Below, one piece after another: positions 1 to 64,000 of a DNA stretch of 64,000 nucleotides. The translations under genes were made by a program, and so were the position numbers. This stretch comes from Vulcanimicrobiota bacterium. GTDB taxonomy: Bacteria; Vulcanimicrobiota; Xenobia; Xenobiales; JADMJV01. Where the stretch lies: NCBI GenBank assembly GCA_019637395.1, contig JAHBVR010000018.1, forward strand, positions 1-64,000. Direction: 5' to 3'. Positions within the stretch are counted from its first letter, which is position 1. The number at the start of each line of letters is the position of its first letter. The notes under the pieces were generated by a model. It did no database searches. It had not been told where the DNA came from and saw nothing but the letters and a program-made list of their open reading frames with translations.

Positions 1-354
1 GGTAAATTTTGTCTCGGCATAACTGGAATAGCCGTAGTGAGTGGACGGATCGTTCTGGACTACAGCCAGTTGACCGTTCTGTGTGTCTCCCGAAAAAACG
101 GCTTCCGAATATTCACCCACCGCCGCTCCTCGCTCGAGGCGCACGGCCCCCGGCCGACCTTTCAGCAGGTCAAATTCTGATTCATCCAAGGATTTCCAAC
201 GCTGAAATTCATCCTTGAGATGGTTGAGGGAATCGGTCGCACCTTTGTCGTCTAATTCGATGCGCTCCACGTGACCGCTCAAAGTTCCCTGGGCGTGATA
301 GGCGTTTACGGTCGGCTGAAACTGTGACGGGATTTGCATGTTCGTAGTCTCCAT
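1..354 (-). CDS. Hypothetical protein, N-terminal 118 residues (runs off the left edge)
   Basis: The minus strand is open without a stop from an ATG at 354 to the window edge. A GGAG lies 4 nt before that ATG; a second in-frame ATG lies at 339. The product is hydrophilic and acidic (contains LKDEFQRWK and RLERGAAVGEY), with no signal peptide and no domain I recognise. It is divergent from the phosphodiesterase gene at 509 across a 154-nt AT-richer gap. The reading is direct; the function is unknown. Confidence 0.55.
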   Translation of the reverse strand, partial: METTNMQIPSQFQPTVNAYHAQGTLSGHVERIELDDKGATDSLNHLKDEFQRWKSLDESEFDLLKGRPGAVRLERGAAVGEYSEAVFSGDTQNGQLAVVQNDPSTHYGYSSYAETKFT

Positions 355-471
355 ACTTCTCCGGTCGCTCACTCCTAGACTAAACGACTCTTCTGAAAGA
401 AACCTGAAAAGACGGCGGATAAATCACAGCCAAATTCGTATGACAAAGACTTAAAGAAGTTAAAAAGAGAG

Positions 472-492
472 CCGGATTTTGGAAAAATCCGG
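472..492. other. Perfect 9-bp hairpin upstream of the phosphodiesterase gene
   Basis: CCGGATTTT and AAAATCCGG form a perfect stem with a GGA loop, 16 nt before the ATG at 509. On the plus strand no U-run follows. On the minus strand a T-run follows after six bases, so it could act as a terminator in that direction. The rest of 361-508 is AT-rich and probably holds the divergent promoters; I see no Fnr-type box there. Confidence 0.4.
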
Positions 493-508
493 AAGCTAAA
501 ATATCCTC

Positions 509-1390
509 ATGAATTTCCTCTCCGCAGGTCCAGGCTTGAGTTCCGTCTCACTCGAATTCGGTACCCTGGCGCCCCCTCAGCTCAACACAGGCGCCGCCCT
601 GACACGGCTGGGAGCAGTAGCGCCGTTGCTACCGCCAACGGGCCTTGAAACCGTGCACTACCAAGCCCAATCCATGCTGCAAATGTCCGTCCAGATGCTG
701 GCCCTGCTCACCATGCTGATGGTTGGCCAACCCAATCCAGCCTGGTCCCAACCGTCAGGCCTGGAAGCAATAGGTCGTTCAGGTCGCTCCGGCCCGGGGG
801 AGCGCATCGAAGGAGGCAAAGCCCTCTACGCCCACGGCAAGGGCATGTTTCATAAAGGCAAAGGTGGCCCTGACACCTACGCTTTCGAGAACTCACCGGC
901 CGGTATCAAATATGCGGCCGAACACGGCTTTGCTTCCATCGACATCGACATGCAAATCACCAAAGACGGCGTTCCGGTGGCCACGCACTGGTCCAAACCG
1001 ATGGCCAAGGACGGCTTCTATGACCCGCTGGGCCAGTTGAAGCCGAACACCAAGGTCAGCCAGATGACTCTGGCCGAGGTCATGCGGCTGCGCAATAAGG
1101 ATGGCCAATCGCGCATCTACCCGCTGTCCACCATCGTCGGCGAATTGAAGAAGAACGGGATCGCCGGGGACTTCGAAGCCAAAGATGATCCTCGCTTCGC
1201 TACCGATCAGATGATGGGCTACATTGCCGACTTGGTGCGCGGAGCGGGCATCAAAGCCAACATGAAATCCATCAACCGCGGCCCCCGCTCGATGGACATT
1301 CTGAAAGCCGCGCAACGCTCCGGTTTTTGGACTCGTTTCGCAACCGGCGGAGGCAAACGCGGCCGGCCGATCGGCTACGGAACGAATTAA
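509..1390 (+). CDS. Glycerophosphodiester phosphodiesterase-like protein
   Basis: A 293-residue protein whose C-terminal two thirds carries the GDPD signature: an AHGKG strand start, FENSPAG, then IDIDMQITKDG followed by VPVATHW. In the family these supply the catalytic His and the metal-binding Glu/Asp residues for hydrolysis of glycerophosphodiesters. The first ~85 residues are low-complexity with a hydrophobic stretch (MSVQMLALLTMLMVG) and may be a membrane or export segment. It ends just before the nirK promoter and shows no link to denitrification. The start is uncertain because no strong Shine-Dalgarno sequence precedes it. Confidence 0.7.
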   Translation: MNFLSAGPGLSSVSLEFGTLAPPQLNTGAALTRLGAVAPLLPPTGLETVHYQAQSMLQMSVQMLALLTMLMVGQPNPAWSQPSGLEAIGRSGRSGPGERIEGGKALYAHGKGMFHKGKGGPDTYAFENSPAGIKYAAEHGFASIDIDMQITKDGVPVATHWSKPMAKDGFYDPLGQLKPNTKVSQMTLAEVMRLRNKDGQSRIYPLSTIVGELKKNGIAGDFEAKDDPRFATDQMMGYIADLVRGAGIKANMKSINRGPRSMDILKAAQRSGFWTRFATGGGKRGRPIGYGTN

Positions 1391-1397
1391 CCTTTAC

Positions 1398-1411
1398 ATG
1401 ATCTAGATCAA
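1398..1411 (+). promoter_or_regulatory. Fnr/Dnr box of nirK
   Basis: ATGATCTAGATCAA, centred at 1404.5, exactly 41.5 nt before the nirK ATG at 1446. A TAGAGT -10 candidate lies at 1434-1439. The geometry is that of a class II activator site with transcription starting at or next to the start codon. Confidence 0.75.
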
Positions 1412-1445
1412 CGTGGATCGGGCCGCACTCGACTAGAGTGAAGCC

Positions 1446-2891
1446 ATGAATAAGTTCCTTTGGACCCCCCTGCTGCTGGGGTGCTTACTGGTGGCCTGCG
1501 CACCCACTCCCTCCGGCCCCATCGCCGAAAGCTCGCCCAGGCCGGCCGAGACTCTTCCGGAAATCCAGGGAGAGGAAGTGGCAGTGCTGACCCACGCGCC
1601 GGAAGTTCCTCCGCCGATCACGCGCAAGCATGCCACCAAGGTCATCGTCAAGATGGAGGTTCGCGAGTTGGAGTCGCGACTGGCTGATGGCGTGAGCTAT
1701 ACTTTCTGGACCTTCGGCGGCAAAGTACCGGGGATGTTCATCCGGGTGCGCAGGGGGGACCTGGTGGAATTTCACCTGGGCAATCATCCCTCCAGCAAAA
1801 TGCCGCACAATATCGACCTGCATGCGGCCACCGGACCGGGGGGCGGCGCGACCTCTTCCTTCACCGCCCCGGGCCACGAATCCACCTTCTCCTTCCGCGC
1901 CCTCAACGCCGGACTCTATGTGTATCACTGCGCCACCGCTCCCGTCGGCATGCATATCGGCAACGGGATGTACGGTCTGATTCTGGTGGAGCCGGAGGAC
2001 GGCTTGCCCAAGGTCGATCACGAATACTACGTGATGCAGGGTGATTTCTATACCAAGGGAGCCAATGGCGAGCGCGGTTTGCAGCCCTTCAGCATGAAAA
2101 AGGCTCTGGAGGAAAAGCCGGACTACGTCGTCTTCAACGGGTCGGTGGGAGCGTTGGCCGGAGACAATGCCCTGAAAGCCAGGAAAGGCGATAAGGTTCG
2201 TCTCTTCGTCGGCAATGGCGGGCCCGGTCTGGTGTCCTCCTTTCACGTGATCGGGGAAATCTTTGATGACGTCTACGTCGAGGGCGGCAGCACGGTCAAC
2301 CATAATGTGCAGACGACCATGATTCCCGCCGGGGGTTCGGCCATTACCGATTTTAAAGTGGAGGTTCCGGGCACTTTCATCCTGGTGGACCACTCCATTT
2401 TCCGGGCCTTCAACAAAGGAGCCCTGGGCATGCTGAAGGTAGCCGGAGACGAAAACAAAGGGTTCTACTCCGGCAAGCAGGATGACCGGATTTACGCCGC
2501 CGAGGGAGGCGCCGTCCAGGAAATGCCGGGCGCCACTCGCCCACCCCAGCCCGGCTCGCAAAACAAGGCGGAACGGATCGCGCGCGGCGGAGAAACCTTC
2601 ACCCAGGTGTGCGCCGCCTGCCACCAGGGAGACGCCCGGGGAATCGCCGGTGTCTTCCCGCCGCTGGCCGCTTCCGATTATCTGAATCAGGACCCGAAAA
2701 GGGCGGTCAACGCCATCGTAAACGGCCTGGAGGGCGAGATTACCGTCAACGGAGCGAAATACAATCAGGTGATGCCCAAGCTGGCCCTGACCGACGAGCA
2801 AACGGCCGATGTGGTGACCTATTTGCTGAACAATTTTGGCAATAAGGGCGGAGAAATCACTCCGGCCGAGGTGGCCAAGGTCCGCCGATGA
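1446..2891 (+). CDS. nirK: Copper nitrite reductase fused to cytochrome c
   Basis: Reduces nitrite to NO outside the cytoplasm. The lipobox LLVAC (Cys18) makes it a lipoprotein. Two cupredoxin domains follow: H121 and H126 in HNIDLHAA, then [11 protein letters not shown] with H161 (type 2 Cu), C162, H170 and M175 (type 1 Cu). The second domain has H267 in SFHVIGE and H316. [10 protein letters not shown] resembles the Neisseria AniA type. After a linker near residue 370, a C-terminal cytochrome c domain has CAACH at 389-393 and a Met-containing VMPKLAL. The fusion can take electrons directly from periplasmic carriers. It is first in an operon with nirV (4-nt overlap), SCO and an NnrS-like gene, behind a Dnr-type box. 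Confidence 0.96.
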
Positions 2892-3649
2892 GAGGTTGGC
2901 TGGCCGGGCCCTGGCTGCTGGCTGCGGCCGCCTGGGCGGCCCCGGTGGATTTCGTGACCGTGCCGGCGGGCCGGTATCGCCCGTTTTATCGGATTGCGGC
3001 CGAGCAAAAAAATTCACCGGTGCAAGTGGCCGCCTTTCAGATCGGCCGCTATCTTGTGACCAACGCCGACTACCAGGAATTTGTGCAGGCTCGGCCGGAG
3101 TGGCGCCGCAGTCGCATCAAATCTCTCTACGCCGAAAAAGGCTATCTCCAGCATTGGAGTGGGGACCTGCGAATCGATCCCGCCATTCGTAATTCGCCGG
3201 TGGTCAACGTCTCCTGGTTCGCGGCCCGCGCTTACTGCCGTTGGCGCGGCGGGCGCCTGCCCGGCCTGGACGAATGGGAATATCTGGCCCAGGCCAGCGA
3301 GACCCGGCCCGAGGGGCTGCAGCAAGCCGATTTTCGGCAGAAGGTGCTGGCCTGGTACGGCCGGCCCACTCCTCGGCAACTCCCTCCCGTTGGCCGCGGT
3401 TTTCGCAACGTCTATGGCGTTTACGACATCTACGGCTCGGTCTGGGAGTGGGTGGACGATTTCAATACCTTGCTGGGCACCGGCGAATCGCGCGGTGATT
3501 CCGGGCTGGAAAGGGAGCTCTACTGTGCTTCCGGCAGCGTGGGGGGTCTGAGCCCGGAAGACTATCCCACCTACATGCGCTTTGCTTTTCGTTCCAGTTT
3601 ACGGGCTCGCTACGCGGTCCCCAATCTCGGCTTTCGCGTGGCCCGCTGA
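2888..3649 (+). CDS. nirV: NirV-like formylglycine-generating-enzyme-fold protein
   Basis: A 253-residue protein with a Sec signal ([10 protein letters not shown]) and the FGE/SUMF1 fold: [52 protein letters not shown] and the terminal LGFRVAR. NirV proteins of this fold commonly lie next to nirK; their exact role in nitrite reductase maturation is not established. A single YCASG cysteine stands near the FGE catalytic region, so true FGE chemistry is uncertain. The ATG overlaps the nirK stop (ATGA), indicating translational coupling. Confidence 0.88.
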
Positions 3650-3658
3650 GGAGGGTCT

Positions 3659-4216
3659 TTGAGAAAACGTCTGCACCTCATCATTTTAGGCAGCTGCCTG
3701 GGTCTGGCGGCCGCCCTTCCGTTGCCCGACAGCTCGCTCTATCAACTATCCTCCAGCTGGGTCAACCAGCGGGGCTCGACCCTCCAACTTTCTCAGTTGC
3801 GGGGACAGATTCAAGTGCTGGCCCTGATCTACACCCATTGCCAGGGCATCTGTCCGGCTATCGTCAAGGAAATGAAAGCGCTGGAGGCCGAGCTTTCCCC
3901 GGCCCAGCGCCAGCGTGTGGGATTTGTCCTGGTCACCATGGATCCCCAGACGGACAGTGTGGCGCGCTTGCAGGAATACGCCCGCGCGGAGAAGCTGGGA
4001 GCGGGCTGGAGCCTGCTGCGCGGCGCTCCCGAAGACGTGCGCGAGTTGGCGGCCACTCTGGATTTCCGCTACCGTAAGAGCGGTGCGAAAGACTACGCGC
4101 ATTCGGCCATGCTGACGGTATTGGATGAGCAAGGCGAGGTGGCCGAGCAGCAGCTCGGTCTTTCCGGGCGCGAAACCATCTCCCGCAAGCTTCAGCAATT
4201 GCTGGCCCAACCCTGA
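3659..4216 (+). CDS. SCO1/SenC-family copper chaperone
   Basis: A 185-residue protein with an N-terminal signal or anchor and a thioredoxin fold. The copper ligands are visible: CQGIC (C-x3-C), the DPQTD strand, and the distal His in YAHSAM. SCO proteins deliver copper or reduce cysteines at CuA and related sites. Here the likely clients are NirK, NosZ or the CuA subunit of the NO reductase. A TTG start at 3659 is supported by a GGAGG upstream. A second SCO lies in the NO-reductase operon (19822-20688). Confidence 0.88.
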   Translation: MRKRLHLIILGSCLGLAAALPLPDSSLYQLSSSWVNQRGSTLQLSQLRGQIQVLALIYTHCQGICPAIVKEMKALEAELSPAQRQRVGFVLVTMDPQTDSVARLQEYARAEKLGAGWSLLRGAPEDVRELAATLDFRYRKSGAKDYAHSAMLTVLDEQGEVAEQQLGLSGRETISRKLQQLLAQP

Positions 4217-5238
4217 TGCTGCGCCGCATTTTGCTGGCCCTCCTGGTATTGGCCCTGGCCGCCGCTCTGCTGGGTGGGCTGGCGCGCCTGTGGGGTTTTG
4301 CCCTGCCGGCAGCTCTGATCGCGCACCACGGCCTCTTGATGGGAGGCATCCTCCTGCCCACTCTGATCAGCCTGGAACGTGCCGTGGCCTTATCCACTCG
4401 TTGGTCCTGGACCGTGCCCTGGCTGGGATTGGCCTGCGCTCTGTGCCTGCTGGCGGATACGGGCCCGACCGAAGTCCTGCTGCTGGGACTGGGAGGCGGC
4501 TTATTGGTGCAGCACCTGGCCCTGGCCCGGCGCCGGCCTGGACTGGATGCTCGGGTGAGCTTGCTGGCCGTCAGCTTGTTGTTGGTCAGCGATGCCCGCT
4601 GGGTCGTCTCGCACAATGCGCCTGAATGCGCGCCGGGTTGGGCGAGTTTCCTGATCTTGCTCATCGGCGCCGAACGAATCGAACTCTCTTTTCTGGGCAA
4701 TGCCAGGGCGCCGGGATTGCACTGGCTGCTGCTGGGACTCGGGTTATCGGCGCTGGCCGGCTACCCTCAAGGCCAGGGGCTGGGTTGGCTCTCATTAGCG
4801 GTCTGGCTGGCCCGCCATGACCTGGCCCGGCGCAACGCCTTTCGGGCGGGCCTGGCGGCTTACTCCGGGCGGGCCGTTCTGAGTGGGTATTTCTGGTTGG
4901 CCCTGAGCGGCGGGCAACTGGCCCTGACGGGGCTCCCCTATGCCGGCGGGTTGGCCTTCGACCGGATCACGCACGGTGTTTTTGTCGGTTTCGTGCTTTC
5001 CATGATTTTGGCTCACGGCCCGATCGTTCTACCGGCGGTGGCCCGCTGCGGCATGCGTTTCAGCCGCACCTTCTATATCCCGCTGGTGTTGCTGCACTTG
5101 AGCCTGGCACTGCGCTGGCTGGGCTGGACGGCGCTGGGTGCGGCCGGGAATCTGGCGGCGCTGGCTATCTTCGGGCCCTTGCTGCTGAGGCAGACGCGTT
5201 CCGGGAAGAATCCCTGGCTAGCGGATCGGCCAGCTTGA
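4216..5238 (+). CDS. Multi-pass membrane protein, NnrS-like
   Basis: A 340-residue very hydrophobic protein with about ten membrane helices. Conserved-looking histidines sit in AHHGLLMGG and in a late helix, HGVFVGFVLSMILAHGPIVLPA, which resembles the H-rich helices of NnrS heme/copper membrane proteins. Last gene of the nirK operon; its start overlaps the SCO stop. Its last 74 nt overlap the convergent radical SAM gene. A role in NO or nitrite tolerance is inferred from context and the NnrS resemblance; I am not sure of family membership. Confidence 0.6.
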   Translation: MLRRILLALLVLALAAALLGGLARLWGFALPAALIAHHGLLMGGILLPTLISLERAVALSTRWSWTVPWLGLACALCLLADTGPTEVLLLGLGGGLLVQHLALARRRPGLDARVSLLAVSLLLVSDARWVVSHNAPECAPGWASFLILLIGAERIELSFLGNARAPGLHWLLLGLGLSALAGYPQGQGLGWLSLAVWLARHDLARRNAFRAGLAAYSGRAVLSGYFWLALSGGQLALTGLPYAGGLAFDRITHGVFVGFVLSMILAHGPIVLPAVARCGMRFSRTFYIPLVLLHLSLALRWLGWTALGAAGNLAALAIFGPLLLRQTRSGKNPWLADRPA

Positions 5239-6403
5239 AACTGCCCGGTTGATAAGAGCAACTGGGATCTTCCGCCAGCTCATCGCCGCTCATGGCAAAG
5301 GCGCGCGAGCGTGAGCCGCCGCAAATCTGGCGGAACTCGCAGCTACCGCAGCGGCCCTTGAGCCGGTCCGGGTCGCGCAGGCTGCCGAAGAGCGGCGAAT
5401 TCCGATAGACATCCACCAGGGATTGCGTCTTGACATTGCCGGCCCGTAGGGGCAAGAAACCGCTGGGAAAGACCTCCCCCAGGTGGGAAACGAACACGAA
5501 GCCGTCCCCGGAATTGATATGCATGGGGAGCCGGCGAGCCGCGGGCCGGGGCTGTATATCCTGGTCCCGGCAGAGTTCTCTCCACTTTTGCTGAAGCTGT
5601 TGCTGCAGCGGATGCAGCTGGAAATAGGTTTCGGCCTGGTAGCCATGCGCCTGCAGGGTCCGGCGCATCAGCAGCACGCGTTTATAGTGGTGCCCTTCGG
5701 TGGTTTTGAGAGGGATCCGGCTGGAGACTTCGGCCAACCAGTGCATCACCGCCTCCAGTTCCGCCGGAGACAGGGCCTGGTCGGATTGGGCCCGGCCGGT
5801 GGCCACCAGGAAAAAGACGCTCCAGGTCATGACCCGTTGCCGGTAGACCAGGGCTGCCAATTCCGGCAGATCATGCATGTTGTGACGAGAAACCGTCGAA
5901 TTGATCTGAAGCTTCATGCCAAGGTCGCGGACCGTGGCGCAGCCTTCCAGAGTTCGCTCGAAGGTGCCGGCCACGCCGCGAAAGGAATCGTGCACCTCGG
6001 CTGTGGATCCGTCCAGGCTCAACGAAGCTACCCGGGCGCCAGCATCCCGCAAGGCCTCCAGCCGCTCCCGGGTGAGCAGTGGAGTGGCCGAAGGCGAAAT
6101 CGCCGGGGAGAGTCCCAGGCTTCTGGCGTAGCCGACCAGTTCCAGCAGGTCGGTGCGCTTGAAAGGATCCCCTCCGGTAAAAACCAGCAAAGGATAGGGC
6201 GGGCCGAAATCCCGCACCTGCTCGATCAGCGAACGGCCCTGCTGCCCGTTCAGAGTGAGCGGGTGAGCTTCGGGCATGGCGCTGGCCCGGCAATGGCTGC
6301 AAGCCAGATCGCAGGCCTGCGTGACTTCCCAGATGACCAGAAAGGGGCGATCGCTGGTGGCCATGCCGGGAAAGCGGAGCAACGGTTTTTCAGACACAGG
6401 CAA
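5165..6403 (-). CDS. Radical SAM/SPASM protein, NirJ/AhbD-like
   Basis: A 412-residue radical SAM enzyme. CDLACSHC is the CxxxCxxC cluster motif, FTGGDPF the SAM-binding GGE-like motif, and the C-terminal CGSCEFRQICGG is a SPASM-type Fe-S motif. The family includes heme d1/alternative heme pathway enzymes (NirJ, AhbD) and a group of unknown function. Translation is coupled to hemY (14-nt overlap), so a porphyrin or heme substrate is a reasonable inference. NirJ for heme d1 is unlikely to be needed because the nitrite reductase here is the copper type. The C-terminus overlaps the end of the plus-strand membrane gene. Confidence 0.8.
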   Translation of the reverse strand: MPVSEKPLLRFPGMATSDRPFLVIWEVTQACDLACSHCRASAMPEAHPLTLNGQQGRSLIEQVRDFGPPYPLLVFTGGDPFKRTDLLELVGYARSLGLSPAISPSATPLLTRERLEALRDAGARVASLSLDGSTAEVHDSFRGVAGTFERTLEGCATVRDLGMKLQINSTVSRHNMHDLPELAALVYRQRVMTWSVFFLVATGRAQSDQALSPAELEAVMHWLAEVSSRIPLKTTEGHHYKRVLLMRRTLQAHGYQAETYFQLHPLQQQLQQKWRELCRDQDIQPRPAARRLPMHINSGDGFVFVSHLGEVFPSGFLPLRAGNVKTQSLVDVYRNSPLFGSLRDPDRLKGRCGSCEFRQICGGSRSRAFAMSGDELAEDPSCSYQPGSFKLADPLARDSSRNASASAARARR

Positions 6404-7757
6404 GTCCTTCCACCCAGTGGCGGGCCTGGGTCACACAGGCGGGCACGCCTCCGGCCGCGTAGGCGGCCCCCAGCCAGTGCAACCCGGGCAACTGACGCCG
6501 TTGCGCATCCAGGGACCGCATACGCTCCAGGTGACCGGTGGTGTAGTTGGGGAAAGCCTGGGTATAACGCTCCACTTTCCAGAAATTTGGTTCGCCGTGC
6601 AGAAGGAGAGGCTTGCGCAGAGCCGCCAGGGCTTCGCCGAGCAGGTGCTGGTCATCGGCTTCATCCACCCGCAAATACTCCGAGTCGCGCATGAAGGCAC
6701 GCATCAGGACGGCCTGCTGGGGGGCACGGCCGGCAAATTTTTGAGAACTCCAGGTGCAGGCCACCAGTGGCCGGCGCGCCGGATAGCCGGAAACCAGACC
6801 ATAACCTCGCAGGGAATGGCCGATGCAGCGGCGCGTCCAACCCAGGTGCACGGCGGCGGCGGAGCTGTATTGCAGACGGGCCAGCGCCCGGGACAGCTCG
6901 GGAGCGCAGTCCCGCAGCAGTCTGGCCGCTTCCGCGCCGGGTAGGGCCAACACCACCTGGCGAGCTCGCAGCTGGTTGCCGCTACGGCTGAGCGCCTCCC
7001 ACAGGCCGTCATGATAGCGCAGTTCTTGGACAGGGGTGGAGGTGCAAATCCGCTGGTCGAGACGGGCCTCCAGAGCATCGATCAGCTCCTGCATGCCTTC
7101 GGGAAAAGAATAGAAGTTACCGGCGGACGAGGGAACCGGGTTTTGCCAGAGCGCTCGAGTCAGAGAACCGAATTTTTGCTCGTACTCGGCCAGATGGGCG
7201 AAAGTAGCGCGCAGGCTGAGCTGATCCAGGTCGGTGCCGAAGATTCCGCCCAGCAGCGGTCCGATCAACTTTTGCAGGGCTTCCTCCCCGAGCCGCCGGC
7301 GTACGAAAGAACCGACGCTTTCATCTTCCTGAGCCAGGCGCCTGGGGACCCAGGCTTCCAGCGCCAGGCGGAGTTTGCCGCGCAAACTGAGCAGAGGACT
7401 CAAAGCCACCAGCCAGGGGCGGCTGGGAATGCCCAGATGCAGTCCGGGCGGCAACTCTTGCAGACGGGTATCCCCCTGCACATAGGTGCCGGCATTCTGG
7501 GGAGAGGAAGCACAGGCGCGGGTCTCCAGCCCGAGATCGCGAATCAGTTCGTTCATGGCCGGACGCTGGCGCACGAAGCAGTCGGGACCCGCTTCCAGTA
7601 AATAGCCATCCACGCGGCGGCTGGAGATGCGCCCGCCCGGACGGGGGCCGGCTTCCCACAAGCAAAAGCTTTGTTCCGGCCGGTATTTTTGAAGCCAGTG
7701 GCCGCAAGCCAGGCCGCTGATCCCTCCGCCGAGGATGGCGATATCGAAGGCTTTCAT
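6390..7757 (-). CDS. hemY: Protoporphyrinogen oxidase, HemY type
   Basis: A 455-residue FAD protein. The dinucleotide fold is ILGGGISGLACGHWL, then the FAD-contacting GGRISSRRVDG and LEAGPDCFV typical of HemY/PPOX, and a C-terminal LHWLGAAYAAGGVPAC. It oxidises protoporphyrinogen IX or coproporphyrinogen in heme synthesis. A Dnr-type box at 7793-7806 lies 42.5 nt before the ATG, with TATGCT as -10, so the transcript is probably leaderless. HemY is usually considered O2-dependent, so placement under an anaerobic/NO box is notable. It is followed by the coupled radical SAM gene. Confidence 0.88.
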   Translation of the reverse strand: MKAFDIAILGGGISGLACGHWLQKYRPEQSFCLWEAGPRPGGRISSRRVDGYLLEAGPDCFVRQRPAMNELIRDLGLETRACASSPQNAGTYVQGDTRLQELPPGLHLGIPSRPWLVALSPLLSLRGKLRLALEAWVPRRLAQEDESVGSFVRRRLGEEALQKLIGPLLGGIFGTDLDQLSLRATFAHLAEYEQKFGSLTRALWQNPVPSSAGNFYSFPEGMQELIDALEARLDQRICTSTPVQELRYHDGLWEALSRSGNQLRARQVVLALPGAEAARLLRDCAPELSRALARLQYSSAAAVHLGWTRRCIGHSLRGYGLVSGYPARRPLVACTWSSQKFAGRAPQQAVLMRAFMRDSEYLRVDEADDQHLLGEALAALRKPLLLHGEPNFWKVERYTQAFPNYTTGHLERMRSLDAQRRQLPGLHWLGAAYAAGGVPACVTQARHWVEGLACV

Positions 7758-7792
7758 AGCTCCAGCATAGAGTAAGGAGCGGCCGCCAGCGA

Positions 7793-7806
7793 ATGACTTA
7801 GATCAA
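7793..7806 (-). promoter_or_regulatory. Fnr/Dnr box of hemY
   Basis: On the minus strand it reads TTGATCTAAGTCAT. The centre is 7799.5, 42.5 nt before the hemY ATG. TATGCT (7764-7769, minus) is at the expected -10 position. It overlaps the last codons of the regulator gene. Confidence 0.75.
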
Positions 7807-8483
7807 CTATCGCTCTCCTGATCGCCCGCCTGCAGCAGTCCGGGGCGGTCCAGAATCTCCATGCGCCGGCCCTGCAACGGCCCCAGGATGCCTTCATCGC
7901 GCAAAGTCTTGAAGGTGCGGGAGAGAGTCTCGCTGGTCAGGCCCAGCAGGCGAGCCAGCACATTTTGCTGGGTGGGCAGAGTGACGCAGTTGCCTTCGGC
8001 CAGGGCCGCCAGGTAACGGGCCAGGCGGCCGCGCGCGTCGTGCAGGGTGAGATCCTCGACCAGACTGACCAGCCGGCGCAGCTTCAAAGCCATGCCGGCC
8101 ATCATGCGCAGGGCCAGCTCCGGGTCCTGGCCCATCAATTGCAGAAGGGCCTGGCGTTCCACCGAAACGACCCGGCTGTCTTCCAGACACTGAGCCGAGG
8201 CGGGATACTTCCCTCCCATGAAAACGGCCGCCTCGGCAAAGGTCTGACCGGCCGGAATGACGGCCAGGATCTGCTCCAGACCGCGGGGATTGATCTTATA
8301 AATCTTGACTTGGCCGGACTGCACCAGGTATAGAGCCCGGGCGGGTTGCGCTTCGTCAAAGATCGTTCCACCCGCCGGAAAATGAAGGACCTGGCTGAAA
8401 TGCTGCAGGCGCTCGGCATCCGTTGGACTCAAACCGGAGAACAGCGGGAAGGAGCGCAAATCAGCGAAATCTTGAGCTTGCAT
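7803..8483 (-). CDS. dnr: Crp/Fnr-family regulator, Dnr-like
   Basis: A 226-residue protein: N-terminal cyclic-nucleotide-binding-type beta roll (about 10-125), a long dimer helix, and a C-terminal HTH (about 165-205) with LLGLTSETLSRTF. The recognition helix carries E-x-x-S-R, the Fnr/Dnr pattern that reads TTGAT half-sites. There is no N-terminal cysteine cluster, so it is not a 4Fe-4S Fnr; NO or heme sensing as in Dnr is inferred. It is the best candidate to bind the palindromes across the window. It sits directly upstream of hemY. Its own promoter is not obvious. Confidence 0.88.
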   Translation of the reverse strand: MQAQDFADLRSFPLFSGLSPTDAERLQHFSQVLHFPAGGTIFDEAQPARALYLVQSGQVKIYKINPRGLEQILAVIPAGQTFAEAAVFMGGKYPASAQCLEDSRVVSVERQALLQLMGQDPELALRMMAGMALKLRRLVSLVEDLTLHDARGRLARYLAALAEGNCVTLPTQQNVLARLLGLTSETLSRTFKTLRDEGILGPLQGRRMEILDRPGLLQAGDQESDS

Positions 8484-8579
8484 CCCCCCATGTAAGCCTC
8501 TCGGCAGAATTTTCCTGCCCGGTGGTCAGGCCGGTCGCAGAGAACTCCGAGGACTGGCCCTATAAACGCCGGACAAGGC

Positions 8580-8608
8580 TTGATATGTCTAGGTAAAAAC
8601 GCTAGAAT
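8580..8608 (+). promoter_or_regulatory. Sigma70-like promoter of the toxin-antitoxin pair
   Basis: TTGATA (8580-8585) and TAGAAT (8603-8608) are separated by 17 nt, close to consensus. Transcription would start near 8615, just before an inverted repeat. It faces the toxin-antitoxin genes. Confidence 0.55.
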
Positions 8609-8614
8609 CACCCA

Positions 8615-8674
8615 ATATGAGTGATGTTTCTCAGGGCGACCTCGGTGGCCAGTCGGGATTCACTACACTCATAT
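8615..8674. repeat. 9-bp inverted repeat at the predicted toxin-antitoxin transcript start
   Basis: ATATGAGTG (8615-8623) and CACTCATAT (8666-8674) are perfect inverted copies 42 nt apart, straddling the leader after the TTGATA/TAGAAT promoter. Antitoxin autoregulation at such repeats is common in toxin-antitoxin operons; that role is an inference. I see no convincing gene in 8675-8766. Confidence 0.4.
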
Positions 8675-8766
8675 CGGACACTACGAGAAGGGCGTTTCTC
8701 TGCCGAATTCGGACGCTTTCCTCACCAAGCGCAAGCTCCGGGCCCTGGCCGGATAGGAGAGAGGCT

Positions 8767-8952
8767 ATGACCGCAAAACAAGCCGCCTTAGAACTGGTCA
8801 GCAAACTGCCGGACGACAGCAGCTGGGAAGACATTCTCCAGGGCATCGCACTCCGAGAGCGAGTCGAAGAAAGCCTGGCCGCCGCCGATCGCGGCGAGGT
8901 CTTCACCCACGAGCAAGTTCTTGAAATCTCCCGCCAGTGGCGCAAAAGCTAA
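8767..8952 (+). CDS. Antitoxin of a ParE/RelE-type system
   Basis: A 61-residue acidic protein (MTAKQAALELVSKLP, later RVEESLAAADRGEVFTHEQV). The VEESLxxxDRGExFTHEQV type of C-terminus is common in small antitoxins paired with ParE-like toxins. The ATG at 8767 follows AGGAGAGAGGCT. The frame stays open back to an ATG at 8617 near the predicted transcript start, so a longer leaderless form is possible but lacks family support. It overlaps the toxin gene by 16 nt. Confidence 0.75.
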   Translation: MTAKQAALELVSKLPDDSSWEDILQGIALRERVEESLAAADRGEVFTHEQVLEISRQWRKS

Positions 8953-9260
8953 GCTGGACCAGCGTCGCGCTCCAGGACCTCGAAGCCATCTGGAACCGAA
9001 TCTGTGAGCTGGGAGACGAGCGAGAAGCCGGCCTGCAGTTGAAGTTCATTCATCGCAACGTCGAGACCCTGCCCCAGTTTCCACGCCGCTTCCCCGTCTT
9101 TCCGCAATACGGCCACGACCACATCCGCGAGTTCAAGTTCGGCACCTATCACGTCGTCTATCGGGTCGAACCGGATGAAGCCGTGCTAATTCTGTCCATC
9201 TTCCATACTCAGCGAGACTTTCTGCAAGAGTTGAAGCGGCGCAAGGACCGCTACCTTTAA
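8937..9260 (+). CDS. ParE/RelE-family toxin
   Basis: A 107-residue protein with the plasmid-stabilisation (ParE/RelE) pattern: SWTSVALQDLEAIW at the N-terminus, a central LPQFPRRFP, then FGTYHVVYRVE and VLILSIFHTQRD. ParE toxins poison gyrase and RelE toxins cleave mRNA; the sequence does not decide between them. It starts at a GTG overlapping the antitoxin end, the usual arrangement. It sits between the dnr-hemY and nar operons, with convergent narK only 14 nt away. Confidence 0.85.
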   Translation: MAQKLSWTSVALQDLEAIWNRICELGDEREAGLQLKFIHRNVETLPQFPRRFPVFPQYGHDHIREFKFGTYHVVYRVEPDEAVLILSIFHTQRDFLQELKRRKDRYL

Positions 9261-9273
9261 TCCGTATGCAGTG

Positions 9274-10428
9274 TCAGCGATCACGGAGATTTGAATCGCC
9301 GCTGGCAGCGGCCTGCCAGTAGCAAACCAGAGAGACTCCCGCCAGCAGGAGAAAGGCGGGGCTGAAGGTGCCGGTCAACTGATAGACGCCGCCCACCAGC
9401 AGGGGCGGGAAAAAGCCGCCCAGGCCGCCGGCGGCGCCCACAAAGCCGGTGACCGTGCCGACCGAGTGCGGGAAGTGCTCAGGCACCAGCTTGAACACCG
9501 CTCCATTGCCCATGCCGATGCCGGCGGCCATCATGAGCGCGCCCAGAGTGAAGGGAAGGAGATGCGGCAGCGACATGAGCAGAGCACACGCCGATAGGAA
9601 CGGGAAGATCGCGCGAAGCACGGTGTTGCCGCCCAGCTTATCGGCCAGCCAACCGCCCAGCGGGCGCAGGCCGGTGGCCAGCATGATGAAGCCGGCCGTG
9701 CGCATTCCGGCGTCCCGGGCACTCAGGTTAAACCATTCGGTCAAGAAGATGGGCAGGTAGCCGGCCAGGGCCACAAAACCGCCGAAGGTCAGGAAGTAAT
9801 ACAGACTCAAGCGCAAGGCTTGAGGGTTCCGGGCCGGCGCCAGCATCTGGGCCAGGGTGGGAGCGGGGGCGCGCCTTTCGGCGTCGCGGGCGAACAGGAT
9901 AAAGATGACCATCCAGACGGCCAGCAGCAGGGCGAACATCCAGAAGCCCCAGGCATAGCCGAGTGCTCCCACCAGCAGGGGGGAGCCATAGGCCGCCAGC
10001 GATTGGCCGACGTTACCAGCTCCGTAAATCCCCAGCGGGGTCCCCTGCCGGTCAGGTGGATACCAGCGGCTGACGAAGCCAACTCCCACCGAGAAAACGG
10101 CCAGGGCGATGCCGGCGAAAAAGCCGCACAACAGCAGTTGAGGAAATGTCTTGACCCAGGCCATGGCCACGGCCGGCACCACCGAGGCCAGCATGACCAG
10201 GGAAAATATCTTGCGGCCACCGTAGCGGTCGGCCAGCCAGCCCAGGGGAATGCGCCCCAGGCTGCCGAGCAGGACCGGCGTGGCCACCGCCAGGCTGGCC
10301 TGCAGCGGGCTTAGCTGGAGCTGCTTTTTGAGAATCGGCATCATGGCCGAGATAGAGCCGAATACCGCGAAGCAGAGGGCAAAGCCCACGGTCGCCAGCA
10401 ACAGTTGCGCGTTCGGTCGGCTGAGCAT
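9274..10428 (-). CDS. narK: Nitrate/nitrite transporter, NarK family
   Basis: A 384-residue major facilitator with 12 predicted helices. The nitrate-porter signature glycine motifs are visible: [11 protein letters not shown] in helix 5 and [18 protein letters not shown] in helix 10/11, plus [12 protein letters not shown] between helices 2 and 3. It imports nitrate or exchanges nitrate for nitrite. This fits a cytoplasmic nitrate-reducing active site, because the catalytic subunit upstream lacks an export signal. Last gene of the RIC-nar operon; its ATG region touches the end of the small membrane gene. Confidence 0.93.
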
Positions 10429-10637
10429 CAGTCGTCCTGGCGATACAGGAAGCGCAGCAGTCCCAAGTTAAACGCCAGCAGGCTGCTGCTGGCCAGGAAA
10501 GCCGGCCAGATAATGGCCCGGTCGCCGCCCATGTAAGCGTTCATGGTGGCCGTCAACAGCCACAACTGTAAGATGAGCAGCAAGCTGGTCAGGCACAGGA
10601 CCCCGTGCACCACGGTCATTTTCTGATCCAAACGCAT
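10428..10637 (-). CDS. Small two-helix membrane protein of the nar-like operon
   Basis: A 69-residue protein with two predicted membrane helices ([19 protein letters not shown] and [18 protein letters not shown]). It overlaps narK and the Rieske gene by single bases, so it is translationally coupled. It may be a structural subunit of the membrane arm of the nitrate-reducing complex. I cannot assign a named family with confidence. Confidence 0.7.
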
Positions 10638-11143
10638 CAGCTGTTGCTCCGTTGCAGGCCGATGGCGAAAATTTCACGGTCGGTGATTTCCAAGGTGACT
10701 CGGGGCAGCGGGCGGCGGGGCGGACCTTGAATCGGACGTCCACTGTCGATATCGAAGGCCCCCTCGTGACACGGGCAATAGAATCGCTTTTGTTCTGGTT
10801 GGGGGACCACCGCGCAGGCCAGATGAGTGCACTTCTGGTGAAAAGCCACCCAGCGCTTCTCCTCGAGACGCACCAGCAGGCAGGGCTCGTGATCATCCGG
10901 GTAGTTGAAGGTCCGGCTCTGGCCCACCGCCAGCTCGTCCAGGCCACACAGGCGCAGCCGCGGAAAACTCTGACCGGTACCGCTCTGCAGCAAATAATCC
11001 AATCCGATGCATAACTGCCCGGTGGCGAAACCACCGCTGATAAGCACCAGAAATTTCACCAAATCGCGGCGGGAAACGTAGTGGTCGGCGGCCCAATCGA
11101 CGGGAAAATCCTGGCGCCAGGCCTCGGGCTCTTTTTCTTTCAT
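10637..11143 (-). CDS. Membrane-anchored Rieske 2Fe-2S protein
   Basis: A 168-residue protein. An N-terminal SRRDLVKFL followed by a hydrophobic helix looks like a Tat-type anchor, as in bc1 Rieske proteins. The cluster-binding boxes are CTHLAC and CPCHEG (two Cys and two His). It is coupled to the ferredoxin subunit (4-nt overlap) and to the small membrane protein. Inferred role: an electron carrier on the outer membrane face within the nitrate-reductase-like complex. A Rieske subunit is not part of classical Nar or Nap. Confidence 0.85.
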
Positions 11144-11784
11144 GGCTCTTCCTCCTGATACATTCCCAAGAGCAGAATATCGGGTTGACTCCCGAGCGCA
11201 TCCGTGACTTTCAGTTGTTCGAGGGCTGAGTCTCGGGGAACCAGCACATTGACTTTGGTTTTGACGGTCTGCTGGCCGAAGCGGAATTCATTGATGGGGC
11301 GGGAGCGGGGACGTTCTTTTTGCATTTGCTCGCGGGTGCCGTAAAACAGGGCTCCGCTGGGGCAAACGGTGGCGCACATGGGCTTTTTGCCCACCGAGGT
11401 GCGGTCGTAGCACATATCGCACTTCATCATCAGATTGAAGCCGGACACGGAAGCACCGCGTCCCGACTCCATTTTGGGCACGCCGAAGGGGCAGGCCAGC
11501 ACGCAGTTACTGCAGGCGATGCAGCGCGATTTGCGGGCCGTCTGCACCACCCCGTCGGGAGTGCGCTTGATGGCGTCGGCCGGACAGACCTGCGCGCAGG
11601 TGGGGTCTTCGCAGTGCATACAGACCACCGGCACCGTCTGCACGCTGCGTTCCCGATCGATGGTCTCCAAATGGATCATGGAGACCCCTTTATGGGTATC
11701 GCATTCCGAGCAGGCCTGAAAACAGGCTTTGCAGCCGATACAGCGGTTGGCGTCGATGAAAAATTCCATCTTCTCAGGAACCAT
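11140..11784 (-). CDS. Four-cluster ferredoxin subunit (NarH/DmsB/NrfC-like)
   Basis: A 214-residue protein with four cysteine groups typical of 4x[4Fe-4S] electron-transfer subunits: [37 protein letters not shown] and [11 protein letters not shown] with a later [10 protein letters not shown]. It has no Tat signal, so it works on the cytoplasmic side. It would pass electrons from the cytochrome b or Rieske to the molybdenum subunit encoded just upstream (11-nt overlap). Confidence 0.9.
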
Positions 11785-13990
11785 GTTCGAGCCTCCGGAC
11801 TCTCACGGCGCAGGCCTTGTACTCGGGAATCTTGGAGATCGGATCCTGGGCGGCGATGGTCAGCCGGTTGATACTTTCTCGTCCGGCCCAATGGTAGGGT
11901 ACAAAAACCGTATCGGGGCGAATGGTATTGACCACTTTGGTCGTCAATTCAATGCTGGAGCGCCGCGATTCGACCAGGGCGGTGTCGCCTGCTTTCAAGC
12001 CCAGTTTGGCGGCCAGCTGCGGATGCACTTCCAACCAGGGGGCCGGATGCATTTCCGCCAGCGGCCCGATACGCCGAGTCTGGGTGCCCGACAAAAACTG
12101 GCTGATGACCCGGCCGGTGGTGAGAATCAGGGGATATTCCTCGTCCACCTCTTCCTGGGGCGGCGAATAGTCGGCTACCTGAAAGCGCGCTTTGCCATCG
12201 GGGAAATAGAACGGGCCCTGGCCCCGGGCCACCACATTCCACGAATCTGGTTCAAAAAGCCGCGGAGTTCCCGGATGCTCCTCGCTCGGGCAGGGCCAGA
12301 AAACTCCGTAGCTGGCCTCGATTTTCTCGTAAGTGATGCCGGAATAATCGACCACTCCGCCCTGGCTGGCGCGTCTCAATTCATCGAAAATCTGGCCGGG
12401 ATGCTGAAATTCAAAACCCTGCGGGCGCTTCAAGGCGGCCGCCAGGTCCTGGATAATGCGCCAATCCTGGCGCGCCTCGCCCGGACAATCGATAGCTTTG
12501 CGAATACGAATGACGCGGCCTTCGGCGCTGCACACCACGCCTTCATCTTCTTCCTGTAACGAGCCGGGCAGCACGATATCGGCATGTTGGGCGGTTTCGT
12601 TGAGAAAGAAGTCGATGGCCGCGTAAAATTCCAGCTTGTCCAGGCAGCGGGCCACGAATTCGCTGTCCGGCAAAGAAACCTTCGGATTGAAGCAGAGAGT
12701 CAGCAGGCCCTTGATTTCCCCCTGATCGATCTTGCGAAAGAGTTCGTAAGCATCGACCCCGGCCTGGGGCAAGTCATCGGGAGCGACGCCCCAAATGCCG
12801 GCCACATGGGCCCGGTGCTCCGGGTTGGAAATGTCGCGTCCGCCCGGGAGTTGATCGCATTTTTGGCCATGTTCGCGCCCTCCCTGGCCGTTGGCCTGGC
12901 CGGTGATGGTGGAATAGCCACAATTCTCGCGTCCGATTCGGCCGGAGGCCAGCACGATGTTGATGGCGCCCAGCACATTTTGCACCCCATGGCTGTGATG
13001 TTCGATACCGCGTGCATGCATCAGGAAGCTGGTTGAGGCCGTGCCCCACCATTCCGCCGCCTGCTCCACCAGCTTCTGATTCAGTCCGCAAACCTGGGCG
13101 GTGCGCCGGGGCGTCCACTCCCTGACCGACTCGGCCAGCTTTTCGAATCCCACCGTGTATTTCTCGATGAAAGCGTGATCCAGCCAATCCTTCTCGATCA
13201 TCAAGTGGAGAATGCCGTTGAAAAGGGCGACGTCGCGCCCCGGTTTGATCGGCAGGAAAAGATCACAGGTGCGCGCCAGCGGCGTGACGCGCGGGTCGAC
13301 CACCACCACCCGGGCTCCCTGTTCCCGGGCCTGCCACACGTAGTGAGTGGTGATGGGAGCGCATTCCGCCACGTTGGCGCCGCTGATCCAGATCAGCTCC
13401 GCTCCCAGGATATCCGACCAGGGATTGCCGCCCCGATCGACTCCGAAAGCCTTCTTATTGGCGGCGCCGGCGCTGACCATGCAGAGGCGGCCGTTGTAGT
13501 CAATGTAAGGCGTGCGCAGGCAGACGCGGGCGAATTTGCCCATCAAATAGGCCTTCTCGCTGGTCAGACTGGCGCCCGACAGCACCCCGAAGGCCGCGAA
13601 TCCATGCTGCTCCTGAATCTTCGCGATAGCGGCGGCCGTTTGGGCGATGGCCTGGGGATATTCCAGGGGGCGAAAGCCCCCGGCGGCGGCCGGATCTCGC
13701 TGCAGGGCGGTCAGCAGGCGATCGGGATGGCCGCCCTGCAGATAACGCTTGATCCCCTTCGGGCAAAGCATACCGCGGTTGAACGGGAAGTCTTCCCAGG
13801 GTTCGAATCCGACCACCTGCTGGTGGGCAACTTTCAATTGAATGCCGCATTGCTGTCCGCAAAAGCAGCAATGGGTTTTTACCAGCCGATCGATCTCCAG
13901 GCCCGACTGCAGATGCTTACCACCCGGAAACTGCAAATGCGGTCCGTAGTGCGCCTCCAACTGCTCAGGCGCTACCGGTAATTTAGACAT
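11774..13990 (-). CDS. Molybdopterin nitrate reductase-like catalytic subunit
   Basis: A 738-residue protein from the ATG at 13990, which overlaps the upstream stop; longer starts run into the cytochrome b gene. An N-terminal [4Fe-4S] site has C41-x2-C44-x3-C48-x27-C76. C170 in [16 protein letters not shown] is the position of the Mo-ligating Cys in NapA/NarB/NasC-type enzymes. The cofactor-binding [12 protein letters not shown] and the C-terminal [18 protein letters not shown] are also seen. It has no Tat motif, so it should be cytoplasmic. Nitrate as substrate rests on narK in the same operon and on NarB/NasC resemblance. Formate dehydrogenase-like activity is the main alternative. Confidence 0.82.
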
Positions 13991-15026
13991 CGCGCGAAAT
14001 TCCTTTCCAAGCCTCGCCTTGAGACAGGCCCAACAAAGCTCGGCGGCAGGCGGGACAGACTTGCTGATAGTGCCGCTGCTCATCCAGCTCGTAGTGAAAC
14101 CCCAGTTGTTTTTCGACCGTCATTAAATCCTTGACGTGCATTTGGGAAGCAAAGGGACGGTCGCAGCGCAGACAGGGCTGCTGGGTTTCCTTGCCGCCGA
14201 CCTCGTGGTAGAAATTCACGCCCAGCTGGGCGGGCCGCTGAAAAATGTGAAAGAACTTGCCGAAAGGCAGCCAGATCAAAGTGGCGATCACCGTGACCGC
14301 GTGCAGCAGGGCCAGGAACTCGTAGCCGTAACCTTTCATCCAGGTATAGCTGGCCGTCAGCATCAGTCCGGTGACGCTGATGGCAAAGAGCAAGATGAGC
14401 GGCGCCCAATCTTCGGCAAACTGCTGCAGCGCCTGCGCGCCCGCGTCCCGCAAGCGCCGGCGCAGAGCCATCAGGCAACCGGCGATGACCAGAAAAGAAG
14501 CCCACACCAGCGCATGGAAGAGGAGAAAGCCAAACAGGCTCTCGGTGGGAAAGGCAAAGGTCGGGATTCCGAACACATGCACTCGATAAAAGTCGAGACG
14601 ATCCGCGTCGGTGGCGAAATGAATCCAACCGAAGACCAGCGGGAAGGTCACGGCCGAAGCCAGGATACAGCCCCACATCAGCAGCATATGCGTTAGCCAG
14701 CGCCGTTTGCTGCGCCGGAAGATAAATTCGTTGGCGGCGAATTCCCCCAGCACGCGATGCAGCCAGACCCGGCAGTTGGCCAGCAGATGACCGGGCCGAA
14801 AGAAAACCGTCCAACCACGCCGCCAGTACATGGCGGTGGGTGGACGCTGCAACCACATGGCATAACGATAGGCCACTCCGAAAGTGGCGAAAAGCGTGGA
14901 AAAAGTATAACCGATCAAAGCCGCGTCAAAATTGTGAAAGTCCCGCGAGCCGGCGGCGATGGCAAAAGCCAACAGCAGAGTGGCTGTGAGAGCCAGCATC
15001 CCGGCATTCCAACGTTCTCGCGTCAT
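13983..15026 (-). CDS. Cytochrome b (NarI/HdrE-like) with C-terminal CxxC-CxxC tail
   Basis: A 347-residue membrane protein with six predicted helices. Candidate heme histidines lie in [19 protein letters not shown] and LLHAVTV with GKFFHIF. Residues from about 290 form a cytoplasmic tail with CLRCDRP and CPACRRA, a likely metal knuckle. It probably oxidises quinol for the Mo/Fe-S subunits downstream. It follows RIC after 60 nt, where a small GGGGC/GCCCC hairpin (15069-15084) and an ATCGT-TTT-ACGAT palindrome (15046-15058) lie. No Dnr box is seen there, so read-through from the RIC promoter is likely. Confidence 0.78.
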
Positions 15027-15086
15027 TTATTCGCCTCAATCTTCTATCGTTTTACGATGCTTTTCCACGGGGCTCGCCCGCCCCTT

Positions 15087-15773
15087 TCAGGTGGCCAACT
15101 GAAGAGCACGGGGAAAGAGGATATGGTTCTCGGCATGAACGTGGAGATGTGTATCTTCTTCGAGTTCCGCCAGTCCTGACAACATGGAGCGATAGGTCGT
15201 GCAGGCTCCCTCCGGGGGCGCGTAGCCCCGAGTCAGCTCTCTGAGCTGAGCCAAGGCGTCACCCGATTGGCCGTGCTCAGTCTCCATGACTCCGATGATG
15301 CGCTGCAGCGGAACCTGGGTGTGACCGTCTCTTTCCAATCGGCAAATGGCCGGAAAGAGAATCTGTTCTTCCTTGGCCATATGCTCCAGCATCTCCGACG
15401 AGAAGGCGTGGAATATGCGCCGCACTTCGATGAGTTCCGGGTGGCTGCTTCCGTGCACGGCCGCCACCCGTTCCACCTGGCGAGAGAGCAAGGGTAAGCA
15501 TTCTCGCAGGTAGTCGTGGTGCAGGCTTACGATATGCTCCACCAACTGGGTCAAATTCAGGTCCTGCAGTGTCTTTTCCGCGGGGTCCTCCAGGCTCTGA
15601 GCAATTTGCTCCAAGACAGCCTTGACATCGAGTGCTTTGTCCGCACAGGCGGCGCTCAAAGAGCGGCGGCCGTGGCAGCAGTAGTCTATACCCAGTCTGT
15701 CCATGAGTCGCGACAGAGAAGGGCGATGGGTGACCAGGTCGGCCACTTTGGTCTCAGCATCCAGGATATTCAT
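15087..15773 (-). CDS. ytfE: RIC/ScdA/YtfE di-iron protein, Fe-S cluster repair
   Basis: A 228-residue protein. The ScdA_N domain has the paired-cysteine DYCCHG motif. A hemerythrin-like domain follows with the metal ligands SLHHDYLRE, LEHMAKEEQILFP, METEHGQSG and HVHAENHILFP. RIC proteins repair Fe-S clusters damaged by NO. The ATG at 15773 is chosen because AAAGGAGT stands 8 nt before it. A Dnr-type box (15833-15846) is centred 66.5 nt upstream and predicts a transcript start near 15798 with a 25-nt leader; TACCGT (15805-15810, minus) is the -10. The nar-like genes follow. Confidence 0.92.
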   Translation of the reverse strand: MNILDAETKVADLVTHRPSLSRLMDRLGIDYCCHGRRSLSAACADKALDVKAVLEQIAQSLEDPAEKTLQDLNLTQLVEHIVSLHHDYLRECLPLLSRQVERVAAVHGSSHPELIEVRRIFHAFSSEMLEHMAKEEQILFPAICRLERDGHTQVPLQRIIGVMETEHGQSGDALAQLRELTRGYAPPEGACTTYRSMLSGLAELEEDTHLHVHAENHILFPRALQLAT

Positions 15774-15832
15774 GTCGGGATACTCCTTTCGTTCCAGAGT
15801 CACCACGGTAATCTGAGGAGGGCGCTCTATCC

Positions 15833-15846
15833 TTGATGTAAGTCAA
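15833..15846. promoter_or_regulatory. Divergent Fnr/Dnr box, RIC-nar and methyltransferase-P450
   Basis: TTGATGTAAGTCAA is a perfect match to the TTGAT-N4-(A/G)TCAA consensus. Its centre, 15839.5, is exactly 41.5 nt from the methyltransferase ATG (15881; -10 TATAGT at 15869-15874). On the other strand, TACCGT places a start near 15798 for RIC. Confidence 0.85.
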
Positions 15847-15880
15847 ATACTTGAGGCAGGGGATGGGTTATAGTGCTGGC

Positions 15881-16672
15881 ATGGACTACCTTAAATCCGC
15901 CGCCTATTGGGTTCGAGCCGCGCGCCATCCCAAAGCCGCCCTCGATCAAGTAGCCGCCCAGAACTACTTGCTGCCGGCCCAGGTGCACCGCCAGGTTCGC
16001 CACCGCCAGTTGCAATTTTTGGAGGATATCCTGCGCCGCTGCAAGACCCCTCCCCGGGTGCTCGATCTGGGTTGTGGCCCGGGTTGGTGGGCCACTCAGT
16101 TGGCCCACCTGGCCCGGAGCTGGTCGGGCTTTGACATTGCTCCGAGTTTTATCGAACACGCCCGCCGTGAGGCCCAGGAGAAAGGGCTTGCCCACCTGCA
16201 ATTTGAGGTGAGCAACTTGCTTACGGTCGATCAGGGACGGAATTTCGAGGTGGTGGTCCTGGGGGGAACTCTGGGCTATATCAACGACTGGGATTTGCGC
16301 CCCTTGATGGAGAATGTGCGCGCTCACCTGGTGCCGGAGGGCGTGGTCTATGTTCGAGTTTCCGTCATTCCCGGTATCTATCCGCGCGTTGTCTGGAACG
16401 GCGAATACCAGATCGCTTACCGCAAGCCGGCGGAGTACCTGGAAGTCTTTCAGAAAGCCGGCTTCTCCGCTACTTGCGAGCGCGACTACGCCTTTACCGA
16501 AGGTTCCCTGGCCACCGCTTATACGGCACTGGCCCGCTGGTTGGGTCGGACCGGAATGACCGCCTACCGCAATGCCTTGCGCCTCCGTCCGCTCAGTTTC
16601 GGCCTGGCCCGAATCCTGCTCGACCTGACTCCCCTACCCCAATCCATGCAGTTCGTTTTGCGACTCGCGTGA
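15881..16672 (+). CDS. Class I SAM-dependent methyltransferase
   Basis: A 263-residue protein with motif I VLDLGCGPGWWATQL near residue 60, an acidic GFDIAPSF, and VVVLGGTLGYI at motif II. The substrate is unknown. The ATG at 15881 coincides with the start predicted from the box at 15833-15846 and the TATAGT -10, so the transcript is probably leaderless. The stop overlaps the GTG of the P450 gene, so the two are coupled and likely act on the same compound. Confidence 0.82.
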   Translation: MDYLKSAAYWVRAARHPKAALDQVAAQNYLLPAQVHRQVRHRQLQFLEDILRRCKTPPRVLDLGCGPGWWATQLAHLARSWSGFDIAPSFIEHARREAQEKGLAHLQFEVSNLLTVDQGRNFEVVVLGGTLGYINDWDLRPLMENVRAHLVPEGVVYVRVSVIPGIYPRVVWNGEYQIAYRKPAEYLEVFQKAGFSATCERDYAFTEGSLATAYTALARWLGRTGMTAYRNALRLRPLSFGLARILLDLTPLPQSMQFVLRLA

Positions 16673-17796
16673 AGACTTCACCGGACTGGGACCCGCGCGC
16701 CCCCGAGGTGCTCCAAGATCACGGCGCCGCCTGCAGCCACATGCGCGGGCACTGCCCGGTCGCTTACAGCCCCTATTTGGGCTGGTCCCTCTTTCGCCAT
16801 CAAGACATCCAGCGCGTACTGCACGATCACGAGACCTTCAGCAACGTGGTTTCAACTCATCCGGCTGTGCCCAACGGCATGGATCCCCCCTTGCATACAC
16901 ACTATCGGCGCCTTCTCGACCCCTATTTTTCGGCTACCGAGATGGAGCGCTTTGAGCCGGTCTGCCGGGAGATCGCGGCCACCTGCCTGCGCTCCTTGCC
17001 CGGACAAGGTGAGGTGGATTTTTGTGAGAGCTTCGCCGAGCCCTTCGCTCTGAGTGTTCAGTGCGCTTTCACGGGCTGGCCCGGGGAGGTTAAAGAGCGG
17101 CTGCGGCAGTGGCTAAAGAACCAACAGAAAGCCACCCTGGCCGGTGATCGCGAAGCGACTGCCCGCCTGGCCGGCGAATTTGAAGATTGCGTCCGGGGCA
17201 TTCTGGCGGCCCGCCGGCTTCAGCCGCAAGCCGACCTGACCACGCGCCTGCTGCAAGAGACCCTGAGCGAGACTGAGATCATCAGCATCCTGCGCAACTG
17301 GACGGTGGGAGAATTGGGCACCATCGCCGCCGCCGTCGGCATTCTCGTCCACTACCTGTGTGTTCATCGAGAAGTGCAAAGCAGGCTGCGCCGCCAACCG
17401 GCAGAGCTGGCCCCGGCCATCGAGGAAATCCTGCGGCTGGAGGCTCCGCTGCTCTCCAATCGCCGCCTGGTCAAGCAGGCCACGCAAATCGGCCAGCACC
17501 GCCTGGAAGCCGGCGACCGCGTCACCTTGATGTGGGCCTCAGGCAACCGGGACGAAACGGTGTTTCCTGACTCGGCCAGCTTTCGGCCGGAACGGGACCA
17601 GGAGCAAAACCTGCTGTATGGCTCCGGCATTCACGCCTGCCCGGGGGCTCCGCTGGCGCGCCTGGAATTGAGGGTGGCGCTGCAATGCCTGCTGGAAGGC
17701 ACGCGGGAGCTGGAGTTGAGCCAACAACGGGAGCCGGTCCGAGCCACCTATCCCGCCGCCGGCTTTGCCAGCCTTCCCATCGTCGTCAAGGCTTGA
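16669..17796 (+). CDS. Cytochrome P450
   Basis: A 375-residue P450 from a GTG overlapping the methyltransferase stop (GTGA). The heme-thiolate loop is YGSGIHACPGAPLAR, the ExxR motif is EEILR, and the family's PERF-like motif is FRPER. The I-helix reads WTVGELGTIAAAVG. Aligned on the usual AGxET, the acid and alcohol positions appear to be Leu and Gly, so conventional O2 activation may be altered. With the strong Dnr-type box it is a candidate for an NO-linked or peroxygenase-type P450; that function is inference only. It converges with the membrane gene at 17786 (11-nt overlap). Confidence 0.88.
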   Translation: MKTSPDWDPRAPEVLQDHGAACSHMRGHCPVAYSPYLGWSLFRHQDIQRVLHDHETFSNVVSTHPAVPNGMDPPLHTHYRRLLDPYFSATEMERFEPVCREIAATCLRSLPGQGEVDFCESFAEPFALSVQCAFTGWPGEVKERLRQWLKNQQKATLAGDREATARLAGEFEDCVRGILAARRLQPQADLTTRLLQETLSETEIISILRNWTVGELGTIAAAVGILVHYLCVHREVQSRLRRQPAELAPAIEEILRLEAPLLSNRRLVKQATQIGQHRLEAGDRVTLMWASGNRDETVFPDSASFRPERDQEQNLLYGSGIHACPGAPLARLELRVALQCLLEGTRELELSQQREPVRATYPAAGFASLPIVVKA

Positions 17797-18274
17797 GCTG
17801 CCAGTGCCCTTCTTCCTGGAAGGTGATCAGTTGCACGCGGCCGGCGCCAAAATCCAGTTGCCCTTGATAGCCGGGAAGCAGGTTCTCCTTGACTCCTTCC
17901 AGAGGTTCCGGCCGGAACTCCACCTCTACCCGGTGGCGCCCGGGAGCCACCGCCAGTTCTTCCAGAACGGAAAGGGGCCGATCATGGCGCACCCCGGCCG
18001 GCTCGATGCGTTTTTCCAGCAGCGGCCGGCCATCCAGAAGGACCCGCAAAAGGTAACTGCGCATGCGCACCTGGTAGGCCTGATCCGGCGGCAGCCGCAT
18101 GTGGGCCGGCAGATTGGGGTCCTGGGCGATCGGCACCTTGATCTCCTGACCGTTGCAGCGCCAACTGAGCCGCAAGGTGGCGTGGGCGGGGCTTTCTCCC
18201 CATGGGATCCGGGCTGACCAACCGAGCCCCAGCAAGAGGATAAAGAGACCGAATAAGAGTCTAAGTCTGGCCAT
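17786..18274 (-). CDS. Membrane-anchored periplasmic protein of the NO-reductase operon
   Basis: A 162-residue protein with one N-terminal helix (LLFGLFILLLGLGW) and a beta-rich exported domain that includes APGRHRVEVEF. No cofactor motif is visible and I do not recognise a family. It is last in the operon and overlaps the cytochrome b fusion gene by 14 nt. It may be an assembly or structural factor for the NO-reducing complex. Confidence 0.65.
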   Translation of the reverse strand: MARLRLLFGLFILLLGLGWSARIPWGESPAHATLRLSWRCNGQEIKVPIAQDPNLPAHMRLPPDQAYQVRMRSYLLRVLLDGRPLLEKRIEPAGVRHDRPLSVLEELAVAPGRHRVEVEFRPEPLEGVKENLLPGYQGQLDFGAGRVQLITFQEEGHWQLKP

Positions 18275-19835
18275 CCTGGACCTCCGAACTACGGCAACGA
18301 AGTTCTCCCTCAGGAAGGGACTGCCCGGCCGGATCTTTCAGCAATTCCTGGCGAAAAGCTAAAAGCTCCCGCCGCGCCCGCTCCACCTCCACGCCGGGAC
18401 AGGCAAACAGACGCACGCGGCGCCGATCCACCCGTGCCTGCAACTCCGCTTCGCGGTCTTCATAAACCCGCAGGCGGAGCCATTTCGGACCCTCACGCTG
18501 CGAACAATCTCGCTCCGGACAGGTGAGCACGAAGACACCCGCCGCCCCCTTGCGCAGAAAAAGCTCCAGCACCGAGGTATGAATGGACCCGCAGCAGCCG
18601 GTGGGATAGCAATGAATACCCGGAATCGCTGACCAGCCAGGGTGTTCTCCGCTGCCCCAGCGGCAGGCGAGCAGAACCACGTCTCCCTCCCGCCAGTCCC
18701 GAGTGGACGCAAACTGTTCGGCGGCACGCAACTGATCTCGGCCGGTCCGCTGCGGCGGCCCCACTCCCATGGGCGCGCAGGAAGCGGCGCACAGGCCACA
18801 ACTAACGCACAGATCCGAGTTGACCAGCGCCACCAGGGGAGAATGCCGCCCGTCCAGCAAGTGGGTGCGCTTGACCATCTCGATGGCATCGTAGGGGCAA
18901 TCTTGCACGCACTGGGTGCAGCCGGTGCAACTGCTCTCGTCCACCACCGAGGCCTGAGCCCGGCCGGGCCCGTCCACGGCCCACCACCAGGGCAGAGAGC
19001 CCAATCCCAGCAAGAGCAGCCCCAGAGCCAGCAGAGTTCCGCCTGTCCCCAGCTTCTCAGCGGCCGGTAACCAGAAACCATACCAGGGGTCCAGATAAAC
19101 CCTGCCCGGAAGGCGTAAGAGATCGGCCGGCGCGGCCAGCGGCACAGGCAGGCACAGAGCCAGCCCGGCCAGGCCCCAACCATAGGCACGAACCAGATGG
19201 CGTTCCGGCCAGTAGCGGGCCCGGGCCGTTCTGGAGGTATGTGCCAGAAAGAGGAAGACCAGCACCAGCGGCAAGGCCACATGCAGAAAGATCAGCATGA
19301 AGAAAAAGGATTCTCCGAGCGCCTGGTTATCGGCAAAGATGCGGCCCGGCGGCTCGGAAAAGAAGGGCAGGCCGGCCAGGAACTGGATGCCCTGCACCGC
19401 TAGCTTTTCCCCTTGCTCATCCCAGACCATGACCAATCCCAGCACACCGATGAAGATCATCAGTCCCAGCAGCGCCAGACCGCTCAACCAGGCCCGGCGG
19501 CGGGGCCCGGAAGTGCGCCCCCCCTGCAGCATGCGCAGAGCATGAAAGAAAACGGCCACCACAGCCGCATCCGAGGCATAGCGGTGCAGTCCACGCAACC
19601 AGCCGAGCGCCCATTGCCCCTGAACCCATTGGACCGATTCGTAGGGAGCGCCGACCTTGTAAAAGAAGAGCAGGGGCAGGCCGCTGGCCACCACCAGGGC
19701 CAGCAAGTAGACGGCCAGCACTCCGCTTTGATAAGTGGGATTGTAGTCGGGGCCGAAAAACCAGGAGACCAGGCGTTCCCAGGGCGCCAGCCAGCTTCCC
19801 AGAAGGCGCGATAGCTTTGGTTTACGGGGTATCAT
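18261..19835 (-). CDS. Cytochrome b / 2x[4Fe-4S] ferredoxin / MvhD-like fusion protein
   Basis: A 524-residue fusion. The ATG at 19835 is chosen because it overlaps the SCO stop and begins the cytochrome b homology. Residues 1 to about 320 are a bc1/b6-like cytochrome b: two H-x13-H pairs (from HRYASDAAV and from HVALPLVLV) predict two hemes b. Next come CTGCTQCVQDCP and CVSCGLCAASCAP, two [4Fe-4S] motifs. The last ~150 residues match the MvhD/hydrogenase delta-subunit domain (LLACRWGS, CYPTGCCGS, LTCPERDCS). It probably feeds electrons to the CuA subunit encoded upstream. The combination is unusual. Confidence 0.85.
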   Translation of the reverse strand: MIPRKPKLSRLLGSWLAPWERLVSWFFGPDYNPTYQSGVLAVYLLALVVASGLPLLFFYKVGAPYESVQWVQGQWALGWLRGLHRYASDAAVVAVFFHALRMLQGGRTSGPRRRAWLSGLALLGLMIFIGVLGLVMVWDEQGEKLAVQGIQFLAGLPFFSEPPGRIFADNQALGESFFFMLIFLHVALPLVLVFLFLAHTSRTARARYWPERHLVRAYGWGLAGLALCLPVPLAAPADLLRLPGRVYLDPWYGFWLPAAEKLGTGGTLLALGLLLLGLGSLPWWWAVDGPGRAQASVVDESSCTGCTQCVQDCPYDAIEMVKRTHLLDGRHSPLVALVNSDLCVSCGLCAASCAPMGVGPPQRTGRDQLRAAEQFASTRDWREGDVVLLACRWGSGEHPGWSAIPGIHCYPTGCCGSIHTSVLELFLRKGAAGVFVLTCPERDCSQREGPKWLRLRVYEDREAELQARVDRRRVRLFACPGVEVERARRELLAFRQELLKDPAGQSLPEGELRCRSSEVQDGQT

Positions 19836-20688
19836 GCGGGACCTCGAGGCGCGCCACGGCGTCGCGCAACCAGGCCTGACTGGGGCTATTGAAGCGATAG
19901 CGAAGGCGGGCCCGGGCATCGACCACCAGCACCAGCGCGGGGTGCAGGATCTCGCCGGTATTGGGATTCCTTTCAAAAGTCAGCGAGAAAGCGGCCAGCG
20001 CGCTTTCCACCTGGTCCACCTCGCCGCCCAACAGGAGCGAATTCTCCGGCAACCGCCACCATCGTGCCAGACCGGCCAGCGAGCCGCAGGTATCGCGGCG
20101 GGGGTCGAGAGTGACGATCGCCAGCCGGCAGCGGCCCGACTCGGCCACCGCCACCAGATTTTCCAGCAAGGAGGGGCAGACGGTCTGGCAATGCGCGTAG
20201 GCGAAGCTGATCAGAGTGGTGTCACCCAGCAATTGCCGGGCCGTGAAGGCTCGCCCGAACTGGTCCTGCAGCTCGGGGGTGGGGCAAGCTTCATCCAACT
20301 CCGGGTAGTCTCGAGGCAGCGGCCCGCTGCTCGGGCTGCTCGACAAGCTTGGAGCCTGGGCCACTCTCCAGCTCAGGTAGCTCAGGGTGGAAAAGGGCAG
20401 GCTCAATAAGACAACCAGCACCAGAGGCCTGGGCCAGAGGCGCGTGAGGCGCTCCAGCTGAGCCCGGCAATCTCGGCCCATCAAGGCAAACAAAGCCAGC
20501 AACATCGGCAGCGGAGCGGCCAGCGTAATCCATCCATGCAGGTCGGGCAGGCCGTTCTCCAAAGTGCCGAAGCACAGGTCACGCGTGCGCACCAACCAGT
20601 CCGGACCGCCCTGGGCCACCGGCGAGAGGGCCAGCCAGACCCAGGCGGCGCTGGTCAGACACCAGAAGAGGTAGAGCCAGAGCGCCAC
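19822..20688 (-). CDS. SCO-family copper chaperone with membrane domain
   Basis: A 288-residue protein. The N-terminal ~115 residues hold three membrane helices. A SCO/thioredoxin domain follows with CQTVC (C-x3-C), LDPRRD and the distal His in EILHPALV. It starts at a GTG four bases after the subunit I stop. The likely client is the CuA centre of the neighbouring subunit II (C158/C162), because SCO proteins assemble CuA. Confidence 0.85.
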   Translation of the reverse strand: MALWLYLFWCLTSAAWVWLALSPVAQGGPDWLVRTRDLCFGTLENGLPDLHGWITLAAPLPMLLALFALMGRDCRAQLERLTRLWPRPLVLVVLLSLPFSTLSYLSWRVAQAPSLSSSPSSGPLPRDYPELDEACPTPELQDQFGRAFTARQLLGDTTLISFAYAHCQTVCPSLLENLVAVAESGRCRLAIVTLDPRRDTCGSLAGLARWWRLPENSLLLGGEVDQVESALAAFSLTFERNPNTGEILHPALVLVVDARARLRYRFNSPSQAWLRDAVARLEVPHDTP

Positions 20689-20691
20689 GGC

Positions 20692-22398
20692 CTAGCCGAC
20701 CTTCCAGAGCATCGAGAGAACTTTCCAGTTGGTGAAGTAGTAGAGCACGAAGCACACGAAGAAAATCACCACCAGCACCACCGTGCCCGGATTGCCCTGG
20801 CGGTGGGCTTCATCTGCCTGCTCTTGCGAGTGGGTCTGGCGGGGTAAACGAACCACCCCGGGGGGCAATCCCGGCCCGCCCGAGCGAATCTCTTCATCGC
20901 TCAGAGTTTTGCCGAAGAAAACACTGGCTACGGCGATCAGGCAGTAACTGATACCGCCCAGGAAAGCCAGGATGCCGCCCACGCCCATGGCGGCCAGAAA
21001 CAGGTCGACCACGGGAGGAAACTGCACGGGAAAGGGCGCGTGGGTGAAAGATACATCCCAGTGCCGGCGCGGCACCCCAAAGGTACCGGCGTAGGTCATG
21101 GCGATACCCATCAGGGTAATCCCCGCGCCGAAAAGATAGGGTTGGATTTGCGCCAGTTTGTAGAAAGCCACGCGCTTGCGGAAAATCAGCGGCAGCAGAT
21201 AATAGGTGACTCCCATAAAGCAGAGGGCGGTGCCCCCGACCACGGTCATATGAAAATGGCCCGGCAAACGCATGGTGTTGTGAGCGATGATGTTGATCTG
21301 CTCGGTCCCGATGACCACCCCGGTAATGCCGCCGCCGAATCCGAAAATCACCAGCGATAGCCACAGGGCCGAGAAACCCGGGTCTCCCCAGGGAGCCCTG
21401 GTGAGCCACTGAAAGCGGCCCTGGGTGAAGCCGCGCAGACGCTGGCCGGTTTCAATGCCGGCCGGCACCGTAAAGCCGTGCACCATACTGGCCAGCACGG
21501 CCAGATACATGGCGTAGCTGGTGTTCCAGACTTTCCAGGCCGGTCCCACTCCCGGATCGACCAGCAGGTGGTGAGCCGAGGCCATGGAGATGAACAACAC
21601 GTAGAGAAAGAAGGCGGTGCGGCTGACTCGCTCATTGAGGACCACTCCCCCTACCGTCAGGGCGGCCAGCAGGTACCAACAGGAGACGTGGGCGGCCACG
21701 TTGATTTGTTGAGAAGAGTGGCCTAGAGCCCAGAAAACCATGCGGTAGACTTCTGGATCCAGCTGCATCCAGCCCAGCGACCAGAAGAAGGTGGGCACAT
21801 AGATCAAAGCGCCGTGAACCAGCGTGATGACGGCGATGATGGCCGCCGTCAGCGCTCCGAAACTGACTAGAGGTATCGAGCCCGTATAAGTCTTCTCGCG
21901 GCGCGCCACCACCAGGGTGGCGAAAAAGAGTAACGTCGAGATGAGTGCTCCCACCGCAAAGAGGATGATTCCCAGATAGTAAGCCGGGTGGGCTTTTAAA
22001 GGCACGTAGGAAGTAAAGAGCACGTCGGCCTTGCCGGCAAACACGAAGTAGTTGGTGGTGCAGGCGCCGATCAGCATCAGCCAGTAGCCCAGCCAGCCGA
22101 GCTTGGGGGCGGGCTGCCGGCAATTGAGCAAAATGGGGCCGGCAAAATACAGCACCGCCATTTCAAAAAAGATGATAAAGAAGATCAGCATGTTCAGGCC
22201 GTGAGCTGTCAGGATTCGATAGTACCAATCGGCCGGCAGCAAATGCACCGCCTGCCAGCGCGTCAAGGCCAGCAGCAAGGCGGCGCACACTCCGATCAGG
22301 AAATGCACTACCGCGGTGACGGCGTGCCAACGCAGGAGCGATGCTGCTTGCGATTCGATTTTCAGTCCGGTGACCGGACAGGTGCGAAAGGAAATCAC
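20692..22398 (-). CDS. Heme-copper NO reductase subunit I, eNOR-like
   Basis: A 568-residue protein with about 14 helices, homologous to heme-copper oxidase subunit I, closest to B-family (ba3) oxidases. Ligands: H66 (HGLNM, low-spin heme), H227, H276 and H277 (CuB), H381 and H383 (GHFH). The Tyr cross-linked to the CuB His in O2 reductases (GHPIVY in ba3) is replaced: here GHSSQQ places Gln231 at that position. This substitution, with a CuA subunit II, is what I recall for the eNOR family of NO reductases. It lacks the cNOR/qNOR glutamate motif (HLWVEG). NO reduction to N2O is therefore inferred, and the nos and nir neighbours support it. Confidence 0.85.
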   Translation of the reverse strand: MISFRTCPVTGLKIESQAASLLRWHAVTAVVHFLIGVCAALLLALTRWQAVHLLPADWYYRILTAHGLNMLIFFIIFFEMAVLYFAGPILLNCRQPAPKLGWLGYWLMLIGACTTNYFVFAGKADVLFTSYVPLKAHPAYYLGIILFAVGALISTLLFFATLVVARREKTYTGSIPLVSFGALTAAIIAVITLVHGALIYVPTFFWSLGWMQLDPEVYRMVFWALGHSSQQINVAAHVSCWYLLAALTVGGVVLNERVSRTAFFLYVLFISMASAHHLLVDPGVGPAWKVWNTSYAMYLAVLASMVHGFTVPAGIETGQRLRGFTQGRFQWLTRAPWGDPGFSALWLSLVIFGFGGGITGVVIGTEQINIIAHNTMRLPGHFHMTVVGGTALCFMGVTYYLLPLIFRKRVAFYKLAQIQPYLFGAGITLMGIAMTYAGTFGVPRRHWDVSFTHAPFPVQFPPVVDLFLAAMGVGGILAFLGGISYCLIAVASVFFGKTLSDEEIRSGGPGLPPGVVRLPRQTHSQEQADEAHRQGNPGTVVLVVIFFVCFVLYYFTNWKVLSMLWKVG

Positions 22399-22408
22399 CC
22401 GAGTGTCC

Positions 22409-22942
22409 TCACTCTTCCACCAGGATTTTGCCGGTCATAATGTGATGTCCGACTCCGCAGAACTCGTTGCAGATGATGCGCAAATCACCGGAGCGATTCG
22501 GCATCACTTTGAGTCCATAATCATAACCGGGCACGACCTGGAAATTGAGGTTCATGGGGTACAGGCTGAACCCGTGATTGATATCGAAAGAGGAGAGATG
22601 CAGAGTGTAGCTGGCCCCCTTCTTCAACTTGAGCACGGGCCTCCAGGACCACATCGATGCCTCGAGATAGAGATCGGCTCCCGGTGGAGGCTGAACGACC
22701 GGGATGCCCTTTTCTGTACCCACCTGGTATTCCTGAATAAAGCGTTCGGTGCGCTGGCGAAATTCTTGGGGAGTGGTACGGCCACGAATTCCCGAGGGAT
22801 TCTGCCCGCCTTTCCAATGCCAGAGGGGCATGATCGCGAACATGATCATACACCAGACGAAGGAAACCTTGATCCAGGTGTTTTCCTGGGAGCCAGCCGG
22901 CTTCCACCAAATTCCTTGCGGCGACGTCAGAGCGGAGTGCAC
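22409..22942 (-). CDS. NO-reductase subunit II with CuA site
   Basis: A 177-residue protein: one N-terminal helix (about 24-40) and a cupredoxin domain. The complete CuA set is visible: H123 (FDINHGF), C158, E160, C162, H166 and M169 (CNEFCGVGHHIM). It accepts electrons from a periplasmic donor and passes them to the hemes of subunit I. A CuA site distinguishes it from cNorC. The GTG start is 6 nt after the small-subunit stop; the exact start is uncertain. Confidence 0.9.
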   Translation of the reverse strand: MHSALTSPQGIWWKPAGSQENTWIKVSFVWCMIMFAIMPLWHWKGGQNPSGIRGRTTPQEFRQRTERFIQEYQVGTEKGIPVVQPPPGADLYLEASMWSWRPVLKLKKGASYTLHLSSFDINHGFSLYPMNLNFQVVPGYDYGLKVMPNRSGDLRIICNEFCGVGHHIMTGKILVEE

Positions 22943-22948
22943 GGGCGC

Positions 22949-23116
22949 CTACGGCAATCTGGAAGCCGGGAGAGTGAGGATTTCGATCATCCCCCAGCCC
23001 GTATAAAATACAAACATCACCAGCATGCCCGCCCCCAACAAAAGGAAGGGGCTATCCATCACCCGCTGGCCCCAGGGCACCGCCTGGCTCTCTTGGGAAT
23101 CGTTCGAAACCTCCAC
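22949..23116 (-). CDS. 55-residue single-helix subunit of the NO reductase
   Basis: A short gene with GTG start at 23116 and TAG at 22949. GGAGG stands 5 nt before the GTG. The product has a hydrophilic start (VEVSNDSQESQ) and one membrane helix (LLLGAGMLVMFVFYTGWG). It resembles in size and position the small accessory subunit (IIa) of ba3-type oxidases. It is the first gene of the operon, 25 nt after the transcript start predicted from the box at 23176-23189. Confidence 0.75.
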   Translation of the reverse strand: MEVSNDSQESQAVPWGQRVMDSPFLLLGAGMLVMFVFYTGWGMIEILTLPASRLP

Positions 23117-23175
23117 TGTGACCTCCAGGTTTTCTACAAGTGTGGTTATTGTAAAGAGATAGGTGAGGCGAAGCC

Positions 23176-23189
23176 TTGACTTAGATCAT
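23176..23189. promoter_or_regulatory. Divergent Fnr/Dnr box between the NO-reductase and nos operons
   Basis: TTGACTTAGATCAT, centred at 23182.5. On the minus strand TACAAT (23148-23153) predicts a start at 23141 for the NO reductase. On the plus strand TAAGTT (23212-23217) predicts a start near 23224 for nosZ. One palindrome thus serves both NO and N2O reduction. Confidence 0.8.
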
Positions 23190-23247
23190 TTAGCCTCCTC
23201 CCGGCCGGGGTTAAGTTCAGGACACCCAGAAAGAGAGGATGCTCTGA

Positions 23248-25254
23248 ATGAAAACCTCATGGAAATGGCCGGCCGCCATCACCACGCTGACGGGGTTGCT
23301 CTTTGCCGGAGCCTGCACCCCCAACCCAACGGGCAACGCCCCCGCCGGCGGCGCCATTCCCACCGACGTCATGAGCGTAGCCCGGGAGCGCGGCCTGACG
23401 CCCGACGACCTGTATGCCGCCGCCAAAACCTACATGCCTTCCGGCAAACACGACGACTACGTACTCTTTGCCTCCGGTGGACATAGCGGCCAGGTGCACG
23501 TCATCGGCGTGCCCAGCATGCGCCTGTTGAAGACCATCGCCGTCTTTACTCCCGAACCCTGGCAGGGCTACGGCTACGGAGGCGGCCCTTCTGAAGTGCT
23601 TAAAAAGGGAAACATGCCCTCGGGCAAAGAGTTGACCTGGGGGGACACGCATCACCCCAACCTCTCGGAAACCAAGGGCAGTTACGACGGCCGCTTTCTC
23701 TTCATCAACGACAAGGCCAACGCGCGCCTGGCCGTCATCGATCTGCGCGATTTCGAGACCAAGCAGATTATCAAAAACCCGAATGCGATCTCCGACCACG
23801 GCGGTTCCTTCGTGACTCCCAACACCGAATATGTGGTGGAAGGACCGCAATATGCCACGCCGATCGGCTGGGAGTATTCTGACATCAAAAACTACAAAGA
23901 GAAGTATCGGGCCCTGTTGACGTTCTGGAAGTTCGACCCGCTGGCGGGCCGAATCAATGTGGCGCAATCTTTCCAGATGGAACTTCCCCCCTACTTCCAG
24001 GATCTGGCCGATGCCGGCAAGGGGGCTTCCGACGGCCTGGTCTTTGTCAACTCCTTCAACACCGAGATGGCTACCGGCGGAATCGAGAAGGGTGAGCCTC
24101 CCTTCGAAGCGGGCGCCAGCAAGAACGACGTGGACTACCTGCATATCATCGACTGGCGCAAAGCCGCCCAGATCGCCAAATCGGGACCGACCCGGACCGT
24201 CAACGGCATGAAAATCATCGGGCTGGATACGGCCGTGAAAGAAAAGCTGCTCTACTTCACCCCGGAACCCAAAAGCCCGCACGGAGTCGATGTTACGCCC
24301 AGTGGCGAGAGCATCGTGGTGGGCGGCAAGTTAGACCCTCACGTAACCGTCTATTCCACCGCCAAAATTCGGGCCGCCATGGCCAAAGGCTCGCAAAATA
24401 AGGACCCCTTTGGAGTTCCCATCTTGAGCCTGGATGACACCAAAGAGGCTCAGGTGGAATTGGGCCTGGGTCCGCTACACACCGTGTTTGACAATCAGGG
24501 CTACGCCTATACCTCGATGTTCCTGGACTCGGCCGTGGCCCGCTGGACCCTGGGCGGCGCCGACAAAGGCCAGCACCCCGAACCGGACTGGACGTTGGTG
24601 CAAAAACTACCCGTTCACTACAACATCGGCCATATCGCCTCGATCGAGGGCGACACGGCCACCCCCGGCCAGGGCTACGTGGTGGCCCTGAACAAGTGGT
24701 CCACCGACCGCTTTCTCAACCTCGGCCCCCTGCTGCCCCAGAATTTCCAACTGGTCGACTCGGCCCGTCCGGGTGAATCCATGAAAGTTCTCTACGATAG
24801 CCCCATCGGCGTGGCCGAGCCGCACTATGCCCAATTGATGCGCGCGGATCGGCTCAAGCCCTACGAGGTCTATCCCTTCGTGGGCTTCAACCCGGAAACC
24901 GGCCAGAAAGATCCCAACGCCGTGCTCTCGCCCAAAGACGCGCGTATCGTGCGCAAGGGAAAAGTCGTCGAAATCTTCACTCCCGTCATCCGCAGTCACT
25001 TCTCCCCTGAGCACGTCACCGTTAATGAAGGGGACACGGTTATCTGGCACCTCACCAACATCGAAAGAACACGTGATGCCATCCATGGATTCTGCATCGG
25101 AGGCTACAACATCAACCTCAGTCTTGAGCCCGGAGAACACCAGACGGTTACCTTCAAGGCCGACCAGCCCGGCGTCTTCCCCTTCTACTGCACCGAGTTC
25201 TGCTCGGCCCTTCACCTCGAGATGATGGGCTACTTTATGGTGAAGCCGCGATGA
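23248..25254 (+). CDS. nosZ: Nitrous-oxide reductase, Sec-lipoprotein (clade II type)
   Basis: Reduces N2O to N2. It is 668 residues. The leader has no twin-arginine motif and ends in a lipobox (LLFAGAC), typical of clade II (Sec-exported) NosZ. The seven-bladed propeller with the CuZ histidines is represented by THHPNLSETKG, SDHGGSF and SPHGVDVTPSG. The C-terminal CuA domain has HGFCIGGYN and CTEFCSALHLEMMG. A GAGAGG lies about 10 nt before the ATG. It heads the nos operon, divergent from the NO reductase. Confidence 0.97.
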   Translation: MKTSWKWPAAITTLTGLLFAGACTPNPTGNAPAGGAIPTDVMSVARERGLTPDDLYAAAKTYMPSGKHDDYVLFASGGHSGQVHVIGVPSMRLLKTIAVFTPEPWQGYGYGGGPSEVLKKGNMPSGKELTWGDTHHPNLSETKGSYDGRFLFINDKANARLAVIDLRDFETKQIIKNPNAISDHGGSFVTPNTEYVVEGPQYATPIGWEYSDIKNYKEKYRALLTFWKFDPLAGRINVAQSFQMELPPYFQDLADAGKGASDGLVFVNSFNTEMATGGIEKGEPPFEAGASKNDVDYLHIIDWRKAAQIAKSGPTRTVNGMKIIGLDTAVKEKLLYFTPEPKSPHGVDVTPSGESIVVGGKLDPHVTVYSTAKIRAAMAKGSQNKDPFGVPILSLDDTKEAQVELGLGPLHTVFDNQGYAYTSMFLDSAVARWTLGGADKGQHPEPDWTLVQKLPVHYNIGHIASIEGDTATPGQGYVVALNKWSTDRFLNLGPLLPQNFQLVDSARPGESMKVLYDSPIGVAEPHYAQLMRADRLKPYEVYPFVGFNPETGQKDPNAVLSPKDARIVRKGKVVEIFTPVIRSHFSPEHVTVNEGDTVIWHLTNIERTRDAIHGFCIGGYNINLSLEPGEHQTVTFKADQPGVFPFYCTEFCSALHLEMMGYFMVKPR

Positions 25255-25898
25255 GTGAGCTGAAAGTCGTGCTGGCCGACGGCAGCCAGCGGCCGCTCAA
25301 CGACTTCTTCTGGCCGCACCTGCTGCTGATGCTGGCCAGTCTCTTGCTCTGCCTGTCGGTCTTCCTGCCCTTCTGGTCCATCAAGATGAATGCGCCCCAG
25401 TTCCCCGATGGACTGAAAGCGGTTCTCTATATCGATCGCGTCGAAGGCCACGTGCAGGAGATCGACGGGCTCAATCACTACCTGGGCATGCCTCCGCTGG
25501 ATGAAGGCGGCAAGTTAGAGCGCAAGGTTTCCTTGGGAGCCGTCGGCCTGATGAGCCTGCTCATCTTAGGGACCCTGTTTGTGCACAACCGCTGGGCCGG
25601 CGCCATGGGTGTACCGGCTCTGGTCTTCCCCTGGGTTTTTCTGGCCGACCTGCAGTTAATTCTCTACCGCTATGGCCACAGTGTGGACCCCGAATCGGCT
25701 CTGGGGGGAGCCATCAAGCCCTTTACTCCGCCGGTGATAGGCGTCGGGAAGATCGGTCAGTTTATTACTGAAGCGTCCTTTGGAGCCGGTTTTTACCTCT
25801 CTCTGGCGGCGGCCGGTTGCGTGCTGGCCGGCCTGTGGATGCACCGCCGCATCTACCGTGAAGTGGCTCTGGCTCGCCGGCGCGCGGGAGTGCCATGA
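25251..25898 (+). CDS. nosB: NosB-like membrane protein
   Basis: A 215-residue protein with four to five predicted helices; the first is LLLMLASLLLCLSVFLPFW and a periplasmic loop follows (SIKMNAPQFPDG, DGLNHYLGMPP). Proteins of this kind stand directly after nosZ in clade II nos clusters and are called NosB; their function is unresolved. Its ATG overlaps the nosZ stop, and its stop overlaps the nosD start. Confidence 0.75.
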   Translation: MSELKVVLADGSQRPLNDFFWPHLLLMLASLLLCLSVFLPFWSIKMNAPQFPDGLKAVLYIDRVEGHVQEIDGLNHYLGMPPLDEGGKLERKVSLGAVGLMSLLILGTLFVHNRWAGAMGVPALVFPWVFLADLQLILYRYGHSVDPESALGGAIKPFTPPVIGVGKIGQFITEASFGAGFYLSLAAAGCVLAGLWMHRRIYREVALARRRAGVP

Positions 25899-28081
25899 AG
25901 AGGTGGCTGGCCTGGCTGCTGCTGACCGTCCCCGCCCTGGGCCGGCCGGTCAGCGATGACCGCCAGTTGCAACAGGCCCTGGCCCAGGCCACCCCCGGGG
26001 AAACCATCGAGGTCTTACCCGGACACTATCGCGGTCCGCTGATTTTGAATCGGCCCGTGCGGTTGCTGGGCCAGGGTTGGCCGGTCATCGACGGTCATGG
26101 CCAGGGCACCATCATCACCGTCAATGCCGCCGACTGCCATATCGAAGGCCTGGTCATCCGCAACTCCGGTAGTGAACCGGAACTCGACCATGCCGGCGTC
26201 ACCCTCAATCAGCCGCGCGCCCGGGTCAAGAACAATCGATTCGAGAACGTGCTTTTCGGCATCTTCGTGGCTCGCTCCGACGATAGTTTGATCAGCGGTA
26301 ACGATATCGCCAGCCAGCAACGCTACGACCTGGGCCGCCGCGGCGATAGCGTGCGGGTTTGGTACAGCAAACGCGTCCAGGTTCTCGACAATTACGCCCA
26401 CCATAGCCGCGACCTGGTGGCCTGGTATTCTTCCGACCTGATCATGCGGGGCAATCGCGTCGAGGGCGGCCGCTACGGCCTGCACTTCATGTACTGTGAC
26501 GGAGCCCGGGTCGAAGGCAATCTGCTCAAAGACAACTCGGTGGGCATCTACACCATGTACAGCCAGGGTTTGAAGCTCGAATCCAACCGGGTCATCGGCT
26601 GCCGCGGCGCCAGTGGCTACGGCCTGGGCTTCAAGGATGCCGGTGATGTGACCGTGCGCAACAACATTCTCTGCGACAACCGGGCCGGCATCTTTGTCGA
26701 CAGCACCCCCTTGAAGCCCGATAGCTATGCGCGCTTTGAGGATAATGTGGTGGCTTACAACGATATCGGCGTGGCTCTTTTTCCCTCCGTAAGCGGCGCC
26801 CAATTTTCGGGAAATCGGTTTCATGAAAACTACGAACAGGTCTCGCTGGAGGGCGGGGGCCAGCAAAAAGGCAACGATTTTGGCGGGAATTATTGGAGCG
26901 ATTATGCCGGCTGCGATCTGGACGGCGACGGCCGTGGCGATCTTCCCTATCGTGCCGAGCGCCTTTTTGAACGCCTGGCCGACCATAACCCCAAGCTGCG
27001 CCTCTTCACGCAAACTCCCCTGCAGGAAGCGCTGGACTCGGCCGCACGGATGTTTCCGCTGGTCAATCCTCAGGCCAAGCTGGAGGACAGCGCTCCTCTG
27101 ATCAGCGCGGGTGTTTTACCGGCCCCCGAGCCGCAGCCGGCCGCTCGAGCTCACTGGCTGTGGTTGAGCACGCTGGTCGCGCTGGCGCTGGTAACCGGCC
27201 GCCTGCCGGCTCTGAGAAAGGTGGAAAGGAAACGCGCTATGTCAACCAGCCTGCGAATCCAAAGGGTCAATAAAAGCTATGGACCGAACCAAATATTAAA
27301 GGATCTTTGCCTGGAATTGGAGCCGGGCCGAGCGCTGGCCTTGTGGGGCCCGAACGGGGCCGGTAAAACCACGGTCATTCGCTGCTTGCTCGATCTGATC
27401 GAGTACGAAGGGGAGATCTACCTCGGCGCCTATTCTTGTCGCCGACAAGGACGCCAGGCCCGCGGTCTGCTCGGCTACGTCCCCCAGGAACTGAACTTCC
27501 ATGACGATCTCGGCGTGCTGGAAACCATGGAATTCTATGCTGTGCTGCGTTCCGCCGCTGTGGACAGCATCGGGCCCCTGCTGGCCCAGGTTGGACTGGC
27601 TGAAGTGGGCCAGCGCAAGGTCGGCCAGCTCTCCGGCGGGATGCGCCAGCGCCTGGCCCTGGCATTGGCTCTGCTGGGAGACCCACCACTGCTGGTCCTG
27701 GACGAGCCGACCTCCAATCTGGACGCCGAAGCCCGCGACGGTTTTTTGAATCTGCTGCAACAATTGAGGCAGCAAGGCAAAAGTCTTTTGTTTACCACTC
27801 ACAGGCGCGAAGAAGTTCTACGTCTGGCCGATCAGGTGGCCCTGCTGCAGGCCGGCTCGCCGGCCCGGCTGTGTGCCCCCGCCGACTTGCAAACGCACAA
27901 TCTGAAAATTCTTTTGGCCGGGGAGCAACTCGACTCAGCCGTGCAGGTCTTGCGTCGCGATGGCTTCCAGCCGGCGCGCAATGGCAGCGGGGTTTACGTC
28001 GAGGTGGCCAGGGACGCCAAAGCCGCCCCCATTCAAGCCTTGTTTTCGGCCGGAATCCCGGTGCTGGACTTCGAGATTTAG
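25895..28081 (+). CDS. nosD-nosF: NosD-NosF fusion: periplasmic beta-helix, TM helix and ABC ATPase
   Basis: A single 728-residue frame. After a signal peptide, residues ~20-400 are a NosD right-handed beta-helix (CASH repeats such as NNRFENVLFGIFV and FGGNYWSDYAG). A helix follows at ~420-437 (WLWLSTLVALALVTG). From Met449 comes NosF: Walker A GPNGAGKT, signature LSGGMRQRLA, Walker B LLVLDEPTSNLD, and the switch His in TTHRRE. NosDFY normally consists of separate proteins that mature the copper sites of NosZ. The fused topology (outside, membrane, inside) is consistent. An internal ATG at 27239 with its own ribosome site may release free NosF. Confidence 0.92.
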   Translation: MKRWLAWLLLTVPALGRPVSDDRQLQQALAQATPGETIEVLPGHYRGPLILNRPVRLLGQGWPVIDGHGQGTIITVNAADCHIEGLVIRNSGSEPELDHAGVTLNQPRARVKNNRFENVLFGIFVARSDDSLISGNDIASQQRYDLGRRGDSVRVWYSKRVQVLDNYAHHSRDLVAWYSSDLIMRGNRVEGGRYGLHFMYCDGARVEGNLLKDNSVGIYTMYSQGLKLESNRVIGCRGASGYGLGFKDAGDVTVRNNILCDNRAGIFVDSTPLKPDSYARFEDNVVAYNDIGVALFPSVSGAQFSGNRFHENYEQVSLEGGGQQKGNDFGGNYWSDYAGCDLDGDGRGDLPYRAERLFERLADHNPKLRLFTQTPLQEALDSAARMFPLVNPQAKLEDSAPLISAGVLPAPEPQPAARAHWLWLSTLVALALVTGRLPALRKVERKRAMSTSLRIQRVNKSYGPNQILKDLCLELEPGRALALWGPNGAGKTTVIRCLLDLIEYEGEIYLGAYSCRRQGRQARGLLGYVPQELNFHDDLGVLETMEFYAVLRSAAVDSIGPLLAQVGLAEVGQRKVGQLSGGMRQRLALALALLGDPPLLVLDEPTSNLDAEARDGFLNLLQQLRQQGKSLLFTTHRREEVLRLADQVALLQAGSPARLCAPADLQTHNLKILLAGEQLDSAVQVLRRDGFQPARNGSGVYVEVARDAKAAPIQALFSAGIPVLDFEI
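27223..27241 (+). promoter_or_regulatory. Internal ribosome-binding site and ATG for NosF
   Basis: GGAAAGGA (27223-27230) stands 8 nt before an in-frame ATG (27239-27241) that begins the NosF homology. No stop separates it from NosD, so the same frame can yield a fusion and a separate ATPase. Confidence 0.6.
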
Positions 28082-28090
28082 GAGCCTGAA

Positions 28091-28924
28091 ATGCTAGCCC
28101 AAAACCTTTGGAACATCGCTCGCAAGGAAACTCGGGATGCCAGGCGCAATCGCTGGTACTGGCTCTATACGGGGGCCTTCGCGGTCCTCTCCCTGGCCCT
28201 GGCCTCCACCGCTCTGCTCGGCTCCGGCTTCGGCGGTCTGGCCGGCTTTGGGCGCACCAGCGCCAGCATGATCAACCTGGTTCTGCTGGTGGTGCCTTTG
28301 ATGGGATTGACTTCCGGTAGCCTCAGTCTGGCCGGTGAGCGCGAGCGCGGCACGCTGGCCTACCTGCTGGCCCAGCCCCTGAGTCGGGCAGAAATCTTCT
28401 GGGGAAAATTCCTGGGACAGGTTCTGTCACTCGGTTCCAGCCTGGTATTGGGCTTCGGCCTGAGCGGTTTACTGCTGGCCCGCGCCGGCGGCACTCAGCA
28501 ATGGGCACTTTACGCCGCCCTGCTGAGCTTGAGCCTGTTGCTGGCTCTGGTCAGTCTCGGCCTGGGCTTTTGCGTCGGTGCTCTCTGCCAGCGCAGCAGC
28601 GCCGCCCTGGGCGCCAGCCTGGTGGTCTGGCTCGGGCTGGCCTTCTTCGCCGACCTTCTCCTGATGGGCCTGGCCAGCACTCACTGGCTACCGGTGCAGG
28701 GACTCTTCCATTGCACCCTGGCCAATCCGGTGCAGCTCTTTCGCCTCAGTTCCTTGCTCTACCTGCGCGCCAACCTCGAAGTCCTGGGTCCGGTCGGCGT
28801 CTATGCCACACGCACTTACCAGGACTGGACTCTGCCCGTGCTGCTGGCCGGGCTGGCTCTCTGGGCAACCCTGCCCGCACTTTTTTCCTACGCTATCTAT
28901 CGTAAAAGGAGCTACTTAGGATGA
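28091..28924 (+). CDS. nosY: NosY-type ABC transporter permease
   Basis: A 277-residue membrane protein with six helices. The N-terminal NIARKETRDARRNRW precedes helix 1, and GLTSGSLSLAGERERGTLAYLLAQPLSR is interrupted by the coupling-helix region typical of NosY/ABC-2 permeases. It partners the NosF ATPase domain in copper-site maturation of NosZ. It lies 9 nt after the nosDF stop and overlaps nosL by 4 nt. Confidence 0.92.
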   Translation: MLAQNLWNIARKETRDARRNRWYWLYTGAFAVLSLALASTALLGSGFGGLAGFGRTSASMINLVLLVVPLMGLTSGSLSLAGERERGTLAYLLAQPLSRAEIFWGKFLGQVLSLGSSLVLGFGLSGLLLARAGGTQQWALYAALLSLSLLLALVSLGLGFCVGALCQRSSAALGASLVVWLGLAFFADLLLMGLASTHWLPVQGLFHCTLANPVQLFRLSSLLYLRANLEVLGPVGVYATRTYQDWTLPVLLAGLALWATLPALFSYAIYRKRSYLG

Positions 28925-29373
28925 AACCCGAGCATTGGATCCTGGCAGCCTGCCTGCTGGCTGGCTGCGCCCGCACTGCCTCCCCGCCCCAGCCGCCCGA
29001 CCTCAAACTGGGTGAGATGAATTGTTCGCGTTGCGGCATGTCCATCGACGACGGCCGGTTTGCCGCCGCCCGCCAGGTCGGAGGAGTGCTTCGCCTCTAC
29101 GACGACGCCGGCGAGATGTTCTTGGAAAGAAAGCAAAGCCCGGCCGCAGACGAGTACCTGTGGGTGCGCGACTATAACGATCAAAAGTGGCTGGACGGAC
29201 GCACCTGCCGCTATCTCCGCGGGAGCAAAATTCGCAGTCCGATGGGCTTTCAGGTGGCGGCTACGGCGGATGAACTGGCGGCCGCTCCGCTGGCCGCCCG
29301 CTGGGGGTGCCAGGTACTCGATTTAGAGACTCTACAAAACCAATGGAACTCACAGGAGGAAAAACAACCATGA
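28921..29373 (+). CDS. nosL: NosL copper-binding lipoprotein
   Basis: A 150-residue lipoprotein (lipobox LLAGC). CSRCGMSI is the copper(I)-binding motif of NosL, the chaperone that hands copper to NosDFY and NosZ. The downstream MEFLERK-type region has here become GEMFLERKQ, and DYNDQKWLDGRTCRYLRG follows. It overlaps nosY and the cytochrome c gene. Confidence 0.93.
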   Translation: MKPEHWILAACLLAGCARTASPPQPPDLKLGEMNCSRCGMSIDDGRFAAARQVGGVLRLYDDAGEMFLERKQSPAADEYLWVRDYNDQKWLDGRTCRYLRGSKIRSPMGFQVAATADELAAAPLAARWGCQVLDLETLQNQWNSQEEKQP

Positions 29374-29765
29374 AACGTTCTCTCATCTTACTGGCGCTAC
29401 TCAGCTGGGGCTGCAACGGGCAGGCTCCCCCCGCCGCCACCAGTCCTTCCAGCGCGGCCACCACGGCGGAGCCCGCAGCGGTGGCCGCCAATCCAGTGGA
29501 AGCCGGCAAAAAACTCTATGAGTCCACCTGCTCGGCCTGCCACGCAGCTGACGGAGCCGGCGTCCCGGGCCTGGGCAAGCCCCTCAAAGGCAGCTCCATG
29601 CTGACGCTAAGCGATGCCGAGCTGGTTGACTTTATCAAGCAGGGGCGCGACACCAGCGACCCTAAAAATACCACCAAGGTCGCCATGCCGCCCAAGGGTG
29701 GCAACCCCGCCCTCAGCGACAATGACCTGGGCCAGATTGTCGCCTATCTGCGCAGCCTGAAATGA
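29370..29765 (+). CDS. Monoheme c-type cytochrome lipoprotein
   Basis: A 131-residue protein. The ATG at 29370 is chosen because AGGAGGA precedes it by 9 nt and a lipoprotein signal follows (LLSWGC). After an Ala/Pro/Ser-rich linker come CSACH (heme c) and AMPPKGG (axial Met). It is last in the nos operon and is a likely electron donor to NosZ, as for NosC in clade II clusters. It overlaps the nosL stop. Confidence 0.9.
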   Translation: MKRSLILLALLSWGCNGQAPPAATSPSSAATTAEPAAVAANPVEAGKKLYESTCSACHAADGAGVPGLGKPLKGSSMLTLSDAELVDFIKQGRDTSDPKNTTKVAMPPKGGNPALSDNDLGQIVAYLRSLK

Positions 29766-29767
29766 CA

Positions 29768-29868
29768 CCTCCGCCTAAAGTCTGACCCCCAAACCGTGCC
29801 CGAGGCGGAGAGATGATTTCCCCTTATGCGGGCGCGGCCGACTCCTTCCTCGGGCTACTCTAACCATG
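29768..29868 (+). promoter_or_regulatory. Duplicated promoter block, copy 1 (Crp paralogue)
   Basis: It starts with CCTCCGCCTAAAGTCTGAC, contains AAACCGTGCCCGAG and CCCCTTATGCGGGC, and ends at TACTCT (29856-29861), a -10 candidate. The same elements with nearly the same spacing recur at 34849-34948. CTCCGCC and GGCGGAG form an inverted repeat. There is no sigma70 -35, which suggests activator dependence, possibly autoregulation. Confidence 0.55.
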
Positions 29869-29905
29869 CGCTCGAACAGGAGCAGCCCGGGAGGAGTCAC
29901 AAACC

Positions 29906-30562
29906 ATGAGCATCGCCGTCGCCGAACGTGAGGTCCTTGTCCACAGCATTCTTGGGGATCGCGCCGCGAATAAGTCTTTGCAGCCGGGCGAGAGCCTGTT
30001 CTGGCAGGGCGATTTCCCCACCGCCGTCTATCAGGTACTGGAAGGATTCGTCAAGCTGACCTGGACCAGTCCCTGCGGCCGTGAGACAATTTCGGAATTG
30101 CTCCTTCCAGGAGACGTGTTGGACCTGCCCAGCTGCCTGGACGGCTCGCCCTACCCGTTTACCTGTAAAGCTCCCTCCAACAGCACCGCCCGGCTGGCGG
30201 TGGTTTCCCGCGGTGTCCTGCTCGAAGACCCTGAAATGGCCCGGCGCTGCCAACTGCGTATGGTCCAGCAGTTGCGCCGGCAGCGCAGCAGCCGGGTGGC
30301 CTCTCCGGCCGAGCGCGTGGAAGTACGACTTTCCCGCGCGTTGCTGTGGCTGGCTGAAAGTCTGGGCGAAAAGGTGGGCCAACGGGTCTCCTTTCAACTG
30401 CAATTGACCCGCCAGGAACTGGCCGAATGGATTGGCACCACCACCGAAACCGTCATTCGCCTGTGCAGTGACTGGAAGCGCCGCTCCTTGATCGAATGGG
30501 ACCGGCACTTCCTGACGCTGATCAATGTTCAACAACTGGGATTTCTAGGCGATGCCGCTTAG
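29906..30562 (+). CDS. Crp/Fnr-family regulator, paralogue A
   Basis: A 218-residue protein: cNMP-type beta roll (FWQGDFPTAVYQVLEGFVKL, RETISELLLPGDV), dimer helix, and HTH with RQELAEWIGTTTETVIRL. The recognition helix has E-x-x-x-R but lacks the Ser of the Fnr E-x-x-S-R motif, so its target should differ from the Dnr boxes. Four cysteines (SPCGRE, SCLDG, TCKAP, LCSDW) are shared with the paralogue at 34989. The ATG follows GGGAGGAG. By eye about 85% of residues match paralogue B. Confidence 0.9.
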   Translation: MSIAVAEREVLVHSILGDRAANKSLQPGESLFWQGDFPTAVYQVLEGFVKLTWTSPCGRETISELLLPGDVLDLPSCLDGSPYPFTCKAPSNSTARLAVVSRGVLLEDPEMARRCQLRMVQQLRRQRSSRVASPAERVEVRLSRALLWLAESLGEKVGQRVSFQLQLTRQELAEWIGTTTETVIRLCSDWKRRSLIEWDRHFLTLINVQQLGFLGDAA

Positions 30563-30600
30563 TCCCCAGCCTGATTTGGACATGAAAGGTAGGTCAAGCT

Positions 30601-31062
30601 ATGAATCAGCATCCTGTGCACGTGCAAAGTTTGCTCGTCCCTTTGGACGGGTCTCGGGCGGCGGAGTCCGCCCTGGCTTGGGCTGAGGAGCTGGCTGGCA
30701 AACACCAGTCAGAAATCATCTTATTGCGCGTAGGCCGCGAGCCCAACATCCTTGAGGTTCGCGATATCGATGATTTGAAAGCTTTCATGCAAAGGGATGA
30801 AGAAGACTGCCGCAGCTATCTCCAGCAGGTAAAATTGCGGCTGAAATCCGCGGCTTTTGTCAAAGTGCGCCTCGAATATTGCCTGGGTAATCCCGGTCCG
30901 GCGATTGTGCGCAAGGCCGCCGAGCTGGGCGCCTCCCTGATCGTGATGGCTTCGCACGGGCGTGACGGAATGGCCCGCTGGTGGCTGGGCAGTGTGGCCG
31001 AAAGAGTCACCCGCCACGCAGCCTGTCCGGTGCTCCTTGTACGCCAGGCCGATCAGGCCTGA
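30601..31062 (+). CDS. Universal stress protein (single domain)
   Basis: A 153-residue Usp: LLVPLDGSRAAESALAWA at the start, central VRLEYCLGNPG, then LIVMASHGRDG and the ATP-loop GSVAERVTRHAACPVLLV. The G-x2-G-x9-G-S/T type loop suggests ATP binding. It follows Crp paralogue A and its stop lies inside a hairpin at 31051-31070. No clear Dnr box precedes it, so it is probably co-transcribed with the Crp gene. Confidence 0.92.
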   Translation: MNQHPVHVQSLLVPLDGSRAAESALAWAEELAGKHQSEIILLRVGREPNILEVRDIDDLKAFMQRDEEDCRSYLQQVKLRLKSAAFVKVRLEYCLGNPGPAIVRKAAELGASLIVMASHGRDGMARWWLGSVAERVTRHAACPVLLVRQADQA

Positions 31063-31070
31063 GCCTGATC
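31051..31070. terminator. Hairpin at the end of the Usp gene
   Basis: GATCAGGC and GCCTGATC form a perfect 8-bp stem with a CTGA loop around the Usp stop codon. It lacks a T-run. It overlaps the Fnr/Dnr-like box of the next gene. Confidence 0.4.
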
Positions 31071-31072
31071 AT
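31059..31072 (+). promoter_or_regulatory. Degenerate Fnr/Dnr box before the PP2C gene
   Basis: CTGAGCCTGATCAT, centred at 31065.5, 45.5 nt before the ATG at 31111; TAGACT (31095-31100) is the -10. The left half-site is weak (CTGAG). Confidence 0.5.
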
Positions 31073-31110
31073 AGTCGCCAGGGCAATTCGAGCCTAGACT
31101 ATGATCAGTC

Positions 31111-31974
31111 ATGAGCGAGGAACAACCGGACAGGCATCGTTTTGAACTTCGCACCGTGTGTCCGTTGGGGGATTGCCCTGTGACCATCCACGGGGAGCCT
31201 CACCGTGGCGCGATGGAAATCGTGGATTGCTCTCGCTGGCGCGAAGGGCATCGCTGCCGAGCGGAATGCGCGCCTCAGGTGAGTTTGGAACACGCCATGG
31301 AACTGGGCCGGCGCGTTCAGGAAATGTTGGAGCCGCCGCCCTTCCAGCGCTTCGAAGAGGTAACCGCAGATAGCTGGATGTCTGTCAGTCAACGGGTGGG
31401 AGGCGACTTTCAATCGATTTATTCTCTCGGCAGGCGAATTCGGGCTATTCAAGGGGATGTCATGGGCAAGGGCCTGAATGCCGCCTTGCTGGCCGCCTAC
31501 CTGGTCGGCCTGTTCGAGGGGTTGAGCCGGCAGGAACTGCCCTTGCCGGAAGTGCTTGCGCGCATGAATTGCTGCCTGGCGGAACGTACCCGAAATCGCC
31601 CGATGTTTGCCACGGCCCTGGTCCTGGAAGTCGACCTGGCCGCCCGGGAATGGTCCTTCTCCCGGGCGGGCCACGAATTGCCCTTGCTGGTGCGCTATGA
31701 CGGCCGAATTTGCCGGTTGCCCAAAGGGGGAGCCCTGCCTTTGGGAGTCGACCTTCAGGAGCGCTTCTCGGCATTCCACCTCCCCCTTCAGGCGGGCGAC
31801 CGTCTGCTGGTCTACACCGACGGCGCCCTGGAGGTGGGCTTGAACCAGGAGCGATTGCGGGAAGCGCTGACCAGGCCCCGCTTGGGAATACCGGATGTGG
31901 TGGCCCTGCTGGCCGCCCCGCCCTACCGTGACGACGTGAGTTTACTGCTCTTATCCTGCGATCCACCAACTTGA
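31111..31974 (+). CDS. PP2C/SpoIIE-type phosphatase with Cys-rich N-terminus
   Basis: A 287-residue protein. Residues 1-70 carry a cysteine set (CPLGDC, VDCSRW, HRCRAEC) that could bind metal or sense redox/NO. The PPM phosphatase domain has VGGDFQS, IQGDVMGKG, FSRAGHELP, LPLGVD, LLVYTDGALE and YRDDVSL, which hold the metal-binding Asp residues of SpoIIE/RsbU enzymes. It probably dephosphorylates an anti-sigma antagonist or similar partner. It is co-transcribed with the decarboxylase 16 nt downstream. A perfect inverted repeat flanks its promoter. Confidence 0.85.
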   Translation: MSEEQPDRHRFELRTVCPLGDCPVTIHGEPHRGAMEIVDCSRWREGHRCRAECAPQVSLEHAMELGRRVQEMLEPPPFQRFEEVTADSWMSVSQRVGGDFQSIYSLGRRIRAIQGDVMGKGLNAALLAAYLVGLFEGLSRQELPLPEVLARMNCCLAERTRNRPMFATALVLEVDLAAREWSFSRAGHELPLLVRYDGRICRLPKGGALPLGVDLQERFSAFHLPLQAGDRLLVYTDGALEVGLNQERLREALTRPRLGIPDVVALLAAPPYRDDVSLLLLSCDPPT

Positions 31975-31990
31975 CCGGAGTTCTGAATCC

Positions 31991-33622
31991 ATGCCAACCT
32001 ATCAATCGATCCTCAACGAATTGCGGCGCAGTTTTCCCCAACCCACCAGCGACCGGATTCACGATTCCTATGTGACTCACACGGTGATGCGCGTGCTTGA
32101 CCAGGTCGACGCTTTGAAGAGCGAGTTGCCGATCTGGGGCAGCAAGCTGCCCCTCGATTATGAATTGGCGCGCCAGAGCCGCCTGCACTGGGAAGGTAAA
32201 AGCCTTGAGGAGGTCAGCAGTGAGCTGGTCAGCTATCTCAATGGCCTCAATATCTGGGGGCATCCAAAAACGCAAATCAATATTTGTCCTCCTCCCACGG
32301 TAGCTTCGCTGGTGGCCCAGGTGATCAGCGGGCTGGCCAGCCCCAATCTGGTCTGGGACGAAGTCAGCCAGCGCTTTGCTCTGGCCGAGGTCGAGGTCGC
32401 TTCGATCGTTTCCGAGCTGATGGGCTATGATTCCCAGACCTCCGCGGGTATCTTCACCTTTGGGGGGACCGGCTGCACGCTTTATGCCCACCGCATCGCC
32501 CTGGAAAAAGCCCTTCCCGGCTCGCTGAAGGAGGGAGTGCGCCAGGACGCGGCTATTCTGGTCAGCGCCAACGGCCACTACTGCAAGTTGACGGTGGCCG
32601 GCTGGTTGGGCCTGGGCCAAAAGAATGTCCACGCCATCCCCACCGACGCGCGCAATCAAATCCGGCTGGACCTTCTGGAAGAGCGAGCTCGCGAGATCCT
32701 GGCCGGCGGCGGCAAAATCGCCTGTTTTATGGCTACCGTCGGCACCACCGACTGTTTCGCCCTGGATGATGTGGAGGCGATAGTCAGGCTACGCGACCGT
32801 CTGGTTCAGGAGTTTTCCCTGGACTATTCTCCCCACGTTCACGCCGACGCGGTCATCGGTTGGGCCTGGAGCGTCTTTCGAGACTACCAATGGGAAGCCA
32901 ATCCTCTGGGCTTCCGGCCGCGCACCGTGCGTGCCCTGGCGGCCACCGTGGAACGTCTGGCCGGCTTGGAACTGGCGGACTCGATCGGCATCGATTTCCA
33001 CAAAACCGGCTTCACGCCTTATGTTTCCAGCCTGCTGTTGGTCAAAGAAAGCCAGGACTTGCGCCGGCTGGGCCGCGGCTACGAGGAGATGCCCTATCTG
33101 TTTCAGACCGGCGAGTATCACCCGGGTCTGTTTACACTCGAAACCTCCCGCAGCGGCAGCGGCATTCTGTCGGCCCTGGCCAATCTGCGCCTATTCGGGC
33201 GGACGGGACTGCAGTCGCTGTTGGGACATCTGGTGGAAAAAGCCCAGGTCCTGAGAGAATTGTTGGAAGCCCGCCCCTATCTCACCATCGTGAATCGCGA
33301 CAATTTCGGTCCGGTGACACTGTTTCGCGCCTATCCGAACGGGATCGACACCTTTCGGGTGCACGAGCGTGAATTGACAGATCCGGCTTTTGCCGAGCAA
33401 CTGGTGGCGCACAACGAATACAATCGCAGGTTGTCCCGTTTTCTCCACACGGAAGCCATGTCGGGGCGGGGCGTCCTGCTGGGCCAGTCCGACTGCTTTC
33501 GGCTCACTCCCTTCGGGCTCCCGATCGTGGCTCTCAAGTCTTACATCACTTCCCCTTTCGTCGAAGACCTTCATCTCGAACAATTGGTGGAGAAAATCGC
33601 CCAGGCCCAGCGCCTAATGTAG
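31991..33622 (+). CDS. PLP-dependent group II decarboxylase
   Basis: A 543-residue enzyme of the glutamate/aromatic amino acid decarboxylase group. The PLP-binding Lys is in DFHKTGFTPY, the aspartate pairing with the pyridine nitrogen in HVHADAVIGWA, and the phosphate-binding stretch is FTFGGTGCTLYA. TLETSRSGSG is also typical. The substrate is not clear; glutamate, tyrosine or another acid is possible. An amino acid decarboxylase could consume protons during anaerobic stress. GGAG precedes the ATG. Confidence 0.85.
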   Translation: MPTYQSILNELRRSFPQPTSDRIHDSYVTHTVMRVLDQVDALKSELPIWGSKLPLDYELARQSRLHWEGKSLEEVSSELVSYLNGLNIWGHPKTQINICPPPTVASLVAQVISGLASPNLVWDEVSQRFALAEVEVASIVSELMGYDSQTSAGIFTFGGTGCTLYAHRIALEKALPGSLKEGVRQDAAILVSANGHYCKLTVAGWLGLGQKNVHAIPTDARNQIRLDLLEERAREILAGGGKIACFMATVGTTDCFALDDVEAIVRLRDRLVQEFSLDYSPHVHADAVIGWAWSVFRDYQWEANPLGFRPRTVRALAATVERLAGLELADSIGIDFHKTGFTPYVSSLLLVKESQDLRRLGRGYEEMPYLFQTGEYHPGLFTLETSRSGSGILSALANLRLFGRTGLQSLLGHLVEKAQVLRELLEARPYLTIVNRDNFGPVTLFRAYPNGIDTFRVHERELTDPAFAEQLVAHNEYNRRLSRFLHTEAMSGRGVLLGQSDCFRLTPFGLPIVALKSYITSPFVEDLHLEQLVEKIAQAQRLM

Positions 33623-33853
33623 TGACAGGCTACGCAAATAGAGAATCAGGGCCGGCATCTCGTCGGCATTCAGGGGACCGTGCCACCACTTGCTTTGATT
33701 GGCGTCCAGGGGAAAGCCGGAATGATAAATCCCGGATTGGGCCCAGGTCTCCAGATCTTCATCGGTTCTATTTCGAAAAGCGTCGGGACGCGAAAAGTCG
33801 GGCGGCTTCTTCTCGGCCTCGGGAGAAAGGGCGGCCGGGCCGTCGCCAAAGAT
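33614..33853 (-). pseudogene. C-terminal remnant of a c-type cytochrome
   Basis: The minus strand is open for 80 codons from 33853 to a TAG at 33614, reading FGDGPAALSPEAEKKPPDFS, then DLETWAQSGIYHSG, and ending NADEMPALILYLRSL. GDGPAAL...PPDFS and the final helix are typical of the part of a cytochrome c that follows CxxCH. The heme motif is missing: the homology stops abruptly where the truncated ATP-grasp gene (other frame) begins. A deletion appears to have joined two genes. Confidence 0.65.
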
Positions 33854-34748
33854 TCAAACCACTGCTCTTCTCCACCAGCACATCAATATTGGCTCCGGCC
33901 ACGCGCGCCGCCGCCTCCAGAAAATAGAAACGCCCCTTGCGCTCCAGGAATTCCGCATGCACCACTCCGCGTGCCAAACCCAGCCCGCCAATCACGCGTT
34001 CGTTGAGAGTGCGGAGATGGGAATGGGCACGGTCGCGGGGGTGCACGGTAGAGGTCGTGAAAACGCCCCCTTGCTGGGAAATCCGCCAGGGGGGATCGCC
34101 ATAGGCATGAACTTGGGCAAAGGGGATTTGATGGCCATACACGAGCGAGTCCACGTGATAGACACGGCCCTCGATCGATTCCTCCAGGAGGTAAAACCCG
34201 CGCTGCTCTCCGAGCTCTTGGAGTCTGACCCAAAGCTGGCCCTCGTTCTCCACCCGCATAATCCCGGCCGACCCCGCCAGGCTGCGAGGTTTGAGATACC
34301 AGGGGCCGGCCACCCGGGCGACAAATTCCCGCAAGCTCTGATCGTTCAAGGCGGCTACGAAACGAGGCTGAGAAATGCCGACATGCTCGGCCGCCTGGCG
34401 CATCAGGAGCTTATCGCGAAAGCGATGCGCCTGAGAGACGTCCAGGCCCGGCAGGCCAAGATGCTCGCGGATGACGGCGGCCACTTCCACACTCAATTCA
34501 TCCAGCGGAAAGACGGCTTCAAAACGCCGTGTCCGGGCCAGGTAGGCAATCGCCTGGCAAAGGGGGAGGCGGTCGGAGAAGTCGGGGAAGTAGAAGATCT
34601 CGTCGGCCGTTTCCTCGGCCCATTGGCCCCGGGTCGACTGGTGAGCGAAAAGCAAGGTGCGGATCCCGAGAGCACGCGCTTCTTCCAGTAGGATTCGGCC
34701 CTTGTAAGCTTGGGCCAGACAGAGAAAGAGAGGCTGCTGCTGATGCAT
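33768..34748 (-). CDS. ATP-grasp protein, C-terminally truncated
   Basis: A 326-residue frame. It has a carbamoyl-phosphate-synthase-like fold: FRDKLLMRQAAEHVGISQP, WYLKPRSLAGSAGIMRV (ATP-binding), EESIEGRVYHVDSLV and HAEFLERKGRFYFLEAAARVAGA. Homology ends at SGLNLW; the last ~28 residues are the shifted frame of the cytochrome remnant, so the real C-terminus is lost. Function is uncertain and it may be inactive. A Dnr-type box lies exactly 41.5 nt before the ATG, with TAGGCT (34755-34760, minus) as -10. Confidence 0.75.
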   Translation of the reverse strand: MHQQQPLFLCLAQAYKGRILLEEARALGIRTLLFAHQSTRGQWAEETADEIFYFPDFSDRLPLCQAIAYLARTRRFEAVFPLDELSVEVAAVIREHLGLPGLDVSQAHRFRDKLLMRQAAEHVGISQPRFVAALNDQSLREFVARVAGPWYLKPRSLAGSAGIMRVENEGQLWVRLQELGEQRGFYLLEESIEGRVYHVDSLVYGHQIPFAQVHAYGDPPWRISQQGGVFTTSTVHPRDRAHSHLRTLNERVIGGLGLARGVVHAEFLERKGRFYFLEAAARVAGANIDVLVEKSSGLNLWRRPGRPFSRGREEAARLFASRRFSK

Positions 34749-34782
34749 GGCTCCAGCCTAGTCCCCAGTCGAGAGACTTCCT

Positions 34783-34796
34783 ATGACCTGCGTCAT
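34783..34796 (-). promoter_or_regulatory. Fnr/Dnr box of the ATP-grasp gene
   Basis: ATGACCTGCGTCAT, a palindrome centred at 34789.5, 41.5 nt before the ATG at 34748. Confidence 0.65.
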
Positions 34797-34848
34797 ACCC
34801 GGCCCGAGCTGCACAGATTAAGCTAAGCTATATCGACGAGTCAGTTGA

Positions 34849-34948
34849 CCTCCGCCTAAAGTCTGACATGAAACCGTGCCCGAGTCGGAGCCAAGAACTC
34901 CCCTTGTGCGGGCGCGGCCGAGCCCTCCCCCAGGCTACTCTGAGTCTG
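34849..34948 (+). promoter_or_regulatory. Duplicated promoter block, copy 2 (Crp paralogue)
   Basis: It repeats the elements of 29768-29868: CCTCCGCCTAAAGTCTGAC, AAACCGTGCCCGAG, CCCCTTGTGCGGGCGCGGCC and TACTCT (34936-34941). The spacing from the CCCCTT element to TACTCT is 36 nt in both copies. The second arm of the CTCCGCC repeat has one mismatch here. Confidence 0.55.
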
Positions 34949-34988
34949 CGCTCAGGGACATGAGCAGCCAGGAAGGAGAAACAACATT

Positions 34989-35624
34989 ATGGGCATCGCC
35001 GCCGACAGTCTTTTAGGGGATCGCGCCGGGAGCAAAACTCTGCAGGCCGGCGAGGCCCTCTTCTGGCAGGGCGACAGCCCCACCGCCGTATACCAGGTGC
35101 TGGAAGGATTCGTCAAGTTGACCTGGACCAGTCCCTGCGGCCGCGAAACCATTTCGGAGCTGCTCTTACCGGGCGATGTCTTCGACCTGCTCAGTTGCCT
35201 GGATGGCTCGCCCTACCCCTTCACTTGCAAGGCTCCCTCGAATTCCACCGCCAAAGTGGCCGTGGTGGCTCGCGGCGTTCTGCTGGAGGATCCGCAACTG
35301 GCCTGGCGCTGCCAGACCCGCATGGTGCAGCAGTTGCGCCGCCAGCGCAGCACCCGGGTGGCCTCCCCCGCCGACCGCGTGGAGGTGCGCCTGTCCCGGG
35401 CCCTCCTCTGGCTGGCGGATAGCCTGGGTAAAAAAGTGGGACAGGGGATTTCCTTTCAGTTGCAGTTGACTCGCCAGGAGTTGGCCGAATGGATCGGCAC
35501 CACCACCGAGACCGTGATCCGTCTGTGCAGCGACTGGAGGCGCCGCTCGCTGATTCAGTGGGACCGCCACTTTCTCACCTTGATCAATGTTCAGCAACTG
35601 CACTTTTTGAGCGATGCTGCTTAA
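34989..35624 (+). CDS. Crp/Fnr-family regulator, paralogue B
   Basis: A 211-residue near-copy of the regulator at 29906 with the same beta roll (FWQGDSPTAVYQVLEGF), identical RETISELLLPGDV and identical HTH (LAEWIGTTTETVIRL). It differs mainly at the N-terminus, which is 7 residues shorter. The four shared cysteines are kept. It probably recognises the same operator as paralogue A. Downstream is the PEP synthase remnant rather than a USP, although a USP follows at 36152, so the duplicated segment may have decayed. Confidence 0.9.
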   Translation: MGIAADSLLGDRAGSKTLQAGEALFWQGDSPTAVYQVLEGFVKLTWTSPCGRETISELLLPGDVFDLLSCLDGSPYPFTCKAPSNSTAKVAVVARGVLLEDPQLAWRCQTRMVQQLRRQRSTRVASPADRVEVRLSRALLWLADSLGKKVGQGISFQLQLTRQELAEWIGTTTETVIRLCSDWRRRSLIQWDRHFLTLINVQQLHFLSDAA

Positions 35625-35667
35625 GTCGCTCCAATCCCCGCAGAACCGATTCCTGGACCCGCGCGCT

Positions 35668-36035
35668 CAGCCCTCCTTGCCTCGCTCCAGGCCGCCTTCC
35701 GCCATCGTCTCCAGCCCCTTCCGGCCTTCCTCGGCGTTCGGCAGAAGGAACCATGACCTTGAGATTGTGCAGCCCCATTTCCTCGCGCACGCGTTTCACG
35801 GCCGCCGCCTCCAGTAAAAAGCCCTCCTTATATTCGGGGTGATAGTAGCGGCTGGCGCCACGCCGCCGAGCATGGGGTTTTCTTCTTCGGGCTCGAAAGG
35901 AGCTCCGCCCAAAAGTATAGATATTTATTGGGACTCGAGAGTTCCCGGCGCATTTCTCCGAGCGAGGCATTTTTGCCACCGACCAGTGGCACATCGTCCA
36001 TTCCCAAATCGTCAAACCAGCGGATAAATTTTCAT
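35668..36035 (-). pseudogene. ppsA: PEP synthase (ppsA) remnant, internally deleted and frameshifted
   Basis: Read in shifting frames on the minus strand, it shows the PpsA N-terminus (FIRWFDDLGMDDVPLVGGKN, then ASLGEM), then a jump to the C-terminal part: FEPEEENPMLG, GASRYYHPEYKEGF, AVKRVREEMGLHNLKVMVP, then GLERGKEGL followed by a stop. The first ATG is out of frame. One base appears missing in the codon after PMLG, and more in the stretch after KVMVP. About 600 residues between the two parts are absent. It cannot encode an active enzyme. Confidence 0.8.
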
Positions 36036-36103
36036 GCATTCCTCCCGTCACTTCCCTGCCAGCCTAACCTTCAGAGGGCGGCGGAGATAGGATCGGGATC
36101 AGG

Positions 36104-36117
36104 CTGATCTGGATCAT
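36104..36117 (+). promoter_or_regulatory. Fnr/Dnr box of the tandem Usp gene
   Basis: CTGATCTGGATCAT, centred at 36110.5, exactly 41.5 nt before the ATG at 36152; CACAAT (36140-36145) is the -10. Confidence 0.7.
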
Positions 36118-36151
36118 AGCCGAGGGCCCCTGGCAACAGCACAATGGAGGC

Positions 36152-37003
36152 ATGAAAATCTTGCTGCCACTCAATGGGATGAGCCATGCTCACAAGGCGA
36201 TTCCCCAGGCGCGCAGGCTGGCCGAACGCTGGCAGGCCGAGGTCGTGTTGCTGCGCGCCATCGACCCGCTGGCCTTTGCCGGCGAGACCTTCGCCTCACT
36301 GGCCACCCAGCGCCTGGAGCAGGATATGTTGGAGGCGGCTCGAGATTATTTGGGCCAGCAGTCCGAAAAATTTGCCGGACTGTCCGTGCGCACTCGCTGC
36401 GTGGTGGGGCCGGCGCGCGAAAGTATTCGCGCTCAGGCTTTTCGCGAAAAGTGTGACCTGGTTGTGATGGCTCCCTATGCCTATGGACCCATCGTGCGCT
36501 GGATGATCGGCAGCGTGGCCGAAGGAGTGGCCCACGGGGCACCCTGTCCCGTCCTGTTGGTGCGCGGCGAGAGCAGACCGGAACCTCGCCACATGCTGGT
36601 GCCGGTGGATGGCTCGCAACTCTCGGGCGCGGTGTTGGACCATCTCGCCCCCTTTGTGACCCCCGAGACCTCGATCACGGTCCTGCACTGTTGCGGCGTG
36701 CCGCAAGAGGAGGCGCGCCAGAGTGAAGCCACCGGTTCTTACCTGGATCGACTGCGCTATGATCTGGAGCGACTGGTGAGTGGACGAGCCCGGCACCGCC
36801 TGGTCATGCTCGACTCACAGGCCCCCGAGGGCATTCTGGAATGGCTGCAAAAAAATGACTGCGATCTGGTGGCCATGTCTACCCACGGAGCCGGCGGATT
36901 TGAACAGATTTACCTGGGCAGCGTGACCGACCAGGTGGCCCGCCAATCTCCTTGCCCGGTGCTGGTCTTTCCTCCGGGTTCGGGAAGCGCCGGCCAGGTT
37001 TAA
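36152..37003 (+). CDS. Tandem-domain universal stress protein
   Basis: A 283-residue protein with two Usp domains: MKILLPLNGMSHAHKA to PCPVLLVRGE, and HMLVPVDGSQLSGAV to PCPVLVFPPG. Both carry the ATP-loop pattern (GSVAEGVAHGAPCPVLL; GSVTDQVARQSPCPVLV). The predicted leaderless transcript starts at its ATG. It converges on the FAD oxidoreductase gene with a 4-nt overlap. A very similar domain architecture occurs at 57230-58036. Confidence 0.92.
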   Translation: MKILLPLNGMSHAHKAIPQARRLAERWQAEVVLLRAIDPLAFAGETFASLATQRLEQDMLEAARDYLGQQSEKFAGLSVRTRCVVGPARESIRAQAFREKCDLVVMAPYAYGPIVRWMIGSVAEGVAHGAPCPVLLVRGESRPEPRHMLVPVDGSQLSGAVLDHLAPFVTPETSITVLHCCGVPQEEARQSEATGSYLDRLRYDLERLVSGRARHRLVMLDSQAPEGILEWLQKNDCDLVAMSTHGAGGFEQIYLGSVTDQVARQSPCPVLVFPPGSGSAGQV

Positions 37004-38592
37004 CTCAGCGGAACCTTAAGCAGGCGCCGGGCCACCTGCAGGCCGGGAATGCCCGTCACCCCGCCGCCTCCATGAGTGGCCGAAGAGGCGTTGTAAAGAC
37101 CGCGCACAGGCGTCTCGAATTGAGCCCAACCGGGAGCGGGGCGCATATGAAAGAGCTGTTGGAGGGACAGCTCGCCGTGGAAGATATTCCCCCCGATCAG
37201 TCCGTAATCTCGTTCCATTTCGTGGGGCCCGATGATCTGACGATGCAGGATGGAACGGGTAAAGCCGGGCGCCAGCCCCTCCAGACGTGCGATGATTCGG
37301 TCGGCGTAGCTCTCCAGCTCGGCCTGGTGGGGCTGGAGCACAAACTGGTGGGGCACCCACTGCGTAAACAGGGAGGCGATATGCTGCCCGGGAGGAGCCA
37401 GGCTATCATCAAAGACCGAGGGCAGGCACAGGTCTACAAAAGGCCGGCGGGCCGGCTGGCCGGCCACCGCCTCCTGATAGGCCGTTTCCAACTCATCGAG
37501 CGAGTCCACCAGTACGATGGTTCCGCCATGAACCTGCACGTCAAAACCCGGCTTGCAGCGAAATTCGGGCAGGCGGTCCAGGGCCAGGTTGATCTTGACG
37601 GTGCCGCTGCGCGTCTTCCAAGACTGCAGGCGTTGCACCAGGGCGTCCGGCAACAAGCCGGCTTCCAGATGCTCGAGAAAGGCGATGTGGGGATGCACCG
37701 TGGTGATGACCACGGGAGCCTGAAAAGTGCGTCCGTCGCGCAAGGCCACGCCGGTTACGCGGCCGCCGCGGGTGGTGACGCGACCCACCTCGCACTCGGT
37801 CATGAATTGGCAGCCGAAGGCTTCGGCGGCCCGGCGCATGGCTTGGGTCGCTCCTCCCATGCCTCCGCGGGGGAATCCCCAGCAACCCATTTGCCCATCG
37901 CCCAGGTCGCCGATTTTGTGGTGAGCCATGACATAGGCCGTTCCTGGGGAGCGGGGTCCGGCCCAGGTGCCGATAATGCCGCTCACCGATTTCAATCCCA
38001 GGATCTGAGGTGATTCAAAGAATTCCTCCAGCAGGTCGGCCACGCTCATGGTGAAAAGCCGGGTCACGTCACCCACTCTCTGGGTGTTCCAGCCGCGCAA
38101 CTTCCAGGCAAATTTGAGCAGTTCCAACAGATCGGCCGGACGGTGCGAACCCAGACGCGGAGGCACGGTCAGCAAAAGCGGCCCCAGCGCGCGACCGAGT
38201 TCGCTCAGCCAGTCATCCCAGCGGTCCAGGGCCAGGGCGTCTTTAGCGGAGAACTGCGAGACTCGCTGGCGCCGGGTTGCGCGGTGGTCGCTCATGTGCA
38301 GATAGCGTCCATCGCTATAGGGAACGAAGTAGCCGTGTTGGGGATAGACGTGGTAGCCATAGCGCTCCAGTTCCAGCTCGCGCAGCACGGTCGGCGGCAT
38401 CAGGCTGATCACGTAGCTCAGACTGGTAACCTTATACTCAGGTCCCCAAGGGCTTTCCGTCACCGCCGCGCCGCCGACCTGGGAGCGCTTCTCTAAAACC
38501 AGCACGTGGTAGCCATATTTGGCCAGGAGTCCGGCGGCGATCAAGCCGTTGTGCCCACCCCCGACCACGATCACATCGTAGTCCAGTTTCAT
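37000..38592 (-). CDS. FAD-dependent oxidoreductase, phytoene desaturase/PYROXD2-like
   Basis: A 530-residue flavoprotein. The N-terminal FAD fold is VIVVGGGHNGLIAAGLLAKYG followed by VLEKRSQVGGAAVTE; the C-terminal LYNASSATHGGGGVTGIPG is the second FAD-contact motif of the CrtI/PYROXD2 group. The middle part (GFPRGGMGGATQAMRRAAE) also fits. No carotenoid neighbours are present, so the PYROXD2-type assignment is preferred and the substrate is unknown. It lies 6 nt after a Usp gene in the same direction, so it is probably under the same box at 39108. Confidence 0.85.
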   Translation of the reverse strand: MKLDYDVIVVGGGHNGLIAAGLLAKYGYHVLVLEKRSQVGGAAVTESPWGPEYKVTSLSYVISLMPPTVLRELELERYGYHVYPQHGYFVPYSDGRYLHMSDHRATRRQRVSQFSAKDALALDRWDDWLSELGRALGPLLLTVPPRLGSHRPADLLELLKFAWKLRGWNTQRVGDVTRLFTMSVADLLEEFFESPQILGLKSVSGIIGTWAGPRSPGTAYVMAHHKIGDLGDGQMGCWGFPRGGMGGATQAMRRAAEAFGCQFMTECEVGRVTTRGGRVTGVALRDGRTFQAPVVITTVHPHIAFLEHLEAGLLPDALVQRLQSWKTRSGTVKINLALDRLPEFRCKPGFDVQVHGGTIVLVDSLDELETAYQEAVAGQPARRPFVDLCLPSVFDDSLAPPGQHIASLFTQWVPHQFVLQPHQAELESYADRIIARLEGLAPGFTRSILHRQIIGPHEMERDYGLIGGNIFHGELSLQQLFHMRPAPGWAQFETPVRGLYNASSATHGGGGVTGIPGLQVARRLLKVPLS

Positions 38593-38598
38593 AGGTCC

Positions 38599-39051
38599 TT
38601 AAAACTTGCTCATCAGCTGGAGTTCGTTTTTAATACGCCGAACTTCAGGCGTGTGCGGGCCCAAGATCAGAACGGGGCGGGTGGAGATGCGCGCCACCTC
38701 CTCGGCCACGCTGCCCGCCAGAACACGCTCCAGGCCGCTACGTCCGCGGGAAGTCAATACCACCATGTCACAGGCGTTGGACTCGGCTGCCCGAGCCAGT
38801 CCTTGTGCCATGCGCAATTCATGGTCCAGGACTTGCTGGGAGACCCGGCGGCCCGGCCGGCGCCAACGCTCGGCCACCAGGCCCAGGTAGTCGCCGTAGC
38901 GATTCGTGTCAAGATCATGTGCCTGGGAAGAGTCCTGCATCCGCACCAGGACTAACTCACCACCTTCCGGCGACAGGAGCCTGGACGCGGCTTCCAGCGC
39001 CGCTTCGGCTACGGGAGAGCCGTCCAGGGGAACCAGGATCCGCTGACACAT
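38599..39051 (-). CDS. Universal stress protein (single domain)
   Basis: A 150-residue Usp: RILVPLDGSPVAEAALEAA, MVVLTSRGRSGLERVLAGSVAEEVA and RPVLILGP. GAGGTG lies 5 nt before the ATG. The box at 39108-39121 predicts a transcript start near 39073, with TAATTT (39080-39085, minus) as -10 and a 22-nt leader. It heads a two-gene unit with the FAD oxidoreductase. Confidence 0.9.
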   Translation of the reverse strand: MCQRILVPLDGSPVAEAALEAASRLLSPEGGELVLVRMQDSSQAHDLDTNRYGDYLGLVAERWRRPGRRVSQQVLDHELRMAQGLARAAESNACDMVVLTSRGRSGLERVLAGSVAEEVARISTRPVLILGPHTPEVRRIKNELQLMSKF

Positions 39052-39107
39052 CTTGCACCTCGCACTTCTTGGTCATTTAAAATTAGCTGAGCCTGGCTCA
39101 CCCATCT

Positions 39108-39121
39108 ATGATACAGATCAA
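39108..39121. promoter_or_regulatory. Fnr/Dnr box between a Usp and a hybrid kinase
   Basis: ATGATACAGATCAA, centred at 39114.5. The geometry fits the minus-strand Usp (start near 39073). For the plus-strand kinase no clear -10 is seen at the equivalent place. Confidence 0.6.
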
Positions 39122-39212
39122 TTTCTCTAGCGCAGCAGGTGGTCAGACGCAGGCTTACCCCTGCCGCACCACTAAGTTCCGGGAAACAAGGCTCGGAAAG
39201 GATTGCGCGCGA

Positions 39213-42041
39213 ATGAAATTACCTACGGTCGCAGCCGTTGGTTCAGACTATCGGTACTTGTGGGTGGACGCCAACTGGTGCCGGGTCCACTCGATCCCTC
39301 AAGAACAGGCCGTCGGCCGTTCGCTGGCTGAGGTTTGGGGCGCCAGAACCTTTGAGCATAGGTTCAAGCGATTGTTTGACCGAGCCCTGCTGGGAGAGGC
39401 GCTGGTGCAAAGGGTTCATACCCGGGGAACCGACGGCCGCAAGAAGGTGGTGCAAATCCATTTGGCGCCGGTACAGCCTCCTTCGGGACCCCCCTTCGTC
39501 ATCTCTACGGTAACGGAGCTGACGGAATCCGCCGAGTTCCAGGGACAACGAGAAGGCCTGGAAGGCAAGTTGAATTTGATCTTCCAGGGCGAGAAGGTCA
39601 TGAACCTGCTGCTCACTCCTGAAAGTCGCATCCTTCGGTTTTCCCCCGCGTTGTGCCCCTATCTCTGCGCAGGCGATCCCGATATCGCCGGTAAAAGCCT
39701 GATTGCGCTTTTGGAGTCGAGCCAAAGCGATGATGTGGTGGACGAGTTCTACCAGGCGTTGCGCAAAGCCGCCAACGGGAATGAACAGGTATTTGAAGTG
39801 ACCCTGGCCTGCAACCGGGGGGGGCTGGCGGATTTTCAGTTTTGCGTTCGGCCCAGATTGGGCGAGGAGGGACTGGAATTTTACCACCTGTCCGCCTTTG
39901 AGGTCACCGATCGAAATGCCAGTTTACGCGAAACGGAAGATCAATTGCATTCCCTGTTCAAGATCGCTCCCGCGCCGATGCTGATCGGTCTGGAGGGAAC
40001 CATCGTTCAGGCCAACCCCGCCGCCCAGGCCATGCTGGGACTCGAGGACGAGCAATCCCTGATTGGCAGCCAGATCTCCAGCCTTTTCCCTAGCCTCTTG
40101 AACGAAATGGGCCAGGGGACCAGGATTCGCCGGCAGGATGGCGTCGAAATTCAGGTCCAGATGACCGTCACCCCCTGGATGCGCTCCGGGCGCTGCCATC
40201 AACTCTATCTTTTCTACAATTTGACCGAGCAAAAGCAAGTGCTGGAAGCTTTGCAGGCCGCCGCGGTCAGCGCGGAACTGGCTAGCCGAACCAAGACTTC
40301 TTTTCTGAGAACAATGTCTCACGAAATTCGCACACCTCTGAACGGTGTTCTCGGACTGCTTTACCTTCTTCAGTTAAACCCCGACGAAGCGAAGAAGGCC
40401 GCCTATTTGGATAAACTCGGACAGGCGGCTCGGGGGATGTTGGCAATTGTCAACGATGTACTGGATTATTCTCTTCACGAAAGCTCCGGTGGAGACGTCG
40501 CTCTGCAAGTCGAGGATTTTGAACTCGCCGAAGTACTGGAAGAGTTACTTCAGGCGATGAAGGGTTGGCTAAAGCCTGATCAGGCACTGCAGCTTGACTT
40601 CGAGCTGGCTCCCCAGGTTCCTCAGAGACTTAGAGGGGATGCCGGTAAGCTTCGCAGGATCCTGTTCAACCTCGGCCACAACGCCGTCCGATTTACACCG
40701 CGGGGCCGTGTGCTTGTGCGCGTGGACGTAGTGGCCCAAGAGGGAGATTCTTGCACATTGGAGTTCGCCATCAGCGACACCGGTATCGGGATGGGGCCTG
40801 AATATCTGGAAGGCCTGTTCACTCCGTTCAGACAGGGAGACAGCTCTGCCTCCCGTTCTTATGGAGGTGTCGGCCTGGGATTGTTTCTTAGCCAGCGGTT
40901 TGTGGAGATTCTGGGGGGAACGATCCGGGCGGAATCCGAACTCGGCCGAGGGAGCCGCTTCCTCTTCACGGTTTGTTTGGCCTCCCCGCTGGGAGCTGAG
41001 GCTGCAGCGGCTCAGAAGTTGATTTCTTTCCAGCCGCCGGAATGGGGTGGCCTGCGAGGCCAGGTGCTGGTGGTCGATGACAACGATATCAACCAGGAAG
41101 TGGCCGCCGAAATGTTACGCCAGCTGGGTATTACCGCCCACCTGGCGGCGGGGGGCGCCCAGGCCATCGAGCTGGCTCAGAAATATGCTTACGATGCGAT
41201 CCTGATGGATCTGCAAATGCCGGGTATGGATGGCCTGGAGACGGCCGCACGGCTGCGGGAGCAAGGCGCTACGGTACCGATTTTGGCTTTGACAGCCAAC
41301 ACTCGGCTGGAAGATCGCCAGGCCTGCCGAGTGGCGGGAATGGATGACTTTTTGGCCAAGCCCGTCCGCCCGCAGGCCCTCTATCAAGCTTTGAAGCGAT
41401 TTCTGAAAGTTGGAGAGGCCCCCAGCTCCTTACCCAGTCCAGATAGCGAATTTCCCCCCTTAGAGGGCGTGGATTGCCGGCAAGGGCTGGAGCGTCTGGG
41501 TGGAAACCAGCGCTTGTTCAAGACCTTGTTGGTTCAGTTTGGGCGGCGGAACGAGACAACCGCTTGGAAATTGCGGAAAGCCCTCGAGGCCGGGGACTTG
41601 AAGCAGGTTCGAGCTTTGAGTCATACCCTCAAGGGAGCGGCCGGTAATTTGGGGATGGACAGGCTGTCAACGTTGAGCATGCAGGTGGAGACGGCTGCGC
41701 GCGCTGAGTCTCCACCGCCGCCCGAGTTGCTGGGCTCTCTGGAGGAAGAGCTGGCGCGAGTCATTCGGCTTCTGGCTACTTTGGAAGAAAGCTCCCCGGC
41801 GGAGATGAAGCGCACCATCGATCCCTCTCAGGTCATTCCACTTTTGGATGCGTTTCTGGCTCAGTTGCAGATCGACCTGGGAGAGGCTTTCCAGCTGTCG
41901 GAGCAACTGGGAGAGCTGACCCGGGGAACCTCACTGGAGGTCCAGCGCTCGCAACTGCAAGCCTGTCTGGACGATTTTGATCTCGACTGCGCCAGGGAGA
42001 CCGCTTCGGAAATGATGGCCGCCCTTCAGGAGGCGAAATGA
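39213..42041 (+). CDS. Hybrid histidine kinase: PAS-PAS-HisKA-HATPase-REC-HPt
   Basis: 942 residues from the ATG at 39213, chosen because GGAAAGGA precedes it and upstream codons overlap the operator. Sensor region: two or three PAS-like domains (to ~350). HisKA has [15 protein letters not shown]. HATPase has ISDTGIGMG and GVGLGLFLSQRFVE. REC has VLVVDDNDINQEV and [11 protein letters not shown]. HPt has LSHTLKGAAGNLG. There is no membrane helix, so it is cytoplasmic and could sense a soluble signal such as redox state or NO. It is coupled by 4 nt to a response-regulator phosphatase. Confidence 0.93.
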   Translation: MKLPTVAAVGSDYRYLWVDANWCRVHSIPQEQAVGRSLAEVWGARTFEHRFKRLFDRALLGEALVQRVHTRGTDGRKKVVQIHLAPVQPPSGPPFVISTVTELTESAEFQGQREGLEGKLNLIFQGEKVMNLLLTPESRILRFSPALCPYLCAGDPDIAGKSLIALLESSQSDDVVDEFYQALRKAANGNEQVFEVTLACNRGGLADFQFCVRPRLGEEGLEFYHLSAFEVTDRNASLRETEDQLHSLFKIAPAPMLIGLEGTIVQANPAAQAMLGLEDEQSLIGSQISSLFPSLLNEMGQGTRIRRQDGVEIQVQMTVTPWMRSGRCHQLYLFYNLTEQKQVLEALQAAAVSAELASRTKTSFLRTMSHEIRTPLNGVLGLLYLLQLNPDEAKKAAYLDKLGQAARGMLAIVNDVLDYSLHESSGGDVALQVEDFELAEVLEELLQAMKGWLKPDQALQLDFELAPQVPQRLRGDAGKLRRILFNLGHNAVRFTPRGRVLVRVDVVAQEGDSCTLEFAISDTGIGMGPEYLEGLFTPFRQGDSSASRSYGGVGLGLFLSQRFVEILGGTIRAESELGRGSRFLFTVCLASPLGAEAAAAQKLISFQPPEWGGLRGQVLVVDDNDINQEVAAEMLRQLGITAHLAAGGAQAIELAQKYAYDAILMDLQMPGMDGLETAARLREQGATVPILALTANTRLEDRQACRVAGMDDFLAKPVRPQALYQALKRFLKVGEAPSSLPSPDSEFPPLEGVDCRQGLERLGGNQRLFKTLLVQFGRRNETTAWKLRKALEAGDLKQVRALSHTLKGAAGNLGMDRLSTLSMQVETAARAESPPPPELLGSLEEELARVIRLLATLEESSPAEMKRTIDPSQVIPLLDAFLAQLQIDLGEAFQLSEQLGELTRGTSLEVQRSQLQACLDDFDLDCARETASEMMAALQEAK

Positions 42042-43210
42042 CCGACAAACCACGCGTATTGATTGTCGATGATACGCCGGAAAACATTCGCCTGATGATG
42101 GGTATTTTAGGCAAGATTTACCACCTGCAGGCCGCTACTTCCGGCCTCAAGGCCATTGAAATGGCGGAAACAGCGCCTCAGCCGGATCTGATTTTACTCG
42201 ATGTCGTCATGCCCGGGATGGACGGCTACACCATCTGTCAGAAACTCCAGGATAGCGAGAAAACGAAACACATTCCCATCATTTTCGTGAGCGGCCTGGA
42301 CGAGACGTCCGAGCAAACCAAAGGGCTCCGCCTGGGAGCAGTCGACTTCATCAGCAAGCCGTTCCGGGCCGAACTGGTGCGCGCTCGGGTCAGCAATCAT
42401 CTGGAATTGAAACGCCACCGAGAGGCTCTCGGACCGTTGCTCGAGGCTCGCCAGCAGGCGCTACGCGTCTCCATGGAGTTAGATGTAGCCGGCCGGTTGC
42501 AGAAAGCGATGTTGCCGCATTCTCGATTCGCCAGCCGCGGCTGCCGTCTGAACAGTTACCTGAGCCCTGCTCGCGCCGTGGGTGGAGACCTGTTTGAACA
42601 CTTTTTCGTCGATGAGCACCGGTTGCTTTTTGCTCTGGGCGATGTTTCCGACAAGGGCATGGCCGCCGCCCTCTTCCTGGTACAGGTTCGGACCCTGCTG
42701 CGCAGCGTCGGTAGAAAGGCCCTGAGTTCAGCGCATTTACTCGAACTCTTGAATGAAGAAATCTATGCTGACAATCAGGCCTGCATGTTCGTCACCTTTG
42801 TATGCGGCTTGCTGCACACGGCCACCGGCGAACTGAGTCTGGCGCGGGGAGGACACGAGCACCCGCTCTTGTTTGCCTCCGGCAACCGCGGCGAGGTTCT
42901 TGAGTTTGAGGGAGGGCCGGCGCTGGGTCTGCGCTCGGGCTGTCATTTTCCCAGCTATCAAACCTGGCTGCAGCCCGGACAAATGCTCCTGTTTTATACC
43001 GATGGGGTGACCGAAGCCGCCAATCCACAAGGAGAAATCTTCGGGGCGGAGCGTCTGGCGGCAAGTCTGGCCTTTTCCGGCGCCAGGTCCCCGGAGCAAG
43101 CGGTGGAAGTATTGCGTTCTCGACTTAATGAGTTTGTCGCCGGCGCCGAGCCGGCGGATGACATTACTTTCCTATTTCTCGATTGGAGTCCGCCGCACAC
43201 GCCGACTTGA
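42038..43210 (+). CDS. Response regulator with PP2C (RsbU/SpoIIE) output domain
   Basis: A 390-residue protein. The REC domain (1-120) has [22 protein letters not shown] and FISKPF. A short helix leads to a PPM phosphatase: [51 protein letters not shown] and ADDITFL. It probably turns phosphorelay input from the upstream kinase into dephosphorylation of an anti-anti-sigma-type partner. The stop overlaps the convergent hybrid kinase gene by 47 nt. Confidence 0.93.
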
Positions 43211-46200
43211 TCAGCTGTAAAGCCTGTCCAAACTGGAAGCGCTCGACCTGACGGCGGAACTCCGGGTATTTCGGGCCGAGCACTCCGAGTATTTCTTGGG
43301 AATTGCTTTCCAGTAGAGAAAGCGCTTCGGCGTCCCCTTCGTGAAGAAGTTGCTCCAGTCGTGCCAGGACTTGCGTGGAGGTAAGGCTGGAGCGGCGGGC
43401 CGGTTCCTCCGGTAGCACTGGCAGAGCAGCCGCCAGCTCAGCCAGGGCGGACCGGAGCTCCGAGCAGTCCACCTCCTCGTCTCCCCCCTTTTCCAAGGCC
43501 GCGGCCAGCCGGGCCAGGTGCTCCGCTCCCAGGTTGGCGGCGGCGCCTTTGATTTTGTGGGCTAATTTGCGCACCTCATCGGGTCTGGCAGAGTCAAGGC
43601 TTTCGATTTCGCTCTGACTGGAATGCACCAGGTCCGTGAGCAGGCGAACATACTTGGCAGCGTTGCCGCGCAACACCGTCAGTCCCCACTCCATCCGGCA
43701 ACCGGGCAAGCTGGGAAGCCAGTCGGGTATTGCGTACTTTGCGGCGTTTGCAGGCTGCACCGCGATTTCCTCGCGAGAAAGCCAGCGCAGAATCTTGAGA
43801 TAGAGGTTCTGGGGATCTACCGGCTTCGGCACGAAGTCATCCATTCCGGCGCGCAGGCACTCCTGGCGATCTTCTTCAAAAACGTTGGCCGTCATAGCCA
43901 GGATGGGGACCCGGGTGGCTCCGGGCAGAGCCCGAATTCTCCGGGTGGCCTCCAGGCCGTCCAATCCCGGCATTTGCAGGTCCATCAGAATGAGGTCGTA
44001 AGGCCGCCGGTCGGCCATTTCCACAGCCTCCTCCCCATTCTCGGCGGTGTCGACTCGCAGGCCTACGGCTTGCAGCATTTCCACCGCTACCTCCCGATTG
44101 ATAGGATTGTCTTCGGCAAGCAGCACGCAACGGCCGGCGTGGCGCTCGCCCAGCAGTTGCTCGGGGTTACCCTCCAGATTGGGCGAGCACAGGCGGGCCG
44201 GTCCCGAGGCACGTTCTAGAGGAACGGTGAAGCGGAAAATGCTGCCCCGCCCCCAGGTGCTCTCCACCCCCACCTCTCCCCCCATGAGGCCGGCCAATCT
44301 TTTGGTGATGGCCAGGCCCAGGCCGGTGCCCCCGAACTTGCGGGTGGTGGAAGCGTCCAGTTGCTCGAAAGTTTGAAAAAGTCGGGATAGATTTTCGGCG
44401 GGGATTCCACTACCACTGTCCTCCACCTCAAATCCAGCCACCAGGGTCTGATTATTCTCGCTCAAAATCCTGCAGCGCAAAGTGATCTCGCCATTCTGAG
44501 TGAACTTGACGGCGTTGCTGGCGTAATTGAGCAATGCCTGGCGGAGCCGGGTGACATCGCCTCTAACCCAGCCACAGCCGGATTCGCACTCAACCGTGAG
44601 GCGTAAGCCCTTGGCCTGCGCCTGACCTATGGTCAGGCTGCTCACGTTGTCAAGCAGGGAGGAGATGTGGAACTCCACCATTTCCAACTCGAAGCGGCCG
44701 GCTTCGATTTTGGCCAGGTCCAAGATATCGCTAATGACTCCTAGAAGGTGGCGGCCGGCTCCATCGATCCCCTCCAAGCTTTTCGTCTGCTGTGGAGTCA
44801 CCGCTGTCTTCCTGAGCAAATGAGTGAGGCCCATGATGGCATTGAGAGGGGTGCGAATTTCGTGACTCATATTCGCCAGGAAGGCGCTTTTGGCACGATT
44901 GGCGCTTTCCGCTCGCTGCTGCGCCCGGGCCAGTTCGGCGGTGCGGGTAGCGACCAACTCTTCAAGGTGGTGCCGATGCTGCTCCAGTTCCCGGGCCAGG
45001 GCTTTCCGTTCCGTGATGTCTTCCTTGATTCCCACGTAGTGCGAAATTCTGCCATCGGCCCGGCGGATGGGACTGAGGATGGCCCATTCTGTATAGTGGC
45101 TGCCGTCTTTGCGGCGATTGCTGAGTTCGCCCTGCCAAACGTGTCCCTGGCGCAGGTTGGACCACATCTCCTGGAACCGTTCGGGCGGGGTCTGGCCCGA
45201 TTTCAAAAGCCGTGGATTCTTTCCCACCACCTCGGAGGACGCGTAGCCGGTCACTGCTTCGAAAGCCTCGTTTACATATTCAATATCGCCGGCCAGATTG
45301 GTAATGACGATACAGTTAGGACTTTGTTCCACAGCCCGCGAGAGTTTCAAAAGTTGCTCCTGGGTTCTACGTCGTTCCACCAGGCGCCAGACCTCGTTGG
45401 CCATCAGGCGCACGGCCTGGACGTCCAATTCATCATAGTCGCTTGTTTTGTCGGCGACTCCAACCACCATGACCAGTTCGCCGCTCTCGAAAACGGGCAC
45501 GAAAATCAAACGCTTGAGTTGAGCGAAAGGCTGGTTGCAAAGGAGCAGGCTGCGCTGACTCTCGATCTCCGCCTGACTCAAGGGAGGCACCGGCCCGAAA
45601 GATTGAAGGGTCCGGCGTGACCAGTTTACCGAGGTTGCCGGCAAAAAGTGCAGGAACGAATAGGGGCTGGAAGTCAATTCTTCGAGAGCCTCCAAGGCTT
45701 TTTGTATGAAGGCCCGTTCGCCCAGGCATTCGGCTGCCTGGGGTAATTGTAGAAGGGCTTCCGCCCGGCGCGCTTCGAGTTCTAACGCCTTCCGCCCCCG
45801 CTCGAGCGCGGTAAGGTCGAGAGCGGTCACGACTTCGGCCGGGCGTCCGCGAAATTCCAGCGGACAGGCCGTCACCTGCACGAAGATTTCTTCCCCGTCT
45901 TTCTTGATCTGGCGCCACGATCCGGTGGAGCCGGGGCCCTCCCTGAGATGGTCTAAAAAGGGCAGCAGTTGATCTTCTGGTTGGAGGTCGGCAACGGTCC
46001 GTCGGAGGAATTCCTGGCGCTCGTAGCCGTAATATTTTAGAGCGGCGTTGTTCACGTCCAGAAATGCCAGAGACTCACGATCGTAAACCCACATAGGATG
46101 AGGATTCGCCTGGAATAGCTGCCTGTAACGGGCCTCACTTTGCTCCAGCGACAGCGCCGCCGCCTTTTCCGAGGTGATATCGTGCTTGATGACCAGAATT

Positions 46201-46919
46201 CCAGGACATGCATGGCTGAGGCGATTGGCGCGCAAACGGCACCAGCGCGGCTCACCACCGGTGTGGGAGCAACGGTATTCGAGATGAAACTCAGAGCGCA
46301 GACCTGATAATACGTCGACGAGACCGGACAACGCCAGAGCCGCCTCCTGGGTATCCGCTTCGCGTAATTTCTTCACATAATTCGAGCCCACCCGGCTGCA
46401 GCCGGCATTGGCCGGGCAGTCCTTCCAGGCTTTATTGACGGCCACAATGCCCCCGCCCTGGTCCAATACGGCAACTTGCTCAGTGACCGAGTCCATAACG
46501 GATTCGTAGAGATGGTCACTCACGACGGGGGGCGGCTCCTGCTGGCTCAGGCGCAGACAATTGCGAATTCGAGCCTTCAGGACCGTTGGATGAAAGGGTT
46601 TGTGGACGATGTCAGCGCAGCCGCATTCGAAACCTAGCGCCTCATCTTCCGGATCGGTTTTTCCCGTGAGGAATATGACGGGAATGGAACGAGTCACCGG
46701 GTCGGCTTTGAGGGCCCGGCAGATAGCATAACCATCCATTTCCGGCATGGCCACGTCTAAAAGAATGAGCTGGGGTGGATTCGCGCTCTTCACCAATTCG
46801 AGTGCCTTGGCGCCGCTGGGAGCCACCAGGATTCGAAAATCGCTTTTTAATAAAGAATAGACCACGGCCAGATTGGCCGGTGCGTCGTCCACCACCAGTA
46901 GAGTCGGTAAGTTGCGCAA
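43164..46919 (-). CDS. Large hybrid kinase: REC-PAS-PAS-GAF-PAS-HisKA-HATPase-REC-HPt
   Basis: 1251 residues. Domains in order: REC ([24 protein letters not shown]); two PAS (~130-380); GAF-like (~390-530); PAS ([19 protein letters not shown]); HisKA ([15 protein letters not shown]); HATPase ([15 protein letters not shown]); REC ([24 protein letters not shown]); HPt ([13 protein letters not shown]). A TTG start at 46919 is backed by AAGGAG. There is no membrane segment. A Dnr-type box at 47026-47039 lies upstream, divergent from an HPt gene, so both could be induced together. Confidence 0.93.
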
Positions 46920-47025
46920 AGTGATAAATCTCCTTATTTCCTGGGGCAGGGAGGCTCGGCTCGTCCGTCTGTCTCATCTGTTTGGTAGTTTTAGACCAGG
47001 ATGAAGGGATTCCGTCGGTGAGTAA

Positions 47026-47039
47026 CTGATCGAGATCAT
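47026..47039. promoter_or_regulatory. Fnr/Dnr box between the hybrid kinase and the HPt gene
   Basis: CTGATCGAGATCAT, centred at 47032.5. The HPt ATG (47092) is 59.5 nt away, with TAGAGT (47078-47083) placed for a near-leaderless start, a class I-like distance. On the other strand a class II start would fall near 46991. Confidence 0.6.
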
Positions 47040-47091
47040 AGGGTAAACCCTACTATCCCCGGCGTACTCGGATTTGCTAGAGTACCCAGGT

Positions 47092-47733
47092 ATGCTACCC
47101 GATATCGAGGGACTCCAGATGAGCGAAGGTCTGGCCAGACTTGGCGGCAATTCCCGGCTTTATGGTCGCTTACTGCTCAATTTCGCCAGGCAATGCGAAA
47201 CGACTCTCGGTGCTTTTGAATCGGCCCTACAAACGCAAGACGAGAACCGGCTCCGATTGCTGGCGCATGAGCTGAAGGGAGTGGCGGGCGGTCTGGGCGT
47301 GAAAGTGGTTGAACAATCTGCGCGAAATTTGGAATTCGGTGCTGATGACTATATACGAGCGGAATATCACACCTTGAGCACCAGCCTGAGGGAGATTTGT
47401 GAACGCATTGTCGAGCGCCTGGCAAACTGGAGCAATTCCTATGGAAGCAGCTCTCTTTCCAAAATATCCCTGCAGCGACTGTGGGAAAAACTGCAATCGG
47501 AATTGCAGAGTTTCGATGGTGAGGCTCTCGACAGTTGGAGCGAACTCTCGGTGCGTCTGAAAGGACGGCTGCACCCAACCGAGCTGGAGCACTTGGAGGC
47601 CCTGATCCTGGGTCTCGATTTCAAGTCAGCCGCAAGCGCCCTGAAGAACCTGGGGGAACGACTGGGTCCGCTCGAGACCGGCGCCTTAGCTGACCTGGAT
47701 CATACTCGCGCCCACCGCCCTGGGGCATACTGA
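47092..47733 (+). CDS. HPt-domain phosphotransfer protein
   Basis: A 213-residue protein from the ATG at 47092 (a TTG at 47074 is possible). LLAHELKGVAGGLGVK is the phospho-accepting His region of HPt domains. The second half (about 115-200) is helical with no known motif. It is a likely shuttle between the hybrid kinases and a response regulator. It ends 4 nt before the next gene and carries that gene's Dnr box inside its last codons. Confidence 0.8.
   Translation: MLPDIEGLQMSEGLARLGGNSRLYGRLLLNFARQCETTLGAFESALQTQDENRLRLLAHELKGVAGGLGVKVVEQSARNLEFGADDYIRAEYHTLSTSLREICERIVERLANWSNSYGSSSLSKISLQRLWEKLQSELQSFDGEALDSWSELSVRLKGRLHPTELEHLEALILGLDFKSAASALKNLGERLGPLETGALADLDHTRAHRPGAY
47690..47703 (+). 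promoter_or_regulatory. Fnr/Dnr box of the coiled-coil gene
   Basis: CTGACCTGGATCAT inside the end of the HPt gene, centred at 47696.5, exactly 41.5 nt before the ATG at 47738; CATACT (47726-47731) is the -10. Confidence 0.65.
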
Positions 47734-47737
47734 GGCC

Positions 47738-48031
47738 ATGCCAAACGATGAAATGCCCTACACCGACATCACTTATGACGCCACCAGTCCCAAACGAGAA
47801 CTGGCCCGGCTTCGCGACGAACTGCGGCTACAAGTTCACCTGGCCAGGGCCGAGGTGCGCAGTCAATGGGAAGAGCTGGAAAAGAAGTGGACCTTGCTGC
47901 AATCGCGTCTGAGTGTCCTGGAAGTCGCCGGAGAGGAATCCAAACGGGAAATTGGTCAAGCCGTCCGGGCTCTGGTCCAGGAACTGAATGAAGGCTATGC
48001 GCGCATGCGCGGAGCCCTGGCCCGCGTTTAA
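47738..48031 (+). CDS. Small coiled-coil protein of unknown function
   Basis: A 97-residue charged protein with heptad-like pattern over most of its length (ELARLRDELRLQVHLARAEV, then EELEKKWTLLQSRL). No named family is evident. The predicted transcript is leaderless and is shared with the fumarate-reductase-like gene 64 nt downstream. Confidence 0.7.
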   Translation: MPNDEMPYTDITYDATSPKRELARLRDELRLQVHLARAEVRSQWEELEKKWTLLQSRLSVLEVAGEESKREIGQAVRALVQELNEGYARMRGALARV

Positions 48032-48095
48032 GCGCCGCCTTTCATGAGAGCCGTCTGAGGGGTCTTCCAGCGGGCCCGTGTTTTACTCTGAGCAA

Positions 48096-50009
48096 ATGAT
48101 GATCGACAACAAGGTTCCACCCGGTCCGTTAACTGAAAAATGGACCCGTTGCCAACAAGAGTTGAGACTCATCTCGCCGTCGCAACGAAACAAATACCAC
48201 GTTCTGGTGGTGGGCGCGGGGCTGGCCGGGGCCAGCGCGGCCGCCACCCTGGCCGAGCAGGGCTACCGGGTAACCGTCATGACCTTGCTCGATAGTCCCC
48301 GCCGCTCTCATAGCGTGGCTGCCCAGGGCGGCGTCAATGGAGCCAAGAACTACTGCAACGATGGCGACGGTGTCTATCGGATGTTTGCCGACACACTGCG
48401 GGGAGGGGATTTCCGTGCCCGCGAGGCCGGCGTTTACCGTCTGGCGGAACTGAGCGCCCGGGTCATCGATATGCTGGTCGCTCAAGGAGTCCCGTTTGCT
48501 CGCGAATACGGAGGCTCCTTGCGCAATCGCAGTTTCGGCGGAGTGCAGGTATCGCGGACTTTTTACGCCCGCGGTCAGACCGGCCAGCAGTTGTTGCTGG
48601 GAGTCCATGGCTCGCTGTTGCGTCAAGTCCACGCGGGCAGGGTATGCTTGCTGACCCGCCGAGAGATGCTGGACCTGGTGGTGGTGGAAGGCCGAGCGGT
48701 CGGGGTGATCGCCAGAAACCTGCTCAGCGGAGCCCTGGAAAACCACGCGGCGGATGCGGTGGTCATAGCCACCGGGGGCTACTCCTCGGTTTTTCAACTT
48801 TCCACCAACGCCATCCGCTCCAACGCCAGCGCTGTGTGGAGGTGCTACCGAAGAGGAGCATGGTTCGCCAATCCGTGCTTCACCCAATTTCATCCTACCT
48901 GCGTCCCCCCATTTCATGCGGCCCAAAGCAAACTGACCCTGATGAGCGAGAGCCTGCGCAACGATGGCAGGATTTGGGTCCCCGTCCAGGCCGGCGACGA
49001 GCGCTGCCCCGCTCAGATTCCCGAAGAAGAGCGCGATTACTTTCTGGAGCGACTCTACCCCGCCTACGGCAATCTGGTTCCCCGCGACCTGGCCTCACGA
49101 GCCACCAGGTCGATGGTCGAGGCGGGCCGGGGGGTCGGTCCCACCGCGGCCGCCGTCTACCTTGACTTCGCCGACGCGCTGGAACGGGTCGGCGCGGATA
49201 TCCTGAAGGAACGCTACGGCAACTTGTTTGCTATGTACCGAGAGATAACCGGAGAAAACCCCTGCCAGGCACCAATGCAGATCTGTCCGGCTCCGCATTT
49301 CACCATGGGTGGGCTGTGGGTGGACTACCACTTGCGCTCTAATCTAAGCGGCCTGTTCGTGATTGGCGAGGCCAACTGCGCCGACCACGGCGCCAACCGT
49401 TTGGGCGCCAACTCCTTGCTGCAGACGATGGTGGACGGCGCTTTCGTGCTCCCCCGCACGCTAACCCATGAGCTGGCGGAAAGAGGTCGCAGCACGGTGT
49501 GTCCGGATGACTCGGCCTTTGAAGCCTGCCGGGTCCAGTGCCGGGAGCGCATCCGCCACCTCCTGGGCGGGAAGGGTCAACTGACCCCGCGGGAAGTTCA
49601 CTCCCGGCTGGGTGAGATTTTACTTAAATATGTGGGGGTTTCCCGGAGCGCCGCCGGGCTGCTGAGCGCTCGTCAAGAAATTGCCGGATTGCAGGCGGAG
49701 TTCGAGGCCAGCCTGGGCGTGGTAGGTGATGGGGAGAGTCTTCAGGAGGAACTGGAACGGGCCATGCGGGTGGGGGATTTTCTCGAGTTGGCCGACTTGA
49801 TGTGCCTCGATGCCTGGCACAGGGAGGAGTCTTGCGGCGCCCACTTTCGCCAGGAATATCAAACGGATTCGGGGGAGCCACTGCGCAACGACGAGAAGTT
49901 CGCCCACCTCGCGGTGTGGGCCTGGAATGGCTCGGGACAGGCTGCCACTTTACATCGCGAACCTCTCGTTTTTGAGGAACTGGCGCCCGTCCAGCGAAAA
50001 TACGTATAG
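48096..50009 (+). CDS. Fumarate reductase/succinate dehydrogenase flavoprotein homologue, orphan
   Basis: 637 residues from ATG 48096 (a GTG at 48078 adds six). FAD site VLVVGAGLAGASAAATLAEQGY, the flavinylation-type His in SHSVAAQGGVN, FTQFHPTC and the catalytic-Arg region HFRQEYQT and GANRLGANSLLQ agree with SdhA/FrdA of the non-classical (B-type) enzymes. No SdhB or SdhC is nearby. It may act as a soluble fumarate reductase or an oxidase such as L-aspartate oxidase; length and N-terminal IDNKVPPGPLTEKW favour FrdA. It follows the coiled-coil gene under its box. Confidence 0.85.
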   Translation: MMIDNKVPPGPLTEKWTRCQQELRLISPSQRNKYHVLVVGAGLAGASAAATLAEQGYRVTVMTLLDSPRRSHSVAAQGGVNGAKNYCNDGDGVYRMFADTLRGGDFRAREAGVYRLAELSARVIDMLVAQGVPFAREYGGSLRNRSFGGVQVSRTFYARGQTGQQLLLGVHGSLLRQVHAGRVCLLTRREMLDLVVVEGRAVGVIARNLLSGALENHAADAVVIATGGYSSVFQLSTNAIRSNASAVWRCYRRGAWFANPCFTQFHPTCVPPFHAAQSKLTLMSESLRNDGRIWVPVQAGDERCPAQIPEEERDYFLERLYPAYGNLVPRDLASRATRSMVEAGRGVGPTAAAVYLDFADALERVGADILKERYGNLFAMYREITGENPCQAPMQICPAPHFTMGGLWVDYHLRSNLSGLFVIGEANCADHGANRLGANSLLQTMVDGAFVLPRTLTHELAERGRSTVCPDDSAFEACRVQCRERIRHLLGGKGQLTPREVHSRLGEILLKYVGVSRSAAGLLSARQEIAGLQAEFEASLGVVGDGESLQEELERAMRVGDFLELADLMCLDAWHREESCGAHFRQEYQTDSGEPLRNDEKFAHLAVWAWNGSGQAATLHREPLVFEELAPVQRKYV

Positions 50010-50023
50010 ATTTACACCTAAGG

Positions 50024-50037
50024 CTGATCCAAATCAT
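50024..50037 (+). promoter_or_regulatory. Fnr/Dnr box of the kinase-TPR operon
   Basis: CTGATCCAAATCAT, centred at 50030.5; CATAGT (50060-50065) predicts a start near 50072, giving a 26-nt leader with GGAGG before ATG 50098. Confidence 0.65.
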
Positions 50038-50097
50038 ACCGAAATTCGCCCGGGCTCGGCATAGTGGAGCTATCAAATGCACCGGAGGAAAAGCCTT

Positions 50098-50268
50098 ATG
50101 TCTTCCCAGCCAGACCCACAAGAATTGCAGTTGCGCCAGCAACGGGCGCTGCATGTTTTTCAGGAGATGCTGACGGCCGTGAACCCTGAGGTTCGCTCGG
50201 CACTGGAAAGCCTCTACGATCTGGTGCGGGCCGACCAGGCCCTTCTCATGCACAACCTCCCGCGGTGA
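50098..50268 (+). CDS. Small helical protein of unknown function
   Basis: A 56-residue protein (MSSQPDPQELQLRQQRALHV). The ATG at 50098 has GGAGG 9 nt upstream; a longer frame from 50077 lacks this. It is probably helical. It overlaps the next gene by 4 nt. Confidence 0.65.
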   Translation: MSSQPDPQELQLRQQRALHVFQEMLTAVNPEVRSALESLYDLVRADQALLMHNLPR

Positions 50269-51722
50269 GACTGGATCCCAAAACCTTGCTTCGGCCCGAG
50301 GCTTACCGCCATCCGGTGGGACATCTGGAGCTGCTGGAAACCCACATTTCCTGGGTCATACTGACGGGCGAGTGGGCCTACAAGCTCAAGAAGCCCGTCA
50401 ATTTCGGCTTTCTGGACTACAGCAGCCTGGAGCGGCGAAGAACCTTCTGCCAGGAGGAACTTCGCCTGAACCGGCGTTTAGCCCCGGATGTTTACCGTGA
50501 AGTCGTGAGCCTCAACGCCCAGGCTGGGGAGCTATGCTTCGAGGGGCCTGGAGAAGTGCTCGAATACGCGGTCAAGATGCGCCAGTTTCCTCAGGCCGGA
50601 TTGTATGACCGGCAACTGAGCGAAGGTCGGCTGGTGCCGGCTCAGATGGAGCAATTGGGCCGCCTGGTGGCCGACTTTCATCAGCAGGCGGCCCGCTCTG
50701 AAGCCGACAGTGAATTTGGGCGGCCCGACCAGGTACTCTCGCCGTGTCTGGACAATTTCACCACGCTTTACCAACTGGAACCGGAACACCGGCCTGTTCT
50801 CGAGGCTCTGGTGCACTGGACGGAAATGGAATTCAAGCGCCTCAAGCCTCATTTTTCGGCTCGCAAGCGAGACGGTTTCATCCGTGAGTTGCACGGAGAC
50901 CTTCACCTGGGGAACGTGGCGGAAATTGAGGGGCGACCCGTTCCATTCGATGGAATTGAGTTTGACCCGGAATTGCGCTGGGTGGATACGATGAACGATC
51001 TCGCCTTCCTGGTCAGCGACCTGGAGCACCGGGAACGGCCCGACCTGGGCCGGATCGCGCGCGATGCCTACCTGGAAGAGACGGTGGACTACGATGGTTT
51101 AGCTCTCTGGGACTTTTATGTTCTCTACCGTTGGATGGTGCGCGCCAAGGTGGTCGCCTTGAAGAAGGCCCAGGGGCATCCCGAAGTGGCCGGCGAGATC
51201 CGCCTCTATTTAAGCCAGGCGCTGGCACGGACGCGGCCCAGGCCGGTCCGGCTGGTGGTGATGCACGGCCTTTCCGGCAGCGGCAAGACCCACTACAGCC
51301 AGGCCCTGCTGCAACGAGAAGACATCATTCGGTTGCGCTCCGACGTCATCCGCAAGAGTCTGCACGGCCTCTCCCCCAGCGGCCATTCTGGGAGCGGACT
51401 GGGACAAGGAATCTATGCGGACGAGCAGGGCCAACGGACCTACCGGGCGCTGGCCGAGAAAGCGCGGCGGATCCTCGAGGATGGGCACTCCGTGGTAGTC
51501 GATGCGACCTGCCTGAAGCGGGCCCAACGCGACCTTTTTCGGAATCTGGCTGCTGAGCTTGAAGTTCCGTTTGAAATCGTATCGATGGAAGCGGAGCTGG
51601 AAGTCTTGCAGAAACGGATTCAGTTCCGCCAAAAACAGGCGAAGGACCCCTCCGAGGCGGATCTTTCCGTGTTGGAACATCAGACCCAGACTCAGGAATT
51701 GATTGGCGCCGACGAGCGATGA
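50265..51722 (+). CDS. Aminoglycoside-phosphotransferase-like/P-loop ATPase bifunctional protein
   Basis: A 485-residue two-domain protein. The N-terminal kinase-like half has YKLKKPVNFGFLDYS (nucleotide Lys), RELHGDLHLGNV (catalytic loop) and FDGIEFDPELRW. The C-terminal P-loop domain has VMHGLSGSGKTHYSQ and VVVDATCLKR, as in small-molecule or polynucleotide kinases. The combination is a common bacterial protein of unknown substrate. In this operon it follows a Dnr-type box. Confidence 0.85.
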   Translation: MRLDPKTLLRPEAYRHPVGHLELLETHISWVILTGEWAYKLKKPVNFGFLDYSSLERRRTFCQEELRLNRRLAPDVYREVVSLNAQAGELCFEGPGEVLEYAVKMRQFPQAGLYDRQLSEGRLVPAQMEQLGRLVADFHQQAARSEADSEFGRPDQVLSPCLDNFTTLYQLEPEHRPVLEALVHWTEMEFKRLKPHFSARKRDGFIRELHGDLHLGNVAEIEGRPVPFDGIEFDPELRWVDTMNDLAFLVSDLEHRERPDLGRIARDAYLEETVDYDGLALWDFYVLYRWMVRAKVVALKKAQGHPEVAGEIRLYLSQALARTRPRPVRLVVMHGLSGSGKTHYSQALLQREDIIRLRSDVIRKSLHGLSPSGHSGSGLGQGIYADEQGQRTYRALAEKARRILEDGHSVVVDATCLKRAQRDLFRNLAAELEVPFEIVSMEAELEVLQKRIQFRQKQAKDPSEADLSVLEHQTQTQELIGADER

Positions 51723-52801
51723 AAGTTCTGATGCTGCTGGTTGCTCTCTGCGTTAGCCTGCCCGCCCGGGCCCAGGTGCCCGCGCCCGCTTCGTATTTGG
51801 AGCAGACGCTGCAGTTTGTGCTGGATGGCCAGGTCGATTCCGCCCTGGAAATGCTCAACCGCTACATCGAGGAAAATCCGATCGATCCTCGCGGTTACAG
51901 AGCCCGCGGCGCCTTTCTGGCCAACCTGCTGAAAGACCCTGAATATCTGTCCGCCGCCCTGTCGGACTACAATCGAGTGCTTTCTTTAAGTCCCGAGCAG
52001 AATAATATTTTCTGGCTGCAACGGGGACGTTTGCTGCATCGACTGGACCGCCACCGCGAGGCCATCCCGGATCTGGATCGATTTATCGCGGGCGATCCGG
52101 GTTTTCCGGAGGCGTACTATCTACGAGCCCGTTCTCAGTGGCTGCTGGGCAACGGAAAGTTGGCCTGCCAGGATCTCGACCAGGCGCTCCAACTCAGCCC
52201 TCTCATGTCCGAAGCCTACGGTTTGCGAGGCATCGTGCATCTGCAGTTGGGCCAGCCGGCGGCCGGCCGGGCGGACCTCCAGCAGGCCGTGGAGCTGAAT
52301 CCCAACTCTCCTTACGCCAAGGATCTCGAGTCTATTCGCCAGAGCAAGCCGGACGCCGGCGGCCTGAGCTGGCTCCCCTTCGTGTCGCCCGAGAAAGATT
52401 TTCAGGTGGAACTGCCCATGCCGGTCCGCACCACCGTGAGAAACGACCAGTTCATGGTCGCCTCGGCCCTGGGCGCCGGGCACATGTTCGGGGTGATTCG
52501 CCACCCCCACGATGCCGAATCGCGCCTCTGGAAAGTTGAATCCGAGGACTGCCGGCAAGCCGTCTTCACCTTCCTCGAGGTCAGCGGGGGTCGAGTTGTG
52601 CAGTGGAAAATCGAAACTTACGCGGGCCGGCGCTGCCTGCACGCCTGTCTGCGTGGGAGCGACGGCGCCGAAACCGATGTGCTGGTAGTCCTGGCCCGGG
52701 ACGATATCTACCTGGTGGCGGCCGTCCGCCCCCTGGACAGCCCCCCCTTTGAAACCGGGCGCAGAGACCGCTTTTTTCGCTCTTTTCGGCTACTCAAATG
52801 A
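51719..52801 (+). CDS. Exported TPR-repeat protein
   Basis: A 360-residue protein. Signal peptide (MLLVALCVSLPARAQ), then TPR-like repeats over ~25-205 (ALSDYNRVLSLSPEQ, AIPDLDRFIAGDP, ACQDLDQALQLSP, GRADLQQAVELNP). A beta-rich C-terminal part (about 220-360) has no recognisable motif. It overlaps the kinase gene by 4 nt and the convergent CoA-transferase by 12 nt. It may be a periplasmic scaffold. Confidence 0.8.
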   Translation: MKVLMLLVALCVSLPARAQVPAPASYLEQTLQFVLDGQVDSALEMLNRYIEENPIDPRGYRARGAFLANLLKDPEYLSAALSDYNRVLSLSPEQNNIFWLQRGRLLHRLDRHREAIPDLDRFIAGDPGFPEAYYLRARSQWLLGNGKLACQDLDQALQLSPLMSEAYGLRGIVHLQLGQPAAGRADLQQAVELNPNSPYAKDLESIRQSKPDAGGLSWLPFVSPEKDFQVELPMPVRTTVRNDQFMVASALGAGHMFGVIRHPHDAESRLWKVESEDCRQAVFTFLEVSGGRVVQWKIETYAGRRCLHACLRGSDGAETDVLVVLARDDIYLVAAVRPLDSPPFETGRRDRFFRSFRLLK

Positions 52802-54100
52802 TTCCGCCTTTCCGAAATCGAAGTGGCGCGCCTGACAGATCTCTCGTCTTAGTTGAGCCCGAAAATCCGGATGCGCCAGCCCGATCAGTCCTTCGGCCCG
52901 TTGGCGCAAATTTAACCCGTGTAGATTTAAAGCCCCGTATTCCGTGACCAGCCATTGAACGTGGCCGCGAGTGGTCACCACACCCGCTCCCGGCTTCAGA
53001 CTGGAGACGATGCGGGAAACGCGTCCGGAAGCAGCCGTCGAGGGCAAAGCGATGACGGCCCGGCCGCCCGGGGAAAGGACGGCGCCCCGCATGAAGTCCA
53101 TTTGACCCCCAATTCCCGAGAAGATATTAAATCCCATGGAATCGGCGCAAACCTGTCCCGACAAATCCACCTCGAGAGCTGAATTAATCGCGCAAACGCG
53201 GGGGTTCTTGCGGATCAACGAAACGTCGTTGGTGCGGTCGCAAGGGTGGAATTCGACCAGCGGATTATCGTTTACAAAATCGTAGAGGGCCCGGGTGCCG
53301 TTGACGAAGCTGGTCACCGTGCGGTTGGGATGGACGCTCTTATAACGATTGGTGATGACGCCTCCGCATAGCAGAGGGAGCAGCCCATCCGAAAACATCT
53401 CGGTATGCACTCCCAGGTCGAGCTTGTTCCCCAATCTCTGCAAAACGGCGTCAGGTATGGCGCCGATCCCCATTTGCAAAGTGGCGCCGTCGGGGATGAG
53501 CTCGGCCACCAGCTGGCCGATGCTTTCTTCCACCGCTCCGATCGGAGCCGGCCTGGTCTGCGGCAGAGGGCGGTCGATGATGGTATAAGCTTTGAGGCTG
53601 GCCAGTGGAATCACCCCGTTGCCGTGGGTGCGAGGCATCTGGCGGTTGATCTGGGCCACCACCAGCCGGGCGTTTTGGGCGGCCGCAAGAGCGGCGTCCA
53701 CCGAGGTTCCCAAGGAGCAATTGCCATGCGCGTCGGGGGGCGAGAGGTGCAGCAGAGCCACATCCAGAGGCAGGGCACCGCCGCTGAAGAGAGCCGGGAT
53801 ATCGGAGAGAAAGGTCGGTATGTAATCGGCTCGCCCGGCCGCCACCGCCGCCCTCAAGCCGGCGCCTACAAACAGAGAGTTGGAGAAGATGCGCCCGGCA
53901 AATTCCTCTCCCTCAAAGGGGCACGGCCCGTCCAAATGCAGATGGTAGAGCTGCAAAGAGCGTAGATCGGTGCGCCGGCAGAGCGCTTCCAGCAGTTCGG
54001 CCGGCGTGGCCGCCGCCCCGTGGACAAACAAACGCTGCCCGCTCTGGACCATTTGAACGACTTGCGTGGCCGAGACGGCCTGTGATTCCCAGTTTAGCAT
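52790..54100 (-). CDS. Acetyl-CoA hydrolase/4-hydroxybutyrate CoA-transferase family
   Basis: 436 residues from ATG 54100. This start is preferred because it lies exactly 41.5 nt from the box centre; an earlier in-frame ATG at 54148 falls within the operator. Family motifs: LQMGIGAIPDAVL, DLGVHTEMFSDG, the catalytic-Glu region AINSALEVDLSGQV, and FSGIGGQMDFMRGA. It would exchange CoA between acetate and another acid, which suits fermentative or anaerobic metabolism. Confidence 0.88.
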   Translation of the reverse strand: MLNWESQAVSATQVVQMVQSGQRLFVHGAAATPAELLEALCRRTDLRSLQLYHLHLDGPCPFEGEEFAGRIFSNSLFVGAGLRAAVAAGRADYIPTFLSDIPALFSGGALPLDVALLHLSPPDAHGNCSLGTSVDAALAAAQNARLVVAQINRQMPRTHGNGVIPLASLKAYTIIDRPLPQTRPAPIGAVEESIGQLVAELIPDGATLQMGIGAIPDAVLQRLGNKLDLGVHTEMFSDGLLPLLCGGVITNRYKSVHPNRTVTSFVNGTRALYDFVNDNPLVEFHPCDRTNDVSLIRKNPRVCAINSALEVDLSGQVCADSMGFNIFSGIGGQMDFMRGAVLSPGGRAVIALPSTAASGRVSRIVSSLKPGAGVVTTRGHVQWLVTEYGALNLHGLNLRQRAEGLIGLAHPDFRAQLRREICQARHFDFGKAESFE

Positions 54101-54134
54101 GGCCTTAGCTAACTCGAAACGGGACGGACTCGGT

Positions 54135-54148
54135 ATGACCTGTGTCAT
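54135..54148 (-). promoter_or_regulatory. Fnr/Dnr box of the CoA-transferase
   Basis: ATGACCTGTGTCAT, centred at 54141.5, 41.5 nt before ATG 54100. The -10 is poor (TTAGCT). Confidence 0.6.
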
Positions 54149-54152
54149 AGCC

Positions 54153-54185
54153 CTAAATTGCCCCCAGCCATGCGGGGCAATTTAG
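54153..54185 (-). terminator. Hairpin terminator after the P-type ATPase gene
   Basis: CTAAATTGCCCC and GGGGCAATTTAG form a perfect 12-bp stem with a 9-nt loop, 20 nt after the ATPase stop and just before the CoA-transferase operator. The stem foot is AT-rich. It separates the two transcription units. Confidence 0.65.
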
Positions 54186-54204
54186 ACCACATCCTGGTGA
54201 GCGG

Positions 54205-56682
54205 CTATCCGCTTCGCGGGACTAGCCAATATTTCTTGTAAAAGTATTGCTTTACGATCTGCACCAGGATCAAATAGAGCAGAGCGGCCAGGCACACATA
54301 GCCATAGAAAAGCCAGGGTAGCGGCTCAAATCCGATGAACCCGCTCAGAGGCACAAGGCAACCCAGCAGCACGATCAGCAGCGCTCCGCCCGACAGAGCC
54401 GGGTGGGGGCGGTGGCTCCAGGGCGAGCCGCTGGTGCGAATCACGAAGATGACCAGCACCTGAGTCACCAGCGATTCCACGAACCAGCCGCTGCGAAACA
54501 GCTCTGGGTCGGCTTCGAAGACCCGCAGCAGCACGGCGAAGGTAAGGAAATCAAAAAGCGAGGACAGAGGCCCCAGGGTCAGCATGAACTGCCGGATCAG
54601 GTCGGTATTCCAGCGCTGAGGTTTGGCCAGGAATTTAGGATCGACATAGTCCTTGGGAATGGCCAGTTGAGACAAATCGTAGAGCAAAGTATTGAGTAGC
54701 AGTTGGGCCGGCAAGAGCGGCAAGAACGGTAAGAACAGAGCGGCTGCCGCCATGCTGAACATATTGCCGAAATTGGAGCTGGTTCCCATCAGTACGTATT
54801 TGATAATGTTGCCGAAAGAACGACGGCCTTCCAGCACACCCAGGTGAACGGGCCCAAGCCCGGGCTGCAGCAAAATCATGTCGGCCGCCTCGCGAGCCAC
54901 ATCCACGGCGCTGTCCACGGAAATTCCGATATCGGCATTGCGCAGGGCCGGCGCGTCGTTGACTCCGTCTCCCAGGTAGCCCACCACATGCCCGCGCGAG
55001 CGAAGACAGGTTATGACACGATTTTTTTGGCCCGGCGAGAGTCTGGCGAAGAGCGAAACCTGCTGCGCCTGGACGGCCAGGGCTTCATCGGTCAGGCGGT
55101 CGAGGTCGACTCCCAACAGGATGCGCTCCACCGGTAAACCCACCTCGGCGCAAACTTTGCGGGCGACCAGCTCATTGTCTCCCGTCAAGATCTTGACCGC
55201 CACTCCGGACGCTTTGAGTTCGGCCAGGGTTTGGGCGCAATCGGGGCGAGGCGGATCGAGAAAGGCGGCCAGTCCGATCAGACACAGGTCCTGTTCCTTC
55301 AGGCCGGACTTTCCCAGGGCGATGGCCAGCACGCGATAGCCCTGGCGGCTCAGGTCTTCGAACGTCTCGCGCAGACGTTGCCGGGCCGATTCATCCAGCG
55401 GAAGTTCCTGGCCGTCTCGTCGATAGGTCCGGCACAGCGGGTCCACACTTTCGGGGGCGCCCTTGGTCACCAGAACCGGCCCCTCGGGCCCCTCCAAAAA
55501 GACCGACAGCCGCCGGCGTTCAAAGTCAAAGGGGATCTCATCCAGCTTGCTATGGTCGCTCACCGCCGGGTGCTCGTGGGCCAGCACAGCTTCGTCCAAA
55601 GGGCTGTGGATGCCGCTCTGAAAGGCGCTGTTGAGAGCCGCGTAGCGCAGCACCTCGGCGCATTCCCGGCCGTTCCCATCGACGTATTGCTCCAACTTGA
55701 TGCGGCCCAGAGTGAGAGTGCCGGTCTTGTCACTGCAGAGGATATCCATCCCCCCCAGGTTTTCCAGAGCGGACAGATGCTTGATCACCACCTGTTCCCG
55801 GGCCAACCGGGCGGCTCCGGCGGCCAGGGTCACCGACACGATCATCGGTAGGAACTCGGGAGTCAGCCCCACCGCCAGCGCCACCGCAAAGAGCAGGGAT
55901 TGCAGAGCGGGACGGTGGAAAATCACGCTGGTCAGGAAAACGAAAGCCACCAGCACCAGGGTAGTGCGCAGAATCAGCAAACCGAAGGAGCGCGTGCCGC
56001 GTTCGAACTCGGTGGCCCCTTTGGCTGCCAGCAAATGCTCGGCCACTTTTCCCAGTTCGGTGCCGCCGCCGGTGTGCACCACCAGGGCCCGGCCCACCCC
56101 ATTTAACACCGAAGTTCCCATGAATACGCTGTTGCTGGCTTCGGCCAGCGACTCGGAGCCGGCCTCCAGATTTCCCGCGCGTTTCTCCACCGGCAAGGCC
56201 TCGCCGGTCAGGGAGGCTTCGGAGGTGCACAGGTCTTTGCTGCTGAGCAAACGCGCGTCACCCGCCACAATCGAACCGGCGGAAAGGAGAAGGATGTCTC
56301 CCGGGACCACTTGATCCAGGGGAATTTCTTGGGACCTACCGTCTCGCTCCACTTCGGCGCGCGTGGCCACCGAGGCGCGCAGCTTCTCGGCGGCCCGCTG
56401 AGAGCGGTAGGACTGAGCGAAATCGAGACTGCTGCTGACCAACAAAATCAAGGCGATGATCAGGGCGTTGCCCCCTTCTCCCAGGACCGCCGAGAGGAAG
56501 CTGGCGGCCAGCAGCAACAGCACCAGAGGATTGGCAAAAGTGGAAAGGAAGAGCCAGATGGCTGGCCGGGTGGCCTGGGCGGCCACCCGGTTAGGACCGG
56601 ACTTCTTCAACTGCTCCTGAGCTTGTAGAGTGGTCAATCCCGAACAGTCGGGAGGTTGGGCTTCCAGCCAGAAGGATTGCAT
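54205..56682 (-). CDS. mgtA: Mg-type (MgtA-like) P-type ATPase
   Basis: An 825-residue P-type ATPase: LTGEALPVEK (actuator), ILCSDKTGTLTLGRI (phosphorylated Asp), KGAPESVDPL, and GDGVNDAPALRNADIGISVD (hinge). Helix 4 ends VGLTPEFLPMIV and SNFGNMFSMA follows the hinge, both typical of MgtA/MgtB magnesium importers. It is slightly shorter than E. coli MgtA. TAGCAT (56689-56694, minus) is placed for a leaderless start at 56682. The box at 56728-56741 is 52.5 nt away, an unusual distance. Confidence 0.85.
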   Translation of the reverse strand: MQSFWLEAQPPDCSGLTTLQAQEQLKKSGPNRVAAQATRPAIWLFLSTFANPLVLLLLAASFLSAVLGEGGNALIIALILLVSSSLDFAQSYRSQRAAEKLRASVATRAEVERDGRSQEIPLDQVVPGDILLLSAGSIVAGDARLLSSKDLCTSEASLTGEALPVEKRAGNLEAGSESLAEASNSVFMGTSVLNGVGRALVVHTGGGTELGKVAEHLLAAKGATEFERGTRSFGLLILRTTLVLVAFVFLTSVIFHRPALQSLLFAVALAVGLTPEFLPMIVSVTLAAGAARLAREQVVIKHLSALENLGGMDILCSDKTGTLTLGRIKLEQYVDGNGRECAEVLRYAALNSAFQSGIHSPLDEAVLAHEHPAVSDHSKLDEIPFDFERRRLSVFLEGPEGPVLVTKGAPESVDPLCRTYRRDGQELPLDESARQRLRETFEDLSRQGYRVLAIALGKSGLKEQDLCLIGLAAFLDPPRPDCAQTLAELKASGVAVKILTGDNELVARKVCAEVGLPVERILLGVDLDRLTDEALAVQAQQVSLFARLSPGQKNRVITCLRSRGHVVGYLGDGVNDAPALRNADIGISVDSAVDVAREAADMILLQPGLGPVHLGVLEGRRSFGNIIKYVLMGTSSNFGNMFSMAAAALFLPFLPLLPAQLLLNTLLYDLSQLAIPKDYVDPKFLAKPQRWNTDLIRQFMLTLGPLSSLFDFLTFAVLLRVFEADPELFRSGWFVESLVTQVLVIFVIRTSGSPWSHRPHPALSGGALLIVLLGCLVPLSGFIGFEPLPWLFYGYVCLAALLYLILVQIVKQYFYKKYWLVPRSG

Positions 56683-56727
56683 TGCGCTATGCTAACACCA
56701 GCGTCTGCCGGGATCTAGATGGAGGCG

Positions 56728-56741
56728 CTGATCCAGGTCAT
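56728..56741. promoter_or_regulatory. Fnr/Dnr box of the Usp pair
   Basis: CTGATCCAGGTCAT, centred at 56734.5, exactly 41.5 nt before ATG 56776; TAAAAG (56764-56769) stands at -10. It may also affect the divergent ATPase. Confidence 0.65.
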
Positions 56742-56775
56742 AGCGGCGCCTCCGGCGAGCCGGTAAAAGTGAGTT

Positions 56776-57252
56776 ATGTTTAGCAAGATTCTGGTGCCTC
56801 TGGACGGCTCTCTCCAAGGCGAGGCCGCACTGGAGCCGGCCCGCTACCTGGCCAGTCCGAATGGTCCGGAGATCGTGCTGCTACGCTCGCTGGGACCAGC
56901 CGGGTCCGCTTCCGCCTACAGTCGCGAACTGAGGCGTTGTGAAAGATACTTGAAGCAGCTGGCCCAAGAGTTGGTGCAGTCGGGGCTGAAGGCGAGCTGG
57001 CAAGTATTGGATGTGCACGACGACCCGGCCGCCGACTTGCTTGAGGCGATCCGGCGGCACCAGGCGGACCTGGTGATCATGACCAGCCACGGTCGCCGAG
57101 GAGTTCAGCGACTTCTCCGTGGCAGCGTGGCTGAAAAGCTGTTGCGCCGGGCCAGTTGCCCCGTGCTGGTGGTGGGCCGGCACAGCCGGCTGTTACAAAC
57201 CTTCATTCGAAACGGTAAGGAGGCCCGACATGAAGATTCTCGTTCCCCTTAA
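56776..57252 (+). CDS. Universal stress protein (single domain)
   Basis: A 158-residue Usp: KILVPLDGSLQGEAALEPA, LVIMTSHGRRGVQRLLRGSVAEKLL and CPVLVVGRH. The predicted transcript is leaderless. It overlaps the next Usp gene by 23 nt, so the two are coupled. Confidence 0.92.
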   Translation: MFSKILVPLDGSLQGEAALEPARYLASPNGPEIVLLRSLGPAGSASAYSRELRRCERYLKQLAQELVQSGLKASWQVLDVHDDPAADLLEAIRRHQADLVIMTSHGRRGVQRLLRGSVAEKLLRRASCPVLVVGRHSRLLQTFIRNGKEARHEDSRSP

Positions 57253-58036
57253 CGGCACACTGCAAAGCGAAACGATTCTGCCCTATGTGAGGGGATTATC
57301 GAGTTCACTCAACGCCTCGATTTTGCTCTTGCGCGTGATCGACCCGCTGGCTCTGGCCGGCGACCCTCTGACGGCCACCCTGGTGGGCAAGCAACCCGAA
57401 ACACGGTTGGCCGCCGAGGCCTACCTGCGCACGGTGGCCGAGGGATTTGCCGAAACAAGTATCGAGACGAACTGCCGATTGGGCTCGGCCAGCGCGACTA
57501 TCTGCGAGGAAGCGAAAAGAACCGGCTGTGACCTGGTGGTTTTTGCCCCCCACGGGCATAGCGGTCTGGAACGCTGGTTGTTCGGCAGTGTGGCCGAGGA
57601 GGTGGCCAGGCACGCTCCTTGTCCCGTCCTGCTGATGCGGGGTCAAACCGACCCGGTTTTCCAGCACATCTTGGTGCCCAGCGACGGTTCAGAAACTTCC
57701 AACCTGGTCTGCCGCCGCCTGAGCCGATACGCACCCCCGCAAGTTCGCGTCACGCTCCTTCATTGCACCACCGACCCGCCCGTCGACAAACCCGTGCGCA
57801 GCCGCCTGTTGGCCTGCCTTGAAGACCGAACCGACTGGCAACTGCAGATTGTGGAGGCCAGACCCAAGACGGGAATTGTGGACCACGCGGTGGACTCGGG
57901 CTGTGACCTGATCGCGATGGCCACCCATGGACGGGGTGGCTTGCTGCACTTGTGGCGAGGCAGCGTGACCGAGCACGTGGCTCGCCAGGCGCCCTGTCCC
58001 GTGCTGGTGTTTCCTCCCGCCTTTCTAGAGCACTAG
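57230..58036 (+). CDS. Tandem-domain universal stress protein
   Basis: 268 residues from ATG 57230, chosen for AAGGAGG upstream. Two Usp domains: MKILVPLNGTLQSETIL to PCPVLLMRG, and HILVPSDGSETSNLV to PCPVLVFPPA. The layout matches the protein at 36152, suggesting paralogy. It is followed by a strong hairpin and a sensor kinase gene. Confidence 0.92.
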   Translation: MKILVPLNGTLQSETILPYVRGLSSSLNASILLLRVIDPLALAGDPLTATLVGKQPETRLAAEAYLRTVAEGFAETSIETNCRLGSASATICEEAKRTGCDLVVFAPHGHSGLERWLFGSVAEEVARHAPCPVLLMRGQTDPVFQHILVPSDGSETSNLVCRRLSRYAPPQVRVTLLHCTTDPPVDKPVRSRLLACLEDRTDWQLQIVEARPKTGIVDHAVDSGCDLIAMATHGRGGLLHLWRGSVTEHVARQAPCPVLVFPPAFLEH

Positions 58037-58083
58037 AACTCGGCGGAGCCGGGTTCTCCAGTCGGCGACGATCAACAGGTTGT

Positions 58084-58125
58084 GCCAGGTGGCCGCCGCA
58101 AAGGAGTTTTCGGCGGCCACCTGGC
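58084..58125. other. Perfect 15-bp hairpin between Usp and kinase genes
   Basis: GCCAGGTGGCCGCCG (58084-58098) and CGGCGGCCACCTGGC (58111-58125) pair perfectly around a 12-nt loop that contains AAAGGAG. No T-run follows on either side in the usual position. It could be an mRNA structure, a Rho-type boundary or a protein site. Confidence 0.6.
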
Positions 58126-58163
58126 AGGAGTTGAGTCGCTAAAAGTGAGAGTCATGCGCGAAT

Positions 58164-59543
58164 ATGTCTCTCTTTGGAAGATTGTGGTGGAGCCTGGCGC
58201 TGGCTTTCGGGGTCCTGTCGGTGGCTCTGGGCCTGGGAGAGTATTCCACCCTGCGCCGGGCCCTGATGAGCAACGTCGATCGCAATCTGGAATTGCGCGC
58301 TTTGTGGCTGGCCCACCAGTTGCAGGCGGGCACCTTGCCGGATGGTCTGATGGAACCTCCTCACCAGTCGTTGGAAGAGCTCGGTAAGGTTTTCGTCGAA
58401 GTCCTGGATGGGCAGGGCCAACTGGTGCGCCGCTCCTCGAACCTGGAGCAGGCTATCCCGGGGGAGCCGCGCTCGGGCACTTATTTTCTAACCGTGCACA
58501 CGCCGGGCGGCAACCCCATGCGCATTCATCAGTTGGAGGTGGCCGGCAGCCTCGGAGTGGTTCGGGTGGCCGAGTCGCTGGAGCTGGCCGAAAGCAGTCT
58601 GGCCAACAGCGTGGTCAAGATTCTGGCGCTCTGGGCCCTGACCTCCTTGCTGGCCGCGCTGATCAGCTACCGGATGTTGCGCCATATTTGCCGTCCCCTG
58701 GAGGCCCTTTCCTTAAAGGCGCGCTGGATTGCCGAAAGCGGAGAGGTACGCGAGCGCGTGCCGGTGGACGACACCGTGCGGGAGGTCCTGCAGGTCTCCT
58801 CCACCATCAACGGCCTGCTCGACCGCGTGGAAAAGTTGTTGAGCGCCCAGGAACGCTTGCTGCAAGACACCTCGCACGAGCTGCGCAATCCTTTGACGGT
58901 CCTGAAAATCGATCTGGAATTGCTGTCCAGGCCCGACCTGGATAGCGACACCCGAGTGGAAGTGGGTCAGGAGGTGCAGGGGGAACTCTCGCGCCTGATC
59001 GAGCTGGTGGATGGATTGATGCAGATCTCCTGGGCTGAAACCAGCCCCCAGATCGCTCTGGAAAGTTTGCTCCTGGAACCCTTCCTCAAGCAGTTGGTGG
59101 CACGCTACCAACCGCTTACTGGAGACCGCCAACTGGAGCTACGGGTCGGGTCGCAGATGGCTCTGGCCGACCGGCGGCGTCTGGAACAAATCTTGCGCAA
59201 CCTGCTGGACAACGCTTTCCGCTATGCCGGGTCGCAGGCCCGCATCCAGGTGTGGGTGGGAGGAGACTCCAACTGGATCCCGGCCGAGCAACTGAAGAGG
59301 ACGGGAGACGTTTTTATCGTGGTCGAGGATAACGGTCCGGGAATCGAGTCCAAATACTGGGAAAAGCTGTTCGAGCGCTACTTTCGTCTGGAGCCGGATC
59401 GCAGTCGCCAGGCGGGCGGAGTGGGACTGGGATTGCCGTTGGCCCGCGTGCTGGCCCGGGCCATGGGCGGGGAGCTGACGGTCTACAGTCAGCCGGGACA
59501 AGCCTGCGCCTTCTTGGTGCGCCTGCGCAAAGCTCCCCACTAA
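58164..59543 (+). CDS. Membrane sensor histidine kinase
   Basis: A 459-residue protein: helix 1 (SLALAFGVLSVALGLG), a ~125-residue periplasmic sensor, helix 2 (ILALWALTSLLAALISY), HAMP, HisKA with TSHELRNPLTVLKIDLEL, then HATPase with NLLDNAFRYAG, VEDNGPGI and GVGLGLPLARVLA. There is no adjacent response regulator. It probably reads through from the Usp operon. A possible alternative start is ATG 58155. Confidence 0.9.
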   Translation: MSLFGRLWWSLALAFGVLSVALGLGEYSTLRRALMSNVDRNLELRALWLAHQLQAGTLPDGLMEPPHQSLEELGKVFVEVLDGQGQLVRRSSNLEQAIPGEPRSGTYFLTVHTPGGNPMRIHQLEVAGSLGVVRVAESLELAESSLANSVVKILALWALTSLLAALISYRMLRHICRPLEALSLKARWIAESGEVRERVPVDDTVREVLQVSSTINGLLDRVEKLLSAQERLLQDTSHELRNPLTVLKIDLELLSRPDLDSDTRVEVGQEVQGELSRLIELVDGLMQISWAETSPQIALESLLLEPFLKQLVARYQPLTGDRQLELRVGSQMALADRRRLEQILRNLLDNAFRYAGSQARIQVWVGGDSNWIPAEQLKRTGDVFIVVEDNGPGIESKYWEKLFERYFRLEPDRSRQAGGVGLGLPLARVLARAMGGELTVYSQPGQACAFLVRLRKAPH

Positions 59544-60886
59544 GGCACGAAGAAGGTGGCCTGGCTGGAGACCTGCACTCCGGCTTGACTGGTCGCGACA
59601 AAGCGAAAGTTGTGAATTCCCCGGCCCGACGCAGCGGGGACCACCACCAGCAACTGCAATTCCTGGAGCTGGCCGGAAGCCAATTCCAAATTTCTCGTTC
59701 CCAACACCTCACCGGCCGCCAGACCCTCCACCCGAATCTGCAACCGCGCCGGCTCGGCCAGGCGATTGACGACGTGGACCTTGAACACATTGCTCACCCG
59801 TCCATCGGCCGTGATAGCGGCCATCTGGCCGCCGGGCCGGACCTGCCGTTCGCACTCCAGCCCGATAGGTGAGCGCGTCACCATCAGATAGAGGAGCAGG
59901 CCGGTCAACAAGACCAGCGCGCCGCTGTAGATCAGCAGGCGCGGGCGAAACACCCGGGTGGGCCGGCCTTCCAGCTCATTGAGCGAGGTAAAGCGGATCA
60001 ATCCGCGAGGCTGCTTGACCTTGTCCATGATGCTATCGCAGGCGTCAATGCAGGCGGTGCAGCCAATGCACTCCGATTGCAAGCCATCGCGAATATCGAT
60101 CCCGGCGGGACACACCTGCACGCACAAAGAGCAGTCCACACAGGCGCCGCGGTCGGGCTGTTTGAGCTTGGCGCGCGGCTCTCCCCGCTTCGAATCATAG
60201 CCGACAATGATGCTGTCGGCATCCAGCATGGTGCTCTGCAGGCGCGCGTAGGGACAAATATGCTGGCAGAATTGCTCGCGAAAGTAACCGAAATCAAACA
60301 GCGAGATGGCGGTGAAGAAGAGCACCACCAGGCCGGTATTCAGCTCCACATGTCCGCTTAAAATTTGTCCCATCAAGTCGCGAATGGGTAGAAAGTAGCC
60401 GGCGAAGGTCATTCCCAACCAGCTGCCCATGATCGTCCAAACAATCCATTTGGAGACTTTTGCCCGGATCTTCCGGCCATTCCAGGCCGCCCTGTCCAGC
60501 CGCATTCGAGCCGCCCGGTCGCCCTCAAAAAAACGCTCCACGGCGATGAAAGCCTGAGTAAAGATGGTCTGAGGACAGGCGAAGCCGCACCACATTCGAC
60601 CGGCCAGGGTGCTCACGCCCGAGATCAGCAATACCGCGATGATGGTAATCAGCAATAGAAAATAGTTGTCCTGAGGGTGCAACACCAGATCGAACAGATA
60701 CAGCTTGCGTCCCGCTAAGTCGGCCAGCACCGCCTGGCGGGAATGCCACTGTAGCCATGGCAGCGCGAACAGCAGAGCCTGCAGCAAAACACTGAGGACG
60801 TTGCGCAAGTTACGGAATCGTCCGGGAGAATTACGCGGATAGATTTTCTTGCGCGCCGCTGTCATTTGTTGGCCGGGTAGGATCAT
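59540..60886 (-). CDS. ccoG: CcoG/FixG/RdxA-type copper-reducing ferredoxin protein
   Basis: A 448-residue membrane protein. Helices with MWCGFACPQTIFTQAF and CQHICPYARLQSTM, two [4Fe-4S] motifs (CVDCSLCVQVCP, CIGCTACIDACD), and a C-terminal Ig-like periplasmic domain (about 340-448). CcoG reduces copper for cbb3 oxidase assembly. No cbb3 genes are in this window, so it may supply copper to NirK, NosZ or the CuA subunit. A Dnr-type box lies 42.5 nt upstream, with TAAACT (60894-60899, minus) as -10. Confidence 0.93.
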   Translation of the reverse strand: MILPGQQMTAARKKIYPRNSPGRFRNLRNVLSVLLQALLFALPWLQWHSRQAVLADLAGRKLYLFDLVLHPQDNYFLLLITIIAVLLISGVSTLAGRMWCGFACPQTIFTQAFIAVERFFEGDRAARMRLDRAAWNGRKIRAKVSKWIVWTIMGSWLGMTFAGYFLPIRDLMGQILSGHVELNTGLVVLFFTAISLFDFGYFREQFCQHICPYARLQSTMLDADSIIVGYDSKRGEPRAKLKQPDRGACVDCSLCVQVCPAGIDIRDGLQSECIGCTACIDACDSIMDKVKQPRGLIRFTSLNELEGRPTRVFRPRLLIYSGALVLLTGLLLYLMVTRSPIGLECERQVRPGGQMAAITADGRVSNVFKVHVVNRLAEPARLQIRVEGLAAGEVLGTRNLELASGQLQELQLLVVVPAASGRGIHNFRFVATSQAGVQVSSQATFFVP

Positions 60887-60921
60887 CGAGGCCAGTTTAA
60901 CGCCCGGGCGGGCCGCTCCAT

Positions 60922-60935
60922 ATGATCTAGATCAA
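60922..60935 (-). promoter_or_regulatory. Fnr/Dnr box of ccoG
   Basis: ATGATCTAGATCAA, identical in sequence to the nirK box; centre 60928.5, 42.5 nt before the ccoG ATG. Confidence 0.75.
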
Positions 60936-60944
60936 CCCCAGAGG

Positions 60945-62141
60945 CTAGCCGGGCTTTCCGTCCACGCGCGGGCGGGTCAGCACCGGCCAGTAAGCCGTGA
61001 AATGGAGCAGGAAGGCCAGGCACCAGAGGATGCCGGAGCACCATAAGGCGTGGCTGTACAGCTGAGGCCAGCCAAAGGGAAGCAGGCTGCGGCACACGGC
61101 TGCCGCCGCCAGCAGCCCGAAGGAGACCACCGTCACCCGGGCGGGCTTCAGCTCGCGGCCGGTGTGCCCCAGGGCCACCCGGGCCATCATTCCCAGGCAC
61201 ATCAGCGCGATGCAACCCGCGGTCAGCGCGTGGGTGGCCGCCGATAGACTGCCCCAGCCCGACCAGGCCAGCCCGCGCAGTAGCAGACCGAGCGGCAGGA
61301 AAGCGTAGCCCAAGTACAGGACCCAGAGTAGCGGCACTCTGACAATACGCCACGAGCCCCAGCCCAGCAGACGAACGCAATGAAAGAAAGCGGTGGGACC
61401 CAGTACGGCCAACTTGCTGAACCCGGAGATTCCCGGCAGGTTTTCCACCAGCACGCTCAACACCAGGCCGGCCAGGCAGAGAACTTCCAGCCAGCCCAAG
61501 CGAAGCGGCTGGTGGCCGTCAAGAGCCCGTTCCGTAAAAAAGGGAATGACCCGGCCCCCCACCAGGGCAATCAGCAGAAGCATTCCGTAGACGGCCAGGC
61601 TGAGAGCCAGGGGCCGCTGTTGGCTACCGCTCCAGAAAAGCACATTGGCCAGCCAGAGCAAGCCCAACACCGGTAGGAAAATCAAGTTGCGCAACTGGCC
61701 GGCGCGCCACAGCGGCCCCGCTAGAGAGAAGCCCAGGGCCGGCAGAAAGAGGAGGTCAAGCAGCGCTCCTGCGCCGCCCCACCAGCTTCCCAGGCGGCCC
61801 AACAGCCAGACGGCCAGCAAAGCGCCCAGGGGTGCATCCTTGGGAGTAGGTAAGCCAGTCCAGTTGGGCACGGCCGTCAACAGGAAGCCGGCCACTACGG
61901 CGCCGCCGAAACCAAAAAGCATTTCGTGAGCGTGCCATTGAATCGGATCAAGCGAAGGGACGATCCCCCGACCGGCCAGCAGCCAGAGCCAGAGCAGCAT
62001 CAGGCCGGCCGCGGCGCCAGACCCGGCCAGGAAAAAGGGGCGGAACCCGTAGGCTAACCAGGCCCGGCCGGGCGCGGCCTGGGCCGGTCGCGGAGCCACC
62101 ACCGGATCCTGGTCTAAAATACGCAATCTTAACTGCATCAT
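60945..62141 (-). CDS. nnrS: NnrS heme/copper membrane protein
   Basis: A 398-residue protein with twelve helices. WLAYGFRPFFLAGSGAA near the N-terminus, IQWHAHEMLFGFGGAVVAGFLLTAVPNWTG, GRVIPFFTERAL and ALTAGCIALMCLGMMARVALGHTGREL are hallmark NnrS segments. NnrS relieves NO stress, probably by limiting iron-nitrosyl formation. The ATG overlaps the preceding gene's stop. It also has its own strong box at 62177-62190. Confidence 0.95.
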   Translation of the reverse strand: MMQLRLRILDQDPVVAPRPAQAAPGRAWLAYGFRPFFLAGSGAAAGLMLLWLWLLAGRGIVPSLDPIQWHAHEMLFGFGGAVVAGFLLTAVPNWTGLPTPKDAPLGALLAVWLLGRLGSWWGGAGALLDLLFLPALGFSLAGPLWRAGQLRNLIFLPVLGLLWLANVLFWSGSQQRPLALSLAVYGMLLLIALVGGRVIPFFTERALDGHQPLRLGWLEVLCLAGLVLSVLVENLPGISGFSKLAVLGPTAFFHCVRLLGWGSWRIVRVPLLWVLYLGYAFLPLGLLLRGLAWSGWGSLSAATHALTAGCIALMCLGMMARVALGHTGRELKPARVTVVSFGLLAAAAVCRSLLPFGWPQLYSHALWCSGILWCLAFLLHFTAYWPVLTRPRVDGKPG

Positions 62142-63262
62142 GATCGGAAGCCTAAGGGGGTTCTGGTCTGCAGGCCTTGACCCAGATCAACCAGGGCCGC
62201 CACGAAAAGGAAGAGAGCCGAAAATTGCAGCACTCCGCCAGGCACCAGTAAGCCGGGTAGCAGGCCGGCTTGACCAAGGACCCGCAAAACCGTCCCGGCG
62301 GCCAACAACCACAGGCACAGGCGGCGGGCTGAGGGCCAGGCTAACGTTCTGCGTTCGAAAGCGGGCACCAGGCGCAGACCCATACCCACCATCATGGTGA
62401 GGACGAAACCGGAGGCGTGGGCGTGCTTGATAGCACCTGCCCAGCTATCGGGACCCAGCAGGCGGCCAAGGCAGGCGGTGACCAACCAGGCATAGGACCA
62501 ACCGAGATAAGCCGGCAGAGGCCAATCGTGCTTATTGGGCCCGCGCGGCCAGGGCCGCAAGCAGAGAACCAGCAAAAGACTGGCCACGGTCCAACTCAAA
62601 GCGCACCAGAACTGTAGAGCCGGCCAAAAACTCAGCACCAGACCCAGATTCCACAGAGCCAGCACCGTCCATTGCACCCTGGCAGAAGGCGGAGTCCGGT
62701 TGAGCATGGCCGGGTGCACGCGCAACCCGACTCCCAGAATATACAGGGACAGAAATCCCCATAGCACCAGCTCCAGCACCCGAGCAGCCGGGGCTCCCCA
62801 GACGTTCAGGGCCAGAGCGGCCAATAGCCAGAGGCTGCCCCAACGCAAATAGTGCGAGTGGGCCAGGTTGCGTCGCACCGTGCCGGGCGGCGAGCGGTGG
62901 CGAGCCACCCCGGCCACGAAAATTAAACCCGAAAAGAACTGGCACCACGGCCACAAGGAGCACGGATAGAGGGCCTGTCCCAGCGTTCCCACCACCATCA
63001 AGCCCAGACAGGCTTGAAGACCCGTGGGAGATTGCCGAGCGTTCAAAAGTTCGCCCAGCATCTGGTAGGCAATTCCCATGGTAAAGAGCACCGCAAAGCC
63101 AAATACCTGCATCTGGCCGTGGGCGCGCAGGGCCGCCACCCAATCCAGACTTTCCCAACCTTGCCAATGGGCCAGGAAAGGGAGCATCAGCAGACCCAGC
63201 AGAGTGCCGAATACCACAAAGGCCAGGGAGGCGTTCAGGAAAGGGCGATGGAGGGGAGCCAT
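62138..63262 (-). CDS. NnrS-related multi-pass membrane protein
   Basis: A 374-residue protein with about twelve helices. RAHGQMQVFGFAVLFTMGIAYQM and KHAHASGFVLTMMVGMGLRLVPAFE carry histidines at positions similar to NnrS heme/copper sites. Predicted leaderless: the ATG is 41.5 nt from the box at 63297-63310, with TAGCCT as -10. It forms a unit with nnrS, which has an additional internal promoter. Function inferred as NO tolerance. Confidence 0.75.
   Translation of the reverse strand: MAPLHRPFLNASLAFVVFGTLLGLLMLPFLAHWQGWESLDWVAALRAHGQMQVFGFAVLFTMGIAYQMLGELLNARQSPTGLQACLGLMVVGTLGQALYPCSLWPWCQFFSGLIFVAGVARHRSPPGTVRRNLAHSHYLRWGSLWLLAALALNVWGAPAARVLELVLWGFLSLYILGVGLRVHPAMLNRTPPSARVQWTVLALWNLGLVLSFWPALQFWCALSWTVASLLLVLCLRPWPRGPNKHDWPLPAYLGWSYAWLVTACLGRLLGPDSWAGAIKHAHASGFVLTMMVGMGLRLVPAFERRTLAWPSARRLCLWLLAAGTVLRVLGQAGLLPGLLVPGGVLQFSALFLFVAALVDLGQGLQTRTPLGFRS
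62177..62190 (-). promoter_or_regulatory. Fnr/Dnr box of nnrS, inside the upstream gene
   Basis: On the minus strand TTGATCTGGGTCAA, a perfect consensus match, centred at 62183.5, 42.5 nt before the nnrS ATG; TAGGCT (62149-62154, minus) is the -10. It lies within the coding end of the upstream gene. Confidence 0.75.
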
Positions 63263-63296
63263 AGGGCCAGGCTAACCCGCCCATAGCGGGAGGGAT

Positions 63297-63310
63297 ATGA
63301 TTTGGGTCAT
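63297..63310. promoter_or_regulatory. Divergent Fnr/Dnr box, NnrS-like and Usp genes
   Basis: ATGATTTGGGTCAT, centred at 63303.5. Minus: 41.5 nt to ATG 63262. Plus: 44.5 nt to ATG 63348, with TAAACT (63333-63338) as -10. Confidence 0.7.
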
Positions 63311-63347
63311 ACCCGCCGCTCTCCATTCTCCCTAAACTGAACAGGTC

Positions 63348-63812
63348 ATGTTCAAGAGAATTATGGTGGCCCTGGATACCACCGCCGAAGCCTTGACCGC
63401 CCTACCACCGGCGCGAGCTTTGGCCAAGAGCTTTGCTGGCGAACTCCATCTGGTCTCGGTGGAGATGCCCGTCTCCCCGCGAGGCCGGGACTGGGAGCTC
63501 ACCCAAGACGCCTACCTGGACAAAAGGAAACGAGAGCTCGAAGAGTATCTGGAGCGCTCGGCTGCTCCTTTGCGTCAGGAGGGTTTTCGGGTCAGCACTG
63601 AGGTGCTTCCCCTGGGTTCGACCGTGGCTCGCTTGTTGGAAGAGGTGGCTGCTTTCCAGGCGGATGCGCTGGTGCTTTACTCGCACGGGCGCAGCGGCCT
63701 GTCACGACTGATTTTCGGAAGCACGGCCGAGGAGCTGAATCGCCGGGCCAGTTGCCCGATCTTGGTAGTGCACCCACCTGACGACCCCGAGGAACCGATT
63801 GGAGAACTTTGA
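63348..63812 (+). CDS. Universal stress protein (single domain)
   Basis: A 154-residue Usp: RIMVALDTTAEALTAL, ALVLYSHGRSGLSRLIFGSTAEELNRRASCPILVV. A nearly leaderless transcript is predicted (3-nt leader). One nucleotide separates its stop from the next Usp ATG. Confidence 0.92.
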   Translation: MFKRIMVALDTTAEALTALPPARALAKSFAGELHLVSVEMPVSPRGRDWELTQDAYLDKRKRELEEYLERSAAPLRQEGFRVSTEVLPLGSTVARLLEEVAAFQADALVLYSHGRSGLSRLIFGSTAEELNRRASCPILVVHPPDDPEEPIGEL

Positions 63813-63813
63813 A

Positions 63814-64000
63814 ATGTTCCGCAAAATTCTTGTCCCATTGGATGGCTCCGAAGAGTCGGAGCGCGCTCTGGAGCCCGCCCGGGAATTGGCCCGGGCTTTT
63901 CAGGCTGAACTGCGTCTGGTTACCGTCGAGGAAATGCCTGAGGAGCCGGTTTCCGGCGAGTGGGAGTTGACGCTGGGCGGCTTCATCGAACGAAAACGCC
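63814..64000 (+). CDS. Universal stress protein, partial at the right edge
   Basis: Starts at ATG 63814 with GGAG upstream and is open to the window end (62 codons). MFRKILVPLDGSEESERALE is the Usp N-terminus. It is paired with the previous Usp in an operon. Confidence 0.88.
   Translation, partial: MFRKILVPLDGSEESERALEPARELARAFQAELRLVTVEEMPEEPVSGEWELTLGGFIERKR

Follow-up and report, generated by a model that had tools for sequence, protein, structure and literature searches.

What does a single protein that joins a di-heme cytochrome b, two [4Fe-4S] ferredoxin motifs, and an FlpD/MvhD domain do in the operon of a nitric oxide (NO) reductase? Such a protein, hereafter the fusion, is encoded in a 64,000-nucleotide stretch of a Vulcanimicrobiota genome, which we refer to as the window. 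Its putative partner enzyme, eNOR, is reportedly a family of CuA heme-copper NO reductases and is predicted to be a widespread N2O source. We find no established electron source for eNOR in the accessible literature. The fusion almost always travels with eNOR of one class, and thus it is probably how this enzyme either gets its electrons or gets built.

Operon and domain architecture

The genes of the operon are tightly packed on the minus strand in the order subunit II, subunit I, SCO, fusion, and small5 (Table 1). The 3' end of SCO overlaps the start of the fusion, and the fusion stop overlaps the start of small5, by 14 nt each.

Table 1. Features of the predicted eNOR operon and of the fusion within the window.
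Feature	Position	Strand	Remarks
eNOR subunit II, CuA cupredoxin	22409..22942	-	177 aa; H...CNEFCGVGHHIM
eNOR subunit I, heme-copper catalytic subunit	20692..22398	-	568 aa; GHSSQQ
SCO1/SenC copper chaperone	19822..20688	-	CxxxC and His conserved; TM helices at the N-terminus
Fusion, cytochrome b - 2x[4Fe-4S] - FlpD/MvhD	18261..19835	-	Single open frame, 524 aa
Cytochrome b domain, residues 31-199 (H84, H98, H185, H199)	19239..19745	-	Pfam
D-P-W, residues 249-251, aligned to the cytochrome b PEWY/PDWY quinol-site motif	19083..19091	-	
Two [4Fe-4S] ferredoxin motifs, residues 297-354	18774..18947	-	Pfam
FlpD/MvhD domain, residues 386-498	18342..18680	-	Pfam and MvhD-aligned Cys
small5, one TM helix and predicted P-side beta-sandwich, HMR motif	17786..18274	-	Small protein at operon end

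The initial annotation had placed a CuA-type NO reductase in this operon, and the residues of both subunits support that reading. Subunit I has GHSSQQ instead of H-P-E-V-Y, which puts Gln at the position (H+4) of the active-site Tyr of oxygen reductases. This replacement is the eNOR signature (PMC8756737), and the same Gln is present in 21 of 21 aligned eNOR sequences. A Haloarcula match carries Tyr here; it is an oxygen reductase and was rejected as an eNOR. The CuA ligand set of subunit II is complete (H plus CNEFCGVGHHIM, with the pattern C-x-E-x-C-x3-H-x2-M). On these residues, the operon is predicted to hold an eNOR.

The 524-residue, three-part protein described in the initial annotation was recovered by domain searches and ligand inspection. 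Three Pfam families match above their curated cut-offs: Cytochrome_B (residues 31-199, E 3.5e-13), Fer4 pairs (297-354, E 6.6e-10), and FlpD (PF02662, 405-498, E 4.4e-9, 36.8 bits against a cut-off of 22.3). Positions 570-768 of the NCBIfam HdrA2 model cover the ferredoxin and FlpD parts jointly (residues 294-498, E 2e-14). Among PDB sequences, the N-terminus matches cytochrome b6 and the ferredoxin part HdrA; the C-terminus, searched alone, matches MvhD and related chains, and the MvhD cysteines align with C391, C414, C439, and C444 of the fusion. A b-type cytochrome of the ExtP type (NF040969) was rejected as an assignment, with 70 bits against an equivalog cut-off of 290.

The heme ligands lie in a four-helix domain and form two pairs, H84-x13-H98 and H185-x13-H199, and the cluster cysteines are C303/306/309/313 and C343/346/349/353. 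We show that neither the four heme His nor the eight ferredoxin Cys vary among 17 eNOR-linked fusion homologues (23-65% identity). The same holds for C414 and C439 of the FlpD domain; C391 is kept in 15 of the 17 and C444 in 14. Judged by these residues, the fusion is predicted to bind two hemes, two [4Fe-4S] clusters, and usually an MvhD-type cluster. The Asp of the PEWY/PDWY-aligned site, in the region after helix E, is also found in 15/17 fusions, with the rest of the motif degenerate (LDPWY in the window). None of these 17 fusion proteins has a heme-c motif (CxxCH). In a further homologue, L152, a single CxxCH (residue 310), which we considered as a fused cytochrome c, falls at the ferredoxin cysteine motif.

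An AlphaFold2 model of the fusion, built with 16 natural homologues, reached a mean pLDDT of 87.7 and a pTM of 0.85, and its closest match in a fold search was bc1 cytochrome b. Pfam searches detected neither PF00032, the C-terminal cytochrome b module, nor a Rieske subunit in the fusion or its operon, and no flavin domain in the fusion. Hydropathy and family knowledge suggest six transmembrane helices, with the ferredoxin and FlpD parts facing the cytoplasm, although some helices are left indistinct by the simple hydropathy scan.

In seven other loci, small5 is a C-terminal extension of the fusion, following a transmembrane segment. Thus, the two proteins probably work as one unit. The beta domain of small5 would lie on the outer face of the membrane. 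Its only near-invariant motif is HMR, in which Defluviimonas has Asn in place of His. In domain searches small5 matched nothing in Pfam or NCBIfam, and its best PDB fold match was not significant (E 0.013).

Upstream of the operon and divergent from it, a nos cluster starts with a Sec-type NosZ (23248-25254, plus strand; TIGR04246, 822 bits) whose N-terminus resembles a lipobox (LLFAGAC). A 215-aa membrane protein (25251-25898, plus strand; no Pfam or NCBIfam match) sits between NosZ and NosD, with a 4-nt overlap with each. A NosD beta-helix and a NosF-like ABC ATPase share one 728-aa ORF (25895-28081, plus strand; PF05048 at 143-339, PF00005 at 468-607), followed by a NosY-like permease and then NosL. 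A ScdA/RIC-type hemerythrin lies near the eNOR operon (15087-15806, minus strand); DUF542 or hemerythrin genes also stand beside eNOR in Thermus and Defluviimonas. A possible nitrate reductase cluster (9274-15026, minus strand) comprises an MFS transporter, a Rieske protein, a 4Fe-4S protein, a molybdopterin enzyme closest to NasC but under the cut-off, and a weakly QmoC-like membrane protein.

Linkage of the fusion to eNOR

Both the architecture and its association with eNOR extend beyond the window genome. The whole architecture recurs as single ORFs in many genomes, and hence it is not a product of chance. We called eNOR presence at E<=1e-80, took fusion profile matches at E<=1e-40, and counted phyla via the kinship labels of genomes. 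In a set of 388 genomes drawn from many phyla, the fusion occurs in 16 and eNOR in 18, with 15 genomes carrying both (Fisher P = 3e-23). A 180-genome sample of a second phylum (that of G350) gave the same picture, with 46, 45, and 43 genomes, respectively (P = 2e-35). In the window's phylum, four genomes have a close eNOR (75-100% identity), and exactly these four have the fusion.

The two genes are also neighbors. We inspected 46 eNOR-clade loci, of which 42 had enough flank, and in 41 of these 42 the genes for eNOR II and I adjoin the fusion, in operon or divergent layout. Thus, the architecture is not frequent away from NO reductases, a possibility that the initial annotation had raised against its own reading. 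In the second phylum, fusion-small5 is usually divergent from II-I-SCO. On a plasmid of the alphaproteobacterium Defluviimonas, the order is II-I-cyoE-SCO-fusion-small5-hemerythrin. SCO shares the gene cluster with the fusion in nearly every fusion locus, and heme O/A synthase genes occur in several. The Thermus and Thermomicrobium plasmid eNORs have neither fusion nor SCO adjacent.

Most exceptions to co-occurrence involve short contigs or lowered completeness. The fusion was found without eNOR in G197 (a 6-kb contig; genome 84% complete) and, in the second phylum, in G671, G704, and G740, the contigs of the latter two being about 6 and 5 kb. Conversely, eNOR was found without the fusion in G180 and G681 (both at a contig edge), in G738 (88% complete), and in G167 and G314, which have Thermus-like sequences. 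G681 and G738 belong to the second phylum. Locus L159 of G671 stands alone among the eNOR-clade fusions: it has full flank and a small5 neighbor, yet its genome lacks eNOR (E<=1e-80). A search of genome contigs with the single fusion protein as query returned one close relative only, and viral contigs yielded no relative.

Fusions linked to eNOR group in a single clade (SH-aLRT 95 in a quick maximum likelihood tree of 169 columns, with long branches for G359 and L077). Fusion distances track those of eNOR I (Mantel r 0.82) and II (r 0.79), with 0/5000 permutations reaching these values, although vertical descent may explain part of this. We consider it improbable that the fusion is a separate module against NO or redox stress, co-inherited with eNOR but making no contact with it, such as a quinone:ferredoxin oxidoreductase that restores redox balance. 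Such a module would be consistent with the distant paralogues that G211 and G352 carry apart from any NO reductase, and with the eNOR-clade copy in G671. Against it stands the fact that fusion and eNOR co-occur almost one to one, and as neighbors, in two phyla and on a plasmid, together with the correlated distances.

Two groups fall outside the eNOR clade: the paralogues L074 and L077, and a set of cytochrome b-ferredoxin proteins. The former (L074:8741-10585 and L077:4233-6311) are cytochrome b-ferredoxin-FlpD proteins away from NO reductases, beside Ser/Thr kinase-like genes, and have a different C-terminal domain without HMR. The latter, the nearest relatives outside the clade, come from clusters that also encode a PDWY cytochrome b and a stand-alone FlpD (L075 8001-11951, L078 8001-11801, and L111/L177). 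Judged by eye, the second cytochrome b of these clusters seems to retain just one His pair. We regard these clusters as candidate bifurcating complexes in their own right. Matches in G224, G366, G258, G483, and G501 were rejected as eNOR fusions, being split cytochrome b-ferredoxin genes or weak partial matches; those in G224 and G366, at E<=1e-40, are cytochrome b-ferredoxin genes of Rieske-type clusters.

Possible roles: electron supply or assembly

The fusion and small5 would form one membrane redox unit of the eNOR system, and electron supply to eNOR is tentatively its most likely job. A cytoplasmic reductant would dock at the FlpD domain, or quinol would be oxidized in the membrane domain. 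Electrons would then cross the membrane by way of both [4Fe-4S] clusters and both b hemes and arrive at the outer face, where small5 would hold the unit against eNOR. There they could enter CuA of subunit II and reach the heme-copper NO-reducing site of subunit I. The initial annotation had suggested that the fusion could link NO reduction to quinol or to a low-potential donor in the cytoplasm; its anatomy is compatible with such a role.

We favor this role because the operons mostly have no c-type cytochrome of their own. Few ORFs beside them have a heme-c motif, and with none in the fusions, the fusion appears to be the operon's only electron carrier besides eNOR. Electron transfer at the outer face also fits a Chloroflexi ORF (RME88945.1) that joins a cytochrome c domain to cytochrome b6, DMSOR_beta-like, and FlpD domains, listed without comment in PMC8756737 (Table A3). 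The initial annotation named no characterized complex of this composition; the architecture is nevertheless already listed in print. We found no description of the architecture as an eNOR partner in the openly accessible literature. The enzyme itself is already known, and priority for its fusion partner is uncertain.

Several observations weigh against electron supply. Transfer from the cytoplasm to the outer face would cost membrane potential, no conserved cytoplasmic donor gene lies beside the operon, and C391 and C444 of FlpD are not strictly conserved. The chemistry of eNOR itself needs no fusion, since the fusion is absent beside the Thermus and Thermomicrobium eNORs and wholly absent in G167 and G314. 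Nor is the fusion the sole quinol route or a plain replacement of complex III, although PF00032 is absent in 9 of 16 fusion genomes, including that of the window (G000). The alternative complex III marker ActD occurs in 20 of the 21 genomes tested, and thus another route from quinol to the periplasm probably exists.

The fusion travels with SCO, and therefore a role in assembly fits equally well. The main rival to electron supply, absent from the initial annotation, is thus a reductase for maturation or reactivation, which would act outside the catalytic path and deliver reducing equivalents at the outer face to Cu(II), the SCO disulfide, or oxidized CuA. We regard this rival as serious and possible, if less likely than electron supply. 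Besides the constant SCO, which is missing beside the fusion-less Thermus and Thermomicrobium eNORs, it draws on the heme O/A synthase genes of several clusters and on a general resemblance to CcoG and NosR. CcoG is the cupric reductase of cbb3 oxidase assembly, and its layout is similar to that proposed here: membrane helices, a cytoplasmic two-cluster ferredoxin, a transmembrane helix, and an outer-face beta domain. The conserved His-Met pair of small5 also points this way, as His-Met pairing is frequent for periplasmic Cu(I). However, CcoG manages without b hemes or FlpD, and no CcoG/FixG or NosR domain was matched by Pfam in the fusion or small5. Furthermore, the second phylum keeps SCO with II-I while fusion-small5 is divergent, and the HMR His is not kept in Defluviimonas.

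An unlikely further reading is quinol bifurcation, which the Qo-like remnant and the Rieske-linked relatives keep in consideration. Menaquinol would be oxidized at a Qo-like site; one electron would pass to CuA of eNOR in the place of a Rieske protein, and the other would cross both b hemes to the ferredoxin/FlpD side and yield a low-potential reductant. The Asp at the PEWY/PDWY position suits such a site. Apparent Rieske proteins, a PDWY cytochrome b, and a stand-alone FlpD accompany the nearest non-eNOR relatives, and quinol bifurcation has been proposed for anammox Rieske/b complexes that include an NAD(P) reductase on the cytoplasmic side (PMC12954380). Nevertheless, the eNOR clusters are without a Rieske protein, the fusion is without PF00032 and its motif is degenerate, and no cytoplasmic acceptor gene is conserved nearby. 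It is doubtful that eNOR and its partner form a Rieske-less bifurcating enzyme that sends quinol electrons to NO via CuA and to a low-potential acceptor via FlpD. If they did, denitrification would yield reduced ferredoxin.

In searches for flavin domains and FlpD proteins, bifurcation of the flavin-based, Hdr type finds no support; the initial annotation had offered bifurcation as a possibility. No bifurcating flavin-binding subunit lies in or beside the operon, no conserved flavin module was seen near fusion operons, and neither the window genome nor eight other fusion genomes encode another FlpD protein. A function linked to Hdr was set aside on the FlpD result.

Electron supply and assembly alike would make the fusion a dedicated redox partner of nearly all eNORs of the fusion-linked type, in two phyla and a proteobacterium. 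The fusion thus bears on how eNOR operates: as a plain enzyme supplied by cytochrome c, as one that takes electrons from quinol or the cytoplasm, or as one whose assembly calls for a special reductase. It can serve as a marker that divides two kinds of eNOR operon, and it aids the annotation of clusters now named "cytochrome c oxidase" and "cytochrome b N-terminal domain-containing protein".

Comparison with known systems

With the eNOR family, the window subunits share the Gln-for-Tyr replacement and the full CuA ligands. The fusion and small5 are an extra, widespread partner, of which the Thermus and Thermomicrobium eNORs have no adjacent copy.

The fusion shares with cytochrome b6/bc1 the fold, both His-x13-His pairs, and the Asp at the PEWY/PDWY position, but it has neither a Rieske partner nor the PF00032 half, and ferredoxin and FlpD are added, presumably on the cytoplasmic side. 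The order of these added parts and the MvhD-aligned cysteines are those of MvhD/FlpD and the HdrA2 C-terminus. In the fusion, however, this module is attached to a membrane cytochrome b and has no HdrA flavin domain. The same domain order is found in the Rieske/cytochrome b clusters of G366, G224, and G258, where it is split over two genes; these clusters have a PDWY cytochrome b, an apparent Rieske protein (G366 and G224), and no NO reductase partner.

As a comparison of working principle only, CcoG/FixG and NosR are also membrane polyferredoxins that serve a copper enzyme and have an outer-face domain. They have no Pfam family in common with the fusion, and both are without a cytochrome b of its kind. 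In the anammox Rieske/b complexes (Kustd1480-1485 and Kuste4569-4574), a cytochrome b is tied to a cytoplasmic Fe-S module, as in the fusion; there, Rieske and multiheme c proteins stand where the fusion has eNOR, and a flavin/NAD(P) site stands where it has FlpD.

Follow-up and report, generated by a model that had tools for sequence, protein, structure and literature searches.

A putative eNOR-type nitric oxide reductase in a denitrification island of a Vulcanimicrobiota bacterium, with a proposed cytochrome b6/Fe-S/FlpD electron-input partner

The eNOR family of nitric oxide (NO) reductases is already described and hence not new; citing papers trace it, as a B-family NO reductase, to Hemp & Gennis 2008 and Murali et al. 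2024. In the passages of PMC8756737 used here, eNOR is defined by a glutamine at the active-site tyrosine position, and Table A4 of that paper gives the full code: glutamine in eNOR, tyrosine in O2 reductases, glutamate in cNOR and qNOR, asparagine in sNOR and CuANOR, and aspartate in gNOR. Another paper, citing Murali et al. 2024, presents eNOR as a biochemically characterised relative of the B-type oxygen reductases and states, in the part used here, that it reduces NO under micro-oxic conditions (PMC11388526). Passages in two further papers place the family beside copper nitrite reductase: an isolate that grows by converting nitrite to N2O has NirK together with an eNOR homologue (PMC13274419), and Ardenticatena has a NirK-eNOR operon (PMC4653789).

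The DNA analysed here (the window; 64,000 nucleotides from a Vulcanimicrobiota bacterium) encodes at 20692-22398 on the minus strand a B-type heme-copper catalytic subunit of 568 aa, with a GTG start at 22398. A Pfam search matched this protein, subunit I, to PF00115 (E 4.9e-65), and the NCBIfam oxidase models scored it far under their cut-offs (CtaD, 77.6 bits against 670.75). By sequence comparison with the PDB, its nearest solved structures are the T. thermophilus ba3 oxidases (E about 1e-47), and no NorB chain occurs among the 36 distinct PDB sequences that match at E ≤1. An AF2 model, which served for overall fold only (mean pLDDT 75.4, weak around residues 365-378), likewise had ba3 as its top fold match (TM 0.74). 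As a reading of the bare sequence had claimed, the translation contains all six heme- and CuB-binding histidines (H66, H227, H276, H277, H381 and H383), and aligning the ba3 motif GHPIVY (H233...Y237) with GHSSQQ (H227...Q231) places Gln231 at the site of the cross-linked tyrosine. The window enzyme thus has in common with the T. thermophilus ba3 oxygen reductase (1ehk) its fold, the six metal-ligand histidines and a CuA subunit, and differs from it by Y237 to Q231, Y244 to V238 and T312 to H307, as well as by an additional invariant glutamate, Glu79.

We gathered relatives with six peptide patterns, none of which spans residues 227-238 or 307, and obtained 84 distinct eNOR-like rows, made up of 80 loci from named genomes, the window, and plasmid copies from Thermus, Thermomicrobium and Defluviimonas. 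Glutamine occupies position 231 in every one of these (84/84), against tyrosine in all B-type reference rows (11/11). Q230, N233, V238 and H307 are equally constant (84/84); at positions 230, 231, 233, 238 and 307 the reference rows carry V, Y, W, Y and T (11/11). Moreover, E79 is invariant in the eNOR-like rows and occurs in none of the B-type rows (84/84 vs 0/11). Since the five-residue set and E79 are constant throughout, the glutamine is one of several linked changes, in which the ba3 Y244 to V238 and T312 to H307 exchanges accompany that of tyrosine to glutamine. Y244 and T312 of ba3 lie on the proton path; of the positions examined for the single cytoplasmic proton channel ascribed to eNOR, those corresponding to Y242, S304 and T310 are retained and those of Y244 and T312 have become V and H. 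Proton use by the window eNOR is something that we infer. The second C-terminal histidine is lost in a single row (1/84), that of the T. thermophilus TTHNAR1 plasmid (L087, 7983-9668), which retains the glutamine and has lysine at the H383 position, so that its protein may have lost the low-spin heme; this gene sits close to an annotated nitrite reductase.

A maximum-likelihood tree was built from 47 rows, comprising 28 of the 80 loci, the window, the three plasmid Gln copies and 15 references. All rows with glutamine (32/32) fell into a single clade (support 100/100) adjoining the B-type tyrosine rows (92/74), and the window enzyme clustered with two copies from metagenome-assembled genomes at 86-88% identity (support 100/100). 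The references were 11 B-type rows plus two A-type and two C-type paralogues from the window's own genome, with none of the named proven eNOR (Rhodothermus, Ardenticatena, Natronomonas) and no bNOR, sNOR, gNOR or nNOR among them. The Gln clade is distinct and stands beside B-type rows, and the tree, whose long branches drew a program warning, is compatible with an origin of this clade either inside or beside the O2 reductases.

The protein has the three features by which eNOR is recognised in sequence, the first two of which also figure in the eNOR-like pattern noted earlier: glutamine at the tyrosine site, a CuA cupredoxin subunit II beside subunit I, and a place on the B-family branch. These are what it has in common with eNOR as published in the passages used here, including descent from B-type oxidases. 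Gln231 stands in place of the cross-linked tyrosine of B-type O2 reductases, and equally in place of the asparagine of sNOR and bNOR and the aspartate of gNOR. bNOR (CuANOR) and sNOR have the B-type scaffold in common with the window enzyme, and bNOR also CuA; their active-site residue, in the published passages, is asparagine and not glutamine. cNOR and qNOR would catalyse the same reaction on a C-type scaffold with an active-site glutamate and a NorC or quinol domain, none of which the window enzyme has; its best PDB matches are B-type, in agreement with the earlier remark that the cNOR/qNOR signature is missing. The assignment of the 20692-22398 protein as a predicted eNOR is therefore supported by diagnostic residues and branch, rather than by grouping with a proven enzyme.

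Immediately upstream of subunit I lies subunit II (22409-22942, minus strand; 177 aa), which consists of a single N-terminal helix and a CuA cupredoxin domain with CoxB/CuA family matches. The full CuA site claimed for it is present (H123, C158, E160, C162, H166 and M169), with E160 found in 82/83 rows and the other five ligands in 83/83. Glu20, presumably the counterpart of ba3 Glu15, is retained in 82/82 rows. Next comes a single-helix ORF (22949-23116, minus strand; 55 aa, GTG start, GGAGG 5 nt upstream), located where B-type oxidases have a small IIa-like subunit; we assign it as IIa by position only, and ORFs of 41-60 aa occur at the same place in the Thermus, Thermomicrobium and Defluviimonas loci. 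Downstream of subunit I follow a membrane-anchored SCO1/SenC protein (19822-20688, minus strand; PF02630, E 3e-17), found in 76/80 relatives' loci and presumed to insert copper into CuA, and a fusion protein with cytochrome b6, 2x[4Fe-4S] and FlpD parts. The final gene (17786-18274, minus strand) encodes a secreted-looking 162-aa protein that had no match in a Pfam search and has matches in 50/80 relatives' loci. The operon had been placed at 20692-23116; that gene content is confirmed, but the minus-strand series (55-aa ORF, subunit II, subunit I, SCO1, fusion, 162-aa protein) reaches down to at least 17786.

The eNOR operon is embedded in a denitrification island. NirK with a C-terminal cytochrome c (1446-2891, plus strand; TIGR02376, 355.7 bits against a cut-off of 296.3) would be the source of NO, and is followed by an FGE-domain protein, presumably NirV-like, and then by SCO. 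A molybdopterin nitrate reductase (NasC/NapA-like; PF00384) with Fe-S subunit and membrane anchor occupies 11140-15026 on the minus strand, its NF047855 score of 763 bits lying under the cut-off of 1100, and the set including a NarK-like transporter spans 9274-15026. Between it and the eNOR operon lies RIC, a di-iron NO-damage repair protein (15087-15806, minus strand; TIGR03652, 237 bits, cut-off 204.7). On the other side, a clade II (Sec-type) N2O reductase gene, nosZ (23248-25254, plus strand; TIGR04246, 821.7 bits, cut-off 625), is followed on the same strand by accessory genes (25251-29765) for a membrane protein at the nosB place, a nosD-ABC ATPase fusion, a nosY-like permease, nosL and a cytochrome c, the nosB and nosY names being given by position and weak matches. 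Because nitrate reductase, NirK, eNOR and NosZ occur together, a complete route from nitrate to N2 is predicted to be encoded within about 30 kb.

The same region holds several other genes that we record here. The nosD-ABC fusion is a 728-aa ORF (25895-28081) that joins NosD to a NosF-like ABC ATPase. A gene pair at 5165-7757, for a TIGR04053 radical SAM protein and a protoporphyrinogen oxidase, lies under an FNR-like box, and on the Thermus plasmid a radical SAM homologue is found close to eNOR and nitrite reductase. The island also contains a gene for a ParE-family toxin (8937-9260), belonging to a type II toxin-antitoxin pair. Genes for a cytochrome P450 and a methyltransferase-like protein (15851-17796) adjoin eNOR, and in one relative (L002) homologues of the two (53% and 56% identical) are found between nirK and eNOR. 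The P450 (16474-17796) was considered as a P450nor and set aside, the name NO reductase being absent from the 60 PDB matches listed for it (there are 341 further ones).

Scanning the window for FNR/DNR-type boxes with the pattern TTGAYNNNNRTCAA, allowing ≤1 mismatch, gave 12 where 3.76 were expected, a number reached in 0/100 shuffles. Four of them lie just upstream of operons: those of nirK (1398-1411), of the protoporphyrinogen oxidase/radical SAM pair (at 7793), of RIC (15833-15846, an exact match) and of eNOR and nosZ, between which stands TTGACTTAGATCAT (23176-23189, plus strand). As the other 8 of the 12 lie elsewhere, some boxes must be due to chance. Two further FNR-like boxes, one of them exact, are at 60922-60935 and 62177-62190, the former about 35 nt upstream of an ORF on the minus strand (59540-60886). 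Similar boxes were found upstream of eNOR in three relatives (L001, L002, L004) and not in L003 or L012; by the strict FNR consensus, only 4 of the examined eNOR upstream regions reach 9/10, and the best of the window reaches 8/10.

The arrangement of eNOR and nosZ in divergence on a shared box, as first read from the sequence, thus holds in the window but is not a trait of the family, with nosZ within about 7 kb of eNOR in 0/80 relatives (many flanks being shorter) and nirK near it in 10/80. An initial count had made nosZ a frequent neighbour (38/83 loci); we rejected it as an artefact of the CuA domain that NosZ and subunit II have in common, and it fell to 0/80 once matches on subunit II and those of <40% identity were dropped. 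The rarity of these neighbours, together with RIC close by and the published statement on micro-oxic NO reduction by eNOR (PMC11388526, in part), would suit a bifunctional or detoxifying enzyme that removes NO under such conditions, its denitrification surroundings being incidental. We regard this as unlikely, though deserving of consideration, given that NirK, NosZ and eNOR here have box-type promoters in common, and that close relatives gain and lose eNOR, partner and nosZ jointly, all three being present in four genomes (G000, G136, G137, G140) and all three absent from G135, G138 and G139.

The fusion gene of the eNOR operon (18261-19835, minus strand), which the earlier reading did not mention, encodes by Pfam a cytochrome b6-like domain with two bis-His heme sites, a 2x[4Fe-4S] domain and an FlpD/MvhD-like domain. 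Its ORF opens at 19976 and the likely start is the ATG at 19835, giving about 524 aa. Numbered from the 571-aa open frame, and with rows of <430 aa dropped before counting, its His131, 145, 232 and 246 are invariant (67/67 rows), the eight [4Fe-4S] cysteines are kept in 65-66 of 66 rows, and the candidate ligands of the FlpD domain (C438, C461, H466, C486 and C491) in 62-65 of 64-65 rows. FlpD/MvhD domains handle low-potential cytosolic donors in heterodisulfide reductase systems.

The partner is present in almost all (42/44) eNOR loci that have ≥4.5 kb on both sides, and in the two others (L028, L049) it is located elsewhere in the genome. Within the phylum, it occurs at ≥75% identity in exactly the same 4 of 149 genomes as eNOR, its other matches being distant homologues (≤35%). 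Of 298 Gemmatimonadota genomes, 66 gave an eNOR, 67 the partner and 63 both; of these 63, 58 have the two within 4 kb, one at 8.7 kb and four on other contigs; three genomes have eNOR with no partner found and four the partner with no eNOR detected (genome gaps possible), and since these genomes are related, Fisher values for the co-occurrence overstate its significance. Furthermore, the sole partner match in 72,556 plasmid records adjoins the Defluviimonas eNOR. No partner turned up in the roughly 8 kb flanking the Gln enzymes of Thermus and Thermomicrobium. Given these loci and the three Gemmatimonadota genomes in which it was not found, not every eNOR can depend on it.

Based on this co-occurrence and ligand conservation, we propose that the fusion protein may be a dedicated electron-input module of eNOR. 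That the gene works for NosZ or some other enzyme, and adjoins eNOR by chance, seems improbable. NosZ does adjoin it in the window, and clade II nos clusters typically include electron-feeding Fe-S and cytochrome proteins; the partner nevertheless stays with eNOR in relatives whose locus has no nosZ, no nosZ is annotated in the 17.7 kb shown around the Defluviimonas plasmid pair, and two genomes (G153, G155) have the eNOR locus and partner with no nosZ over the cut-off. Under the electron-input proposal, we tentatively suggest, as a possibility held with some reserve, that in a large bacterial clade eNOR belongs to a wider respiratory assembly that has its own electron bridge through the membrane, beyond a cytochrome c-fed unit of subunits I and II, such that NO reduction could draw directly on quinol or low-potential cytosolic donors. 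The window operon and those of most relatives differ in this added gene from eNOR as published, none being described in the passages used here. A search of the literature for a link of eNOR with FlpD or cytochrome b returned, in the passages retrieved, nothing beyond RME88945.1, which the appendix of PMC8756737 places among ORFs with cytochrome c domains; like the partner it combines cytochrome b6, Fe-S and FlpD domains in a single ORF, and unlike the partner it is not linked to eNOR in those passages.

The source genome (7.66 Mb, 36 contigs, 97.9% complete) encodes five PF00115 proteins: two A-type oxidases, whose motifs read HPEVY and HPAVY, two CcoN-like (cbb3-type) proteins and the eNOR. 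Searched as a whole, the genome yielded neither a cNOR nor a qNOR, there being none among these five, and no cd1 NirS, and eNOR is its sole recognisable heme-copper NO reductase. For this reason, and with the NCBIfam oxidase matches all below cut-off, norB searches would miss this denitrifier, as the sequence-only reading had stated. One CcoN-like protein (L084, contig C32) is divergent, has HHLLG after the CuB histidines and adjoins a copper-ATPase-like ORF; the motif made it a candidate for a second tyrosine-less NO reductase, rejected because the CcoN alignment appears to keep the tyrosine that we take to be cross-linked. That the window enzyme is still an O2 reductase, high-affinity and ba3-like, working with no cross-linked tyrosine, is highly improbable: it has the fold and cofactor ligands of ba3, O2 reductases as its neighbours in sequence space and a genome otherwise aerobic, but the tyrosine of all 11 B-type rows is replaced in all 84 rows of its branch, where Y244 and T312 have also given way to V and H, and its gene surroundings are those of denitrification.

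The most likely explanation is a respiratory eNOR that serves a complete denitrifier and has in the fusion protein a putative electron-input module; the eNOR part is well supported. With considerable confidence, we take the locus to encode an eNOR-type NO reductase that would be the sole heme-copper NO reductase of a complete denitrifier, controlled by an FNR/DNR-type regulator and fed in part by the fusion module. Subunits I and II, with the small single-helix subunit, would convert 2 NO to N2O at the heme/CuB centre, to which electrons would pass via CuA and the low-spin heme b. Exchange of tyrosine for glutamine would abolish the His-Tyr cross-link, and with it the radical-forming residue required for O2 splitting, and may tune the site for N-N coupling. 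CuA would be supplied partly by the fusion module, which would take electrons from quinol or from a donor in the cytosol and pass them through the membrane to a carrier in the periplasm, and eNOR would connect NirK to NosZ in a nitrate-to-N2 island under the FNR/DNR-type regulator.

Models of N2O emission and gene surveys lean largely on counts of cNOR and qNOR. In the present case, a predicted complete nitrate-to-N2 denitrifier has eNOR alone, which general annotation labels a cytochrome oxidase. The near one-to-one co-occurrence makes the partner a second marker for genomes with eNOR, and the cytochrome b/Fe-S/FlpD protein provides a testable lead on how eNOR may be supplied with electrons.
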